A stretch of DNA of 64,000 nucleotides, from NCBI GenBank assembly GCA_013368375.1, contig JAACJP010000005.1, forward strand, positions 496,001 through 560,000, given 5' to 3'. This DNA comes from Tricholomella constricta (Eukaryota; Basidiomycota; Agaricomycetes; Agaricales; Lyophyllaceae). Under the pieces are notes generated by a model. The model saw nothing but the letters and a program-made list of their open reading frames with translations, ran no database searches and was not told the origin of the DNA. Below are positions 1 to 64,000 of this stretch, piece after piece. Position 1 is the stretch's first letter. Each line of letters opens with the position of its first letter. Both the position numbers and the translations under genes were made by a program.

Positions 1-918
1 GGAACAGGCGTTGCGCAACTTTCTTCTTGCTCATCCTTACTTGGAGGAGGTCGCTTTTCTTCACCCGGGAGGGATCGGGTTCCCGTCCAGCCTCACGTTA
101 CCTCGTTCTGCCCTTCCGAAAATGTATTCATTCAGTGGCCCTTTCAGGTATATCAAGTCCCTGCCGCATCTTTCTCACATTCAGCAGCTGAGCATTACCA
201 CACTACATCACTGCTTATCTGCATTTCCGCCGACCTATGCGATATTGAGAGTTCTTCCTTCCCTGACCTCGTTGACACTCTGGATTGATCTTTCCTTCGC
301 AAATCGCAACACAATCCACGACGATGGTAATATCTTCCGTACACTCCTCGAATGTTGTCCCCAGCTTCTCAGTTTCGAAGTGTTCTGCTTCACGCGACCC
401 ACTTTCCACGTCGTCAGTCGTCTTCGTCTCCTCTTACACGCCCTCACTTACGCTTCATTTATTGACAGAAAGAATTCTCCGCCGCCCTCCGCCGCTCCCC
501 CCACCTGCGCTCCTTCTCCCTAACCAAAATCCATAAGACAAGCGACGAAGACATGAGCCACACCGCCGCCCGAATCGCACACGACAACCCCAACATCCAG
601 CACTTCACTCTCCGCTACACACCCGAGTCGTGGCTCACCCACTCTGCCGGCCGAGTCAAGCAGTTCGGGCATTACGAGATCCTTGCCGACGCAGATGGCC
701 TCCCCACCGCTCTCCTCGCGTACGAATGGGGGCTGAAATCGTTTGGCCAGACCTATAACCGCAATTACACGCACACTTTGAAGTCGCCGAAAATGCGCCG
801 CGGCAGCACGTCGTCCTCCTCGCGCATGTCCTGGTCCTCCTCTGAGCGCGCCCGTTCGCCCCGTCCGTTGAGCGTCCTTTCGTTCAATTCGTTTTCTCAG
901 TCTGTACATACAAAGTAA
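1..918 (+). CDS. LRR/F-box-like hypothetical protein, 3' part
   Basis: The reading frame is open to the left edge of the window, so the gene starts outside. I see two exons: 2..412 and 469..918, joined in phase 0 by a 56-bp intron (GTCAGT donor, CAG acceptor at 466-468). The protein has leucine-rich stretches spaced like the degenerate LRR half of basidiomycete F-box proteins (LLAHPYLEEVAFLHPGG near the start, HLRSFSL after the intron) and a Ser/Arg-rich tail ending at the TAA at 916-918. No F-box is visible because the N-terminus is missing. The family is very expanded in mushrooms and substrates are unknown. The intron is inferred from frame continuity and splice signals only. Confidence 0.55.
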
Positions 919-1528
919 AAGAGTTTACAACAACACTCGCATCTGGCAGCAGCATAATCGTATCATTATTTCGCACACGTAAAAAGGAATGTATAACAAA
1001 CAATTGAATTTAGTATTTCTCGGACGTGGAGTTATGGCATTGGGGAAAGAAAGAAAGCGCATGGGAGAAAGGCACAGAACGTAGATTACCGCGTTTTCCT
1101 TGCACTGCACTTGCCAGGCTCCAGTGCAGGACACTCCTGCTGCAGGGATCCTTTTGAGGGAGCTCATCCGTCCGTTTGTAAGGCGACGATGAAGCACCCT
1201 TCTCTGCATCTCGTTGGTCTCCTCAGCAGCAGAAAAAGTCATCGCAAAATGTCCGAACGGCAGGTCCCAGAGTCTAATTTAGATTCCCAAATTGAAAATG
1301 TAGGTTTTCCAGCCAGAAAATTATAGAAAGCTGGATATCGATGCAAGGGCTTTCAAAATAGGGAAAAGGTGCGACTCTTGAGAGTCGCCGACCCGATATG
1401 AGGCACGGAGCAAACAACGCGTCACCGCACGTGATAATTCTGCTGTCCAACAGCTCCAAACAACAGTCCCGAGATATGACGCAAAAGTCCTTGGCGATTT
1501 CCTGAACCTCCCTTGCTTTGTGTCTACC
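919..1528. other. Intergenic spacer upstream of SOD2
   Basis: About 600 bp without a convincing gene; short open frames here lack codon bias or recognisable motifs. It presumably holds the 3' UTR of the upstream gene and the promoter of the superoxide dismutase, but I see no clear TATA box. Confidence 0.5.
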
Positions 1529-2631
1529 ATGTTGTCGCTCGCCCGTTCCCTTGCACGCCCCACTCTGGCCCGCTCTTATGTAGCTCGCACAGCCGCCTCG
1601 CTGCACACGCTGCCAGACTTGCCCTATGCATACAATGTAAGTTGCGTTGAAGTCGATGATCATCCAAACGCTGACGTCGTGCAGGCATTGGAGCCTCATA
1701 TTTCAGAGGAGATAATGAAACTCCATCACACTAAACATCACCAGACCTATGTTAACGGACTCAACGCAGCAGAGGAGGCGTATGCCAAAGCCGACTCGAC
1801 CAAGGAGAAAATTTCTCTCCAGGCAGCGCTGAAATTCAACGGCGGGGGTGCGTAATGTCTAATTACTTTTTGAAGTTTACGTGATGTGACGTATTTCGCG
1901 AACAGGACACATCAACCACTCCTTGTTCTGGAAGAACCTCGCTCCTACCGCCGCGGAGGGCGGAAAACTCGAAAGTGGTCCGCTGAAGTCTGCTCTTGAA
2001 CGCGATTTTGGCACCGTGGAGGCTTTCAAGAAGACGTTTAACGCCAAGACGGCTGCTATCCAAGGCAGTGGGTGGGGCTGGCTTGTAAGTCGTGATGTCG
2101 TACTCTTTGGTTTGACTGCACTCTTATATGGAATTACAGGGTTACAACCCGTCGACCAAGAAACTCGAGATTGTGACGACTGCGAACCAGGATCCCTTGC
2201 TTTGTATGTTCAAATTCTTCTTGGCCTAGTCACTCTACCTTACACTTTGGTAGCGCACGTACCCATCATCGGCGTTGATATCTGGGAACATGTATGTCGT
2301 CGCGCGTTATTCTATATTTGATGCTCACTATGTCTACTTTCAGGCCTTCTACCTTCAGGTACTTTCTTTTCAAACCTGTAGGGACATTGGTTTAATTCTA
2401 TTGTTTTCTTTTACAGTACAAGAACGTCAAGCCTGACGTGAGTGGACTGTGAGCTATTTCAAGATGCATCTGACATATTCTTCGACCAGTACCTCAGCGC
2501 AATTTGGAACGTCGTCAACTTCAAGGAAGCCGAGCAGCGGCTCCTGGAGGTGGCCAAGTAAGCACACCAATAGCGATAGGTTTCCACAAAAATGTACTCT
2601 ATACTACAGTGCAACACCGTCAGTTTCCTGA
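1529..2631 (+). CDS. SOD2: Mitochondrial manganese superoxide dismutase
   Basis: Converts superoxide to hydrogen peroxide and oxygen in the mitochondrial matrix. I can lay out nine exons: 1529..1636, 1685..1847, 1906..2084, 2140..2203, 2254..2291, 2344..2358, 2417..2437, 2490..2557, 2610..2631, giving 225 aa. The first about 25 residues are Arg/Ser/Ala-rich with no acidic residues, a matrix targeting peptide, followed by [12 protein letters not shown], the conserved start of the mature enzyme. Metal ligands are visible: His in [10 protein letters not shown], His in GGGHINHS, Asp and His in DIWEHAFY. The QGSGWGWL segment is typical of the family. Exons 6 and 7 are only 15 and 21 nt, so ORF callers will break this gene. 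The last exon is short and its acceptor is inferred; the C-terminal residues are the least certain part. Confidence 0.92.
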
Positions 2632-3229
2632 AAGCGAAGAATATTGAGGGCGACGACGACAGTTTCTATTTGAGCCTGATGGATTTCGACACTCTTGTCC
2701 TGATTAAAGCCGTGTTCGAAAGCCCCTGATGTAAGCACAGTGACCACCCATTTGGGAGCTCGAAATTGCCACTCAAGGTGGAACGGAATGTGATCGAAGT
2801 AACGATGTGACGAGACAGTTTGCTTATGACCCCCACCAACCCCCTTCCCAATCCATCCCCGCCCTCACGACCCCCCCACGACGTCCCCACCACCCTCAGG
2901 ATGCCTTCACGACGCGCTTCCCGCCCCGTCCCTCACGAAATTCCCACGATGTACCACACCCAGGACTCCCCCACCACCCCCCCCCCCCCTTCCCCAATCC
3001 ATCCCCGCCCTCACGACCCCGCCACGACGCCCCATCACCCGCTTCCCAATCTATCCCCGCCCTCACGACCCCCCCACGACGCCCCACCACCCTTCACGAC
3101 GCCCTTTCCGGCCCCCCCCCCCCCCCAAGTTTAAGTCACATGACCATCCTTCGACCCTTTTTATTTCTTAACTCCTATGCCACCCCCTAAATTTCCTTCT
3201 TGAACATCAACCACCAGCACCTTATACAA
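2632..3229. repeat. C-rich minisatellite-like spacer
   Basis: The core (about 2825-3125) is a strongly strand-biased, C-rich tract made of imperfect copies of a unit of the type CCCGCCCTCACGACCCC / CCACGACGCCCC, with long C homopolymers near 2978-2988 and 3112-3126. Open frames across it are by-products of base composition (Pro/Arg/His only). A tract of the same style lies at 62640-63160. The flanks hold no gene I can recognise. Confidence 0.7.
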
Positions 3230-4252
3230 ATGTCTATGTTCATCTGCCGCCCTGCCTCACCCTCTTCCTCTGACCCCAAAACATTCAGAACCACAGTACC
3301 CTCTGACAGCACACTCGAAAGGGCCTTGATGGAGTCATTGTCTGGATCCATGAGTGACTATATCATCCAAGCATCGTCGTCGAACACTACTGTCCTTGTT
3401 CAGGACAAGAAGTTTTACAAAGAGAGATACGATGCCAAGAAGGACAAGTCAGCGTCTGAGGGCAGAGTGGGCTGACGAGAGGGAGCATATGAGGGCAGAG
3501 TGGGCTGATGAGAAGACAAGAACAGGAGGGCCAAAGACGACAGGAGGAAGGAGCAGGAGGAAGAGCGGCTCGACCGCCAGCGACAGGCAAGAATACTCCA
3601 ACAAGATTCTCTTACGGTCGGAGACGTACACTCATTTTGGAAAATGTAGGTTCATTCGCTCCTATTTTTGACTTGGGCTAATTGTTCCTGACCAACAGTT
3701 TTATGTGACCACTGGCTCCCCAAGCTCGATCTTGATGTCCACAATATGCTGCGGAAGTCCCGTTGTATCAATTGTATGTATAATGTTCTTCTCCCATGCT
3801 ATTGCTGCTGTCTGACATTGTTATCTCCTTACAGTGCCCCGTGTTTTCACGGTTTGGTGGCTGACATGGAACGCGCACGATCCAAACTTGTTTCCCTTGC
3901 CCCTGCCCTCGCTCTAGCTCCTCACGCTTCCAACCTTGCCGACCGCACCATCACTGGCGTATTAGTAGATGGTACAGGTTTAGAAATCAAAGTGGGTGTT
4001 GCCGTGAGGAGAGCGTGGGATTCGATCACTCCAGTTGATCGCCAACTAATGCTATGCGCCTGGACAATGCGAGGGGACATCCGAGGCATTCGAAACGACA
4101 TTGCACATCTCAAACCCACCGAGGCCGTCGCTCAGGAGATCTTGTATCGGGATCTAATGGGAACTGACATAGAATTCCTAATTTCCCGTGCCACCTATCT
4201 TGTCAGTTTGGCTGTTCCAGAATGGTTTCAAGCCGACACGGTTCCTACTTAG
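3230..4252 (+). pseudogene. Broken or multi-exon hypothetical gene
   Basis: I do not recognise this protein. Coding-like pieces are an N-terminal stretch from ATG 3230, a charged coiled-coil-like stretch (KEQEEERLDRQRQARILQQD, about 3541-3603), a segment reading HWLPKLDLDVHNMLRKSRC after an intron ending at about 3698, and a C-terminal frame from ATG 3866 to the stop at 4250-4252. The pieces sit in different frames. Some changes can be explained by introns (for example GTAGGT..CAG near 3645-3698 and GTATGT..CAG near 3775-3836), but around 3458-3520 the frame switches inside a tandem duplication of an 18-nt core (3458-3475 and 3491-3508) without plausible splice sites. It may be a decayed gene or a fast-evolving lineage-specific one. 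Confidence 0.35.
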
Positions 4253-4443
4253 ACTGTAGTCTTATATTCTCACTCGTTGTTTACTATGTTTAATATTATG
4301 TTATCTACCTCCGATACTAGTAGCTAAGGACACTTGTAAAGAGTATTTGCCCTTCAGACACAAGCCTCTCGATGAGAATGTCAGTCCGGATTGTGTTCGC
4401 AGTGTCACGATCTCGATAATGCGAAGTATCGCCAGCCGCAATG
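4253..4443. other. Convergent intergenic spacer
   Basis: About 190 bp between the hypothetical gene on + and the monooxygenase on -. It is AT-richer than its surroundings, as expected of 3' UTR/terminator sequence. No specific signal is identified. Confidence 0.4.
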
Positions 4444-5682
4444 TTATTGACGGGGTGGCAGGCCTCCCGTAATCTCCTTTATCCTACCTAGGAACGACTC
4501 CGGTGCCTTCACATTGAACATGCTCTCCTTGTTATCAAACGTCGCCTTCATAACCGGCCTTAGCCTCGCGAACATTTCTTCCTCATACTCTTTCACGGCC
4601 TCATCCAATGCCTCCTCCGTACCCTGTCTCTCCGCGACCACGCTGATCCTCTTCGCCAGCTCCAACGCATCGCGCATCCCCGCATTCACCCCCTCCCCCG
4701 CAAACGGCGTCATCACATGCGCCGCATCCCCCACAAGCGTCCACCCCCTCCGGTGCGCCCACACGTGTCCATCCGGCAGCGCATACTCGTACAGCGGCCA
4801 CCCCCGCATTGTCGACGGCTCCGCCGCATCCATCCACGCACACAACTCGCGCGCCCAACCCTCCGCCTCGTACGCCCCCCGCACGCGCTCGCGCACGCGC
4901 CCCAGGTCCCCCCCACACGCCGCCAGTGTGTCCTTTAAAGCCTCAGGAGACGCCCCGCGCACCATGGCGTACAGCATGATCGCCCCGCTCCCCAACCGCT
5001 GCCCGACCAGCGCACGCCCTCCGCCGAGCGCGAAGTACAGCCCGTGCCCCACCTCGCGCGTGATATTGATCTCGGGGTGCGTAGCGTCCGGCGTAGGGAC
5101 GTGCATCTCCCATCCGCTCAACCCCGAAAAGACGGGTTTGGTGTCTGTGATGTGTGCGCGCACCTTGGACCAGGCGCCGTCCGCGCCCACCACGAGATCG
5201 TACCGTCCCGTCTCGGCTTCGGTTTCGGTTTCGGGTTTTGGTGCGTCGTCGTGAAAGAGGAGTTGGCCGGACGCACTGATACCGGAGACGTGTGCGCCCC
5301 AACGAACGATGCCCTCCGGCAACGCATCGAGAAGCAGAGCTTTCAGGTCCTCCCTATCAATCTCAGGGCGCGTGTTTTCCCTTCCCTCGTCCACAGGCAT
5401 AGTAAAAACGCGCTTGCCATGCCGGTCCGCGATGACGACGCCCCCCGAACGCGGGTCGTAGCGCGCGACGCGGTCAAAGGCGGGTCGGAGGCCTGCAGCG
5501 TCGAGGGCGGCGAGGCCCGTGTCGGCGTGGAGGTCGAGGGTGCCGCCCTTGGTTGTTCGCGAGGAAGGGGAGGCGTCGCGTTCGAAGATGGTTACTGTGA
5601 TGGTGGATGGGGTCTTGAGGAGGAGGTGGGCAAGCGTGAGCCCTACGGGGCCTGCACCGATTATGGCGATATTGAAGGGCAT
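4444..5682 (-). CDS. FAD-dependent monooxygenase, TetX-like
   Basis: Single-exon gene of 412 aa on the minus strand, starting at ATG 5682. It has the three landmarks of single-component class A flavoprotein hydroxylases: an N-terminal Rossmann dinucleotide motif GAGPVG (residues 9-14) with the ribose-binding Glu34 in IFERD; the mid-protein DG motif (VVGADGAWSKVR); and the FAD/GD motif LVGDAAHVMTPFAGEGVNAG near residue 318. Such enzymes use NAD(P)H and O2 to hydroxylate small aromatic or polyketide-like molecules. The substrate cannot be told from sequence. The signature KGGTLDLHADTGLAAL resembles TetX/salicylate-hydroxylase-like enzymes common in fungi. No secondary-metabolism backbone gene lies beside it, so a detoxification role is as likely as a biosynthetic one. 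Length is normal for the family and no damage is seen. Confidence 0.9.
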   Translation of the reverse strand: MPFNIAIIGAGPVGLTLAHLLLKTPSTITVTIFERDASPSSRTTKGGTLDLHADTGLAALDAAGLRPAFDRVARYDPRSGGVVIADRHGKRVFTMPVDEGRENTRPEIDREDLKALLLDALPEGIVRWGAHVSGISASGQLLFHDDAPKPETETEAETGRYDLVVGADGAWSKVRAHITDTKPVFSGLSGWEMHVPTPDATHPEINITREVGHGLYFALGGGRALVGQRLGSGAIMLYAMVRGASPEALKDTLAACGGDLGRVRERVRGAYEAEGWARELCAWMDAAEPSTMRGWPLYEYALPDGHVWAHRRGWTLVGDAAHVMTPFAGEGVNAGMRDALELAKRISVVAERQGTEEALDEAVKEYEEEMFARLRPVMKATFDNKESMFNVKAPESFLGRIKEITGGLPPRQ

Positions 5683-6741
5683 TGAGTGTGGGATGGCGGG
5701 GAAGGATTTCGTCGTGTTTTATCCACAGGGCTCGTTAGGACAGTGCGTAAGATCGCCGAGTCTATTCTTAGCCCTTGTCACATAGCCTACTGTTCGTGAT
5801 CTTCGCGACGTCGACTGCTGGGATGTATATAAGATGGTGTCCAGAATAATTGTTCAACAATCATCAGGTCGATATAAAAGTAGAGCTCATGTGAAGCCGC
5901 GGAATTGTCGAGGCTCGTAGAAGAGTCGTCTGGAACGGAGGCAAGATCATAGATGTTCCAAGATGCAAGCAGCTCCAACGGCAAAGAAGTGCTTTACGGT
6001 AACAGGCGGCCTCGCGTTATGAGCGCAGATTTCATCCCCGAGAAGGTCGGTAGTAATCATGATATGCAATTTCCAGGTCGAGCCTCGGACAGTCGAGACT
6101 ACGATCAAGTACAAAGCGATCGCCTCCGTTCCAGTTCGCTCTTAGTTTGTTGAGCAAACTCCACGTGTCACCTCAAATGGCGTCAGATCAGGTCTTGGCT
6201 TCTGCTTGTGCACTGCCTGCGCGGAGCCAGACATGGATAAGGTTACGAGTTATGAGAACACGCCCGTATGTGAGACTACTGCGCCTCCAGCTTCAGGATA
6301 GGGCAGTCTGTAATGTGGCTATTGGTATTCGTTCTCGAAAATTAAAAACGCCGAGGGACTTGGGTAGACAGGGTCAAGCTGATTCTGACGAGGTTTAGAA
6401 ATTTTAGACGTCACCTGCTCGAGGGCGACGGAAGAACAACTTGCCTCGGGTAAACTCTGAGCTGCTGCGGCCGCTGGAAGTCAAACATTCCAGGAGGGCG
6501 CCAAGACAAGAGATTGTGGATTTCCCTGCAGCGTTGTCGGCTCAACAGGCTCTAAATACAGGCGCCGCAGACATCAGTTGAACTCGAGTCGGATGTGTGC
6601 GAAGGACGGGTGAGAGTGACGAAGTGAACCGGCTCGTTGGTCGCCTTGGCGGATTTAGCCGAGTGGCTGTGTCAATTGGGTTGGGTTGATTTGTGTTGGT
6701 GCGGGCGTTGGACTGCAACGACGACTGAGCACTCCACGACC
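5683..6741. promoter_or_regulatory. Divergent promoter region, monooxygenase / FKS1
   Basis: About 1 kb separating the start codons of two divergently transcribed genes. It must contain both promoters. Small open frames here have no recognisable domains, and I see no clear TATA box or repeated motif. Confidence 0.45.
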
Positions 6742-9700
6742 ATGCCTCGACCGGGGCCTACTAGCCAGGACGGCTACCCCTCCTCGTCATCGCCGCCGTC
6801 CACCGACAACCAGCACGATCCTTTCAACAACGGCCAGCGACGATACTACGACACCGAGTCCGACAACGCTGACTTTGGCCGCCGTGATACTTATGCCTCA
6901 GACAGTAGCAACCCCGGTCTCAATGACCAGCATTTTTACGACCAGACCGGCACCTACGATCCTTATCGTGAGCAGCGCTCGTCAAGCCATCTCTTGCCTT
7001 TTCGTCTCACTTTTGTCTTGCCTGGTAGCACCTCAAGACACCGACTCTGACGTTGACGTCTACGGCCAGCGGTACGACCCTTCGACGGAATGGCTAGGAC
7101 CCCCAGGGCAGGGCCGCATGGGCCACTCAGACTCTTCGACGCCAACCTTTACGGACTACGGTGGCCCGGCCGGTTCACGCGAGGCCTATCCGGCGTGGAG
7201 CTCCGAGCGCCAGAATCCCCTTTCCAAAGAAGAAATCGAAGACATCTTCCTGGACCTCACACAAAAGTTTGGCTTTCAGAGAGACTCGATGCGCAACATG
7301 GTGAGTTTGCTTCTCTTACTGTTCGTGCGGCCTCCAGTCGCCACCGCGAGAAACTGGCTTAAAACGGCCTTGTGCGCGTCATGCATGCGGCTCGTGAGAT
7401 TGTTGCATGTGCAATCACCTTCGGGATCTTTATCGCGGGTTGGGTGGACCTTCGAGTCGATAGATGGTTCACGGCCTGGACTTTCGCCTCGGTGTGAACG
7501 TCACGCTTCGACCCTTGTTTTCTTCCATGGTACTCAATGAAGCTGTCAATTGATTATTACCCCTTCAGTTCGACTTCCTCATGCAACTCCTCGACAGTCG
7601 AGCATCGCGGATGTCGCCCAATCAGGCTCTCTTGACCCTTCACGCGGATTACATAGGTGGTCATAATGCCAACTACCGCAAATGGTATTTTGCCGCACAA
7701 CTCGACCTTGACGACGCCGTTGGACAGACGCAGAATCCCGGCCTCACCCGCCTTAAATCCAAGCGTGGCAAGTCTGAGGCTAAGCGGCCGACGCACGAGA
7801 AGTCACTAAATACTGCCTTGGAGCGCTGGCGGCAGGCCATGCACAGCATGTCCCAGTATGACCGGCTACGACAAATAGCGCTGTACCTTCTTCTGTGGGG
7901 GGAGGCTGCGCAAGTCCGCTTCGTGCCCGAATGCTTGTGCTTCATCTTCAAATGCGCGGATGACTACTATCGTTCACCAGAGTGTCAAAACCGGGTCGAC
8001 CCTGTGCCGGAAGGCCTGTATCTAAGAACTGTCACCAAGCCACTCTATAGGTTCATTCGGGATCAGGGGTACGAGGTCGTTGATGGGAAGTTTGTGAGAA
8101 GAGAGCGCGATCACAATGAGATCATCGGGTATGATGATGTCAACCAACTGTTCTGGTATCCGGAGGGCATTGCTCGAATCGTACTTGCGGACAAGGTGCG
8201 TGTCTTGAGCTTTCGGTTTCTTGCGTTTCGTTCAACCTACCCCATCAGACCCGCCTCGTCGATGTGCCTCCAGCCCAACGGTTCATGAAGTTCGACCGGA
8301 TCGATTGGAATCGCGCTTTCTTCAAGACATACTACGAGAAGCGCTCCTTTGGCCATCTGCTTGTCAACTTCAACCGCATCTGGGTCATCCATATCGCGGT
8401 ATTCTATTTCTACACCGCCTTCAACTCGCCCACCATCTACCAGCCGAAGGACAAGAGCTCCCCTGCAATGGCATGGAGTGCCACAGCGCTCGGCGGTGCA
8501 GTCGCAACGGTCATCATGATTCTCGCCACCCTTGCGGAATTCTCGTATATCCCGACAACATGGAACAACTCGTCCCACCTAACCCGGCGCCTTCTCTTCC
8601 TTCTAATCACCCTCGGCCTGACCTGCGGTCCTACATTCTATGTCGCCATCGTCGAGCACAGCTCAAGTGCCGGCGGCTCGCTCGCGCTCATCCTTGGCAT
8701 CGTCCAGTTCTTCATCTCGGTTGTCGCAACGCTCCTTTTTGCCGTCATGCCGTCCGGACGTATGTTTGGCGATCGCGTTGCCGGCAAATCACGCAAGTAT
8801 CTTGCCAGCCAGACCTTCACGGCCTCTTACCCGTCGCTTGAGCGTATGAACCGCCTCGGCTCCATCTTCATGTGGTTCCTCGTCTTCGGGTGCAAATTCA
8901 CCGAATCGTACTTCTTCCTGACGCTATCGTTCAAGGACCCGATCCGCGTGATGGTGGGCATGAAAATCCAAGGATGTAACGACAAGTACTTTGGCAACGC
9001 ACTGTGTAGAAACCAGGCGGCGTTCACACTGACGATCATGTATGTCATGGATCTCGTGCTATTCTTCCTCGATACGTTCTTGTGGTACATCATTTGGAAC
9101 ACGGTGTACAGTATCGGGCGGTCGTTCAGCTTGGGCCTTTCAATTTGGACACCGTGGAAGGACATCTATACGCGCCTGCCGAAGCGCATTTATTCGAAGC
9201 TGCTGGCGACGGGCGATATGGAGGTCAAGTACAAACCCAAGGTGCGCCTTTTCCATCTCACCGCTTGTGTCACTCGTCGTTAAGGAGCTGGCAAATGTAG
9301 GTCCTGGTCTCCCAAATCTGGAACGCGATCATCATATCCATGTACCGCGAGCACCTGCTCTCAATCGACCACGTTCAGAAGCTGCTTTATCACCAGGTCG
9401 ACACTGGCGCTGGAGGGAGACGCTCTCTGCGTGCGCCCCCATTTTTCATCTCGCAGGGCGACAAGGGCTTCAAGGGAGAATTCTTCCCCCCTGGAAGCGA
9501 GGCTGAGCGTAGAATCTCGTTCTTTGCTCAGAGCTTGACGACAGATATCCCGGCCCCGCTCCCAGTTGATGCGATGCCTACGTTTACGGTGCTAACTCCA
9601 CATTATAGCGAGAAGGTGCTTTGTGTTTCTGATTCATTCCGATAGTTTGGGTTTATTGACAACTGTCGTACAGACCCTGCTCTCGCTCCGTGAAATTATC

Positions 9701-12700
9701 CGCGAGGAGGACCAGAATACCCGTGTCACACTCCTGGAGTACCTGAAGCAGCTGCACCCGATCGAGTGGGAGAATTTTGTCAAGGATACCAAGATCCTCG
9801 CGGAGGAGTCCGCTATGTTCAATGGCCCGAACCCCTTTGCTAATGACGAAAAGGGCCAATCGAAGACGGATGACCTGCCGTTCTACTTCATTGGCTTCAA
9901 GAGCGCCGCGCCCGAGTTTACGCTGCGCACGCGTATTTGGGCATCCCTCCGTGCACAAACGCTCTACAGGACGGTATCGGGAATGATGAACTACTCCAAA
10001 GCCATCAAGCTGCTCTACCGTGTCGAGAACCCCGAGGTCGTGCAACTCTTCGGCGGCAACACGGACAAGCTAGAGCGCGAGCTCGAGCGCATGGCCCGGC
10101 GCAAGTTCAAATTCGTGGTCTCTATGCAGCGTTATTCCAAATTCAACAAGGAGGAGCACGAGAATGCCGAGTTCCTCCTACGCGCGTACCCGGATCTGCA
10201 GATCGCATACCTCGAGGAAGAGCCCTCGCGCAAGGAGGGCGGCGACCCGCGCATCTTCTCCTCCCTCATCGACGGCCACAGCGAGTTTATCCCCGAGACC
10301 GGACGACGCCGCCCCAAATTCCGGATCGAGCTACCGGGCAACCCCATCCTCGGCGATGGCAAGTCGGACAACCAGAACCACGCGATCATCTTCTACCGGG
10401 GCGAGTACCTGCAGCTCATCGATGCGAACCAGGACAACTACCTCGAGGAGTGCCTCAAGATCCGGAACATCCTCGGCGAGTTTGAGGAGTACGCGGTGTC
10501 GACGCAGAGCCCCTATGCGCAGTGGGGTCACAAGGACTTCAAGAGGCCCCCCGTAGCTATCGTTGGCGCGCGCGAGTACATCTTTTCAGAGAATATCGGT
10601 ATCTTGGGTGACCTTGCCGCTGGCAAGGAGCAGACATTCGGCACGCTCGCGGCGCGCTCCATGGCATGGGTCGGCGGGAAATTGCATTACGGACATCCCG
10701 ATTTCCTGAACGGGCTGTATATGACGACCCGCGGTGGTGTCTCAAAGGCGCAGAAGGGCTTGCATCTCAACGAGGATATCTATGCGGGTATGAACGCGTT
10801 TGGGCGCGGCGGCAGGATCAAGCACACCGAGTACTATCAGTGCGGGAAGGGCAGAGACTTGGGTTTCGGCACGATTCTGAACTTCCAGACGAAGATTGGG
10901 ACAGGCATGGGCGAACAGATGTTGAGTCGGGAGTACTATTACTTGGGCACGCAGCTGCCTATCGACCGGTTCTTGACGTTCTACTATGGACATCCTGGGT
11001 TCCACATCAACAATATGCTCGTCATTCTGTCGGTCCAGATCTTCATTGTCACTCGTATGTCGTTTTCACTTTGTTTCTTCAACTTGCCATTCTAATGCTA
11101 TCCTCGCATAGTCGTGTTCTTGGGAACGCTGAATGCGCAACTCATTATCTGCAAGTACACGGATCAGGGCCAGTTCATCGGTGGCCAAGGCGGTTGCTAT
11201 AACCTCGTCCCCGTGTTCGACTGGATCCAGCGCTGCATCATCAGTATCTTCTTGGTGTTCATGATCTCCTTCCTGCCGCTTTTCCTTCAAGGTGTGTAGC
11301 TCATTGCTACGTGGGTATCGTACTAAATCGTACTCTAATCCCATAGAACTGGTGGAAAGAGGAACTTGGAAGGCCATATTTCGTCTCGCGAAACAATTTG
11401 GCTCTCTGTCTCCCGTCTTCGAGATTTTTTCGACGCAGATCTACACGCACTCGATCCTCAGCAACTTGACCCTCGGTGGTGCTCGATATATCGCAACAGG
11501 CCGTGGATTTGCGACAACGAGAATTTACTTCAGCATCTTATTCTCTCGGTTTGCGGGACCAGGTATCTACCTGGGCATGCGGACGCTTATCTCATTGCTG
11601 TATGTCACGCTGACCCTCTGGACGCCCTACTTGATCTACTTCTGGATCTCCATCGTGTCGCTCTGCATTGCACCCTTCCTTTTCAATCCTCATCAATTTG
11701 TTTTCTCGGATTTCGTTATTGATTATCGGTGAGCTGTCACGTCAACTTCTTCTTTTACCCTGTACTCATCTTGCTTGACTGCAGCGAATTCTTGAGATGG
11801 ATGTCTCGTGGTAACTCGCGTTCGCATACGAATTCCTGGATCGGGTATTGTCGCCTTTCACGGACGATGATCACAGGTTACAAGAAGAAGAGGCTTGGCC
11901 ACCCATCAGAGAAACTGTCAGGTGATGTTCCTCGTGCAGGATGGCGCGCAGTCCTATTCTCCGAGGTCATCTTCCCGATCTTCATGGCAGTTCTGTTCGT
12001 TGTCGCCTACATGTTCGTCAAGTCCTTCCCGGGATCAAACGGAAAGCAGCCCCCGAGCCCTCTCATCCGAATTGCGGTCATCTCCTTGGGGCCGATCGTA
12101 TGGAACGCAGCTGTTCTGCTGACGCTCTTCCTGATATCCCTCTTCCTTGGTCCCATGCTTGATCCCGTCTTCCCGAGGTTTGGATCGGCGATGGCATTCA
12201 TTGCCCACATGTTGGGTGTCATTGGGATGCTCGGTTTCTTCGAATTCCTCGTGAGTACACCGTCCTCGTGATCAAGTAGCCGTCGTGATATTGAATTTCT
12301 TATCTTACAGTGGTTCCTTGAACTCTGGGACGCGTCACACGCCGTCCTTGGTCTCATTGCCGTGATTGCTATCCAACGCGCCATCCACAAGATACTCATT
12401 GCAGTCTTCCTTTCACGCGAGTTCAAACACGACGAGACAAATCGCGCATGGTGGTCTGGCAGGTGGTACGGCCGCGGCCTTGGTGCCCATGTTATGTCGC
12501 AGCCTGCGCGTGAATTTGTGGTCAAGATTATCGAGCTGTCGCTATGGAGTTCTGATCTGTTGCTCGGACACCTGCTTTTGTTCATGCTGACCCCACCCAT
12601 TTTGATTCCTTACTTTGATCGATTCCACGCGACTATTCTTTGTAAGCCTTGCTTGGTATCTTCGTGCGGGTTTTCGGTCCCTGATGCTTCTTCTTCTGTT

Positions 12701-13009
12701 AGTCTGGCTTCGTCCTTCGAAGCAAATTCGCGCGCCCCTTTACTCAATCAAGCAAAAAAGACAGCGTCGCTGGCTGGTGCGTTTGCTTCTCATTCTCTTT
12801 GCTATTCTGGATACTGACAAAAAATAAAGATCGTCAAGTACGGTATCATCTACATCCTCGTCCTCGCGATGTTTGTGGCCCTTATCGCCCTGCGTGAGCA
12901 CTTCCACGTCAGCAATCGCAGATTTCGCGGCTGATTCTGATATTTGCATATAGCTGCTATCTTCCGTACTACTCTACATTTCGACTGCACACTCTGCGAC
13001 AGCCTGTAA
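6742..13009 (+). CDS. FKS1: 1,3-beta-glucan synthase catalytic subunit (GT48)
   Basis: Plasma-membrane enzyme that polymerises UDP-glucose into wall beta-1,3-glucan; activated by Rho1-GTP in characterised fungi. Thirteen exons fit in frame: 6742..6967, 7029..7300, 7569..8195, 8249..9241, 9301..9615, 9674..11054, 11112..11291, 11347..11728, 11785..12250, 12311..12641, 12703..12776, 12830..12893, 12954..13009, giving 1788 aa, a normal length for basidiomycete Fks1. The order is a disordered polar N-terminus, the FKS1 domain-1 region ([27 protein letters not shown]), a first block of about six membrane segments (exon 4), the large cytosolic GT48 domain (exon 6, with [11 protein letters not shown] and [19 protein letters not shown]), then the C-terminal membrane block. 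The last exons ([12 protein letters not shown]) match the family tail and are missed by ORF scans because of short exons. The ATG at 6742 is chosen because it opens the typical Gly/Pro/Tyr-rich N-terminus. Confidence 0.95.
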
Positions 13010-13692
13010 GGACTCTAATTTCTACAGACCCCCACCCTAGACTCTTCCCCACTTGTACCGCGAATTCTTGATTCCCGTATACGGTAGCGGGATGTTTTCA
13101 TGGACGCTTTGACGATTGCCTTCCAGCCTGTTATGGATCACGTTTACAAGGACATTTACTGTATACCTACAATATGAGACATTTGACGGTCTTATCCCTG
13201 CTGCCCTGTATATTCCCCAGAAGAACGAACAAATACCAAATTGGTCGTCGTCCCACAAGGTGTGTAACCGTAATCTCCGTCGATTGTTTTGATTTCCAAG
13301 ACCACTACGGCCGAGCTTTCGGACAATGCTACCTATCTACCTCAGCTCTTGTGACCACGATGGATAGACTCGAGTTTGACCGACTAAACCAAGCGACACC
13401 ACGCGGCCGAATATTTCCCTATGCATAACCTCTTTGTATGGCCGTCCCAACTATCCATTTCAAGCACCACTCTGGCGTTCACGAGGTGCCCGACTGCATG
13501 GCGTCGTCGCCATCTGACAGGAACCGTCTCCGATGCTGCTAGGCGATCTCCCGACTGTTCGAGTTGCTCTAACCTTGGGGGCTTCCTCAAATTTGGTCAT
13601 ACGGCAAATAATGACTCTCGACGTATAAAAGGCCGAAATCCTCTCCAAGTTTCGTCAGACCTGCAACTTAAGTGTCTTGTATAATCGACACC
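13010..13692. other. FKS1 3' region and promoter of the first thaumatin-like gene
   Basis: About 680 bp without a gene. The right end carries the TATA box of the next gene (listed separately). The remainder shows only short, motif-free open frames. Confidence 0.5.
13624..13630 (+). promoter_or_regulatory. TATA box of thaumatin-like gene 1
   Basis: TATAAAA, 63 bp upstream of ATG 13693. The paralogue has the same element at nearly the same distance (58 bp), which supports it. Confidence 0.65.
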
Positions 13693-15032
13693 ATGAGATC
13701 CTTCTTCGTCGCTGGCTCCCTTGCTCTTCTCTCCGGCGCTGCTGCCCGAACCTTCACGGTACGTAGCTACGCCCGTGCAGAGTACCCTCTGCTTATGCTC
13801 CTTCAAGGTCTACAATGCCTGCCCTTTCACCATCTGGTACGTGCTGCTATAAAAGATCGCTTTTACTTGATGGACTCACTTCGTTAACGTTCAGGCCGGC
13901 GGTGAGAACACTGATCTCGTTTACTTCGAACCACGCTTACAGGCGATCCAGATGTACACCGATTTACATGTGGCCCCTAACGTCCCTAGCTACCAGACTG
14001 GGTCAGCCTCTCGTTGTACACCGCATCTCAGAATTTTGGTCCTGACTCTCTCCCTTCATAGCTGGGAAGCGCCGGCTTGGTCCAAGGTCAGCTTCACAGT
14101 TCCCGACAACTGGAAGGCTGGAAGAATTTGGGTACGCTGTTTTTTGTTTCGCCCCCCACCCCTCTTCACATGTGTCAATTCTCCGATCCCGATCTGCAGG
14201 GCCGCCGCAACTGCAACTTTGCCACCAACCCTGGCCCCAACTCCTGCCTCACTGGCGGATGCAATGGAGGACTTCAATGCGACCGCAACACAGGAACTGT
14301 GAGTTGACTTGATTCTGGCTAGTTTTTTCAGTCTGTTGACGTATGTATCTATGAATAGGGTGTTCCTCCCGCCACAGTTGCGGAGTTCACTTTGGAAGGT
14401 GCTGGATTCCAGGATTGGTACGATGGTAAGGCTGGGGACGACTGCATTACCAGGCCGCAGTTCTAACTTCGCTACATCATAGTCTCCCTGGTCGACGGCT
14501 ACAACCTCCCCGTGAGGATCTCCAGCAACAAAGGTTGCCCTATCGCCGAATGTGCAAAGGACCTGGGACCAAACTGTTCGTCACGCCCCGATAATTTTAT
14601 GCTTCCATATCAGCTCACCTCCTTGTAGGTCCCCCGCCTCTGAAAGGCCCCTACGATTCCACCGGTTTCCCCGTTGGCTGCAAGAGTGCTTGCTTCGCTA
14701 ACTTGGACGGAAACCAAGGTAATATAACTCACTCAAAAGATTGACACCCTTTATAATGTGAATCACCTCAGGTGACTCCGCCAACTGCTGCTCCGGGAGC
14801 CACAACACCCCTGCCACCTGCCCTCCTTCTGGTACGTCCGAGTAACCACGCATTCCTTCGATACATCTTGACTGATTTCTGGGGGTTGATCGTAGGTGTG
14901 GCGTACTATGACTACTTCAAGAGCAACTGCCCCAGGTCTTATGCTTACGCTTATGACGAGTCCAGCGGAACCGCCCTGTGGACCTGCGACTCCAACCTCA
15001 AAGCCGACTACACCATCACCTTCTGCCCTTAA
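13693..15032 (+). CDS. Thaumatin-like protein 1 (secreted, GH152-like)
   Basis: Secreted thaumatin-fold protein; fungal members bind or hydrolyse beta-1,3-glucan and act in wall remodelling or fruit-body autolysis. Eleven exons: 13693..13758, 13808..13836, 13895..13901, 13952..14001, 14062..14131, 14200..14298, 14359..14425, 14483..14575, 14629..14718, 14772..14831, 14896..15032, giving 255 aa. Residues 1-18 are a signal peptide (MRSFFVAGSLALLSGAAA). The mature chain has the thaumatin pattern: VYNACPFTIW, SFTVPDNWKAGRIWGR, CLTGGCNGGLQC, a Cys-rich end YTITFCP, and 16 cysteines consistent with eight disulfides. Exon 3 is a 7-nt microexon. Exon 4 could also begin at 13943, adding Ala-Ile-Gln; I chose 13952 because the paralogue has the equivalent junction. 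Tandem duplicate of the gene at 16182. Confidence 0.93.
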
Positions 15033-16181
15033 GTCAATGGATGCCCTTGCCCCTGGAGTCTGGATTGATTGAATCATTTTTCCTAGTACTTGCTTCACAC
15101 ACACGCACTTGTCCTTTGGGAAATGAAAAGCCAATTAGTTCGCCTCCAACTTAATTGTCATCGTGAAACTGATGCTTAAGGCTTCTTTCCGTTGCCTGAT
15201 GAGTGGGTTGATCTAAACACACACACCGAGCTACAGATGCTTCCATGCAAAGAACCAGATCCTCGGTTTTTACGAGCTTGCGGTCAGAAATAGCAGCTTT
15301 TTGCGTTCTAGCAAGTTGGTCGGGCTTGTTTCCAAGGTGCGTCGTTTTATTTTCGTCCATCGTTACGTACACGATTGTAGCATCAAGCTAGGCCAGTGCA
15401 ACGACGCGAAGAACATTCAAAGCTCTCAGATTCGCTCAAGTCTCAAAAGCTCGTAGGAGGCAGCTTCGAAGCTTTTGAGTAAACCGCTTCCATACTCAGT
15501 CCTTCTACGGCTGCAGTGGTTGTTCAAAGTCCACTCGATGGCCGAAGTTGAGCCGTTCATCAGATGTTTTTCTACCTCGCTCCTCGTGCCCCAATTGCTC
15601 TTGCCATCTGCCTTTATCACGCTTCGATCACGCGGTTCAAGTCAAGTGAATCATGATCATGATGGTGATATGGGTTATTCATCTTCCACATGTACTCGCT
15701 AATACTAAACTGTCATAGGATCTCTCTTACCAGCATACCAAATCCGCCATTGATCTTCACTGGACTCCTGTTGCAACCAATCAGCCAACAGCGTGCATGT
15801 TGACATAATTCTGGGCAGTTCAAAGTATGCATTTGTTTCTCACAACTTGCACATCATTCGGCTCTGAATACTGAGTGCTGGTGGTTGACGAACGACTAGG
15901 GGCCGTCACAACGAGCACGGGGTTCGTAGCCGTCACCGCATCCTTCGTTTTGTGCTATTTAAGCAACTTCTCGCCCATGTGGCTCATGGTATGGACATAT
16001 GCATAGGGTTAATTATTCCGCCTCATGACAGTTGACCATGAGCGCCAGAGAAGACTTCGTACCCATTATCACTGTACAAACCTCATCAGATTGGATCATG
16101 GGACTCGGGTTCGTTCATATAAAAAGTCAACGAAAACTCGGTCGACAAACAGACTACCTCACAAAAAGTCATCACTACGCA
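15033..16181. other. Spacer between the two thaumatin-like genes
   Basis: About 1.15 kb without a convincing gene. It holds the terminator region of gene 1 and the promoter of gene 2. I do not see a clear duplicated block shared with the region upstream of gene 1 apart from the TATA-proximal layout. Confidence 0.5.
16118..16124 (+). promoter_or_regulatory. TATA box of thaumatin-like gene 2
   Basis: TATAAAA, 58 bp upstream of ATG 16182, in the same position as in the paralogue at 13624. Confidence 0.65.
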
Positions 16182-17500
16182 ATGAAGTTCTTTACGGCTG
16201 TTGGCTCTCTCGCACTCCTTTCCGGTGCTACCGCTAGAACCTTTACGGTGGGCTGACTGTAGATCGCTGTGCGAGGATCATGTACTTACATTCCTCCCTT
16301 TCAAGGTTTACAATGCTTGCCCGTTTACCATCTGGTAAGACTTTTTTGCCTTTTCGTGGACGCCGAGGCTAATCGTTCATAGGCCGGCTGTAAGGGAAAC
16401 GATCAAGCATATTGGCTTCCATTTCTCATTGACCTACAGATGTTCACTGACCTGCACGTCGCCCCGAACGTGCCAAACTTCCAGACTGGGTATGCGCTGT
16501 GGCCTATCCCTCTGTCATGAGTCCCCATTCATTTTTTTTCTGCAGGTGGGAGGCAGCTGCCTTCACCAAAGTCAGTTTCACCGTTCCCGACAACTGGAAA
16601 GCTGGAAGAATCTGGGTAAGTTGCACTTTCGAAAGGCTGTTATTGTATATCTCCGTATTTACACTCTACACTAGGGTCGCAGGAACTGCAATTTTGCGGT
16701 CAACCCCGGTCCGAACTCTTGCTTGACAGGAGGATGCAACGGAGGACTTATCTGTGACAGAAACACCGGCACGGTGAATATCACAAAGGAGCCGAAGACA
16801 TCGACCTCACTGATAGGTGTTCGTTTGATGACAGGGCGTTCCCCCGGCCTCTGTTGCCGAATGGACTCTGCAAGGAGATGGAAACAGGGACTTCTATGAC
16901 GGTAAAACATCGACCTTTCCCATTCACCTCGCTTTTCTCATCGACGCGTCGTGTAGTCTCTCTCGTCGATGGGTACAACCTTCCGATGAGAATTAGCAAC
17001 AACAAAGGCTGCCCGGTCGCTGAATGCGCAAAGGACCTCGGCCCCAACTGTACGTCAGGCAGATAATTTGACCGTTCATCGAATCTCACTATCAAAACCC
17101 CACAGGCCCTGACCCATTGAAAGGTCCTTTCGATTCTACAGGCTTCCCGGTCGGGTGCAAGAGTGCCTGCTTCGCTAACCTCGACGGAAACCAAGGTTTG
17201 CCCACATGCAAACTCATCATGCCACTCCTGTTCTCAATCGATCTTCTTCAGCTGACTCCGCCAACTGCTGCTCAGGCAGCCATAACACCCCGGCCACATG
17301 CCCTGCTTCTGGTAGGTGGTGAAGCTTGTTTGAAAGTTATCTTCTAACAGTGCTTCGTGAAAGGTGTCGCGTTCTACAGCTACTTCAAAGACAACTGCCC
17401 CAGGACTTACGTCTATGCTTATGACGAGTCCAGCGGCACCGCATTGTTCACTTGCGACTCTGCCCTCAGGGCCGACTACACCCTCACATTCTGCCCTTGA
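16182..17500 (+). CDS. Thaumatin-like protein 2 (secreted, GH152-like)
   Basis: Tandem paralogue of the gene at 13693. Eleven exons: 16182..16247, 16306..16334, 16383..16389, 16440..16489, 16546..16615, 16675..16773, 16835..16901, 16957..17049, 17106..17195, 17252..17311, 17364..17500, giving 255 aa. All exon lengths match gene 1 exactly, including the 7-nt exon 3, while the introns have diverged in sequence and length. The signal peptide is MKFFTAVGSLALLSGATA. All 16 cysteines are conserved. The two proteins differ mostly by conservative substitutions (for example GNRDFYD in place of AGFQDWYD), so both appear to be under selection and functional. The same secreted beta-1,3-glucan-related role is expected. 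Confidence 0.93.
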
Positions 17501-18945
17501 AAACTTTATGAAGTATGACTTTACCTGGACTGGAGGAGGTCGGACTGAAGAGGGGGGCTTTGAGAATCATCTTGCCGCGGTGTATCTTGTATCAGATCGT
17601 ATGCAATCGTATTCTTGGGGTCCCAAAACCGTACATGTTAGAATCGATGCGTGAGCTCGTCGGTAAGCGTCTATAAATTCCCGCTACTTTAGTAGTGGGT
17701 CCTGATCTCCTGACCGCAAAAACCGACTAAAGTTTTCCGAGTGGTCCACGCACGTGTTTTTCACATGACCGGTCCGTGGACTATGGTCCATAGATGGACG
17801 ACAACCTGTGCGCCGTAGAGTACACATGTGACATCATGCATAGTTCCGGTACACTGTCTATTTTTCGATGTTACGCTGCGATATTGCTTCGCGAGGGCGT
17901 CGAACTTGAATTTAAATCCCTCGAACCCTCCGAATCCCCCGAATTTCTCGAACCATCTGAATCCCATTCCTGTTCATCGAGAACCCAAACTTGTATATTC
18001 TGCGTATTTTTCAATGTTACGCTGCCATATTGCTCGTCTAATCCTCCAAATCCTCCGAGGCCTCCGAACTTCCGAATCCTCCGCAGGGGAGCGGGAGAGG
18101 GAATGATGTCGATACAGGCAGGTATGTGCGCATCCCCAGCGGCGCGCACGCATGACCGACTATGCTCTATAAAACAGATCGACTGTCATCGGTTATAAGG
18201 TCGGCTACCGGAGACTAGCTCTATCCCTCAGAATTCGAAATCAATGCAAAGGGCGCGATCGGGACGCGTAACGAACATCGATAGACACGTTCAGGCGACG
18301 CATCATCGCAGGAACTCGTGGGGTAGGGCTGTAGGGTTGTGAGCACATTATGTCCTCCAGGACTCAAGGTGCGTAGTATGACCATATTACTACGATTTTA
18401 GACACTGACCACAAACACGAATCGTGTTCGTCGTCGGGGTCGTCGTCACCGTCCCAGCTAGCCGACCCCCATTTAATGACCACCCCACCACATCCACCAC
18501 GCCCTCGCCCGCCCTTCCACCCCACCAACACATCGCTCAGGACCCCCAACACCTATTTCTGAGGCAATTCGCGCAATCGCGCTTCGCTTTCGTTGTCAGC
18601 GTCATCGTCATCGCCCCAGCCGGCCCACCCTCACCTAACGACTACCCCACCACCTCCGTCGCACCCCCGCCCGAGTCTCTGTCACGGACCTCAATTGACA
18701 ACTCCTATTCTTTGCTTGTTCAATAAATGTAAACATCGGGCGCGGCTCATGCAGAATGTCAGTCTCGATCAGCATAGACATTCCAAACACCTTTTCGACT
18801 CAGAATTCTTTGGTTTTAAAATGAATGTCAAACTCTACATGACAGATCAAAGACGTTTGAACTGTGTTTGCTAATATTTAAGCTTCACGGTCAAATCGAA
18901 AACTCTTTTTCCTTGCAACACACATCTTCCATTTACCCGTCCACC
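17501..18945. repeat. Spacer with two local direct-repeat pairs
   Basis: No gene is recognised. A 30-bp segment at 17859-17888 recurs at 18005-18034 with two mismatches, the interval being rich in CCTCCGAA-type units. A second, longer imperfect pair covers about 18423-18520 and 18588-18690 (CGTCGTC-rich, then CCACCCC-rich), again in direct orientation. These look like local tandem duplications and not mobile-element termini. From about 18730 the base composition turns AT-rich, matching the Helitron that follows. Confidence 0.5.
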
Positions 18946-19893
18946 ATGTCACCTCCGTGCTCTCGTCCCGTTGATGAGGAACTTACGCGACGGCTTACCG
19001 CAAATCGACACTCTGTCGTCCATGAATCATCATATCCTGGTGCGTCTGAACTCTTTAGTGACTTCTGGGTTGTTCCCCTATTTTCGTTTTCACAGTTGCG
19101 ACAAGCAGTGGTGTGTCGCGTTAATTCCCTCTCAACATATTGTGGTGAATCGACAATCCATTTCGTAGCTGTTACACTGGAAGTCCTAAACCGCCTCGGT
19201 CATGCTTCAACGTTCTGTCAAACACCTTGGGGCTCAGGTGTGTGTTCAATTTATGGTCTACTGCTCTGCTAACTCGCCACTCTAGCACTAAATGGAGGGT
19301 CGATCCCACCTGATAACAACATGTCATCATATAACTTTAATAAAAATGAAAATGTTCATGTTCCACCCCGCATCGCGCTTTTATACGACACTTTGTTTTC
19401 CGTGCATTCTGTTTTGTACACAACACGGTTTGGTTTTTTTGAATTGCTCAATGAACATAACATACCTCACGAGCATCTGACTATCCAAGCAGCACAACAA
19501 GCTATGTGCCATCATTTATTAAACGGCCTATGCGCTGCACGCTCAGGTCGAACTTGTCGAGACGTTTCAGGTTCTTTGACGAGTACAGAGCTTGCTGATG
19601 AGTTAGGACGTGAAATTGTTGGACATATTACCTTTCTGAATACTATCCAGCTACGATTAATCAGTACCAGTATTGGTTTGTCCTTTCATCGCCAAGATTC
19701 GGTACATGCCCTGCGGCAATCTTTCATTGATTGGGTTACGACTTCCAGACTTGATGTGCTTTATACCATTGATGATACATTGAAAGCTCTAAAACTGAAA
19801 AACAAATCATCATTACTGGCGCTCGCTGCTGCGCATGGCATGTCTCTTTCAGGATCCCATGAAGGCATACGTGATGTGATCGCTGATCATTTG
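18946..19893 (+). pseudogene. Helitron transposase, N-terminal part (split)
   Basis: AT-rich coding segment from ATG 18946, with an intron at 19238..19285 (GTGTGT..TAG) joining in frame to a run that stays open to 19953. It contains a long alpha-helical stretch and a SAP-like segment (LALAAAHGMSLSGSHEGIR), as seen N-terminal to the Rep domain in fungal Helitrons. The real sequence ends at the insertion point 19947, where element A interrupts it; the last codons of the apparent ORF lie in the LTR. The continuation is at 55987 onward on the other side of the insertion. The link to the Helitron is inferred from position, strand, base composition and the shared target duplication, not from a motif diagnostic by itself. 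Confidence 0.6.
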
Positions 19894-19947
19894 GTTAGTA
19901 TGTCATGTCGATCTTCTAATATGTTTAGTAGTCCCGCCTGTGATGAC

Positions 19948-20421
19948 TGTTAGGGCAACACTACTAATGATAGCGGGCTCCCACAAGAATACTCTACTAG
20001 TAAGGTTTAGAGAGAGAGAGAGAGAATGAGAATAGGAACAATGTTGGTTATTCTAGTAATCTCAAGTGTTCACACTAAGAGTAGTGGAAATCCTAAGAGA
20101 ACTCGAATGAGGACTCTGGATGGTTTATTGTCCTATATATACAACTTTACAAGATACATGCTAGAATGGTACCGTATACATGTGTCGATGAGGGAATACA
20201 GCTATTGGTTAATAACATGTGGATGCAGCATGTTGGACTGTGCTCTGAGTAAGCAATGAGTCAGCCATGAGTAAGCTATGAGTAAGCCATGCTGTGTCGC
20301 AGTCATGCTGACTGTTATCCATTACATACAACTATCTACTTAGATAAGATGATAAGATGTCCGATTAGTTTCCTGATTAGATAAAGAGAGATTAGATATC
20401 AAAAAAGTTCATCTCCTGACA
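19948..20421 (-). repeat. LTR of element A (3' LTR)
   Basis: 474 bp, TG..CA termini (TGTTAGGG at the left, CCTGACA at the right on +). Contains an (AG)n run at about 20010-20024 and a TATATATA box near 20132-20140 that serves minus-strand transcription. The purine-rich tract next to its inner edge (GTGAGGGAGTAA on -, 20422-20433) is the likely polypurine tract. Confidence 0.93.
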
Positions 20422-20674
20422 TTACTCCCTCACTAGACTCGACTTCCAGGCGAGACGTCTTCTTTTAGGTCATTCTGGTGACCCCTGCTGCTGGTAGAGC
20501 GACTATTGAGCCACTATCCGTTTTGATGGATAGAATGATGGTCCCATCGAGCATTCGACTGATTGACTCCACCAGGCCGTAGATAATGTGAGCATTAGAT
20601 GCCCAAAAGAAAACGCGAGTGCCGACTGGGTAAGGGTTCATGTCTTTGAGAGTAGGGTGATGATGGGTATGGAC
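20422..20674. other. Element A, 3' non-coding tail
   Basis: About 250 bp between the pol stop and the 3' LTR. Unlike elements B and C, there is no accessory gene here. Confidence 0.6.
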
Positions 20675-22972
20675 TTAGGGTTCTGTGATATTTATCCAAG
20701 ATTTGAGACCCTGTGGCGTGTGTGTGTGATTTTCATATGGGCGGAACAATTTAAGGAAGTCCTCGTGGGATGTAGCTTGAATTCTTCGAGGGGCAGATGG
20801 ATTTAGACGATGGAATTCATTTACAGCATCCTTGGCATTTTCGACATTTCTAGCTGGTTCCCAGGTGTTGTGTTCAGCGGTATAGCCTTTCCACTTCACT
20901 AGGTATTGGAATTGGTTTCGGAAGAGTCGAGAATCAAGGATCTGCTCGACTTCATATTCTAGCTGTCCTTCAATCTCTACTGGGGGTGGTGGTTCGGATG
21001 TTTGTCCGGGAATTTTCGGTTCTGAATAAGGGCGAATTCGTGAAACATTGATGACAGGATGAATTTTTAGGGTTGCTGGCAATTTTAGCCTGACTGCGTT
21101 CTCCGAAATGATTTCGATGATCTCATAGGGTCCAATTCTCTTTTCGGTCAACTTGCGCGATGGACGCGTGAGTTGCAAGTTGTCCGTTTCGAGCCAGACC
21201 TTTTGTCCCACTGAATATTCCGGTACATCTCCTCTTCGCTGATCTGCATATCTTTTCATTTCCTCTCTGGCTTTACATAATGCCGCCTGGGCTTCCTCGT
21301 GTATTTTCTTCATTCGGCTCGCGAATTCATTTGCTGCCTCATTCCTGCTTTGTCTTCTTGGTTCGAATCCCATCCGGGGATGAAGTCCGTAGGTAGCATA
21401 AAATGGCGACACCTGTGTTGCCGAGTGAATAGCATTATTATGTGCAAACTCAGCTAATGCCAGCCATTCAGGCCAATCATTTTGCCGGTGGTTCACAAAC
21501 AGTCGTAGATACTGTTCAATCTCCTGATTTGTTCGTTCTGTTTGCCCATCTGTTTGCGGATGAAAGGCGGTGGTTAATTTAGTTTGTATTCCCAATAGTT
21601 TATTTAGTTCTTTCATCATTTCTGATGCGAACTGGGGTCCTCGGTCTGCTATGATGTCGTCTGGCATGCCGTGTAGCTTCCAGACATGGTCCCGATATAG
21701 TTTGGCCAGCCCTGTAGTAGATGTTTCTGATGTACAAGGGATGACATGAATTCCCTTTTTTGCTCGATCTACCACTACAAGGATTGCATCGTACCCCTGC
21801 GCATGCGGTAATCCCGTGATAAAGTCTGCTGCTACTGCCTTCCAGGGTTCCATTGGTGTGGTGATTGGCATTAATTTACCGGCTGGTGGTGCAGGGAACT
21901 GTTTGAAACGTTGGCATTTGTCACATCCATCCACGTAGGCAAAAATGAACTTGGTCATTCCTGGCCACCAGTAATTTCTAGAAACCAGTTCCAGAGTTCT
22001 GAAACGACCCGGGTGTCCTGCCACTGGTGTATCATGATGGAGTTTGACGATTTCTCGTCGTAGTTGGACATCCTTTGGTACATAGACCTTGCCTCTAAAT
22101 AAAATGAGTCCTTGTTCTTCGGTCCATTCTTCTGATCTCAATCGTTTTGTTGGTGATCGTTTCATCTCTTCCACTGCTTTCACTACTGATTCGTCCAGCT
22201 CCTTTGACTTCCGAACACGTGTCAACAAGTCTTCTTCTGCTCCATCGATTAACACATGGCCTTGTTGCAATGCTTTGATTGCAAAGAATTCGGGTTTCAG
22301 CAGTGTCACCTCCATGTTGTCACTTTCCACTCCCTCTCTATGATCTGGCCTCCTGGACAGAGCATCTGCTTTCCCCATAGAGCTACCTGGTTTGTGCAAT
22401 AATTCAAAATCAAATCTGGATAAATATAGTGCCCATCGGGCCTGTCGTCGGTTAAGTTTCTTTGATGTCATGAAGTATTGAAGGTTTCTGTGATCTGACC
22501 AGATCTCAACCTTATGTAGTGCTCCTTCGAGATGATGTCGCCAAGTTTCCAGAGCTCGAATGATGCCCAGCATTTCTTTGTCATGCACGTCATAATTACG
22601 CTCCACGTCACTGAGTGATTTTGAGTAAAAAGCACATGGCCTCCATTTATCATCATCACATTTCATAGATAAGATTGCCCCTGTTGCAAAGTCCGAAGCG
22701 TCTGATTCCACTCGCAGCGGTTTATCGGGTTCTGCCGTTACCAAGATTGGTTTCGACGTGAAACGTGCTTTGAGTTCCTCAAAAGCTCCTTGTTGTTGTT
22801 CTGTCCATTCCCACTTCTGTTCTTTCCGTAATAGATTATTTAGGGGAGTTGCAATTTTGGAAAACCCTTCAATAAATCGACGATAGAAGTTGGCAAACCC
22901 CAAGAATTTCCTAACATCTTTTACAGACTTCGAAACGGGCCATGAGGTTATTGTGTCGGTTTTGGTGGTGTC
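20675..22972 (-). CDS. Element A pol, C-terminal part: RNase H, integrase, chromodomain
   Basis: Minus-strand continuation of the element A polymerase after the element B insertion; the frame extends upstream of ATG 22903 to the insertion point at 22972. In order: end of RT thumb (FLGFANFYRRFI), RNase H (RVESDASDFATGA..; DKEMLGIIRALETW), integrase HHCC zinc finger (HHDTPVAGHPGRFRTLEL..YVDGCDKCQRF), the DDE core (AADFITGLP, DRGPQFASEM, GQTERTNQEIEQYL), and a C-terminal chromodomain (EYEVEQILDSRLFRNQFQYL, LVKWKGYTAEHNTWEP). The chromodomain directs integration to chromatin marks in related elements. This piece itself has no stop, but the protein cannot be made whole because gag and RT are broken. 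Confidence 0.92.
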   Translation of the reverse strand, partial: DTTKTDTITSWPVSKSVKDVRKFLGFANFYRRFIEGFSKIATPLNNLLRKEQKWEWTEQQQGAFEELKARFTSKPILVTAEPDKPLRVESDASDFATGAILSMKCDDDKWRPCAFYSKSLSDVERNYDVHDKEMLGIIRALETWRHHLEGALHKVEIWSDHRNLQYFMTSKKLNRRQARWALYLSRFDFELLHKPGSSMGKADALSRRPDHREGVESDNMEVTLLKPEFFAIKALQQGHVLIDGAEEDLLTRVRKSKELDESVVKAVEEMKRSPTKRLRSEEWTEEQGLILFRGKVYVPKDVQLRREIVKLHHDTPVAGHPGRFRTLELVSRNYWWPGMTKFIFAYVDGCDKCQRFKQFPAPPAGKLMPITTPMEPWKAVAADFITGLPHAQGYDAILVVVDRAKKGIHVIPCTSETSTTGLAKLYRDHVWKLHGMPDDIIADRGPQFASEMMKELNKLLGIQTKLTTAFHPQTDGQTERTNQEIEQYLRLFVNHRQNDWPEWLALAEFAHNNAIHSATQVSPFYATYGLHPRMGFEPRRQSRNEAANEFASRMKKIHEEAQAALCKAREEMKRYADQRRGDVPEYSVGQKVWLETDNLQLTRPSRKLTEKRIGPYEIIEIISENAVRLKLPATLKIHPVINVSRIRPYSEPKIPGQTSEPPPPVEIEGQLEYEVEQILDSRLFRNQFQYLVKWKGYTAEHNTWEPARNVENAKDAVNEFHRLNPSAPRRIQATSHEDFLKLFRPYENHTHTPQGLKSWINITEP

Positions 22973-23318
22973 TGTTAGGACCTGTGTAGCACGCCGGTTA
23001 CAGAGTTATTCTGGAACCACCGAAGCGGACAGGCCTGACGTCCGTCAAGGAAGACGGCCTACGAAGGAGTATTCGGAGGTCGTGAGCGTTGACGGAGGTG
23101 TTCACCGGGGCTAATTCGAACGAACGAGCTCAAGTGATACGGGTGTGAAGCCAAATAGATTGAGAGAGAGAGAGAGAAACGAGAACGAGAATCGAGAACT
23201 AGTCTTAACAATAGGTAATATCGAGGTAAGGAGTCTGAAAAGAAGTGGTGCCATCATATATACGGTGGACGTGCGTGGGAAAGCGTAAGTGATTGCGAGT
23301 TTAGGGGCGGTCGTGACA
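22973..23318 (-). repeat. LTR of element B (3' LTR)
   Basis: 346 bp, TGTTAGGA..GTGACA on +. Near-identical to 33111..33456. The polypurine tract for minus-strand replication abuts it (GAGAAGGGGGTAA on -, 23319-23331). Confidence 0.95.
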
Positions 23319-23540
23319 TTACCCCCTTCTCAAGCGTCGAGCCACTGAGACGCGGAAAAGGAAATGTTCGAATACGGGGAGTGTGGCGGTTATTCTCCTT
23401 TCTGGGTCGCGCGCGGTCACGTGAGGGGCACGTGTCGGTCTCGGTTGTAGGTCCTTGTGGGTGTTTTTGAGGATCTCGGAGATCGAAAGAGAAAAAACTT
23501 AGGTTGTTTGTTCCTCCTCCATCTTCTCTTCGTCCTGCTC

Positions 23541-25520
23541 ATGTCGTCCTTCAATCTCGATATCGCGGCCCCCGCCTCCGTTGACCCTAGCACGATTTTG
23601 CGCGATTCCGAGTTGGCGCAGCTGTCCGTCGAAGATCGGGCGCGTGTGGCGTTCCTTGGCGTACCCCGACCCGTTTCCCCGACGTCCTCTCTTCCTGGGA
23701 TCGTCACACTTGTCGATGGGAGTGTCGGGGCGGTCCCCGAATCTTCTCCCGCACCTCCCTCCATTCCCGATCATCGGCTGGTCATCCGTCTGCCGGTTCG
23801 ATCTCGACAGATCCGGCGTCCTCGTTCCTCCACTCCAGAGGTTGAGTTCGAACCGGCCAGCGATCCTGTGTCACGTCCGGCGGCGACTTCGTTGTCCTGG
23901 GGGTCCCTTTTGACGGATGAGCTGTTGGCGGAGATCCTGCGTACCGCTGTGCGGGTTCCCCCTTCCTTGGCGTGGTGTGAGACGCATGCACCGGTAAGTG
24001 TTGCCCTTTTTCTGCGATCGATTGTTGATTCCATTTTGGGATCTTCGTTAGTGTGATCGTTGTCGGGAGTGTCGGCTGTCCTGTCGATTTCAGGAGGTCC
24101 GTCTTCGCGGGACCCTGCCCTGTGTCGACTGCCGTGCGGCGCACTCCCTGTGTTCGCTTTCGTTGGAGCATGGCCTAGAAGTGGCCGCTAGGCAGTTGGG
24201 GATTCCCTTGGCGTGGTTGCGCTCTCGTGCGGAAGGCTTTGCTTTCTCTCGCACTGGCGTCGCGATGTCCTTTACCAGTATCCGTCGCGCCTTGCGTTTA
24301 CCGCTCCCCCCTCCTCTTCCTGTTGTTTCCACATCCCCTGAAGGGTCCGGTGCTGTTCCTCCTCCTCGTGTTCCCCCGCCTCGCGCCTTTTTTCGCGGTA
24401 CGCGAGGCCAGGGTCGAAAGTCTGTGCCTGTTGGCCGTAGGGGTGCGTGCTTGTCCGTTCAGGAGGTGCGCTCTTCGCCTATCCCTGGCCCTTCTTCCTC
24501 CTCCTCCCGCGATAGTTCGGTTTCGCTTGTCCCCGTTCGTCGTTCTGGGCCCATTGTGCGCACCGAGTCTCCGGATTCCCCCATCGCCGGCCCTTCGGAG
24601 CCTCTCTTTTTAAAAGGGTCATCCTCCTCAGGCTCTTCTTCACCCGTTTTGCCCTCTTCCCCCCCCGCCATGTTGATTTCGACCCCCCCTGCTGCTCCGG
24701 TTCCCTCCCCTCCCTCGTCTGAGGAGTACCTCCGTCTTCAACGTCTCTATGACCAGGAGGTCGCGCGCGCGCAGGCCCTCTCTGTTCAAGTCGAGCTTCT
24801 CCGGGTCGAGGGTCAACGTGCCAAGTCCCATCTTCGTGGCGTATTGGCCGACTTCACCGATGAACGTGAGCGTTTCCTTCATCTGCAGGCGCAGACTTCG
24901 GAGGTCGTAGACGTCGATCGTGACGCGGAGGTTGAGGATCTTCGGATGGAGGTGTCGGTTCTTCAGGATGAGGTTGCTGGTTTGCAGGGGCACGTTGTCC
25001 ACCTTCAGGAGGTTAGGGATCATTGGCGTGGTCATGCCTTGGACCTCCGTACTCGCGTTGACGGTGAGTTTCGATTCCCTTCATTTTCTCCTTCTTGTTT
25101 CTAAGACTTTTCGTAGCCCTCGACCTTGCGCGTACCGCCTTCGCGTCCGATATGTATATCGCGGATGGTGCTTTGCGTCGCGCCCTCGTCGAGTTGGAGG
25201 CGTCGCCAGTCCGAAGTATCATCGATGGCACCCACAAGATTCTTGAGCGGCACTCGCTCCTGGAGCTGTTCCGCCCCCCCGTCGATCCCGAGTCGCCGTT
25301 TCCCACGTTCGAGCATTTCCTTGCTCTTCATCGCCCTTCTCTTACTCGCGAAGGTGCCTTGGCGGAGTTCGTATCTCAGTCTCAGTTGATCGCCGACGAC
25401 GAGCAGGACATTGCGTCGATGCGTCCCCTGGAGATAGGGTTGGTTGGGGAGGTGGGGGGTGATCGTGAGGGCGGTTCTTCTTCCAGTGCGGGTCCCTCTA
25501 AGCGTCGTCGCATCGAGTAG
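23541..25520 (+). CDS. Antisense accessory gene of element B, Zn2Cys6-like protein
   Basis: Plus-strand gene inside element B, convergent with pol. Three exons: 23541..23993, 24052..25063, 25117..25520, 622 aa, all with GTAAGT/GTGAGT donors and TAG acceptors. Exon 2 opens exactly on the first Cys of C-X2-C-X6-C-X12-C-X2-C-X6-C (Cys 152, 155, 162, 175, 178, 185), the spacing of fungal GAL4-type binuclear zinc clusters. Then come a Ser/Pro-rich linker, a long coiled-coil-like region (EEYLRLQRLYDQEVARAQAL onward) and a basic C-terminus SKRRRIE that could be a nuclear signal. No recognised transposon domain. Two related genes sit at the same place in element C. Function unknown; a nuclear DNA-binding regulator or targeting factor is an inference. 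An E-box-like CACGTG pair lies upstream at 23417-23433. Confidence 0.75.
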
Positions 25521-25550
25521 TCGGTCCCTTCTGCAGCGTCTTGGCCTGCG

Positions 25551-25627
25551 TTTTTTTTTTTTTTTTGCTGAATATTTACAGTCCGGAGTTCGTTCGTTTG
25601 TTTTTTTTTTTTTTTTTTTTTTTTTTT
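25551..25627. repeat. Two poly-T tracts between convergent genes of element B
   Basis: Runs of 16 T (25551-25566) and 27 T (25601-25627) in the 245-bp gap between the stop of the accessory gene and the stop of pol. They may mark the 3' ends of the convergent transcripts; I see no A-tailed retroposed insert. Confidence 0.8.
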
Positions 25628-25764
25628 CTTTTTTTCTTGATATTTTTTCTTTGTGTGATATTGTTGCGCTGGTGGTCGAATACGTATAGTAGAGTTTAGT
25701 CTTGGGAAAATTTGCATAATTTTCGTGATGTGTTGGTGTGCGTGAGTGTTCGTCGAGTGTCTTT

Positions 25765-28700
25765 TTAAATTGTGGGGTCCCGTGGTTTTCTTGGGAATAG
25801 TCGGTGGAATTTAAGGGCCATGTCCTTTGCTCCTTCTATATTCTCCGCTGGTTCCCAGGTATCGTCTTCGGGGCCGTACCCTTCCCATCGTACCAAGTAG
25901 AGGACGTGTTTCCCTCGTGTTCGGGAATCCAGGATCTGTCCCACTTCGTAGTGTTCTTCGCCCTCGACTTCGATCGTCTGCGGAGGTGGTTTTGATCGTC
26001 CGGGGAAATTCTCGTGCTCGTGCTTCTCGAGCAACTTGACGTGGAAGACATTGTGAATCCCTTTCAGTGTCGGAGGTAGTTCCAGTCGATACGCGTGGCT
26101 GGAGATCTTCTGCAGGATTTTGAAGGGGCCCAGTCTCCGGTGGTCCAGCTTTTTGGAGGGGTGTTTCGTTTTGATGTTCCGGCAGTCGAGCCATACTTCC
26201 GTTCCTACGGCCCAGTCTGGTGTAAGGTCCCGTTTCTTATCTGCAAATCGTTTGTAAGCTTCATTTGCGATCTCTATTTCTTTGCGGAGGTAGTCCTGGA
26301 GGGTCCGGAGGTCTACGGCTACCTCCTGGGCTTCTTTCGCCGGTATATCTTTTATAGAGATTGTCAAGCGGGGGTGATAGCCCTTGTTCGCGAAGAAAGG
26401 GGAAACTCCCGTGGTCGAATGGGTCGTATTGTTGTACGTGAATTCCGCCAGAGGGAGCTGAATTCGCCAGTTGGTCTGGAGATAGTTCACGTACATCCGG
26501 AGGTATTGTTCCAGTGTCTGATTTACTCGTTCCGTCTGGCCGTCGGTCTCCGGGTGATACGCGGTCGAGAGGTTTGATTTGATGTCCAGGGCTTTACATA
26601 GCGAGCTCCAGAAACGGGAGACGAAGAGGGTGCCTCTGTCCGATATGATGTCGTCGGGCAGTCCGTGCTTGGAGAAGACATGTTCCAAGAATAATTGAGC
26701 GAGTTCCTTTGCTGTGTCCGTTGTGTGACAGGGTATGAAGATGCCCTGCTTGGTGAGGCGGCATACTACGACTAGTATGGCGTCGTACCCATCCGATTCC
26801 GGTAATTCTACAATGTGGTCCATGGATATGGAGGCCCACGCCCTTCGTCCAATCTGGAGTGGTTTCAATAGTCCGTATGGGCTATGGCGTGGGACCTTCG
26901 CTCTTTTACAGGTATAACAGCTTCGGACGTATCGAGTGACCTCCTTCCTTAATCCGGGCCAGAAATAAGTCCTCATGATGAGTTGTGTGGTCTTTCTGAT
27001 CCCTGGATGTCCGCGCAGTTTGTGGTCGTGATGTTGCTGTAGGATGTCGAGGCGTAATCTGGAATGGTCCGGTACGTAGATTCTTCCGTCGCGAAAGAGT
27101 AGTTTGCCATCCTCGGATAGGGAGAACGCGGAGGTCTCATCTCCGGGTTTGGGTGCGTGTCTCTCGAAGAATTCGTCTCGGGGTGTGTTCCGGATGTTGT
27201 TTAGTAGGAGCTCCTCGTCCAGTATTAGGGCCGCGTTCAATCGTTCGGGAGGTATGATGATGCGGTTGTTGAACGAATTATGATCCTGTTCGAACCCTTT
27301 CTTGGGATACACGTCTGGCCGTCGCGTGAGGGCATCTGGTTTCGCTCCTAATCTTCCGGGTCTGTAGTTTATTTGGAAGTCGAAGTTTGCCAGGCATTCC
27401 GACCATCGTGCTTGTCTGCGACTGAGTTGCTTGGTCGTAGAGAAATACTGTAGGTTATTGTGGTCGGAGTACACTTGAATGCGGTGGGGAGATCCCTCTA
27501 GGTAGGCCCTCCATTGCTTAAACGCTTCCACGATTGCTAGGAGCTCCTTATCATAGATGTCGTAGTTGAGCTCCGCGTCTATCATAGTTCTCGCGTAGAA
27601 GGCGACAGGACGTAAGTCTTGTGATGTCTCGTCAAATTGGGAGATGATCCCCGCTATGGCGAAGTCGGAAGCGTCGCACTCTAATATCACCGGTAGTTGA
27701 GGATCGAAGTGTCGTAGGATGGGTGCGGAGGAGAATGCTTTCTTCAATAGTTCGAAGACTCCTTCGCATTCGGAATCCCATTTCCAGATTGTGTCCTTTT
27801 GCGTGAGTTTGTTTAACCTCTTCGTTATGCCCGAGTAATTGTCGATAAACCGCCGATAGAAGTTTGCAAAGCCTAGGAAAGATTGGAGTTCCTTGACCTT
27901 CGTCGGTCTAGGCCACTTCCGGATCGCGTCGACTTTTCCTGGATCCATCTTTACTCCGCCGGGGGATACGATGACGCCTAGGTATTTGATCTCCGTAGTG
28001 TGAAACGTGCATTTCTCCGGTTTCGCATGAAGGTTGTGTTTCCGGAGCCTCTCGAGGACCTTCCGAACGTGTCCGTGATGTTCCTCTAAGGTCTCCGAGA
28101 AAACCAGAATGTCGTCGAGGTAGATCACTACGAACACGTCGTTCATGTCGTGGAAGATGTCGTTCATGAAGTGTTGGAATGTCGCGGGTGAGTTTGTCAT
28201 GCCGAAAGGCATTACCAGGTATTCGAAAAGTCCATAACGAGTGCGGAAAGCTGTCTTCCATTCGTGTCCCGGAGCTATGCGGACGTTGTTGTAGCCCACT
28301 CGGAGGTCGATCTTCGAGTATACTTTCGCTTTTTGAAGTCGGTCTATGAGGTCTCCGATCAGAGGTAGAGGGTAACGGTTCTTCTTGGTGATCCGATTTA
28401 ATCCTCTATAGTCCACGCATAGCCGGAGTGATCCGTCCTTCTTCTTTGCGAACAGTACCGGAGCTCCCGCTGACGAACTCGAAGGTCGGATGAACCCTTT
28501 TCCGAGCATCTCGTCGATGTAATCCTTCAATGCTTTCAACTCCAGTTCGGACATGTTGTATATCTTTCCGAAGGGAGGGGTAGTGTTTTCGTCGAGTTCC
28601 ACTGTGTGATCGTAGGGTCGGTGTGGGGGGATGGTTTTCGCTTCGCCCGCTGAGAATACGTCTTCGAAGTCCCTGTACTCCGGAGGTACGACTTCCTCGA

Positions 28701-30263
28701 AGATTTCCCTTTCTGTCTTTGGTTGCTTGGGTTCATCGTCGGAGGTGTTATTGGCATGGAGGTGTTCTTCCTTTTCGGTGGGGGAGATGTGTAGTTGGAA
28801 CGCTGTGGCTCCGTCCCTGATGAGGTTCGCGAATGGCGCCGCTCCGATCAGGCGGATGTTTTGTGTTTCGACATCCTCTTCTCCCTCTCCGGTTTCGTCT
28901 TCGGCCTCCGTTTCCGGGTTGGTTTCCTCTTCTTCCTGTGTTTCTGTCGTTGGGGGCGTTGCGGATTTCCGTTTGGGGTGGGGTTTGAATTTGGACCTCG
29001 GAACGTTTGGAGGGAAGTAGTTCGGTGGGGGTGGTTTTCGGGTGCGTTTCCGTCCCGTTATCTCCTCTGGTGACTCGGTTGTCGGTGTTGGTACTTCCTC
29101 TTGGGGTTCGTTGGTGTTTGGGTGAGTGTCTTCCCCCTTCATGTTATCGCTGGAGGTGTCGTTCTGATCGTTGTCGTCGTCCAGGAGGTCCCTGAGGAGG
29201 GGTTGTTTTTCCGAAAGGGGGTTGGCTGGTTTCGGAGCTTCGACGTCTTCCTCCTCCTCAAGGGTCACGGTTCTCCATTGCGTCTTCTGGGAAAGCGATA
29301 TCGCGGCTAGTCCTGCCCCTTGTTCCATGGTCATGGACATTTCCCGCCAGTCGATGTCCGGATTTGCTTCCCGTAACCAAGGTAATCCGAGCACTAGTGG
29401 CGTGGCCGGGTGTAACTGTGTTATGAGGAGGTCGACCTTATACTCTAGTCCGTTCTCAAGTTTGATTGTTTCGGGACTATGGTGTGAAATGGCTCCACCT
29501 CCGCTGGGGTTTCCGTCGAACAGTTGTAGGGTCATGGGGCTGGCGAGAGGTTCCGGTTTCGTGCACGAGGATTGTGATATGAAATTTCCCGCCGCTCCAC
29601 TATCGATAAGTGCCCGTAGTCGCGTTGAGGATCCTTCTAACTGTACTTCGATCGTGAAGGAGCGAGCTGACCGCGAGGGTAAGCGTTGATCTCCTGTGCC
29701 TGTTGTCGTTGGGACGACTTCCTTTTTCCTTCGGAGGTCCGGTAGTGATCCTTCAATTTTGCCGTTTGACCCCCTTTGTAGCGTGATGCAGAGGTCTTTC
29801 CAGTTTATTCGGGGGTTGACCTCCTTCAACCATGATAGTCCCAACACTATCGCAGCTGTCTCGTGCAGTTTCGTAAGGAGGAACCTTATCCTCTGCGTGG
29901 TGCCGTCACTGAATTTGACGTCGTTGGTGGTATAGTGTGTGATTTTGCCCGATGCGGAGAGTTCTCCATCAAATAGGCAAAGGTTTATTGGGGGTTTGAG
30001 CTCCTCAAGGTGGAGCCCGCGTGATGTCGCCATGTCGGAGTCCATGAAGTTGTCGGTAGCTCCGCTGTCGATAAGCGTATTTTCGGGTTTTTCTCCCCCT
30101 CCGTTTGGCGTGAGGTGTATTAAGAATGCCAGGGACGAGTGGGAGGAGAGTGTTACAGTGCGGGTGTCCGTTGTCGATAGTGCCGTTGCGCGTAGTTTAG
30201 TGTCAAGGCCCGGTTTCAGCTCTTCGCGATTCAGAGCCCGGGTAAGTCCTGAATCGCCCCCGC
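25765..30263 (-). CDS. Element B pol: two retropepsins, RT, RNase H, integrase, chromodomain
   Basis: Minus-strand frame read after a -1 shift at 30264-30270; the first ATG inside it is 30045. Two protease domains in tandem, each with its own DSG active site: LIDSGATDNF (about 30080-30050) with VLGLSWL, then LIDSGAAGNF with VLGLPWL. A long acidic linker follows. RT shows RYPLPLIGDL, AFRTRYGLFEYLVMPFGMTN and the YLDD box (VVIYLDDILVF). RNase H has ECDASDFAIAG; integrase has an HHCC finger (HHDHKLRGHPGIRKTTQL..CYTCKRAKV) and DDE residues (SMDHIVEL, SDRGTLFVS, ETDGQTERVNQTLEQYL). The C-terminal chromodomain is YEVGQILDSRTRGKHVLYLV..WEGYGPEDDTWEP. No stop or frameshift seen, so this looks active. 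Confidence 0.93.
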
Positions 30264-33081
30264 GTTTCCCTCTTCTGTCTTGTGATGGAATTCGAAGATG
30301 TCGTCGCCGATGAGGTAGGTGGCTCTGCCCATGGCGTTTGCTGTTGGGCAGTCGCGCATCCAGTGTTCCAGGTCACCGCATGGGATGCAGGCCTTGTCTC
30401 GAATTCGTTGTTGCTTTACGTCTTCATCGATCTTCACCCAGGGGCGCGTTGACTTCTTGAATCCGAAGTTGTTGGCTTGTAGTGCCTCTTCGTCATCCCA
30501 TGCGATTTCTTGGTCTTGCGCCTTACCTTCCTTACCTGAGTCCGGGTCCTGATCGTGACTTTCGGCGTTCAAGTGTGCGTTCCTGTTCCCCTGAGCCGTT
30601 TGTGGCGTCGTGCGGCTTGCGGGTCCGGCCGAAGGTCCCATCGGAGGTCGTGCGGAGGTGTTGGAGGTGTTCGCATTATTCGCCCAGAGGGGTTTGTAGG
30701 ACTCTGGATTTTCTATGCGATGTTCCCAGTACCTCCGGTCGATTTGGGTGACCAGATCTCGGTAACCTTCGTAGGTTTCGGGGCTTGGTGCGATGGCCAG
30801 GACGTTAAGGATTCGTTGGGGGAGCGCTTTCCGGAGTGTGAACTGTAGTGCTACCCAGTTCCAGCCTGTTTCGTACGCTTCTTGTTCGAACTTGATGATG
30901 AATGCTGTGAACTTTTCCCATTCCTTCATTTTCAGTCGCGAAATGTTGTTCTCGGCTTCCACTCTCGAGTTCGGTATTCCGAAGCGTGATCCTAATTCGT
31001 GTACGAATCCTTCCCAATTCGTGAACATTGGGTGTTGGGGGTTGTACGTGAGTTGCAGCCGAAAGTAGTCCATAGCTCCGTCCTTTAAGTAGGAGCTCGC
31101 GAATGACACCTTCAGGTGATCCTGTTCGTAGGTGATCGCCTTGGCTTGAAACGTTACTAGGCATTCCGTGACGAAGGTTTTCCATCTCCTCGGTTCTTTT
31201 CCAGTGAAGGGGTCCGGTTTCCTGATGTCGATTTTCGATTCCAGGTTTAGGAGGTGTCGGTACTGTTCTGGGGTCAGGTTTTGGTTTGGGCCTAAGAGCT
31301 GTTGCGGTGGAGGTGGGGGTCGTTGAGGGTTTGCGAATTGGCCTCCTCCCGGATTTCCGGGTGGGCCTCCTCCTCCTCCTCCTCCGTGGCCTCCTCCTCC
31401 CCCTCCGGGACCTCCGGGGCCTCCCGGGCCTCCTGGTCCTTGTGGTGGTCCGTATCCTCCGTGACCTCCCCCTCCTCCAGGACCTCCTGTTCCTCCGGGG
31501 CCGTTTCCCCAATAACCTCCTCTTCCCCCTCCTGGTCCTCCGGGGCCGTTTCCCCATTGAGTTCCTCTCGGGGTAGGTGGTCCCGAAGATCCCGGAGGTG
31601 GTTGGGGCTGTGGAGGTGGTCTGTTGTACTGGGGGTTCGGTCGTCCGCCGGGTATGGGTGGGGCTGGTCCGGGGTTGTATCCAATTCTGTATTGTTCGAA
31701 CTGGGGGAATTGTTGTTGGGTCCCTTGCCTTCCGTCGAGGATGTTTACGTTTTGACCGGGGCCGGGGTCCGCTCCGATTCCACGTCGTTCTCTTGGGGAG
31801 ATTGGGCGTGGGCCTTGCGGTGACCTCCTGTTCTGATTTGCCAGATGAGGTGGTGTTTGGCGCCAGTCTTCTCGTGCCCTAGGGGGTGCTCCCTCTCTTC
31901 TTTCCGAGTTTTCTTCGCGTAGTTCGTAGCTGTGGGCGTACGACAGTGGCGTTGGGATTCCCCGTTCCGACGGAGGTAGGGGAATGTTCTCAGGTTCCCT
32001 CGGAGGTACTCCTTCTTGGTTTGCGAAGGTCCCCTGTGGGCCCTGAAAACCCGAATTTGGCCTGGAAAACGGTCCTTCGACAGGGGGGTTCTCTTCGGGG
32101 ATGGGCTCCCCAGAACCCGAACGTCGGAGCTCTTCGAGCGTCTGCCCCTGGTGTGACGGTGGGTTCGAACCCTTCTTGGCTGGGGGGAGCGTTCCCTTGG
32201 TTCATCCTCCTGAGTAGAGCTGAAGCTGTCTGCGTATTGACCGTGCTTGTCGCTCGTGGAGGTTCTTCGAATCTAGTTTCGATTCTGGAGGGAACGGGCT
32301 CCTGAATTGGCATGTGGAAGGAACGTCCCGCGCTTTGGGGGTCGGAGAATCTTCTTCCCTCGTTGGACGTCTGGATTTCTCCAGCCAGAGCGCGTAACCT
32401 TCTTTCGTTTCCCCCCATTTGTAGCAACACCGTCAGTTGTGGGGGTAATCGATGGGCTTCGTGCAGTTGCATGGTCGACAACACGAGGTTGGCCCATTGT
32501 TCCGGTGTTCGGGGTTGATGATCCATCCCCATGGTTTCGACTAGGAGCTCGTGCGCTTGTCGTGAAAACTCTTCTCGCGTCATGCGGAGTTCGTAGAGTA
32601 TCCTTTCGTGGTCTGAACCGTGTAGAAAGGGGTTTTGTTGACGAGCGAACTGTCCCTGTCCCTCCTCTCGTGCCCTATCCCTCCTCTGGAACATCTCCGG
32701 GTGCCTCAACCTTTCGTAGTACGATCCGGGAGTCTGGTTACTTGAAAGCGGAGGTCCGGAGGTCGTTGCGGATGGTGGTAAGGGGGGATAGTTGGGGGTG
32801 GCGAGTTGGTAAGAGGGGTTGAATACGTTTGAGGGGGTTCGGGGTAGGGGTCGTCGTGGGTCCTGACTGACTGAGGAAAAATCCCCCTCATGTTGGCCAG
32901 GTTGGAAGATCTGGTGTTCCAACCTGGACCTGTTGGATCCGAAAGTCCCTTGCATCGGAGGTCCTGTTGAGGCAGGGGAGGTTTCGAAGGGTGGTGGTGA
33001 AGGTCTCCTTTGAGTGAAGGAGGGACCTTCGAAGTTTTGATAGCGGATGGTTGTGTTAGGCTCCACTATCGTCGAGGACAT
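30231..33081 (-). CDS. Element B gag
   Basis: Capsid/nucleocapsid protein. The core and the zinc knuckle CIPCGDLEHWMRDC (C-X2-C-X4-H-X4-C) are in the frame that ends at 30231. The N-terminal part begins at ATG 33081 in another frame that stops at 31990; coding character passes from one to the other somewhere between about 32045 and 32200, near a C6 run (GCTCCCCCCAGCC on -). This is probably a one-base indel. Between them is a Gly/Pro-rich stretch (about 31365-31560, GGPGGPGG-type). The capsid-like core is around 31230-30800 (MFTNWEGFVHELGSRFG). Gag binds genomic RNA and builds the virus-like particle. Confidence 0.8.
30264..30270 (-). promoter_or_regulatory. -1 ribosomal frameshift heptamer GGGAAAC, element B gag/pol
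   Basis: In the gag frame the codons are GGA AAC preceded by G, the exact X XXY YYZ pattern, about 33 nt before the gag stop at 30231. Slipping back one base puts ribosomes in the pol frame, which is open from here through both protease domains. Confidence 0.75.
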
Positions 33082-33098
33082 GTCCAGTGGGTGGGAGG

Positions 33099-33110
33099 AC
33101 CTCGATATTA
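33099..33110 (-). promoter_or_regulatory. Self-priming primer-binding site, element B
   Basis: Directly inside the 5' LTR. On - it reads TAATATCGAGGT, complementary to a 12-nt stretch of the same transcript in the LTR (33354-33365 on +). That stretch lies about 35 bp downstream of a minus-strand TATATAT box (33394-33400), so it would be the very 5' end of the RNA. This is the Tf1-type layout. No tRNA-like TGG start is present. Confidence 0.65.
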
Positions 33111-33456
33111 TGTTAGGACCTGTGTAGCACGCCGGTTACAGAGTTATTCTGGAACCACCGAAGCGGACAGGCCTGACGTCCGTCAAGGAAGACGGCCTAC
33201 GAAGGAGTATTCGGAGGTCGTGAGCGTTGACGGAGGTGTTCACCGGGGCTAATTCGAACGAACGAGCTCAAGTGATACGGGTGTGAAGCCAAATAGATTG
33301 AGAGAGAGAGAGAGAAACGAGAACGAGAATCGAGAACTAGTCTTAACAATAGGTAATATCGAGGTAAGGAGTCTGAAAAGAAGTGGTGCCATCATATATA
33401 CGGTGGACGTGCGTGGGAAAGCGTAAGTGATTGCGAGTTTAGGGGTGGTCGTGACA
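33111..33456 (-). repeat. LTR of element B (5' LTR)
   Basis: 346-bp copy serving as promoter on the minus strand, with a TATA box at 33394-33400 and the predicted RNA start near 33365. One base differs from the partner LTR. Confidence 0.95.
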
Positions 33457-34143
33457 GTGTCCATCTTTACTTCTCCTCCTCCCAGGATCAACCCAAGAAA
33501 TTCTACCGAAGTAGTGCTGAAGAAGCACTTCTCTGGTTTTAAGAATAAGTCGTTTGTCAACAGAATCTCCAACACTTCTTCCGTAATTCGCTCGTTCTCC
33601 TCTTTTGTGTCCATGAAGATAAGTATATCGTCTATGTAAACTACTACGTGTCCTTTGTCAATCAAATCCTTAAGTAAACTATTCATCATAGTTTGGAAGG
33701 TAGCGGGTGAGTTGCAAAGTCCAAAATACATAACGAGTGGTTCGAAGGCCCTCCTGTGTGTGGTAAAGGCTGCCTTCCATTCGTCTCCTTCTTTAATACG
33801 TACGTTATTATAGCCCCATCGTAAGTCCATTTTAGTAAAGTATTTCGATTTTCCAGCTTTGTCAATAAGGTCAGATATCATAGGTAATGGATAGTTATTT
33901 CAAATTGTCCCTGTATTTAGATACCGGTAGTCCTGTACCATTTGTTTCTTTCCGTCCTTCTTCGGTACAAAGAACACTGCACTGGTTTGTGGAGACTTGC
34001 TTTCACGTATATATCCTTTTTCCAGTTGATCATTTAGAAAGTCGTCAACCTCCTTCTGTTCTACTGGTGAAAGTGGAATGTTTCGGGCCTCCTTTGGTAT
34101 GAAGTCCGGCTTCAGTTCAATTTCGTGATCCCACTTCTTCCGT
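33457..34143 (-). pseudogene. Element A reverse transcriptase, N-terminal part (broken)
   Basis: The piece of element A pol lying between insertions B and C. It reads [16 protein letters not shown], then an in-frame TGA at 33900-33902 just before [14 protein letters not shown], then [20 protein letters not shown] and the catalytic [11 protein letters not shown]. It runs left into the GTGTC duplication, and the same frame resumes at 22972 downward beyond element B. On the right it ends at the element C insertion point and resumes at 53462 upward. The premature stop inactivates pol. Confidence 0.88.
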
Positions 34144-35187
34144 TGATAGAGCTAGAAGGCCTGTAGGTGCTGTGCACAACAACAAAACAACTAACAACTA
34201 TGGGGGGCGAGAAGTGTTAAAAGTTCCCAAACACGCGAGTGTGCGGGGTTTGTAAGTGTTGTTTGAGGTAGGTAAAAGGTGATCCGACTTGTCAGTAGTC
34301 GAACCGACGGTGATATGACGAAGGCGATGGGGTACGACGTTCCCAGATGGAACGGGTCGGCGACACGACTTTCGATGTCGGTTGCGCGACAACGAGACGA
34401 ACGAGGTTAATACGGAGAACTCACGGGTTCGGGCGACGAATACGAGGTGACAGAGACGGCGGTTACGAGTTTTTACGACGGCGGCGGCGGTTTATACGAT
34501 GGGGACGGAGCAGAGACGACAGAGACGATGGTTTGAGCTATTCACTCTGAGTGTGAGGGAAAATACGGGCTGTAATTCACTGGGGGAAGTAGGTAACACA
34601 TGGGTATGCTTTTATACTATACGACCGACTCGCCTCGCGCGAGCTGGCGAGGCAGGTGTTTTACTGGTTTATTGGGAGAAGCGCCGCCAAGCTTGGTACC
34701 GCGCGATGCTTTTTAGAGAGTGTGGCGCTCTTTGGCTCGGCAAAGGGGCTTTTGATCGGCTCGAGGCGTCGGGTCGGATGTATGATCGGTGGTGGCTTTG
34801 CGATCGGTAGTGGCTCTTGGGTGCGGAACTCCGTGGTACGGCCGGATCCTTCCTGCGACTGGCTGGGCAACGGCGTTTCCTAGGATCATTTCAAATTGGG
34901 TTTGGTTGTCGCCGGGTTGACACCTTGGCATACAAACGTGCGCGGTCGTTGACAGGTTACACGGCGTTCCGTGCTCCGTGCGCCCAGAGAGGAGAACTGG
35001 CGTTTCAAGTTACTTCGTCACTTGGTCGGTGCGTCGGTCATTTGGTCGTATTGTCGGTCGGTCGGTCGTATTGTCAGTCGGTTGGTTTAGCGCTTTGGTC
35101 GCATTCAGGACCGTGTTCGTCGTGGCGCAGCGGTTGATGTCCGTATTATGGGCAGGTTCGGTGTACAGCGCGGGACGGTGCTCATCA
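34144..35187 (-). repeat. LTR of element C (3' LTR)
   Basis: 1044 bp; on - it starts TGATGAGC and ends CTATCA. A minus-strand TATAAAAG box lies at 34608-34617 (+ coordinates). Small plus-strand open frames inside the LTR occur identically in both copies and are not genes. GTCGGTCGGTC-type short repeats lie at about 35050-35085. Confidence 0.93.
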
Positions 35188-35200
35188 TCTCCTCCTTACT
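35188..35200 (-). promoter_or_regulatory. Polypurine tract of element C
   Basis: On - it reads AGTAAGGAGGAGA and abuts the start of the 3' LTR, where plus-strand DNA priming is expected. The same tract with its flank is repeated at about 36845-36857, ahead of the second accessory gene. Confidence 0.7.
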
Positions 35201-35207
35201 TGAAATA

Positions 35208-35225
35208 CCGACTGTCCTCAGTCGG
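35208..35225. promoter_or_regulatory. CCG/CGG palindrome upstream of accessory gene C1
   Basis: CCGACTGTCCTCAGTCGG: 7-bp arms around TCCT, giving everted CCG-N12-CGG half-sites of the type bound by Zn2Cys6 dimers. It lies 123 bp before ATG 35348. An identical site precedes accessory gene C2. A TATATATA box at 35309-35318 lies between it and the start codon. Confidence 0.5.
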
Positions 35226-35347
35226 TCCCGTGCATCGGTCAGGGGGCGTGCGTCTTGGAAAAGAAGGGCAGGGATAGGAGGAGGTGGCGGTGCCGACGTG
35301 CTGGCGACGTATATATATCCAGGTTCTTGTTTGGTTTACCCATCTTT

Positions 35348-36650
35348 ATGTCGAGACCTCCTGTCGATCTTCAGCGTACTCTCCGCTTCTTGGAACGAGA
35401 CTGGGACGAATGGCAATCGCTGGCGGCCGACTCCCCTCGTTACGCGCGCACCCGTGTGTTACAATACTTGTCGGATGGCCTTGAAGTGCTTATGTCGCTG
35501 GTGGCTAGTCCCTGGCGTTGGATGTGGAGCGACGAGGAAGAGGCATTGTCTAACGTATGGTCTACGATCGCGTCCGACCCAGAATGGTCCGAGCGGTTCG
35601 CGGTTCTAGAACCGAGTGTGCGTTCGCTTGCTGGTTATTTGGTTGTTCCTGCGGAGTACTAACGCGCTAGTTGGTAGTCCGATTACCCTCACCGAGAGAC
35701 GGTCGCTCGGGAGCGTATGCACGCCGCCTTTGTTGAAGAAGAGGCAGGGTCTGTCGTTCGGGAGCATTCGTGCGCTTCCCCTGTTAGGGACAGGGACGAA
35801 GAAGAGTCTGTCGTCGAGATCTCCGGGGAGTCGGTATTGGCGGCACAAGGGAGGCGACACCGTTTGTGGCTGGAGCGTCTGGAGGAATTTAAGAAGGAAT
35901 ACCCTGAGCATTACACTCGTAGCGAAGCGGTAAGTCATCGGCCCTCGTGTAGCTTTGTTTTTCTGCTCATTTGTTGGTTAGTGCGATCGTTGCGTGGGCT
36001 ACGCTTTGGACTGCGTTCAGCGTAGCGACGTTGATGCTTGCGCGGTTTGCAAGATTCAATCCCGACCATGCGAGACGAACGAGGTGGGGTCGTTTCGGCC
36101 GGCTCCGCACCAGTTTGTGTCGTGCTCCGTAGAGGAACACTTTTGCGACGCGTGTATGCCCCCTCCGCTGTTCGACGAGGTCCGTTCACCCGATCTGGCG
36201 AGGGTCGCCCAGCGCCTTATCGTGACTCGTTCTGCGGATTCGGTAGACCGGGGTGCGGGTCTCCTATATCAGGGTCCGGTGTTTCCCCCTGAGGACTTCC
36301 TCCGTAACGAAGATTTGCGCGGTTTGGGCTTCACCCAGCCGTTGTCGGTTATTTTGCGGTTCGGTCTTGCAGATGTAGATCGGGCGCTATAGGCACGCAC
36401 TGTTTTCTTGCGTACCTTGGTCCAGGAGATTCAAGTCCTTGAATCGCGCCAAGAGATCGTGCGTTCGTCGGCCCGTCAGCTTTACGAGCAGGTCGTGTCT
36501 ACGTCGTCGGCCCTTGACTTGCTTCAGGTCCGGCGTGCAGAGTTGGTTGGTGCGTCTGCGATGGATAATTCGGGAAGCGGGGGCAGCGGTAGTGGGAGCA
36601 GTGTCGACGGTGGCGTACGCGACAATGGTGGTGAAAGTTCGTCGTCTTGA
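35348..36650 (+). pseudogene. Antisense accessory gene C1, Zn2Cys6-like (premature stop)
   Basis: Plus-strand gene inside element C. Exons 35348..35617, 35678..35929, 35982..36650. The first intron contains a TACTAAC branch site; the second ends exactly before Cys175. The cysteine pattern C-X2-C-X6-C-X8-C-X2-C-X6-C (Cys 175, 178, 185, 194, 197, 204) is that of a GAL4-type zinc cluster. Exon 1 is 90 codons, as in C2, with matching WSDEE..AL..VW residues. Before the cluster is RLEEFKKEYPEHYTRSEAV, shared with C2. After it the frame reads ADVDRAL and then an in-frame TAG (36390-36392), where C2 has a Ser codon; homology to C2 continues past the stop to 36650. The product is probably truncated to about 310 aa. 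Confidence 0.7.
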
Positions 36651-36864
36651 CTTCGGGTTTGTCGTGTTTTGCGGTCGGGTTGCGTTCGTTATCGGTCGCG
36701 TATTCTGTATATACCTGTTTTGTTGTGTGGGCCCTAAAAATTGGGTCGTTCTTTATAATTCGAATTTTTTCGTGTTTCAGGTGGCGCAGGTCGGTTCGTT
36801 GTGTCGGTTGGTGGTGTCGGTTGTCGTTCGGTCTGTAGTTCATGCCTCCTCCTTACTTGAAATG

Positions 36865-36882
36865 CCGACTGTCCTCAGTCGG
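36865..36882. promoter_or_regulatory. CCG/CGG palindrome upstream of accessory gene C2
   Basis: Second copy of CCGACTGTCCTCAGTCGG, 153 bp before ATG 37035, inside a block of about 39 bp shared with 35189-35227 that also includes the purine tract. The block shows the unit of tandem duplication that gave C1 and C2. Confidence 0.5.
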
Positions 36883-37034
36883 TCCAGAGTCCGGGCGAGA
36901 AAATTCTAGAACTGACGCGTGTGTGGCGTGAGATGGCGGTGGCGGTGCAACAGAATTTGACGGCGTGTCGTGGTCATAAGGGTCCTCTGTCTTTCTCGGT
37001 TCCCTCTTCTTTCTCTCCCACACCGTCCGTAGGC

Positions 37035-39154
37035 ATGGATAGCCTTCCTCCCAACTATGCCCTTGTTCTCGAGGACCTGCAGGGCGACTGGGACGACTGG
37101 CGAGCACTGCCTGACGATGCGCCGCGCGAGGCACGCCTTGCCATTCTCGAGGGGCTGTTGCAGGGAATCACGGCGCTGCATGCCCAGGGGGGCGAGGAAC
37201 CGCAATGGACATGGTCTGACGAGGAGTCTGCGCTGCGGACCGTCTGGGCCGTTGTAGCAGGGGATGCGGAGTGGAGAGGGCCGTTTGGTGGTCTGGAGCC
37301 TGAGGTGCGTCGCAGTCTACTGATCCACCTTTTGGGTGGCTCATGGAGTCTTCTTTAGAGCGAAAACGCGCGTCGTCGCCGCGTGCGTCATGCACGCTTG
37401 GGTGCGGCGGCCAATATACGCGCGTCGCAATCGGTGGCGCCCGAGGACCCGTTGGCGTTGACGAATGTGGCGGCCCCACCTATGGGTCCCAGTCTGTCCG
37501 TATGTAGCGCCGAGACGATGGCCGTGTCTGCGACAGCACTGAGATCGGCGGCCCCTACAGCAGAGGCTCCCGCGACGACTGTCAGCGCCGCGCCGCCCGG
37601 TACGACCGTTGGTGACGCCACCCTCCTTCCGGGGCCAGGTGCATCGGAGAGCCACATTGTCAGTACGACTGGTAGGGACACCCAGACCGTGGCGGATTTC
37701 GTGCAGGGGTCGGACGCGGCCAGGGTTGCGGCGATGGCAGAGCGAATGGGGCGGGAAGCTCTGGAGCCGATGCGGGACCCCCTCATGTCGCGTTCTCCTC
37801 CGACGCCCGACGTCGTGGCGCTTGATCAGGAACCCTCCGCGCTGAGCACTGCTTCGGCGCCTGGTAAGGCAAAGGCCAAAACGAAGGCCAAAGTAACGAG
37901 CGTGCACGATCCTGCGTATCGTCCCGTTACGTTGCCTCACATGTCGGTCGGAGGTGGTCGTCCGAACGGCGGTACTACGGGTGAGTTCGGTTCGGGTGCC
38001 ATCTTCAATCCGTCTGATGGGCTGCCCTTAACGTTTTCGGTAGGCAGGTCGCCCGTCGTTTTCGTCGACACGGTGCCAGCGTCCTCTAGCCGCAAGCGGA
38101 AGCGCGCCGTCGACGACGAAGGCGAGGGGTCTGCGAACGAGGTTATAGAAGTGGTGGTCAAGGCGGAGAAGGCGCCTGGAAAGAAGGGGGCCGCGGCGGC
38201 CAAGGTCGGGAAAGCGTCTGGGAAGAAGGGAACGGCGGTGGCCACGAAGCGCGAGCAGACTGCCGCGGCCAGAAAGGCCGCTGCGGATTTCAAGTGGCTG
38301 GAGCGACTGGAGGAATTTAAAGTCGCCCACCCAAACCACTTCGTTCGTGATGAGGCGGTAAGTCATCGTGTGCTTTGTCGGGCCGGTCATATTCTGATAT
38401 CGTCGTAGTGCGACCGCTGCGCAGACGCCAATGTCGACTGTCTCCAGAAGCCTGAAGGCGGAATCTGCGCGCGGTGTAAGATTTTCTCCAAACAGTGTGG
38501 AACTGTGAGGAACAAGCCCGACGCGAAGGTGGCCACAAATTCGCGTCCCCGGAGTCGCCGTCGCGTCGCCTCCAAGTCCGTCGTGGAGGACTCAGAGGAA
38601 GACATAGAGGTCGTGTTGCCGTCCGTCGCGCGTCGCCGAGCGCGCGACCTTACTGCGCCCAGCGACGACGAACTCGGACCAACCGCAGGGGCTTTCAGTC
38701 TGCGTGGTATGCCGTCGAGGAGTCCGCTGGCATGAGTACCTGGTCTGTACACGGTGGCCGGGTACCTCGCGGTACTAGTCTTCCCCACAACCGCGATTTG
38801 TTCGGCTTAGGATACGCCACCGACTTGTCGCGTGTCACCTCCCTCCCCCTGGCGGATGTTGACCGAGCCTTGTCGTCGCGCCACGCGCTGCTGCGGTCGT
38901 TAATCCAGGAGTCACAGGTGTGGGAGGCGCGCCAGGAGATCGCCCGCTGGAGTCTCGTATGGGTGCGTGAACAGTTCGCCGGTACAGCGGGCGCGATCAC
39001 TGCGCTCCGCAGGCGACGGTCCCAGTTGATGCGAGCGGCAGGTGTCGCGTTCTCGGAGAGCGACAGCAATGCGGAGTCGGAGGAAGAAGCGGTGGAGACT
39101 GGGGGTGAGGACGATGAAGGGGAGGAGGGCGGCGACTTGGTGGAAGGGGAGTAG
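37035..39154 (+). CDS. Antisense accessory gene C2, Zn2Cys6-like
   Basis: Paralogue of C1, about 700 residues. Exons 37035..37304 (90 codons), 37359..38357, 38409 onward. Exon 2 is much longer than in C1 because of an Ala/Thr/Pro-rich region and a Lys/Ala-rich basic segment (KKGAAAAKVGKASGKKG) that could hold nuclear signals. The third exon begins on Cys424 of C-X2-C-X6-C-X8-C-X2-C-X6-C (424, 427, 434, 443, 446, 453). After an acidic/basic stretch ending near 38700 the homologous reading moves to another frame (HGGRVPRGTSL.., ADVDRALSSRHALL..) that continues to the stop at 39154. I find no splice pair for this, so a frameshift mutation is likely, unless a small intron was missed. The C-terminus is very acidic. 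Confidence 0.65.
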
Positions 39155-39568
39155 AGGTAGGCGGCGGTCGGCGTCGCATCGTTTTTCTTGGTGTCGTGGT
39201 CACGTCGTTCCTCCGCTAGAGGCGTCGCACGTTTTTATCTCGCGTTTGGGCTTGTCGGTGCCCGTAAAATGGGCAATAGAAAAAAATGTAATATATGTTG
39301 TGCGGTTCTCAGGCGGAATCCGGTATTAAGTGTGCGATCTTGAGGATTGAGTGGGGTGTACAAGAACAAAAGGAAAAACTGTCGTTCAGGGTGTTTGAAC
39401 TTCGCGAACGGTCGGGTCGTGGAACGTTGGGTAGATTTATGGCGTGAAGCAACCAGAGAGGGATAGATATCGAAATGTTATTAAAAGAGGGGGGTATACG
39501 AGTAGTCGGAGGTTCGGCAGCTAGTTTTGCTCGTCTTCCGATTCGGAGTCGTCGCCTACAACTTCGGG
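39155..39568. other. Gap between accessory gene C2 and integrase stop
   Basis: About 410 bp, convergent 3' ends. No further gene or motif seen. Confidence 0.5.
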
Positions 39569-40849
39569 TCAGTCTTCGTCGTCGGTGATTGTCGTTGCTT
39601 CCAGTTCTCTGAGTCGCTTGGTGTCTATGTCCAGAGTGCTGTCGGGTAGGAGGATGTTATTTCGCGCGAAGTAGGGAGTGAGTCGGAACGCTGCTACAGG
39701 CCGATGTAAGACGGTGCCATCCAGTTCGCAGAGGATGTAGGCGCCTCCGCGGTTGCGTGAGATCACGACGAGTGGTCCTAGGTATCTAGACCTCATTTTG
39801 CGGTTGAGCGACTTCTCGATTTTCGTGTTGCGCATGAGGATGAGGTCCCCGCGTTTAAAGTTGTAGTCGCGCAAAGTTCTGGCGTGTTTAAGTTCGAAGC
39901 GAATCGCCGCTTGTCGTCGCGCTGCGTATACGTCTGAATGCAGTCGTTCTAGGTCGGTCGCTCGTTTCTGCAGGGCGATCGCGCGACGTGTCAAGAGGTC
40001 GGTGGAGGACAGGATAGAGTCGGGCGGTGGTTGTAGGTACGTGGCTTCGACGATATCGAGTGAGAGAAGGGGTTGGGTTCCTGTCGCGGCGTAATAGGGA
40101 GAGCATCCCATTCGTTTGCGGATCGTGACGCGTTCAGCCCAGAAGACTGAATACGCGGATTGCGACCATTTGCTTTCGTTTCCGTCGGCGGTTTTGAAAA
40201 GGGATTGTCGTACGTCGAAATGGGATCGCTCGACGAGCCCGTTGGCTCTAGAGTTATAGCCCGAGATTCGAATATTGTGTATGTGGTATTTCTTTGTGAG
40301 GTGTTCCGCGGCTTTGATGAAGGCTGGACCGTTGTCGGTTACGATTTCACGTAGTCCGCCCCACCGGCAGACGATGTCTTCGTACATCCATTCGCCGAGG
40401 GTGCGACTGTTTTCCTTTCGGAGCGCGCGCCATTCAGGAAAGTGAATCAAGGAGCAACGACCCTGGACAATGTATTTGAAACCATTCGACGGCGGTAGGT
40501 GCATGGTGTCGATGTACATTTTTGCAAACAGTGGCGCAGGTGTCGCAACGACCGGGGGAATCAGGACCTTGGTCGTTTGCTGGATCTGGCATATGTGACA
40601 TGTCTGTACAAACCACACGACGTCGGCCCGAACATTAGGCCACCAAAAGCGTTCGAGTAGGGTCGCGCGTGTCGCATAGAAGCGCTTGTGTCCGAGGTTG
40701 TCGTGTACCGATCGCAGTATCTCTAATCGCGCGCTGGAGTGGGCGACTAGCTTATGTGTGCCTTGGCTGTCTCTTCTCCAGAGTCGTGTTCCGTCTAAGA
40801 AGAACCCGGTGGCGTATCGAATGAAAGCGGCGTACTGATCGTCGGACAT
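39569..40849 (-). CDS. Element C integrase part of pol
   Basis: C-terminal part of element C pol, cut off from RT/RNase H by element D; the true sequence starts at 40849 in the GACAT duplication (the apparent ORF runs on into the LTR of D). The zinc finger is HDNLGHKRF..FVQTCHICQIQ. The catalytic triad is in KMYIDTMHL, VTDNGPAFIKA and ANGLVERSHFDVRQ. The C-terminal region has KRGDLILMRNTKIEK and YLGPLVVISRNRGGAYIL. There is no chromodomain, unlike A, B and D. No stop codons are seen, so the only lesion is the insertion. Confidence 0.9.
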   Translation of the reverse strand: MSDDQYAAFIRYATGFFLDGTRLWRRDSQGTHKLVAHSSARLEILRSVHDNLGHKRFYATRATLLERFWWPNVRADVVWFVQTCHICQIQQTTKVLIPPVVATPAPLFAKMYIDTMHLPPSNGFKYIVQGRCSLIHFPEWRALRKENSRTLGEWMYEDIVCRWGGLREIVTDNGPAFIKAAEHLTKKYHIHNIRISGYNSRANGLVERSHFDVRQSLFKTADGNESKWSQSAYSVFWAERVTIRKRMGCSPYYAATGTQPLLSLDIVEATYLQPPPDSILSSTDLLTRRAIALQKRATDLERLHSDVYAARRQAAIRFELKHARTLRDYNFKRGDLILMRNTKIEKSLNRKMRSRYLGPLVVISRNRGGAYILCELDGTVLHRPVAAFRLTPYFARNNILLPDSTLDIDTKRLRELEATTITDDED

Positions 40850-41346
40850 TGTTAGGGGAACACCTGTTTGGTGATCACGTGACCATCCGATTCCTCGGAC
40901 GAGCACGTGACCGACCGCTCCCCAGATGATCGCGATCCCGACCCCGACGCTCCGCCCCAAGCATCGGTGTACATACTTATAACTTCCTGTCGTTACTTCC
41001 CCTTCCAGCGCGCGCCCGATCCCGATTCCCGACATCCCGACGTCGGTCACCCGACCTCGTGCGCCTGCACCCTGAGCCACGAGGATCGGACAGCGTCGGG
41101 AACGTGTACATACACGCGCCGCTGCCCATCCGTTATCATTTACGTACCATACACCCCAGAGAGCCGGCCCTCAAGTAGTTACTCGTATATAGTCATCCTC
41201 CTGACATGGGGGAATCCTTTACTCTATTCTCATTGGATTCCCCTCTGCCAGGTAGGTCTACTTACGTTCTCTCTAATCGTACATAATATAACATTGGATT
41301 CCCCTCTGCCAGCACGACTAAGCTCTGCGCTGAGGTCGCCCTAACA
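40850..41346 (+). repeat. LTR of element D (5' LTR)
   Basis: 497 bp, TGTTAGGG..CCCTAACA inverted ends. TATATA box at 41186-41191; predicted RNA start near 41219. A 21-nt segment at 41231-41251 is repeated at 41292-41312. The 145-aa open frame on + within it occurs in both LTRs and has no recognisable domain. Confidence 0.96.
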
Positions 41347-41348
41347 GC

Positions 41349-41360
41349 AGAATAGAGTAA
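41349..41360 (+). promoter_or_regulatory. Self-priming primer-binding site, element D
   Basis: AGAATAGAGTAA, two bases inside the 5' LTR, is complementary to 41219-41230 of the LTR, which begins 33 bp after the start of the TATA box. The RNA 5' end could therefore fold back and prime reverse transcription, as in Tf1/sushi elements. Confidence 0.65.
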
Positions 41361-41473
41361 CTCTAGAAACCCGACGAAGCCGACCGATCCGCTTCCGCGC
41401 CGAAACACGCGTCTGCTACACGCGACCGTCCAACGCGCGCTCGCCCCGATCGCCCGTCCAGTCCCGTTTCGAG

Positions 41474-42676
41474 ATGTCCGAATTTGGTGACATGTCGCAG
41501 CGACCGTTCTCTCCCTTCCTCACGACGGAGGAGCGGTTGGCGAATATGGAAGCCACAATTTCGGCTCTCTCTGCCTCCAATACCTCCAACTCGGCCTCTA
41601 TGGACCGCCTCTCCGCTCTTTTCGAAAAATTCATGTCGGGGACACCCCCCAATCCCACCCCCGCTGCTCCCGAAGCAGACACGACCCCCCCGCCGCCTGA
41701 GACGACCACCCCGCTGCCAGGCTCTCCGCGATCGGGATCGCACCACCTCCGACCGTCGCCCCCTCCCATTTACGACGGCGCCCGATCGGGCGGTCGCGCG
41801 TTCTTGAACGCCTGCAAGCTCTACTTCTCCTTGTGCGGGGGAAGTTTCGCCGACGACCACGCCCGAATAGTATGGGTGCTGTCGTACATGCAGCACGGGC
41901 GAGCCGCCGACTTCGTCAGTCGGGTGTTCCAGTTCGGAACCGCCAAGGACGTCTTTCCCGCCTGGAAGGACTTCGAAGACACCTTCCGTGGCGAGTTCTT
42001 CCTCTTTGACGAGGTCGCCGATGCCGCGCTCATCCTGGAGTCGACGGCGTACTTCCAGAACGGTCGATCGATCGACGAGTACATCGACTCGTTCCGATCC
42101 CTGTGGGTCAAGGCGGGCTACCCAGATGGGCGTCACCTGGTCCTCAAATTCCGTCGGGGAATGGACCCGAAGCTCTCGAGGCGACTCGGAAGCATCACCA
42201 CGGGTCGCCCGCACGATGAGAAGATTGAGGAGTGGCTGAGGATCGCTCTTTCTCAAGACTTCATCATGAGGTCGGAGGACGACTTCCACCGTCGGATGGT
42301 CCCGACAAAGGCGCCCGACAGCCGCCCGCCCACCACCGCAGCTGCACGATGGGCGTTCGCTACTGCCCCCGCTCCCGCTCCCCCCGCCCCCCGCGCTCCT
42401 GCCGCACCAGCCCCCAGGCCGATCCCCCAGGGCATCCCAATGGACGTAGATCGGATGCGCGATCGAGTCGCGCCTGCCGACGACCACTGTTTTCGGTGCA
42501 AGAAAAAGGGTCACTACTCTCGTGACTGCCCTTTGCGCTGGGACGTGCGCCACATGCTCGATGATGAGCTGGAGGCGCTTATCATGGAACGTCTAGCTCG
42601 CAAGGACGCAGTCCCCGCCGACCCGACTCCATCGTCGGCCGACGCGACCGCCTCCGACGCCGAGGAGGGTTTTTAA
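41474..42676 (+). CDS. Element D gag
   Basis: 400-aa capsid/nucleocapsid protein starting at ATG 41474. N-terminal coiled-coil-like and Pro-rich part, then the retrotransposon gag core (ARSGGRAFLNACKLYF.., IVWVLSYMQHGRAADFV, WKDFEDTFRGEFF, RSIDEYIDSFRSLW) and the zinc knuckle CFRCKKKGHYSRDC. Stop TAA at 42674-42676 follows directly after the frameshift heptamer. Confidence 0.95.
   Translation: MSEFGDMSQRPFSPFLTTEERLANMEATISALSASNTSNSASMDRLSALFEKFMSGTPPNPTPAAPEADTTPPPPETTTPLPGSPRSGSHHLRPSPPPIYDGARSGGRAFLNACKLYFSLCGGSFADDHARIVWVLSYMQHGRAADFVSRVFQFGTAKDVFPAWKDFEDTFRGEFFLFDEVADAALILESTAYFQNGRSIDEYIDSFRSLWVKAGYPDGRHLVLKFRRGMDPKLSRRLGSITTGRPHDEKIEEWLRIALSQDFIMRSEDDFHRRMVPTKAPDSRPPTTAAARWAFATAPAPAPPAPRAPAAPAPRPIPQGIPMDVDRMRDRVAPADDHCFRCKKKGHYSRDCPLRWDVRHMLDDELEALIMERLARKDAVPADPTPSSADATASDAEEGF
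42667..42673 (+). promoter_or_regulatory. -1 ribosomal frameshift heptamer GGGTTTT, element D gag/pol
   Basis: Gag codons GGT TTT preceded by G, then TAA: X XXY YYZ directly before the stop. The pol frame is open from this point and has no ATG near its start (the first apparent start is GTG 42688), so frameshifting is the natural route to pol. Confidence 0.8.
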
Positions 42677-45600
42677 TTACACAACGGGTGGAACGTACGC
42701 CCCCGTTGTCTAGTCGTAATCGGTTCGCTCCTTTATCCGTAGAATACGCCAATACACCTAATATTGCTGCTATTCCGACGAGTGAACCGACCGACAAAGA
42801 CGTACAAAACCCCTCCGACCCGACGACACCAATCGCAGTCGCAAAGCCGATCGCCCCGTCGCGTCGTGGCCTACCCCGCTGGGAAAAGCGACTCCCTAGT
42901 CGCTTCATCGCCGCTGCCTCCCCCTGCCCCAGATCCCTGTGGCTCAATGTCGAACTGGAGACCACCGACACCCAGGAGTCGCATGCCGTCACTGCCCTAG
43001 TGGACAGCGGAGCGACTGGCAGTTTTCTCAATGTTGCTTTCGTCGAGAAACACAAGCTCACAACCAAGGTGCTTAGTCGGCCATCCCCGGTTTACAATGT
43101 GGACGGCACTCTCAACGAAGGCGGTTCGGTCTCTTGCATCGTAGAAGCTGTCTTGCGATACAACGGTCATACCGAACGAGCCGTCTTCGGGGTCACCCAG
43201 TTAGGCAAGCAAGACATGATCCTCGGGTTCAACTGGCTTAAAAACCATAACCCCGAGATCGACTGGGAGACCAAGGAGGTGAAGATGAGTCGCTGTCCGA
43301 CGCAGTGCGGCACCTGCAAGGACGAGGTCAAAGCCGATCGGCGCGCACGCACCAAAGTGCGCGCAGCGATCCGCGCCTGTCGAGCCGACGGTATACCGAT
43401 GACTGAGCCCGACCTGCGAGCCCCGACCAACCCGTATGTTGAGGACGACTCTGATGAGGAGGAGTTCCTCCCCTACACCCCGGTCCTGGAGGAACCTGAC
43501 CCAGAGTCTGACGACTTCCTGGTGGAAACCTTCCTGAGTGGCGATCGCATCTTCGCGACCGCGATCCATCCGACTCCGACCGCCGAACATATTCGGGCCA
43601 GCCAAACAACATCGCAGCGACTTGCGGAAGCGCACGCTGCTAACTCCGTGCCCAGAACTTTCCGCGACGCAGTACCGACCCACCTCCACGACTTTGAAGA
43701 TGTCTTCTCCAAAGTCGCATTCGATGAGCTTCCAGAGCGCAAGCAATGGGACCATGCCATCGAACTGGAGCCGGGCGCGTCGCCGACGGGCACGAAGGTC
43801 TACCCGCTCTCACCGGCAGAACAGGTCGAACTCGACGCGTTCCTCAAGGAGAACCTCGAGACAGGTCGCATCCGACCGTCCAAGTCGCCCATGGCGTCGC
43901 CGGTCTTCTTCATCAAGAAGAAGGACGGGTCGCTCCGACTGGTTCAGGACTATCGGACGCTCAATGCGCTCACGGTGAAGAACCGATACCCGCTGCCCCT
44001 CATTAGCGAACTGGTGAATAACCTTCGCGGCGCGCGGTACTTCACCAAGTTGGACGTCCGATGGGGGTACAACAACGTGCGGATCAAGGAAGGCGACGAG
44101 TGGAAGGCAGCGTTTCGGACGAATCGCGGCCTCTTCGAGCCGCTCGTCATGTTCTTCGGCCTCACGAACAGCCCCGCCACATTTCAGACCATGATGAATG
44201 ATATCTTCCGCGATCTGATCGCTGAAGGTGTTGTTTGCGTGTACCTCGATGACATCTTGATTTATACAAAGACGCTAGAGGAACACCATCGGGTCACGCG
44301 ACTGGTACTGGACCGACTCCGCGAACATCAGCTGTTCTTAAAGCCCGAGAAATGCGAATTTGAGCAGACTAAGATCGAGTATCTCGGGCTGATCATCTCG
44401 CAAGGGCAAGCGGAAATGGATCCGGTTAAAGTCGCTGGAGTGTTGGAATGGCCGGCGCCGAAGAACAAGAAGGAGGTGCAAGCGTTCCTAGGCTTCACCA
44501 ATTTCTACCGACGGTTCATCCAGGACTTCTCGCACCACGCCCGACCCCTGTTCGATCTGACAGGCAAGGACGTCGCCTGGCGATGGGGAGAGTCGGAGCA
44601 GTCGGCCTTTGCCCTTCTGAAGTCTGCGATCACATCGGGGCCAGTCCTCATGTTCCCCGACGACGATCGACCATACCGCATCGAAGCCGACTCGTCCGAC
44701 TTCGCAACGGGCGCAGTCCTGTCGCAAGAGTCGCCGTCCGATGGCAAGTGGCACCCGGTCGCGTTCTACTCGAAGAGCTTGAACGCCGTCGAGCGGAACT
44801 ACGAGATCCATGACAAAGAGATGCTGGCGATCATCCGGTCTCTGGAGGAATGGCGACACTTCGTAGAAGGCGCAAAGCACAAGGTGGAGATCTGGACCGA
44901 CCACAAGAACCTCGAGTACTTCCTCACCGCGAAGAAACTCAATCGGCGTCAAGCCCGATGGTCGCTTTACCTCGCTAACTTCGACTTCGCCCTCCACCAC
45001 CGTCCTGGCCGTAGCATGGGCAAACCCGACGCGTTATCGCGTCGCCCTGACCATGGCGACGGAAGCGCCGACAACGCCAACATCGTGCTGCTCAAACCAG
45101 AATTCTTTGCCGTTCGTGCAACTGAAGGCCTTGCACTGGTCGGAGAGGAGGATGATGTGCTGAAAGCGATCCGCAAGGGCAATCGCGATGGGGCTCAGGA
45201 GGATGCGGTCGCGAAAGCGGCGCAACTGGTCAAAGCATCCAAGATCGCCGGCCGCTCCCTTCGTTTTGGCGAGTGGGGAGAGGAAGGCGGTCTGCTCACG
45301 TTCCGTGGACGGATCTATGTCCCGAACGTCCCAGACCTTCGCCGACGCATTGTGGAGCAGCACCACGACTCCAAGGTCGCCGGTCACCCCGGTCGCTGGA
45401 AGACGCTCGAACTGGTGTCGCGCAACTACTGGTGGCCCCAGATGTCGCGCTTCATCGGTTCGTACACCAGCACCTGTGACATGTGTCTGCGCACGAAACC
45501 TCGCCGCCAACTCCCCGTCGGACAGCTGCAGCCGCTTCCCATCCCCGAAGGCCGATGGAATGTCGTATCGGTCGACTTCATCACCGAACTTCCAGAGTCC

Positions 45601-46707
45601 AACGGCCACGACGCGATCATGAATGTCGTGGATTCAGTTGGAAAGTGCGCGCACTTCATCGCGTCGCACACGACTTGTTCGGCCCTGGGAGCTGCGAACC
45701 TCTACCGTCGCCACGTCTGGAAGCTGCACGGTCTCCCCGACGCATTCGTCTCCGATCGAGGTCCACAGTTCGTTGCCGAGTTCACGCGCGAACTGTACAG
45801 ACTCCTGTGTATCAAGCTGTCGGCCTCGACGGCGTACCACCCACAGACCGACGGACAGACAGAGCGTGTCAACCAGGAACTGGAACAGTTCTTGCGAGTC
45901 TTCTGCAATGAGCGCCAGAACGATTGGGAGGACCTCCTGCCCGACGCCGAATTCAGTTACAACAACCATGTACATTCGGCGACGCAGCAGACCCCCTTCC
46001 TGCTTGACACTGGTCGGCATCCGCGCATGGGCTTTGAGCCGCGTCGGGGCGCTTCCAAGAACGAGTCAGCAGACGAGTTCGTGGAGCGCATGAAGGAAGC
46101 ACAGGAGGAAGCCAAGGCAGCGCTTTCAAAGGCCAAAGACGACATGGAGCGGTATTACAACCAGCGGCACGCCCCAACGCCCGACTACCAGCCTGGCGAC
46201 AAGGTATACTTGGACGCGACCGACATTTCTACGACCCGACCGTCTAAGAAGTTGTCGCATCGCTACCTTGGCCCTTTCGTCGTGCAAAGGCGAGTCGGCC
46301 CGCTGGCATACCGCCTCCTGCTGCCTCAGTCCATGAAGCGCATCCACCCAGTCTTCCACGTCGTGAAGCTCATCCCCGCCATTGCTGATCCGATCGAAGG
46401 TCGTCGATCCGATCCCCCTCCGCCCCCCGACATAATCGACGACGAACCCCATTACGAAGTTGAAAAGATCCTCGATAGCCGAACCTTCCGCAAAAAACTA
46501 CAGTACAAGGTCCTGTGGAAGGGCTATGGTTACGAAGAAGCTTCTTGGGAACCTCGCGAAAATGTCGCCGCCCCCGATCTGGTACGCAAATTTCACCGCA
46601 ACAACCCCGACGCCCCACGCCACATTCGTGGCATCTTCACTCTATCCCCCGCCATCTTCGCCACCGTCACCCCGCACCGAGTCGTTGCGATTCAAAAGGG
46701 GGGGTGA
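42674..46707 (+). CDS. Element D pol: protease, RT, RNase H, integrase, chromodomain
   Basis: Intact polyprotein of about 1340 aa in the -1 frame of gag. Protease ALVDSGATGSFLN with DMILGFNWL; RT with RYPLPLISELVNNL, RTNRGLFEPLVMFFGLTNS and the YLDD box (VCVYLDDILIY); RNase H with IEADSSDFATGAV and DKEMLAIIRSLEEW; integrase HHCC (HHDSKVAGHPGRWKTLEL..CDMCLRTK) and DDE (SVDFITELP, SDRGPQFVAEF, GQTERVNQELEQFL); chromodomain YEVEKILDSRTFRKKLQYKV..WKGYGYEEASWEP. The stop codon (46705-46707) touches the 3' LTR, so the polypurine tract lies inside the coding end. Confidence 0.97.
46693..46707 (+). promoter_or_regulatory. Polypurine tract of element D
   Basis: CAAAAGGGGGGGTGA directly before the 3' LTR; it overlaps the last codons and stop of pol. 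Confidence 0.8.
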
Positions 46708-47204
46708 TGTTAGGGGAACACCTGTTTGGTGATCACGTGACCATCCGATTCCTCGGACGAGCACGTGACCGACCGCTCCCCAGATGATCGCGATCCCGAC
46801 CCCGACGCTCCGCCCCAAGCATCGGTGTACATACTTATAACTTCCTGTCGTTACTTCCCCTTCCAGCGCGCGCCCGATCCCGATTCCCGACATCCCGACG
46901 TCGGTCACCCGACCTCGTGCGCCTGCACCCTGAGCCACGAGGATCGGACAGCGTCGGGAACGTGTACATACACGCGCCGCTGCCCATCCGTTATCATTTA
47001 CGTACCATACACCCCAGAGAGCCGGCCCTCAAGTAGTTACTCGTATATAGTCATCCTCCTGACATGGGGGAATCCTTTACTCTATTCTCATTGGATTCCC
47101 CTCTGCCAGGTAGGTCTACTTACGTTCTCTCTAATCGTACATAATATAACATTGGATTCCCCTCTGCCAGCACGACTAAGCTCTGCGCTGAGGTCGCCCT
47201 AACA
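46708..47204 (+). repeat. LTR of element D (3' LTR)
   Basis: 497 bp, no difference noticed from 40850..41346; followed by GACAT target duplication at 47205-47209. Confidence 0.96.
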
Positions 47205-49651
47205 GACATGCCTTCTGGTCGTTCGAGGTCGGCCAACCATTGTCTAACAGTATCTATGCGTTGGTCTTGGGCCTTAGCGGCGTCGGTTCTGGGCACGTCG
47301 TCGTATGACATGTCGGTCAAATTCGCATTTGGGCCGGTTATTCCTGTATCATCGTCGGTGCGGATTCTGGGTTGTCGTGGGGAGTCGGTTGCGAGTTCGT
47401 GAGTCGTTGGGTCTGGTGGCACCACGTCGGTGTATACGGCTACCATCTCCTCCCTACTTGAGATCTGTGCCATGGCGAAGATCTGTCGAACATGCAAGGG
47501 CGACGGCGGTTGCGGCAGTGGTTGGATAATGTGCATGAGGCCTTGCATCCGATCGACCCAATCCTCAAAGTCGGCTTCTTCTGCGTCATAGTTGTCGGGC
47601 GGGTCGTCGGGTTGACGAGGGCGACGAGATAATCCGTCGGGTCCGTGGAACATTCCTTTAACGTGGACGAGCTCGAAGTGGAACATGAGGACGGACACGA
47701 TCCACCTGTTTATGGAAGCTGATGGTTGGATATCGGGGTTGGAGAGCATGCCTTTAATGTAGCGCGCGTCGACTTCGACGACTAGGTTGCGGACGCCTAT
47801 AACGTACAGTCGCAAAGCGCCAAGCGCCCGAAATAGGCCGTAAAATTCGAGTTTTGGTTGAGAGAATCGTGATTCGCGGTCGTTCAGTGTAATGGAACCG
47901 AACCGATTGTATCTGCGTCGTTTCTGATCGACGGGGTCGGCTTGACAGAGGTAGAATCCGACTGCGATGTGGGAAGTGTCGACGGCCAGGATGACGGGGT
48001 CGTCCGAGGCGTAGTCGATAGGTACGAGGGGTTTCGCTTCTGCGATCGCCTCAACGATGTCACGTTGCGCTGCGATCTGGTCGGGGCCGAACTCGAAGAC
48101 GGCATCCTTGCGGGTTAGTTTGACGAGGTGGTGTGCGCGATGAGCAAAGTTTTTGACGAATATCCTTAGTACTCCGACCGTTCCTAAGAACGCGCGTAAC
48201 TCCGATAGGGTGGCGCACGACTTCCAATTACGCAGTAAAGCAAGTCGGTCTGCGTCGGGTATGCGACCATTGGGCGTGCAGACGTGCCCAAGGACTTTAA
48301 ATTGCGGGGCGCATAAAACTAGCTTCTTGCCAGAGAAGGTGCCGCCGCAGTACTTCATGCGCTGAAGGATTCGGTTGACGTCGTTGAAGAATTCCCAGAT
48401 CGCGAATCGCACGTCGGCATTGGCGGGGTGTGTTTTCGGTAATCCTGTGTCCGGGTCGGGGTACCAAGTTGCTGGTCCCTTTATAGCAGCGTCATCGATA
48501 TAAGGCAGTGTATAGTCCGGGATCTCCGGTTGCAGGATGTGAGTGACGTCGTCGTGGAAGATTGGGACGGAGTTGGTCCAGCCCATAGGTAAGGTGACTA
48601 GGCGTAACGCGCCGAAAGGTGTTTGGAAAGTGGTAAGGTCGCGCGACGATGGTGCGATTAGCCGTTCGTCGTAGCCGACAAACAGGTCTAACATTGCGCC
48701 ACAAATGCGACCGGCGAATTGTTCAGCTACATGGTCTGGTATCGGAGTGACACCGGAGTGTCGGATGGTTACACGGTTGAGTGGTTCCAGGCTGTGGACG
48801 AGGCGGAACTTGCCATTCTTTTTCAGAGTGCAAAACCAACGTGACCGGTAGCTGGAGTTGGACGGTTCGTAAACGCCAGCGGCGAGCTTAGTTTTGATAA
48901 TGTCGCAAACTTCTTCGTAGATGCCAGGTGGTATGGGGATATTGCGCTCGATCCAAGGCGTGTGCGCCACAACCGGTATGTCGATGGGGGGAAAGAAATC
49001 CGACCGAAAACTACCGCGCTCGGAATCGTCCCATGCGAACGCGAGGTTCTGTTTACACATGAGGTCGTGCATAATGGCGCGTTCGGCGGGTGTTAGGAAG
49101 TCCGGGTGTTCGCGGTCTAGGTCTTCCTTTCGTTCTAGGGTGTAGCGGCCTGTGGGTTGAAAAGGTGGCGGGTTGGGAACCAAGGTCGGCATGTTGGCGA
49201 GAGGATCGCCTAATATTTTGTGTTCGATTCGGAAGTGGTCGGGACAGCTTGCTACGATCGATCGCACTTTTTGCGCTACTGGTTTGTACTTCTTTTTGGT
49301 TTGTATGCCTTTAATTTTCACAACGAAGGCGTCGGTGGCGGCGTTGGTCAGGGATTGGGTGTGGCGTCCACTATGGCGCTCGTGGTTCGGTAAAATAGTG
49401 CAGAGGGTCGTTCGTTCAAGAGGGGTAGAGCTGGTATTAACGGATTGGTCGGCGATTGCTGGTGTGGTTAGTTCGGATGCCGCGACGTAGAGTGAGGCTA
49501 GTTGCGCGTCGTAGGTGGCGTCGCTATTAAATTCGGTCGGTAGTTCGCAGAAAGAAAGGACAGTCGGGGTATAGCTTAGTGGGTCGTACTCGAGGAGGAG
49601 TGCAAGATCGCCGTGATCTCGACTTATTTCCTCGAGAGTATACAAAAATTT
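47205..49651 (-). CDS. Element C pol, RT and RNase H part
   Basis: Minus-strand frame entered by a -1 shift at 49645-49651; first start-like codon at 49645 (TTG). N-terminal linker, then RT: SYRSRWFCTLKKNGKFRLVH, GYDERLIAPSSRDLTTFQTP, LVTLPMGWTNSVPIFHDDV and the catalytic YIDDAAI. RNase H: VILAVDTSHIAVGFYL, SQPKLEFYGLFRAL. After LSRRPRQ the frame runs to the element D insertion (47205-47209) and resumes at 40849. Its RT is quite different from those of A, B and D (YIDDAAI rather than YxDDILI/V), marking a separate lineage. Confidence 0.9.
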
Positions 49652-52353
49652 ACGTCGGTCTTGGGGCGGCGACGTTGTCCGCGCGCGAAGGTTGGTACCA
49701 CGATGACCTCTCGAGTGTTCGGGTCGGTGATGGTTATGATCGTATCGTCGGCGGATCTCGTTTTCACGTTAGAGCAAGTAAGTACGTCGAACGGGCGGCC
49801 GAGGAGTATATCGTATGCAGGATTGCGAATGACGTGCATTTGGAGGTAGAGCGTGACCTCTCCTATCGTACAAGGTACGTTTCGTGCTAGACCGAGCGAC
49901 GGGTCGGTTGTTCCGTTCGCTGATTGCATCTGCAGCACTATAGTTGGGTCGTATTTGACCCCTAGTCCATGGCAAACTTCTTCCGATATGGCTATGATCT
50001 GGCACCCGCTGTCGACGATGCTTTCTATCTGTTCTCTCGCGTCGGCCATTATCATGATCGATCTGAGTGCATGCGATTCCATTGCGACGATCAGTCGGTC
50101 CGGATGCTCGCCAGGTAGTAGTGTCTGGTAATACGTGTCGTAGATGTCGCCGGTGACTAGCGCTCTGGGCGGTGGCGTCGCGTTGTCGCTGCTGGATTCC
50201 CAAGGCAGTGCGTCGAGTTCCTCAATGAACGCCGACGTGGGGACTTCTTGGTATACCGTTGTGAGGTTGCCGGCGACGATACGCTTTGGTGTATTAGCTT
50301 CCCTAAACTTTCCGCGAACCTCTGGCGCTACCCCGCAGAGTTCCCGAACTGTGACCGGTATGGTGGCGTCGAGTGCGCGTTCGAATAGAGTCGTTGATTT
50401 GGTTGGATCTGTAATGGGCGCCTGCGTGCGGTACGCACTGTCGGCTTTCGCCTTCTCCGTGGCGGCTAAGTTTCGCGTGGTAGGGGGGATGTATCGGTTC
50501 TCAGGAATGTTAGAGAAAGGGTGTACTGGAGTCTGGTCGCGGGCATTGCCTGTGGCGTCCGTCTTGGTACTGGGGATCAGAGGTATGTTGGACGGTGGCG
50601 GGGGAGCCTTGGCTTGGCCTTTCGTCGCGTCCGAGACGGGCTGCGACGCGGGCGCTGACTTGTTGACTGGTGCGATCCTTGGTTGGTCGGCATCTTGAAC
50701 GGTTTCGACCGTGACGGGTCGCCTTTGCGGTGCGCGGCTAATAAGTTCTACGCCGTCGAACACCTCTTTCCTTGCGCGCAGGGTGTTGAGTTCTCGTTCT
50801 AACACGATCATGCGATCCTCGATTTTCAGGTCATGGTCGGTGACGTCGTTAAACTGTAGGATTTCCAACATCATGCTTTCGGTCGGGTTCGCGTTCGCTG
50901 ATAGCTGTCCTGTCGCCATTTGGCCGGGGTTGCGCCTGTGCCATTCGTCTAACTTGTCTTTTATGTATCGACCTGGAGTTCCCGCCGGTATGCGCGCGCC
51001 GCTTGGTAGGCCTATCTTGTTGTCGTCGGTTCGTCGGCAGCGTCCTTCGGTCGCGTATGTTTGATGTATGGGACAGTTAGGAATATAATGTCCTTCACCA
51101 CCACAGAAGTGGCAGTTGTCATTAGGTGACTGATTCGGTCGGCCGCCGTCGCTTCCTTTGTCTTGTCCTAGGCGTTGGATATGTTGTTCCAACAGGTTGA
51201 TTCTTTCGTAGAGCTCTTCCAATTTGAGGGGCTGTCCCGTGTTATGCGACTTGGTCGCGCCCGTTAACGACCCGCTTGGCGCGATCGTAATTTGTGGGGG
51301 CACGCCCGGTGGCGCTTCCTGTCGTTGGCCAGCGTTTGTTCCGTGGAGGATATGTTCAGCCGCAGCGTGAACGGTTTCCGTGGCGTAGGGGTCGTCGGGA
51401 TGGTGGTTCGGGTTTAGGATCTCGAGTCTGCGATGGATCTTTGACCATAGATCGGACTGGAACGCGCGACGGAATTGGCGGTCGCGTTCGTTTATCGAAA
51501 GTCGGTTTTTGCTGACAAGGAACTGGGTAACAGAAAGGAACTGTCGGTAATATTCCCCGAGGTCGCTATTCGACTGGATCCTGAGTCGGTGTCGTTCTCT
51601 GATCAGGTAGTCGAGGTCGGCCATTGAATACTTTCTTTCTTCGCTTGCGCCTGGGTAAAGCGCCATTATCGCTTTTCGCCAATCGTCGTATGTGGTACCG
51701 ACTGCGAACTCGTCAAGTTGCTCCCACAGATCCGCGGTATCGATGTCGGTGTATCGCGTAGTGTGCGTTTTCTTCTCTTGTTCATCTACGACGTTACACT
51801 CGATGAACAGATGATTTAAGTCCGAGAAATATCGGCGCAGTTCACGTGCGCGTTCGGGCACGAACGTCAGCGCCGAGCTTTGTCCGCGTGCGGGCATCGG
51901 CTTTATAATGATTGGTGGTTGTGCCATGATAGATGGTATTGGTTTCGGGATAGGGGACGGGGAGGGGGAATACGACGGTGAAGAAGAATCTGAGATTTCT
52001 GGGGTCGCGGGCGATAGATAGGGGAGTCTAAATTCAACTCCTTGATCGGTGGTAGGAGGTTCCGACGCAAAGGGGTCGAAAGCTAGGTCGGGTTGCACGG
52101 TTGGTTCGGGGAGCGGTGTTTGATCGGTCGGGGTAGGCGACGGTAGTGTCGACGAAGGGCTATAGAAGAGCGGGCTGAGGTTGTTATGGATCGCGCGGTG
52201 TGGGGTTACTGAGCGGAAGAACGGGGAGAGCGATTCGGAGTCGGTGTCGGCTTGTCCGAGAGCAGAGCGAATTTCGGCACGGAGGGTTCGGGCTTTAGCT
52301 TCTTGTCGGGTTGCGGGCGGAATGGTCGACGAGTCGTAGGTTTTTATGAACAA
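49624..52353 (-). CDS. Element C gag-protease
   Basis: 909 aa from ATG 52353 on -. Long Ser/Pro-rich N-terminus, a capsid region (ARELRRYFSDLNHLFIECNV.., WRKAIMALYPG, YRQFLSVTQFL), zinc knuckle CHFCGGEGHYIPNC (C-X2-C-X4-H-X4-C), a long linker, then a retropepsin-like domain with IVDSGCQIIAIS and YDILLGRPFDV. The protease is thus in the gag frame, and the pol frame begins after the heptamer 27 nt before the gag stop. No internal stop seen. Confidence 0.9.
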   Translation of the reverse strand: MFIKTYDSSTIPPATRQEAKARTLRAEIRSALGQADTDSESLSPFFRSVTPHRAIHNNLSPLFYSPSSTLPSPTPTDQTPLPEPTVQPDLAFDPFASEPPTTDQGVEFRLPYLSPATPEISDSSSPSYSPSPSPIPKPIPSIMAQPPIIIKPMPARGQSSALTFVPERARELRRYFSDLNHLFIECNVVDEQEKKTHTTRYTDIDTADLWEQLDEFAVGTTYDDWRKAIMALYPGASEERKYSMADLDYLIRERHRLRIQSNSDLGEYYRQFLSVTQFLVSKNRLSINERDRQFRRAFQSDLWSKIHRRLEILNPNHHPDDPYATETVHAAAEHILHGTNAGQRQEAPPGVPPQITIAPSGSLTGATKSHNTGQPLKLEELYERINLLEQHIQRLGQDKGSDGGRPNQSPNDNCHFCGGEGHYIPNCPIHQTYATEGRCRRTDDNKIGLPSGARIPAGTPGRYIKDKLDEWHRRNPGQMATGQLSANANPTESMMLEILQFNDVTDHDLKIEDRMIVLERELNTLRARKEVFDGVELISRAPQRRPVTVETVQDADQPRIAPVNKSAPASQPVSDATKGQAKAPPPPSNIPLIPSTKTDATGNARDQTPVHPFSNIPENRYIPPTTRNLAATEKAKADSAYRTQAPITDPTKSTTLFERALDATIPVTVRELCGVAPEVRGKFREANTPKRIVAGNLTTVYQEVPTSAFIEELDALPWESSSDNATPPPRALVTGDIYDTYYQTLLPGEHPDRLIVAMESHALRSIMIMADAREQIESIVDSGCQIIAISEEVCHGLGVKYDPTIVLQMQSANGTTDPSLGLARNVPCTIGEVTLYLQMHVIRNPAYDILLGRPFDVLTCSNVKTRSADDTIITITDPNTREVIVVPTFARGQRRRPKTDVNFCILSRK
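49645..49651 (-). promoter_or_regulatory. -1 ribosomal frameshift heptamer AAATTTT, element C
   Basis: Codons AAT TTT preceded by A in the gag-protease frame: canonical X XXY YYZ. The -1 frame leads directly into the pol ORF. Confidence 0.75.
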
Positions 52354-52392
52354 GAGGAATGAGGTTGCGTGTTCGGCGGTGGCTTTTTAAAA

Positions 52393-52410
52393 CCCTCGCG
52401 GTGGGCTCCA
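52393..52410 (-). promoter_or_regulatory. tRNA-type primer-binding site, element C
   Basis: On -, three bases after the 5' LTR, TGGAGCCCACCGCGAGGG. Its complement ends in CCA like a mature tRNA 3' end. The tRNA identity cannot be named from this window. No self-complementary match in the LTR was noticed. Confidence 0.55.
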
Positions 52411-52413
52411 GAA

Positions 52414-53457
52414 TGATAGAGCTAGAAGGCCTGTAGGTGCTGTGCACAACAACAAAACAACTAACAACTATGGGGGGCGAGAAGTGTTAAAAGTTCCCAA
52501 ACACGCGAGTGTGCGGGGTTTGTAAGTGTTGTTTGAGGTAGGTAAAAGGTGATCCGACTTGTCAATAGTCGAACCGACGGTGATATGACGAAGGCAATGG
52601 GGTACGATGTTCCCAGATGGAACGGGTCGGCGACACGACTTTCGGTGTCGGTTGCGCGACAACGAGACGAACGAGGTTAATACGGAGAACTCACGGGTTC
52701 GGGCGACGAATACGAGGTGACAGAGACGGCGGTTACGAGTTTTTACGACGGCGGCGGCGGTTTATACGATGGGGACGGAGCAGAGACGACAGAGACGATG
52801 GTTTGAGCTATTCACTCTGAGTGTGAGGGAAAATACGGGCTGTAATTCACTGGGGGAAGTAGGTAACACATGGGTATGCTTTTATACTATACGACCGACT
52901 CGCCTCGCGCGAGCTGGCGAGGCAGGTGTTTTACTGGTTTATTGGGAGAAGCGCCGCCAAGCTTGGTACCGCGCGATGCTTTTTAGAGAGTGTGGCGCTC
53001 TTTGGCTCGGCAAAGGGGCTTTTGATCGGCTCGAGGCGTCGGGTCGGATGTATGATCGGTGGTGGCTTTGCGATCGGTAGTGGCTCTTGGGTGCGGAACT
53101 CCGTGGTACGGCCGGATCCTTCCTGCGACTGGCTGGGCAACGGCGTTTCCTAGGATCATTTCAAATTGGGTTTGGTTGTCGCCGGGTTGACACCTTGGCA
53201 TACAAACGTGCGCGGTCGTTGACAGGTTACACGGCGTTCCGTGCTCCGTGCGCCCAGAGAGGAGAACTGGCGTTTCAAGTTACTTCGTCACTTGGTCGGT
53301 GCGTCGGTCATTTGGTCGTATTGTCGGTCGGTCGGTCGTATTGTCAGTCGGTTGGTTTAGCGCTTTGGTCGCATTCAGGACCGTGTTCGTCGTGGCGCAG
53401 CGGTTGATGTCCGTATTATGGGCAGGTTCGGTGTACAGCGCGGGACGGTGCTCATCA
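52414..53457 (-). repeat. LTR of element C (5' LTR)
   Basis: 1044-bp partner of 34144..35187; minus-strand TATAAAAG box at about 52878-52887. Confidence 0.93.
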
Positions 53458-55044
53458 CCGTTCTGGCATTCGTTGTGATGCTCTTTTCTCGAAGACTTTA
53501 AGCCAGCGTCGGTACCGCCTGGGTATTTGTTTCTCCAACTCTTCTGTAGTATATATATGTTTTTCGTTTTCATCCTTTTCTGCCGTTCGAATAAAGACAT
53601 CTTCCACTACCTCGTCGAGGTCTTTGTCAAAAGTGATCTCCTCCAAGATAGCTTCCTCGTCCTCTGTCATGATGCCTCCTCGGTAGAGGTGAGCCTCTTC
53701 ATCCTCTATCTCTTCAACTGAAGGTTTATATTGCCATTTGCTAGCAATGGCCTTTCGTTTCCTTTCTTTTTTTGCTTGTCTGATGTAGACATTGCATTCA
53801 TGTGGGCAGCGTGTAAGCTTCACCTCACCTGTTTGCCAGTCTATCTCAGGATTATGTTTTTTTAGCCAGGTATGTCCAATAATTACATTGGTCTTTCCCA
53901 ATTCGGTGAAGCAGATGATTGGGCCTCGCTTGTTTCGATCAACGTCCATCGCATTTGGGTCTCGGGCTGGAGCAGGGTTGGTTGGAATATTTTGCTGTGT
54001 CTGTGTCTGTTGTGTACCAGTTCTCCATGTTTGGCTTCGATTTCCTTGTGGTTGCGATGATGTGGACCCTGTTCCTGTCTTTTTGGAGTGCCCTGTTCCA
54101 TATCCGGCATAGAGTTGTTTCTCGGCTTTAGTCTTTCGCCACTGCCGGTCTGATGCTATCGTCCTTGTGTACCATTGTTGTATGGTTACTGGTGGTGTTT
54201 CTGCATTGGAGAGTTTTTCTCTGAGCGCCTTATTGATAGAGCGCTTAAACTCCTCGACAAGCGGAGTTCCCACATATCCTGATCCTCGTGCGGCATTCTT
54301 GAAATCCTGCACATGTTGATCCATTGTCTTTGTTCCCTGTGTCATGGTCCGTAATCGCAAGATCTTGGTACTTTGTAGATCTGGATCTCCGAAATCGGCC
54401 ATGAATAGGTTCCAAAATTCTTCAACCGTTTTGAACAAGGGTTCTCCTCGTACTTGTTCTGCCTGGTAGAGTTCCTCAATAAGGTTATCTCTCCACTCTG
54501 CTGCCATGTTGTCTTGCATGTAGCTTAGTATCCAGTAAACTGTGGACCTTGGGTTTGCAAACTGTTCTGGCATTCCCCCAATGTAGAGTCTGCATGCATT
54601 GGCAAACGATTGTGCATCTGCCATTCTTCCAGAGAATTTGGGTGGAGTAGCGAACTTTGGGTGTTTGTAACTACCGTGATGTTGCATCTGAAGTGGGGGT
54701 GTGGGAAGGGGTCAGCGTGGTGAAGAGTGATGGGATGAGTGAGCCATACTATGAGGGCGTGACGTGAAGTGTTGGGGTGTCTGAAATGTGTGTGATTGTT
54801 GCTGTAATTGCCTTTCAGCGTTTTCAGCTCGTCATTCCAATTGCTCAATGTATGCCGCTACTGCTGGGTCTGGTTGGGTTTGGGGAAAGGAAGGGTATGT
54901 AGTAGGCAGGGGTGCGGTGTTGACAGGTGGCGGCATGTTGAGGGGTACTGGAGAATGAGGGGTCCAAGCATTGTATTCCATGTTGGATATCGGTGACGGT
55001 GCTGAGGAGGACTGTATGGTGGTTGTAGAGGGGAATGTTATCAC
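53458..55044 (-). pseudogene. Element A gag-protease remnant
   Basis: Gag of element A on -. The leader part starts at about 55044 (Pro/Ser-rich), has an in-frame TGA at 54832-54834 and another at 54712-54714, then is open from 54687 to the element C insertion. It shows the gag core (FATPPKFSGRMADAQSFANA, YWILSYMQDNMAAEW, WNLFMADFGDP). Directly after AMDVDRNKRG, where relatives have the zinc knuckle and the protease DSG, the sequence jumps to VIIGHTWLKKHNPEIDW, the end of the protease domain. Nucleocapsid finger and protease active site are therefore deleted. The right edge (53458-53462) carries the target duplication of element C. Confidence 0.85.
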
Positions 55045-55509
55045 CGATGGATTTCGGTGTTGATGGAACGTGGTGAAAGCTCGATAGTACCTTGGTCCGG
55101 GCGTACGACCCCGAGTTGGACCTTAGGTGATGTATAGGAAGATTGGGAAAACTGTTACACGTGTTGAACTTCACCTCCTGTAGGCCTACAGGCAGCGGAC
55201 AACAGGTGCAGAGGGTGGGCGCCTATTCCGTCTTGCTGTACGAACCAACCCGTGTCTTCTACAACACACACGGCGATGGCGAGGTGGTTTCCCCGAAGGT
55301 CTACCAGCACTCCTTGTTCGGAATCCTTGGGCTAGTCGGACTCAATGTTACTAGACCCTCAAACGGACCCTTGTCGTACGAATAGGGAATAGGGGGTGTG
55401 CCAGAAAGGTAGAAGAGTAAGTAAGGTTTTGATAGTGGATAAAATAGAAACGTGCAAAGGTTTTTCTTTGAGAATGGTGGGAGGGCGCGATGAGGGATTC
55501 GAGTTCTTC
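55045..55509. other. Element A 5' leader
   Basis: Untranslated leader on -, between gag and the 5' LTR. The primer-binding site is at its right end (listed separately). Small plus-strand frames here have no support. Confidence 0.55.
55497..55507 (-). promoter_or_regulatory. Self-priming primer-binding site, element A
   Basis: AGAACTCGAAT on -, two bases inside the 5' LTR; complementary to 55658-55668 of the LTR transcript, which begins 33 bp downstream of a minus-strand TATATATA box (55694-55701). Same geometry as in B and D, with an unrelated sequence. Confidence 0.6.
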
Positions 55510-55981
55510 TGTTAGGGCAACACTACTAATGATAGCGGGCTCCCACAAGAATACTCTACTAGTAAGGTTTAGAGAGAGAGAGAGAATGAGAATAGGAACG
55601 ATGTTGGTTATTCTAGTAATCTCAAGTGTTCACACTAAGAGTAGTGGAAATCCTAAGAGAACTCGAATGAGGACTCTGGATGGTTTATTGTCCTATATAT
55701 ACAACTTTACAAGATACATGCAAGAATGGTACCGTATACATGTGTCGATGAGGGAATACAGCTATTGGTTAATAACATGTGGATGCAGCATGTTGGACTG
55801 TGCTCTGAGTAAGCAATGAGTCAGCCATGAGTAAGCTATGAGTAAGCCATGCTGTGTCGCAGTCATGCTGACTGTTATCCATTACATACAACTATCTACT
55901 TAGATAAGATGATAAGATGTCCGATTAGTTTCCTGATTAGATAAAGAGAGATTAGATATCAAAAAAGTTCATCTCCTGACA
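55510..55981 (-). repeat. LTR of element A (5' LTR)
   Basis: 472 bp; differs from 19948..20421 by one AG unit and about two substitutions. Followed by the ATGAC duplication and then Helitron sequence. Confidence 0.93.
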
Positions 55982-55986
55982 ATGAC

Positions 55987-58900
55987 CTTACTATAGAATT
56001 CGACAACGAAGGAGGTTTGCAGACGCTGAAATCGCTGTGTTGTCTGCATCCCTTTATAAACTGTCTTTAAAGTCGATGCAAAAGTTATTGAAATCAAGAA
56101 AGGTGTGCTTTGACCCGTCAGATGGCTTATGTCAACTACGAAAAATTCTTCGTTATCAAATTATCAAACTCAAACGTGGAAAGGAGTCAACTACTCCCCG
56201 CTCCTCTGTGTCATGGCCTACTGTCGTGCCGACATCGTTAAAAGAACGACTTCAAGCATTGTTTGTCGAAGAGACGTCTGCAAAAAACCTACAGGAAGCG
56301 TGTTGTGCTGCTTGTGCCGAACGCTGTTTTGCAAATGACTGTGAAGAGCTATCAATAACAGAATTAAACTTGTCACCTTTACGGCGGCCTGATTTTGACT
56401 GTGATTTATTACCCATGAAAAACACTGTCAACTGGTTGCATCCAAACTTGCCACTTCCTCCTATGCCTTTTGAGTCTGGTCCGCTGGCTGGATTGCTGTT
56501 AGAACCTTCTGGCGTTGTCTGTGATCTTGCAGGTGACATTCGATTCTTACGGCTTTGTAGTACTTGTAGACGTGAGCTACAAAGAAACAAAACACCCGCC
56601 TTGTCGCTAGCTAATCGAACATTTATCGGACCTGTCCCACCCGAGCTCCAAGGTCTGACACCTATCGAAGAATCGATAATTGCACGTTGTCGGAATAAAT
56701 CTTATATTGTTCAGTTGAAACACCAGAACGGAAAACATGCAGCTGCGAATAATCAAAAGGCGTTAAAGGGTAATATCATCATCTATCCCCAGAATCCTGA
56801 TTCCATTACAGACGTGCTTCCGCCTACAGTGGATGACATTACTGCTTGTATATGTGTAATTTTTGTGGGTGCGGGGGCGCCAACTTCCGAATGGATTAAG
56901 AAAAAATCGACGCCGTTGGCCGTTCGAGGTTCACGTATCAGGAAAGCACTTATTTGGTTAAAACAACACAATTATTTGTATTCGAACATAGAAATTAACG
57001 AGGACAGAATCAATGCTCTGCCAGAGGGCGAACCTCTTCCATTCCATGTTGAATATGTCGCCTCCAGTTCTGAAGCGGAGGCTCTTACCGCACGTTATGA
57101 TCTTCAGCCACCTCTATCAGACGTTCAAAATGCAGAAGACACAAACAAGGCTGTCGTGTTTGAGAATGTATTGATTGCAGATACTGATGGCCATGCTCCT
57201 GCACATGAACTCCGTGCTGCCGCTATGCGACATTTGAAGAGCAATGGAAGCTATGTTGAAATCCCGCATGGTCATCGTCCTGTAAATGAGTTCCAAAACC
57301 CACAGCTTTTCCCCAAAATGTTTCCCACCTTGTTTCCGTATGGACTCGGTGGTTTTGAAGATAGTAACCGATGTCGTCAGCTATCATTTCAACGTCATGT
57401 CAAGCACTTGTTGAATTTGTGTGACCGTCGATTTCAAACTCATCATGCATTTCAGTTCACCGCATTTAATATATTGCAACGTCGATCTCTGCTGTGGCGT
57501 ACAAGTATAAAAGCTAAACGGTCGAATTTTTCAAAGCTTGCCGAAGAGTTTAATAAAATCTCACCAGAGTGTATTCAACGTGTAGCGGACCGTCTTCAAC
57601 AGGGATCTGCACCATATTCAAATGACCCTGATGAGCAGAGAGTTCATAAGCTAATGGAAAATGTGCGTGTCATCAATTCAAATGTTCCTGGATCTGCTTC
57701 GGCACGCGTTGTTATGCGAAATGAAATTAGAGCTACTACAATATCAAAAGGTGCCCCAAGTTTTTTTATCACACTGAATTTTGCCGATGTGTATAATCCT
57801 ATCGTCCGTTTGCTTGCCGGTGATGAAATCGACATCGACAACCTGATTCCAAATGACAGCTTGAGCTTCTATGAACAGTCTCTATTAGTTGCACGAAATC
57901 CTGTTGCAGCAGCGAGGTTTTTCAACTTATATATGAAGGCTTTCATCAAGTGCCTATTAGGATACGACAAAAATGGTCCCACTGATGAGGGAGGGATTCT
58001 AGGACGTGTCAAAGCGTATTATGGTTGCGTGGAAGCGCAAGGTCGAGGCACATTACATTGTCACATGCTGATATGGCTAGAGGGTGCATTGGACCCTGAT
58101 GAATTGAAGCGACGAGCACTTACAGACCCTGAATTCAAATCAAAGCTAGTATCCTTCCTGGAAGATTCTATATCCACGTCTGTGCCTGGCGATTTGGGTC
58201 CTACCACTGAAATCGACCCTCTTCCTTGTCATCCATGTTCATTAAGATTTACCCCCAAAAAAGGCCCTGTTGAGCGAAGAACACATCTTAAAGAACTTGT
58301 TCGATGTTGTCAATCTCATGTCCATGGAGCCTCGTGTTTTAAGTATTGTAAACCGGGTGCAAACCGTGAGTGTAGATTCGACCTTGATCCGGTTAAGCAC
58401 AACCGCACAGACAGCTGTATCGATCCTGATACAGGTGAAATAAAATTACATCGTCTTGAAGGAATGGTAAATAATTTTAACGAAACTATTCTAGAATGTA
58501 TCAGATGCAACATGGACATCAAGTTCATTGGCTCCGGCGTTTCTGCCAAGGCAATTGCTTACTATATCACAAATTACATTTCTAAATCTGCTCTTACAGC
58601 GCACGTTGCTTATAGTGCGTTAAAACTGGCCGTTCAAAAGTTGGGAGATCGTGATACTACTGATGATGCCATCACTATCCGTGCCAAAAAAATGCTCCAA
58701 AAATGCGCTAGAGCTATGATTGCGCAGCAAGAGTTATCTGCACCTCAGGTCGCATCATATTTGTTGGGATTTGATGACCATTTTAAGAGTCATGAATATT
58801 GTAAATTGTTCTGGTCCACTTTTGAAGCACACGTTCAAAAATGTGCACCAAGTCCAGAATGTTATCAGAAAAGTTTCCCTGTGAACTCGGAGCTACCTGA

Positions 58901-61900
58901 GAATACCAATGATGATAACACAGAGAATATCAATGAAGAGAACGAGAACAATCATGCTGATTTGAACAATGGTGATGTCATCGACAACAGTAATACCATT
59001 GACAACGATGATGGTACCGATGATGATGAGGAGATCACCATTACTGTCGATGAATTTGGTGCGTTGAAAGGAAATCCAAATCAATTGACTGACTACCTCA
59101 TGCGTGGACGTGGATTGCGGCATATGACTCTTTGGGATTTTGTGGCTCAAGTTGAAAAAATTCCAAGGAATAAGCCTTGGAATCTGTCCTCACCGTTAAA
59201 GAATAACTTGTGTGATGAAGTTGATGTTGACATAGATATGGAGGACTGTCCTGACAATACAGATGCTCTTTCAGGCGGAACAGCTAATGTCGTTCATGGA
59301 CATTCTGAAAACGAACCACGCAAATATAACGATAGTACCGGGCCAGCATCGACCATATTATCTGACAATGCACGTCATAGGCCATGTTTTTCACTCTATC
59401 CTGATCATGATCAGTATACTTCTCATGTGTTGAAAGTGCGTCATCCTTCCATGCGTTGGATACCTGATCCAGTGGGTGCTCTGCCTCGACGTGATCGTGA
59501 CTACATTTATCCAAAGTATTGTCGTCTCATGCTCATTTTGTTTAAACCGTGGTCCACTCACAGTGACTTGCGACATGCCAACGAAACTTGGCTTGATGTG
59601 TTTGCTACGTTTAAGACTACCGCTGAATATACAGATTCAGTCAAACTACTGTTGCATAATATGCAGCTCATGCATGAATGCAGAGACAGTCGTGATGATC
59701 ATTTTGCACAACGTCAAAAAAATAAATTTTCATTCTCTGTCACAGACGAAATAAGATTGACTGGAAAAGAGGACCCTGAACATAATCTAACAGAAGAAAT
59801 GGACATAGACGCCATGATTGACCACTTTGATAGTATGGAAAGTTACTGCTCAGAGATCCACAAAATAGCCGACGCTAATGCTCTCAGCTGTATTCACCAC
59901 GCAGAATGAGGAGGTTTATTTTCTACAGAAGAGTGCCACAATTTTCCGATGACGTCCACTGATACAGAGCTCTTGCAAGTGGGTGAGAACAATCTTGAAA
60001 AGACATGGCGTGAAACTTACAATGCCCGTAAAGTTGCCGCCCGAGAAAACAAAAAAAATACAGTGTTAGAACATGACGTTCATAACGATCGACCAGTTAC
60101 GTTGCAGAGGTGTGTCGCAACTGCAAATAATGAGTCTGCCTCTTTATTGCTCACAGATGGCAATCCTCCATACATTGTTCCCGTACCTGACAGAGTACGT
60201 CATGTAGTTAATCCTGACGATATTGTCACGAAATGGAATCTCAACAAAGATCAAACGAGAGCGTTCAAAATAATTGTGAATCATAGTCTAGACAATCATA
60301 CAGACCCTTTGCGTATGTAATTAGCGGGCTCTGCAGGAACAGGGAAATCGAGGGTAATATCAGCGATTCAAGATTTCTTTTCTCAACAACAAATACGAAG
60401 ATTTCGGGTAGCGTCTTTCACCGGTGTAGCTGCCCGCAATGTCGGAGGGATTACTTTACACTCTGCACTCGGACTTAGACAAGGTAAAGGAAAAAAGGGC
60501 GGAAAGATTGACAGCAACTTGATTGCCATGTGGGAAGGCGTAGACTATTTGTTCATCGATGAAATATCCATGGTTAGTTGTCAGTTTCTCGCACGAATTA
60601 GTTCCGCGCTTTCGATGGCAAAAGGGGTGACTGACGAATTTGGAGGCATTAATGTTATTGTTGCCGGGGACTTTGCACAGCTGCCTCCGGTGGGAGAAAC
60701 TAGATTGTATAGCCGTCCAGAAACAAAAAACGGAAGATGTACATCTGAAATACTGTTAGGTAGAAACTTGTGGCTTTCATTCAAAGATGTGGTGATGTTG
60801 ACAGAACCCATGAGACAATCAGGCGACATTAATCACAGCTTCATGCAACTGCTTAGTCGTCTACGTGAAGGGAAATGCACTGAAGCAGATTATTTGTTGC
60901 TAAATACACGTGTTATAGATCCCGTACTGCATCCAGAAGTTTCGTCAGGTCATTGGAAAACAGCTCCATTGATCGTGTCTGAGAACGCAACCAAAGACGC
61001 TTTCAATGCTCGGGCTGCTCAAGTGTTTGCCGATGAGACAGGCCAAGAGTTGCACTGGTATCATGCAATTGACCGACATAGAGGAGCTGTTATAACTGAC
61101 CCGGATCTAAATTCCGTCATTGAGAAACTAGGCAGCGGTGTGACTCATCAGAGGTTGAGCAAAATACCACTAGTTATAGGTATGCCTGTTATTATTTGTA
61201 GTAACTTTGATGTACAAGGTGGAGTCGTTAATGGAAGTCATGGCACTGTACGACGCATTCGTTACAAGGTCGATGACGCTAATCGCAGAATACTGATGTC
61301 TGTGATCGTAAACATTCCAAATGCTACTGAGTTTTCCATGCCTTTCTTGTCGCCTCATGAAATGCCCATTCTACCTGACTCAACTGCTCTGCATTTCACC
61401 AACAAATATACCGGGAAAAAATGCTCGATACAAAGACTGCAAGTGCCTATTGTCCCAGGATTTGCTATGACAGCTCACAAAGCCCAAGGACAAACAATGG
61501 AAAAGGTTATCGTGGATCTTGAATCTTGCCGGGGGACGGAGGCACCCTATGTTATGATTTCCCGAGCAACTTCGTTAAGTGGACTGTTGATTGTGCGCCC
61601 CTTTCAAAAAAAGAAAATTTGCTGTGCTCCATCTGAGGATGCACGTGTAGAATCTGCACGACTTTGGCAGCAACACCTGGAAACAATTCTTGTTCATGGA
61701 TCTCCAACGGAGAAGTTGACCGCAGCTGCAGACCTCGCTATGTTGAATAAAAAGTCTGATAATCAGCCTGTAAGTCGAACGACAAGGCTTACTAAGCACC
61801 CTTTAGATCTTGAAAGCCATCATGATGATCCTGTGGATTCACCAGGAAAGCTTACCAAACACGCTTTGGATGTTGATAACACTCACGATGACATGCCTCC

Positions 61901-61958
61901 ACATCGGAAAAAAATCTGTCGTCAGACGACACTTGACGCAAATGTGTACACGACATAA
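55987..61958 (+). pseudogene. Helitron Rep-helicase (RepHel), C-terminal part with two stops
   Basis: A single + frame from about 55998 to 61958, broken by TGA 59907-59909 and TAA 60318-60320 and otherwise open. The Helitron-like N/Rep domain has the HUH-type motif GRGTLHCHMLIWLEG (about 58045-58085) and the tyrosine motif AYYITNYISKS (about 58555), the residues that nick and rejoin DNA in rolling-circle transposition. After the second stop comes a PIF1/RecD-type helicase: Walker A GSAGTGKS (about 60327-60350), Walker B LFIDEISMV (about 60549), GDFAQLPPVGE, and near the end MTAHKAQGQTMEKVIVDL. Introns cannot remove the stops without losing conserved frame, so they are true lesions. The upstream end is the ATGAC duplication of element A; the 5' coding half is at 18946. 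Confidence 0.88.
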
Positions 61959-62639
61959 GTTCAACTGCGAACCAAGGCCATATCCAGGGTCTTTAATCAC
62001 TCGACAGATAGTTCCTTTGACTTGAACGCAAAGATGGACGATCATCCTCAACAAAGCTTCGAGTCCAGGAGCAACCCGTTGGCACCCTGGCACTATCAAG
62101 GCAAGTCGCAATTTTAAATTTTATTGAGACATCATCTAACCCTGCCGTGTTTTGAACCTCACCTGGTATGTCCTTATCTAGTCTTGCTGAACATTTTTAA
62201 CTTCAAGCGAGCATTTGCACTCCTGTTTGCTGGGCAGCATGCGCTGGGGCGGCTGGCAGCTGTCATCTATGCATTGTTGCGGTGCTTGGCCTCGGCAGTC
62301 TGCAGGCTGCCTTGGAGGCTGTGACTCAGGCATTGGTGTTATCCCCAATGCCTCGGTGATGGTGAACCAGTTGGGCGTGTGCCTTTGATTACGCGCTCCA
62401 GACGTCGTTCTCTGGGGGGGGGCGAATTGGGGGACATGGAGGAAGGAAGGAAGGGACTCATGCGTGTGGGCAGTCGAAGGTGTGTTCTTGCAGGACGGAG
62501 AGCGGATGAAGACTAACAGTGAACAGAATGCGGCGCAGTTGTACCAGGCAAGTTTTATTTTTTCTTCCCTTGGTGGACTTGACTGATGTGTCTTCGATTC
62601 CTCTTCGGCCTTGAACAGAGACGGATGCGCATATGCTGT
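61959..62639. other. Region downstream of the Helitron frame
   Basis: No convincing gene. A perfect 9-bp inverted repeat (AGGCATTGG at 62328-62336, CCAATGCCT at 62345-62353) could form a hairpin. A short peptide-like stretch around it is not recognisable. The Helitron 3' terminus should lie in or beyond this region but was not located. Confidence 0.4.
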
Positions 62640-63160
62640 CATTGACATCACACGGGGATGCCCTTCCCGTCCCCACAATGCCCTTCCCGCCTCCACGCCG
62701 CCTCACCACCCCCATCACCCCATCCTGGTTCCCACGGCGTCCCCACGACATCCCTACGACGTGCTCACCGCCCTCACCGCTCTCCCTGCCCTTACCATTA
62801 TGCCCGGGCCCTTACCACATGCCCACCACCCCACACGCCCACACAACGCCCGCACGATGCCCTTCCCGCTTTCAGGACGCCCCCATCACCCTCACCACCC
62901 CCTTCCCACTCCGTCCCCGCCCTCAGGACGCGTCCACGACGCCCTTCCCGTCCCCACGACCCTCACCACCCCATTTCCACCCCGTCCCCGCCCTCAGGAC
63001 GTGTCCAGGACGCCCTTCCCGCCCCCACGCCGCCCCGCTGGGGACGCCTCCACAATGCCCCCATCACCCTCACCACGCTTCCCACACCGTCCCCGCCCTC
63101 AAGACGCGTCCCTGACGCCCTTCCCGTCCCCACGATGCCATACCTTTCATTTCTCCTTCC
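62640..63160. repeat. C-rich minisatellite, second locus
   Basis: Imperfect tandem units of the type CCCGCCCTCAGGACGCGTCC / ACGACGCCCTTCCCGTCC, strongly C-rich on +. Similar in style to the tract at 2825-3125 on the other side of the window. Long Pro/Arg/Ser open frames across it are artefacts of composition. Confidence 0.75.
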
Positions 63161-63169
63161 TTGGATCCG

Positions 63170-63460
63170 TAATGAACAAATCTGCCCGCCGCCCGTGGTG
63201 GAGTCGAAGCCCCTCTTCACGCAAGCACTGGAGCAGCTGATCGTGGAACTTGCTGCGCGCCAGAACAAAACAAAACCAGAACCTCGCTGACATTCACGTT
63301 GGACGGCAATTCGTGTTCCCTTGGCTGCCATGAGCGGGAAAGCTTCCATTTTTGCGTTGTTCGGAGGCCAGGGAACGAATGAAGTTTACTTCGACAAACT
63401 CCAATCCCTCTGCGATATTTACAAGCCTTTCATCGCACCATTTTTAGAGCGAGCGTGCGG
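63170..63460 (+). pseudogene. Fragment of fatty acid synthase beta subunit (starter AT region)
   Basis: From about 63330 the frame reads KASIFALFGGQGTNEVYFDK followed by DIYKPFIAPFLERA, the start of the acetyl-transferase (SAT) domain of fungal FAS beta. Sequence just upstream (LFTQALEQLIVELAARQN) may belong to its N-terminal region. Homology stops abruptly at about 63455, where kinesin-like sequence begins. The rest of the 2000-residue FAS subunit is absent, so this is a gene fragment. Confidence 0.7.
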
Positions 63461-63977
63461 TGGGGCAGGAACGGAAGGAGGTGTACAACTTTGGCTTTGA
63501 CCTTGAAGGTGTGTCCGAGCCCCGTTCACTTCGACTTGAAGCTCATTTCACGCCTAGGTCAATGTATGCATATTTGCCTACGGTCAGACGGTCGCCGGCA
63601 AATCATTTACGATGGAGGGTGAACGGGTGCGTGTGTTTATTCTACATCTGTCGTACCACTCTTATGCCCTTACAGACAAAATCTACTGCCGGCATGATCC
63701 CATGAGCTGCGACGCAGGTCTTCCGCGTCCCAGAGTAGATGAAGTACACTCCACTCAGTACAATGAAAGCATCAACGACCTCCTCGGCGTGCACGTCTTT
63801 GACAACAACATGCACAAGATCAAGCATGACCCCAACACGAACTTGACGCACATGACGGACATCAATATCGTGGCTCTACACTCCGCCTCCCAAATGCGAT
63901 CCCTACCCGGCGTGCCGCCCCTCGTTACATGGATTCAACGTGCTTCAGACTTGCTCGACGATGGAAAAGGGCGATGA
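63460..63977 (+). pseudogene. Fragment of a kinesin-14 (Kar3-like) motor domain, frameshifted
   Basis: Pieces of the motor domain in order: VYNFGFD (about 63482), then in another frame IFAYGQTVAGKSFTMEG (63570-63620, P-loop G-X4-GKS), a probable intron remnant (GTGAAC at 63619 to TTACAG at 63675), STAGMIP followed by TGA and, a little later, TAG in the QVFRVPE stretch, and finally YNESINDLLG and HKIKHDPNTN in the frame ending at 63977. YNESINDLLG is the kinesin-14 form of a conserved motor segment. Frame changes and stops show a decayed fragment. It joins the FAS fragment directly. Confidence 0.75.
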
Positions 63978-64000
63978 TATGGAAAACTCGCGGCTAAGGT

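Follow-up and report, generated by a model that had tools for sequence, protein, structure and literature searches.

What is the role of an intron-bearing gene that lies antisense to the gag-pol genes of a retrotransposon, and where does it come from? The question is raised by a 64-kb stretch of the genome of Tricholomella constricta (Agaricales), called the window here, which contains nested Ty3-type LTR elements: elements B and C are inserted in element A, and element D in element C. Additional antisense genes are already known from plant elements. Elements of the plant Retand lineage of Ty3/Gypsy elements have antisense ORFs with the TRP28 domain (PF04195), instead of the six-cysteine motif, the conserved introns and the two tandem genes of the C lineage described below (PMC11963269). 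Maize Grande (gene23) and rice RIRE2 carry antisense ORFs in the same place in the element as the B and C genes, with a promoter upstream and a product in the nucleus reported in the case of Grande; this plant review describes the products as lacking clear similarity to known proteins, and calls the functions of antisense genes of LTR elements unknown (PMC7264820). Among fungi, the chromodomain-bearing Gypsy elements Boty/BcGypsy1 of Botrytis, an ascomycete host, have an additional antisense gene, brtn (Zhao et al., 2011, as cited in PMC8365987 and PMC4227169). The preliminary description of the window knew of no mobile element with a gene like those found here. This holds for the zinc cluster, as no mobile element with a zinc-cluster antisense gene was found among the titles and opening lines of abstracts searched, and a paper on Laccaria transposable elements mentions neither antisense nor additional ORFs, opposite or reverse orientation, zinc or transcription factors (PMC3411680); it does not hold for antisense extra genes as such, given the plant and Botrytis cases.

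Both B and C are Ty3/Gypsy elements, with an LTR pair, a TSD of 4-5 bp and the domains PR-RT-RNase H-IN (Table 1). The LTR pairs and TSDs confirm that B and C are on the minus strand and that three plus-strand genes, one in B and two in C (C1 and C2), occupy the interval from pol to the left-hand (3') LTR; the other two elements, A and D, have no room for such a gene. Within B and within C the LTRs are 99.6-99.7% identical, which indicates recent insertions. The RTs of the two elements had been described as very different, and indeed the pols share 24% identity over 432 aa; the C RT gave no Pfam row, and the same region aligns with B pol at 24%. No chromodomain match was found in the frames of C that were scanned.

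Table 1. Features of elements B and C and of their antisense genes (positions in the window).
Feature	Position	Strand	Evidence or remark
LTR element B (Ty3-type chromovirus)	22973..33456	-	LTR pair and TSD, pol domains
B LTRs	22973-23318 and 33111-33456		345/346 bases identical; TSD GTGTC
B antisense gene, upstream region (3' LTR to ATG)	23319..23540	+	
B antisense gene, exon 1	23541..23993	+	cf. annotated protein P0002
B antisense gene, exon 2, starts at first Cys of zinc cluster	24052..25063	+	CDRCRECRLSC-X12-CVDCRAAHSLC
B antisense gene, exon 3	25117..25520	+	ends KRRRIE-stop
B pol: PR, RT, RNase H, IN, chromodomain	25768..30372	-	Pfam domains
B gag	30234..32201	-	weak capsid-like and CCHC matches
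LTR element C (Ty3-type)	34144..53457	-	LTR pair, TSD, domain scan; D interrupts at 40850-47205
C LTRs	34144-35187 and 52414-53457		99.6% identical; TSD CCGT
Conserved motif upstream of C1, inner edge of 3' LTR	35189..35225	+	
C1 antisense gene, exon 1	35348..35617	+	
C1 antisense gene, exon 2	35678..35929	+	
C1 antisense gene, exon 3, with zinc cluster	35982..36650	+	CDRCVGYALDC-X8-CAVCKIQSRPC; in-frame stop in window copy
Conserved motif, second copy, before C2	36846..36882	+	
C2 antisense gene, exon 1	37035..37304	+	
C2 antisense gene, exon 2	37359..38357	+	contains RKRKR
C2 antisense gene, exon 3, with zinc cluster	38409..39154	+	CDRCADANVDC-X9-CARCKIFSKQC; frame broken past cluster in window copy
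C integrase (3' part of C pol, left of D insertion)	39572..40849	-	
C gag/protease and RT/RNase H part, right of D insertion	47123..52386	-	two overlapping frames

In all three genes a phase-0 intron ends exactly before the first Cys of a six-cysteine motif (B, 23994-24051; C1, 35930-35981; C2, 38358-38408), as had been proposed; the exon structures first given lacked the second B intron (25064-25116) and the earlier introns of C1 (35618-35677) and C2 (37305-37358). The B gene, with 622 codons, is the only intact one of the three in the window. C1 and C2 are paralogues with 40% identity that stand in tandem in the C lineage; both window copies are broken in the last exon, through which other copies are open. 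An intron as the cause of the broken C2 frame was considered, but the one candidate tried fails and other copies are open without it.

The motif C-X2-C-X6-C-X(5-12)-C-X2-C-X6-C, free of stops, occurs exactly three times in the six frames of the 64 kb, namely in B, C1 and C2, with middle spacers of 12, 8 and 9 residues. Among loci retrieved through similarity of their proteins, which include the two from the window, the motif with AG directly before it is present in 30/30 B loci and 22/22 C2 loci, and it was also found in seven of eight loci chosen by their place; these counts are fairer than a 15-row motif alignment, whose rows had been preselected by their Cys pattern. The conserved splice sites support the predicted splicing of the introns at sequence level. 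One of the 30 B loci has a stop inside the motif.

Zn2Cys6 clusters have the spacing C-X2-C-X6-C-X(5-12)-C-X2-C-X(6-8)-C, basic residues between Cys2 and Cys3, and a dimerising coiled coil after the cluster. The antisense proteins have the cysteine spacing in common with these fungal (GAL4-type, PF00172) factors in types B, C1, C2, E, L070/L072 and F, while they differ in being encoded by mobile elements and in falling below the Pfam Zn_clus gathering cut-off of 21 bits, which no type tested reaches. The B type comes nearest (E 0.018-0.019, 15.5-15.6 bits), the window's own B copy has no Zn_clus row in the Pfam scan, and the C1, C2 and E types score at most 8.3 bits, which is noise level, or have no row. 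In shallow 43-column profiles the B motif matches four host Zn2Cys6 clusters with a probability of 82%, against 15% for the C/E-type motifs. A basic first loop is shared by most B copies (CDRCRERRLSC in most near-identical copies, CDRCRECRLSC in the window) and is absent from the C1, C2 and L070/L072 types, whereas C2 and E have basic residues in the second CX6C loop. Profile searches of the clusters against solved structures gave nothing significant (Pho7, E 1.4 over 13 positions). The spacing is that of Zn2Cys6 proteins, and the B motif resembles their clusters; the broader view that all products are GAL4-type DNA binders is not upheld, since the C/E types remain at the noise level of Pfam and C1 and C2 have no basic first loop.

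Structure prediction, proposed earlier as a check, gave no confident zinc fold: in the AlphaFold models the B cluster is poor (mean pLDDT 60.8) and the cluster of the C-type exon 3 unresolved (mean 55.6). The C-type model has a long C-terminal helix (147-210, block means 81-97 pLDDT) about 110 residues beyond the cluster, and the B proteins have weak coiled-coil-type Pfam rows. The antisense proteins match no other transcription-factor domains, nor is there a Pfam row for TRP28 up to E 10.

The arrangement is not confined to the window. B-type pol is faced by 69 of the 71 B-gene rows, and the remaining two are at contig ends. Conversely, 68/100 B pol rows have the antisense gene beside them, and four of the 32 rows without a gene call were sampled and all carry it, one without the zinc-cluster part. 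For the C type, a gene lies within 1.5 kb in 74/78 integrase rows. In most copies of each family the gene is therefore antisense and placed between pol and the 3' LTR, the organization termed aORF-3R, and the expectation of further copies in this position is borne out.

Selection was estimated as dN/dS (NG86) between subfamilies, which gave 0.23-0.36 for B exon 2, 0.09-0.50 for C2-type exon 3, 0.20-0.48 for C1 and 0.15 for E, with an excess of third-position changes in 6/6 comparisons. Values of 0.09-0.50, rather than the value near 1 that would have spoken against the gene, together with the third-position excess indicate that purifying selection acts on the antisense protein. The data thus support an antisense accessory gene that is present in many copies, contains introns and encodes a conserved motif of six cysteines.

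Upstream of the B gene, two CACGTG boxes (23418-23423 and 23429-23434) are both present in 25 of the 28 B loci counted, and the region between the 3' LTR and the ATG is a putative promoter; with 84-91% identity versus 74-90% for the intron, it is not clearly more conserved. The C1, C2 and E genes are preceded by a conserved motif. A CGG-type dyad was considered as binding site, but E copies have lost the CCG-N12-CGG ends of the C motif, and no GAL4-type site is claimed.

On balance, we favour the view that the antisense product is a nuclear zinc-cluster/coiled-coil accessory regulator of its own element. Both Ty3-type lineages encode intron-bearing accessory genes antisense to gag-pol and adjoining the 3' LTR, one in B and two in tandem in C; according to this proposal, they would be transcribed from their own upstream regions. 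The product would bind two zinc ions, dimerise through the coiled coil and enter the nucleus by means of basic stretches, where it may act on element DNA or chromatin to regulate transcription and copy number of the element. The antisense orientation would explain why the introns survive RNA-borne movement, since the splice sites are reversed on the sense RNA and nothing is spliced out. HBZ of the infectious retrovirus HTLV-1 is not known to have a zinc cluster. It is likewise an antisense-encoded nuclear regulator of an LTR element (PMC11963269), a role that the products discussed here may share.

Other functions have to be weighed against this. The product might bind chromatin or the pre-integration complex and steer insertion, without being a transcription regulator. 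A zinc cluster with a coiled coil would suit this, B and C both lie inside A, and the C lineage might need another tether for want of a chromodomain match; however, the B integrase has a chromodomain and the gene is still kept, and we regard such tethering as unlikely. That the product blocks host silencing and diversifies in an arms race seems to us more improbable. It would fit the B gene dN of 0.085-0.254 against a pol dN of 0.011-0.058 in three element pairs, as well as the C-type position-2 genes, which are only 40-43% identical next to integrases of 88-95% identity. However, dN/dS is well below 1, and dS differs too (about 1.6-2.2 for the position-2 gene, 0.45-0.94 for the integrase), which points to swapping of old modules instead of rapid change in situ. 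In one B pair (L018) the order of the dS values is reversed. Very little speaks for the idea that the antisense transcript itself matters, through dsRNA or interference with gag-pol RNA, and that the reading frame is incidental: antisense transcripts of plant LTR elements have been discussed as inhibitors (PMC7264820), but the third-position excess, dN/dS below 0.5 and the conserved splice sites and cysteines show selection at the protein level. We give hardly any credence to captured host transcription-factor genes that decay as passengers, although C1 and C2 of the window are broken and the B cluster resembles host clusters, because the gene accompanies nearly all copies looked at in both lineages, is under selection between subfamilies with dN/dS well below 1, and is kept as a tandem pair in the C lineage.

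Whichever function applies, the B and C genes may derive from independent captures that converged on a zinc cluster and on the intron position, to which we assign a little less than an even chance. Outside the motif, B and the C2/E type have no detectable similarity (7% probability), the comparison of the B and C motifs alone is weak (14%), zinc clusters are numerous in the host genome (22 rows), and one of five host motifs examined (L001) has what looks like an acceptor, of a different phase, two bases ahead of its first Cys. The alternative is that the gene moved between the lineages; against independent capture speak the strand, the place and the phase-0 intron exactly before the first Cys, all common to B and C, as well as the long helix in C and the weak coiled-coil-type rows in B. 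The divergence of some gene types far exceeds that of the adjoining pol, which suggests module exchange; elements of similar pol in the C lineage appear to have swapped their second gene. In B, the LTRs do not track the gene (L019, LTR 86% and gene 98% identical; L036, LTR 96% and gene 78%), so that simple co-evolution of gene and LTR is not favoured. A further, doubtful extension is that a family of zinc-cluster regulators is swapped among elements of one genome as a module with its own upstream cis element, the different versions allowing an element to control its own copies and escape control by its neighbours, like swapped phage immunity regions; the loop that reads DNA would then, in some C-lineage types, have shifted out of the first half of the cluster into the second.

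As the fungal product has an identifiable metal-binding motif, open copies and selection that can be measured, the role of an antisense accessory gene becomes testable, and the arrangement shows a route by which intron-bearing genes persist in RNA-copied elements. Protein-database searches, which require shared 5-residue words, returned three proteins, all from T. constricta, and no relative in another species; two of these searches scored only about 8000 candidates sharing most words. A search with residues 100-240 of P0002 (1261 candidates scored) added none up to E 1, and NCBIfam gave nothing useful. P0002, an annotated protein that matches the structure of the B gene, is named 'Zn(2)-C6 fungal-type domain' in UniRef; some other annotated fungal proteins of this name may also be transposon genes, which would affect transcription-factor counts in mushroom genomes.

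The gene that lies antisense between pol and the 3' LTR of elements B and C, two of the four nested Ty3-type elements of the window, is an accessory gene under selection in two lineages of elements. The elements were delimited by LTR pairs with matching flanks (TSDs of 4-5 bp each), and the nesting order is A > B and A > C > D, with D the youngest element by the measure of LTR identity. As the preliminary description had claimed, the two carriers are very different, the pol sequences of B and C being 24% identical over 432 aa (B vs D 45%; A vs D 53%). Pfam matches to a chromodomain were found in A, B, and D and not in the scanned frames of C, which has protease and RNase H matches and an integrase severed from the rest by the insertion of D. 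The gap between pol and the 3' LTR is about 250 bases in A and absent in D, so that there is no room in these elements for the gene.

Antisense genes, LTR elements and neighboring features in the window
Feature	Position	Strand	Description
B antisense gene	exons 23541-23993, 24052-25063, 25117-25520	+	622 codons, intact
C1 antisense gene (first of C)	exons 35348-35617, 35678-35929, 35982 on	+	stop in frame, last exon
C2 antisense gene (second of C)	exons 37035-37304, 37359-38357, 38409 on	+	frame broken, last exon
Element A	19948-55981	-	TSD ATGAC; LTRs 99.2% identical
Element B, within A	22973-33456	-	TSD GTGTC; LTRs 345/346
Element C, within A	34144-53457	-	TSD CCGT; LTRs 99.6%
Element D, within pol of C	40850-47205	+	TSD ACAT; LTRs identical
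Helitron-like element, right of A	55986-61958		DUF6570 and Helitron_like_N share a frame; PIF1 helicase lies in the following one
Host gene near elements	8138-11092		1,3-beta-glucan synthase (FKS1 second domain, Glucan_synthase)
Neighboring gene pair	14060-15030, 16544-17498		alike (80-89% in pieces)
Related C-rich repeats	2828-3103, 62706-63139		flank element nest on either side

The short exons of the neighboring gene pair resemble thaumatin-like proteins; Pfam gave no match for two short pieces of these genes.

The splice pattern of the annotated T. constricta protein P0002 (623 aa, 78%), itself a predicted protein, agrees with the B gene model, and four C2-type copies (L040, L043, L050, and L057) are open across the last exon, with 247-248 codons. 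In a second public T. constricta protein, P0001, part of a Ty1/copia RT is fused with the product of a B-type antisense gene, probably as a gene-prediction artefact.

Further copies across the genome and their antisense placement, which the preliminary description had proposed to check, were found for both lineages. The B protein matched at least 105 rows in the genome (44 Mb, 118 contigs); 71 rows were retained, a few of them pieces of one copy, most rows with only exon 1 or exon 3 being left out, and 69 of these 71 lie directly downstream of, and antisense to, a B-type pol, while the remaining two are at contig ends (among them that of C30). When 100 of 142 rows for the B-type pol C-terminus were used (without short fragments and A/D-like rows, 44-46% identical), 68 had the gene at 217-1189 bases and none on the same strand, and of the other 32 rows, four were sampled and all four carry the gene, one of them (L074) without the zinc-cluster part. 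The LTR of B was found in 29 of 30 B loci (exception L027). For C, 78 of 98 integrase rows were used, 10 fragments being left out; among the gene matches listed, without some second fragments, at least 74 of the 78 have a gene within 1.5 kb and, for at least 54, another one follows at 1.5-5.5 kb, with one same-strand match among the C-lineage genes beside integrases. The 10 remaining, distant integrases (37-51% identical) had no neighboring gene among the matches listed for the query of type E, a further antisense-gene type.

The stop-free six-cysteine pattern occurs three times in the six frames of the 64 kb window, in the B, C1, and C2 genes and nowhere else, which upholds the claim of three genes with Zn2Cys6 spacing and speaks against a chance occurrence. 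The cysteines are invariant in 15 rows partly by choice, these having been selected by the pattern itself. Among loci fetched by protein similarity, a less biased sample, the motif with AG immediately 5' was found in 30/30 B loci (one with an internal stop) and 22/22 C2 loci, counts that include the window's own B and C2 (L017, L039) and favor good copies, best-scoring rows coming first. Among loci fetched by place it was found in 7/8, and another gene type, F (L081), also has motif and splice acceptor. One of five host zinc-cluster motifs used as a control (L001) has an apparent acceptor, 2 bases from the first Cys and in a different phase. The exception by place, the B-type copy L074 (G000:C34:455450-458450), has an antisense gene without the zinc-cluster part; it is possibly a non-binding form, or may reflect plain decay. 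Host sequence L004:1504-1909 contains two neighboring six-cysteine motifs, the second with a longer spacer.

The check on dN/dS among copies gave 0.09-0.50 between subfamilies (NG86): 0.23-0.36 for B exon 2, 0.09-0.50 for C2-type exon 3 (dS saturated in distant pairs, three pairs valueless, the frame of L042 lost near its end), 0.10-0.17 for the latter among L057, L050, L040, L043, and L045, 0.20-0.48 for C1 exon 3 (up to 0.62 by YN00, which covered part of the pairs), and 0.15 for E exon 3. Near-identical copies of B exon 2 gave 0.74-1.12, on few changes only. Changes at third codon positions exceed those at first and second in 6/6 comparisons (e.g., 25, 21, 98), most weakly in C1 (29, 33, 48).

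The proposed Zn_clus assignment held in part. Comparison with four host cluster profiles gave a probability of 82% for B and 15% for the C/E types; all types tested stay below the Pfam cut-off of 21 bits, with 15.5 bits (E 0.019) for P0002, no Zn_clus row for the window's B copy, and noise level for C1, C2, and E. The B motif matched the C motif at 14% probability, and B matched C2/E at 7% over the full length. AlphaFold gave a mean pLDDT of 60.8 for the B cluster and 55.6 for C exon 3, in which helix 147-210 is confident. Basic stretches, among them RKRKR in C2 and KRRRIE in B, are candidate signals for nuclear import.

Antisense additional ORFs are a known kind of gene, as in the brtn gene of the Botrytis Gypsy element Boty/BcGypsy1 described in PMC8365987 and PMC4227169; a zinc-cluster domain was not found described for that kind, nor such an antisense gene for any mobile element, in the literature searched, whose scope excluded most subscription papers. 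Our best guess at the function is regulation of the carrier element.

Genes and carriers appear not always to share a history. The C integrases of the window and of loci L077, L078, and L079 are 88-95% identical (dS 0.45-0.94), whereas the second antisense gene, for which that of L043 stands in (window copy broken; window and L043 integrases 97% identical), is 40-43% identical to those of the three loci (dS about 1.6-2.2); the integrase dS for L080 is 1.12. Within one gene type the two agree, both for E (L069/L071, gene dS 0.98 vs integrase 1.17) and for C1 (0.35 vs 0.46), so that the suggested exchange concerns the second gene of the C lineage. In B, two pairs have a pol dS of 0.18-0.22 vs a gene dS of 0.53-0.82, and a third (L018) has the opposite order (0.43 vs 0.27). 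This pattern suggests recombination, rather than rapid change alone, behind the unequal dS.

A CTCCTCCTTACTTGAA-TGC-GACTGTCCTCAGTC motif lies 146-189 bases upstream of the ATG in C1-, C2-, and E-type genes (40 scored matches among 133 candidates with a 70-base query). The C1 copy adjoins the 3' LTR and may have a double function, since read on the sense strand it contains a stretch of purines, possibly the polypurine tract; for the C2 copy, situated 1.7 kb inside, a role as promoter is more likely. Upstream of the B gene, where overall conservation is not clearly above that of the intron, both CACGTG boxes are present in 25/28 loci (L027 and L034 left out).
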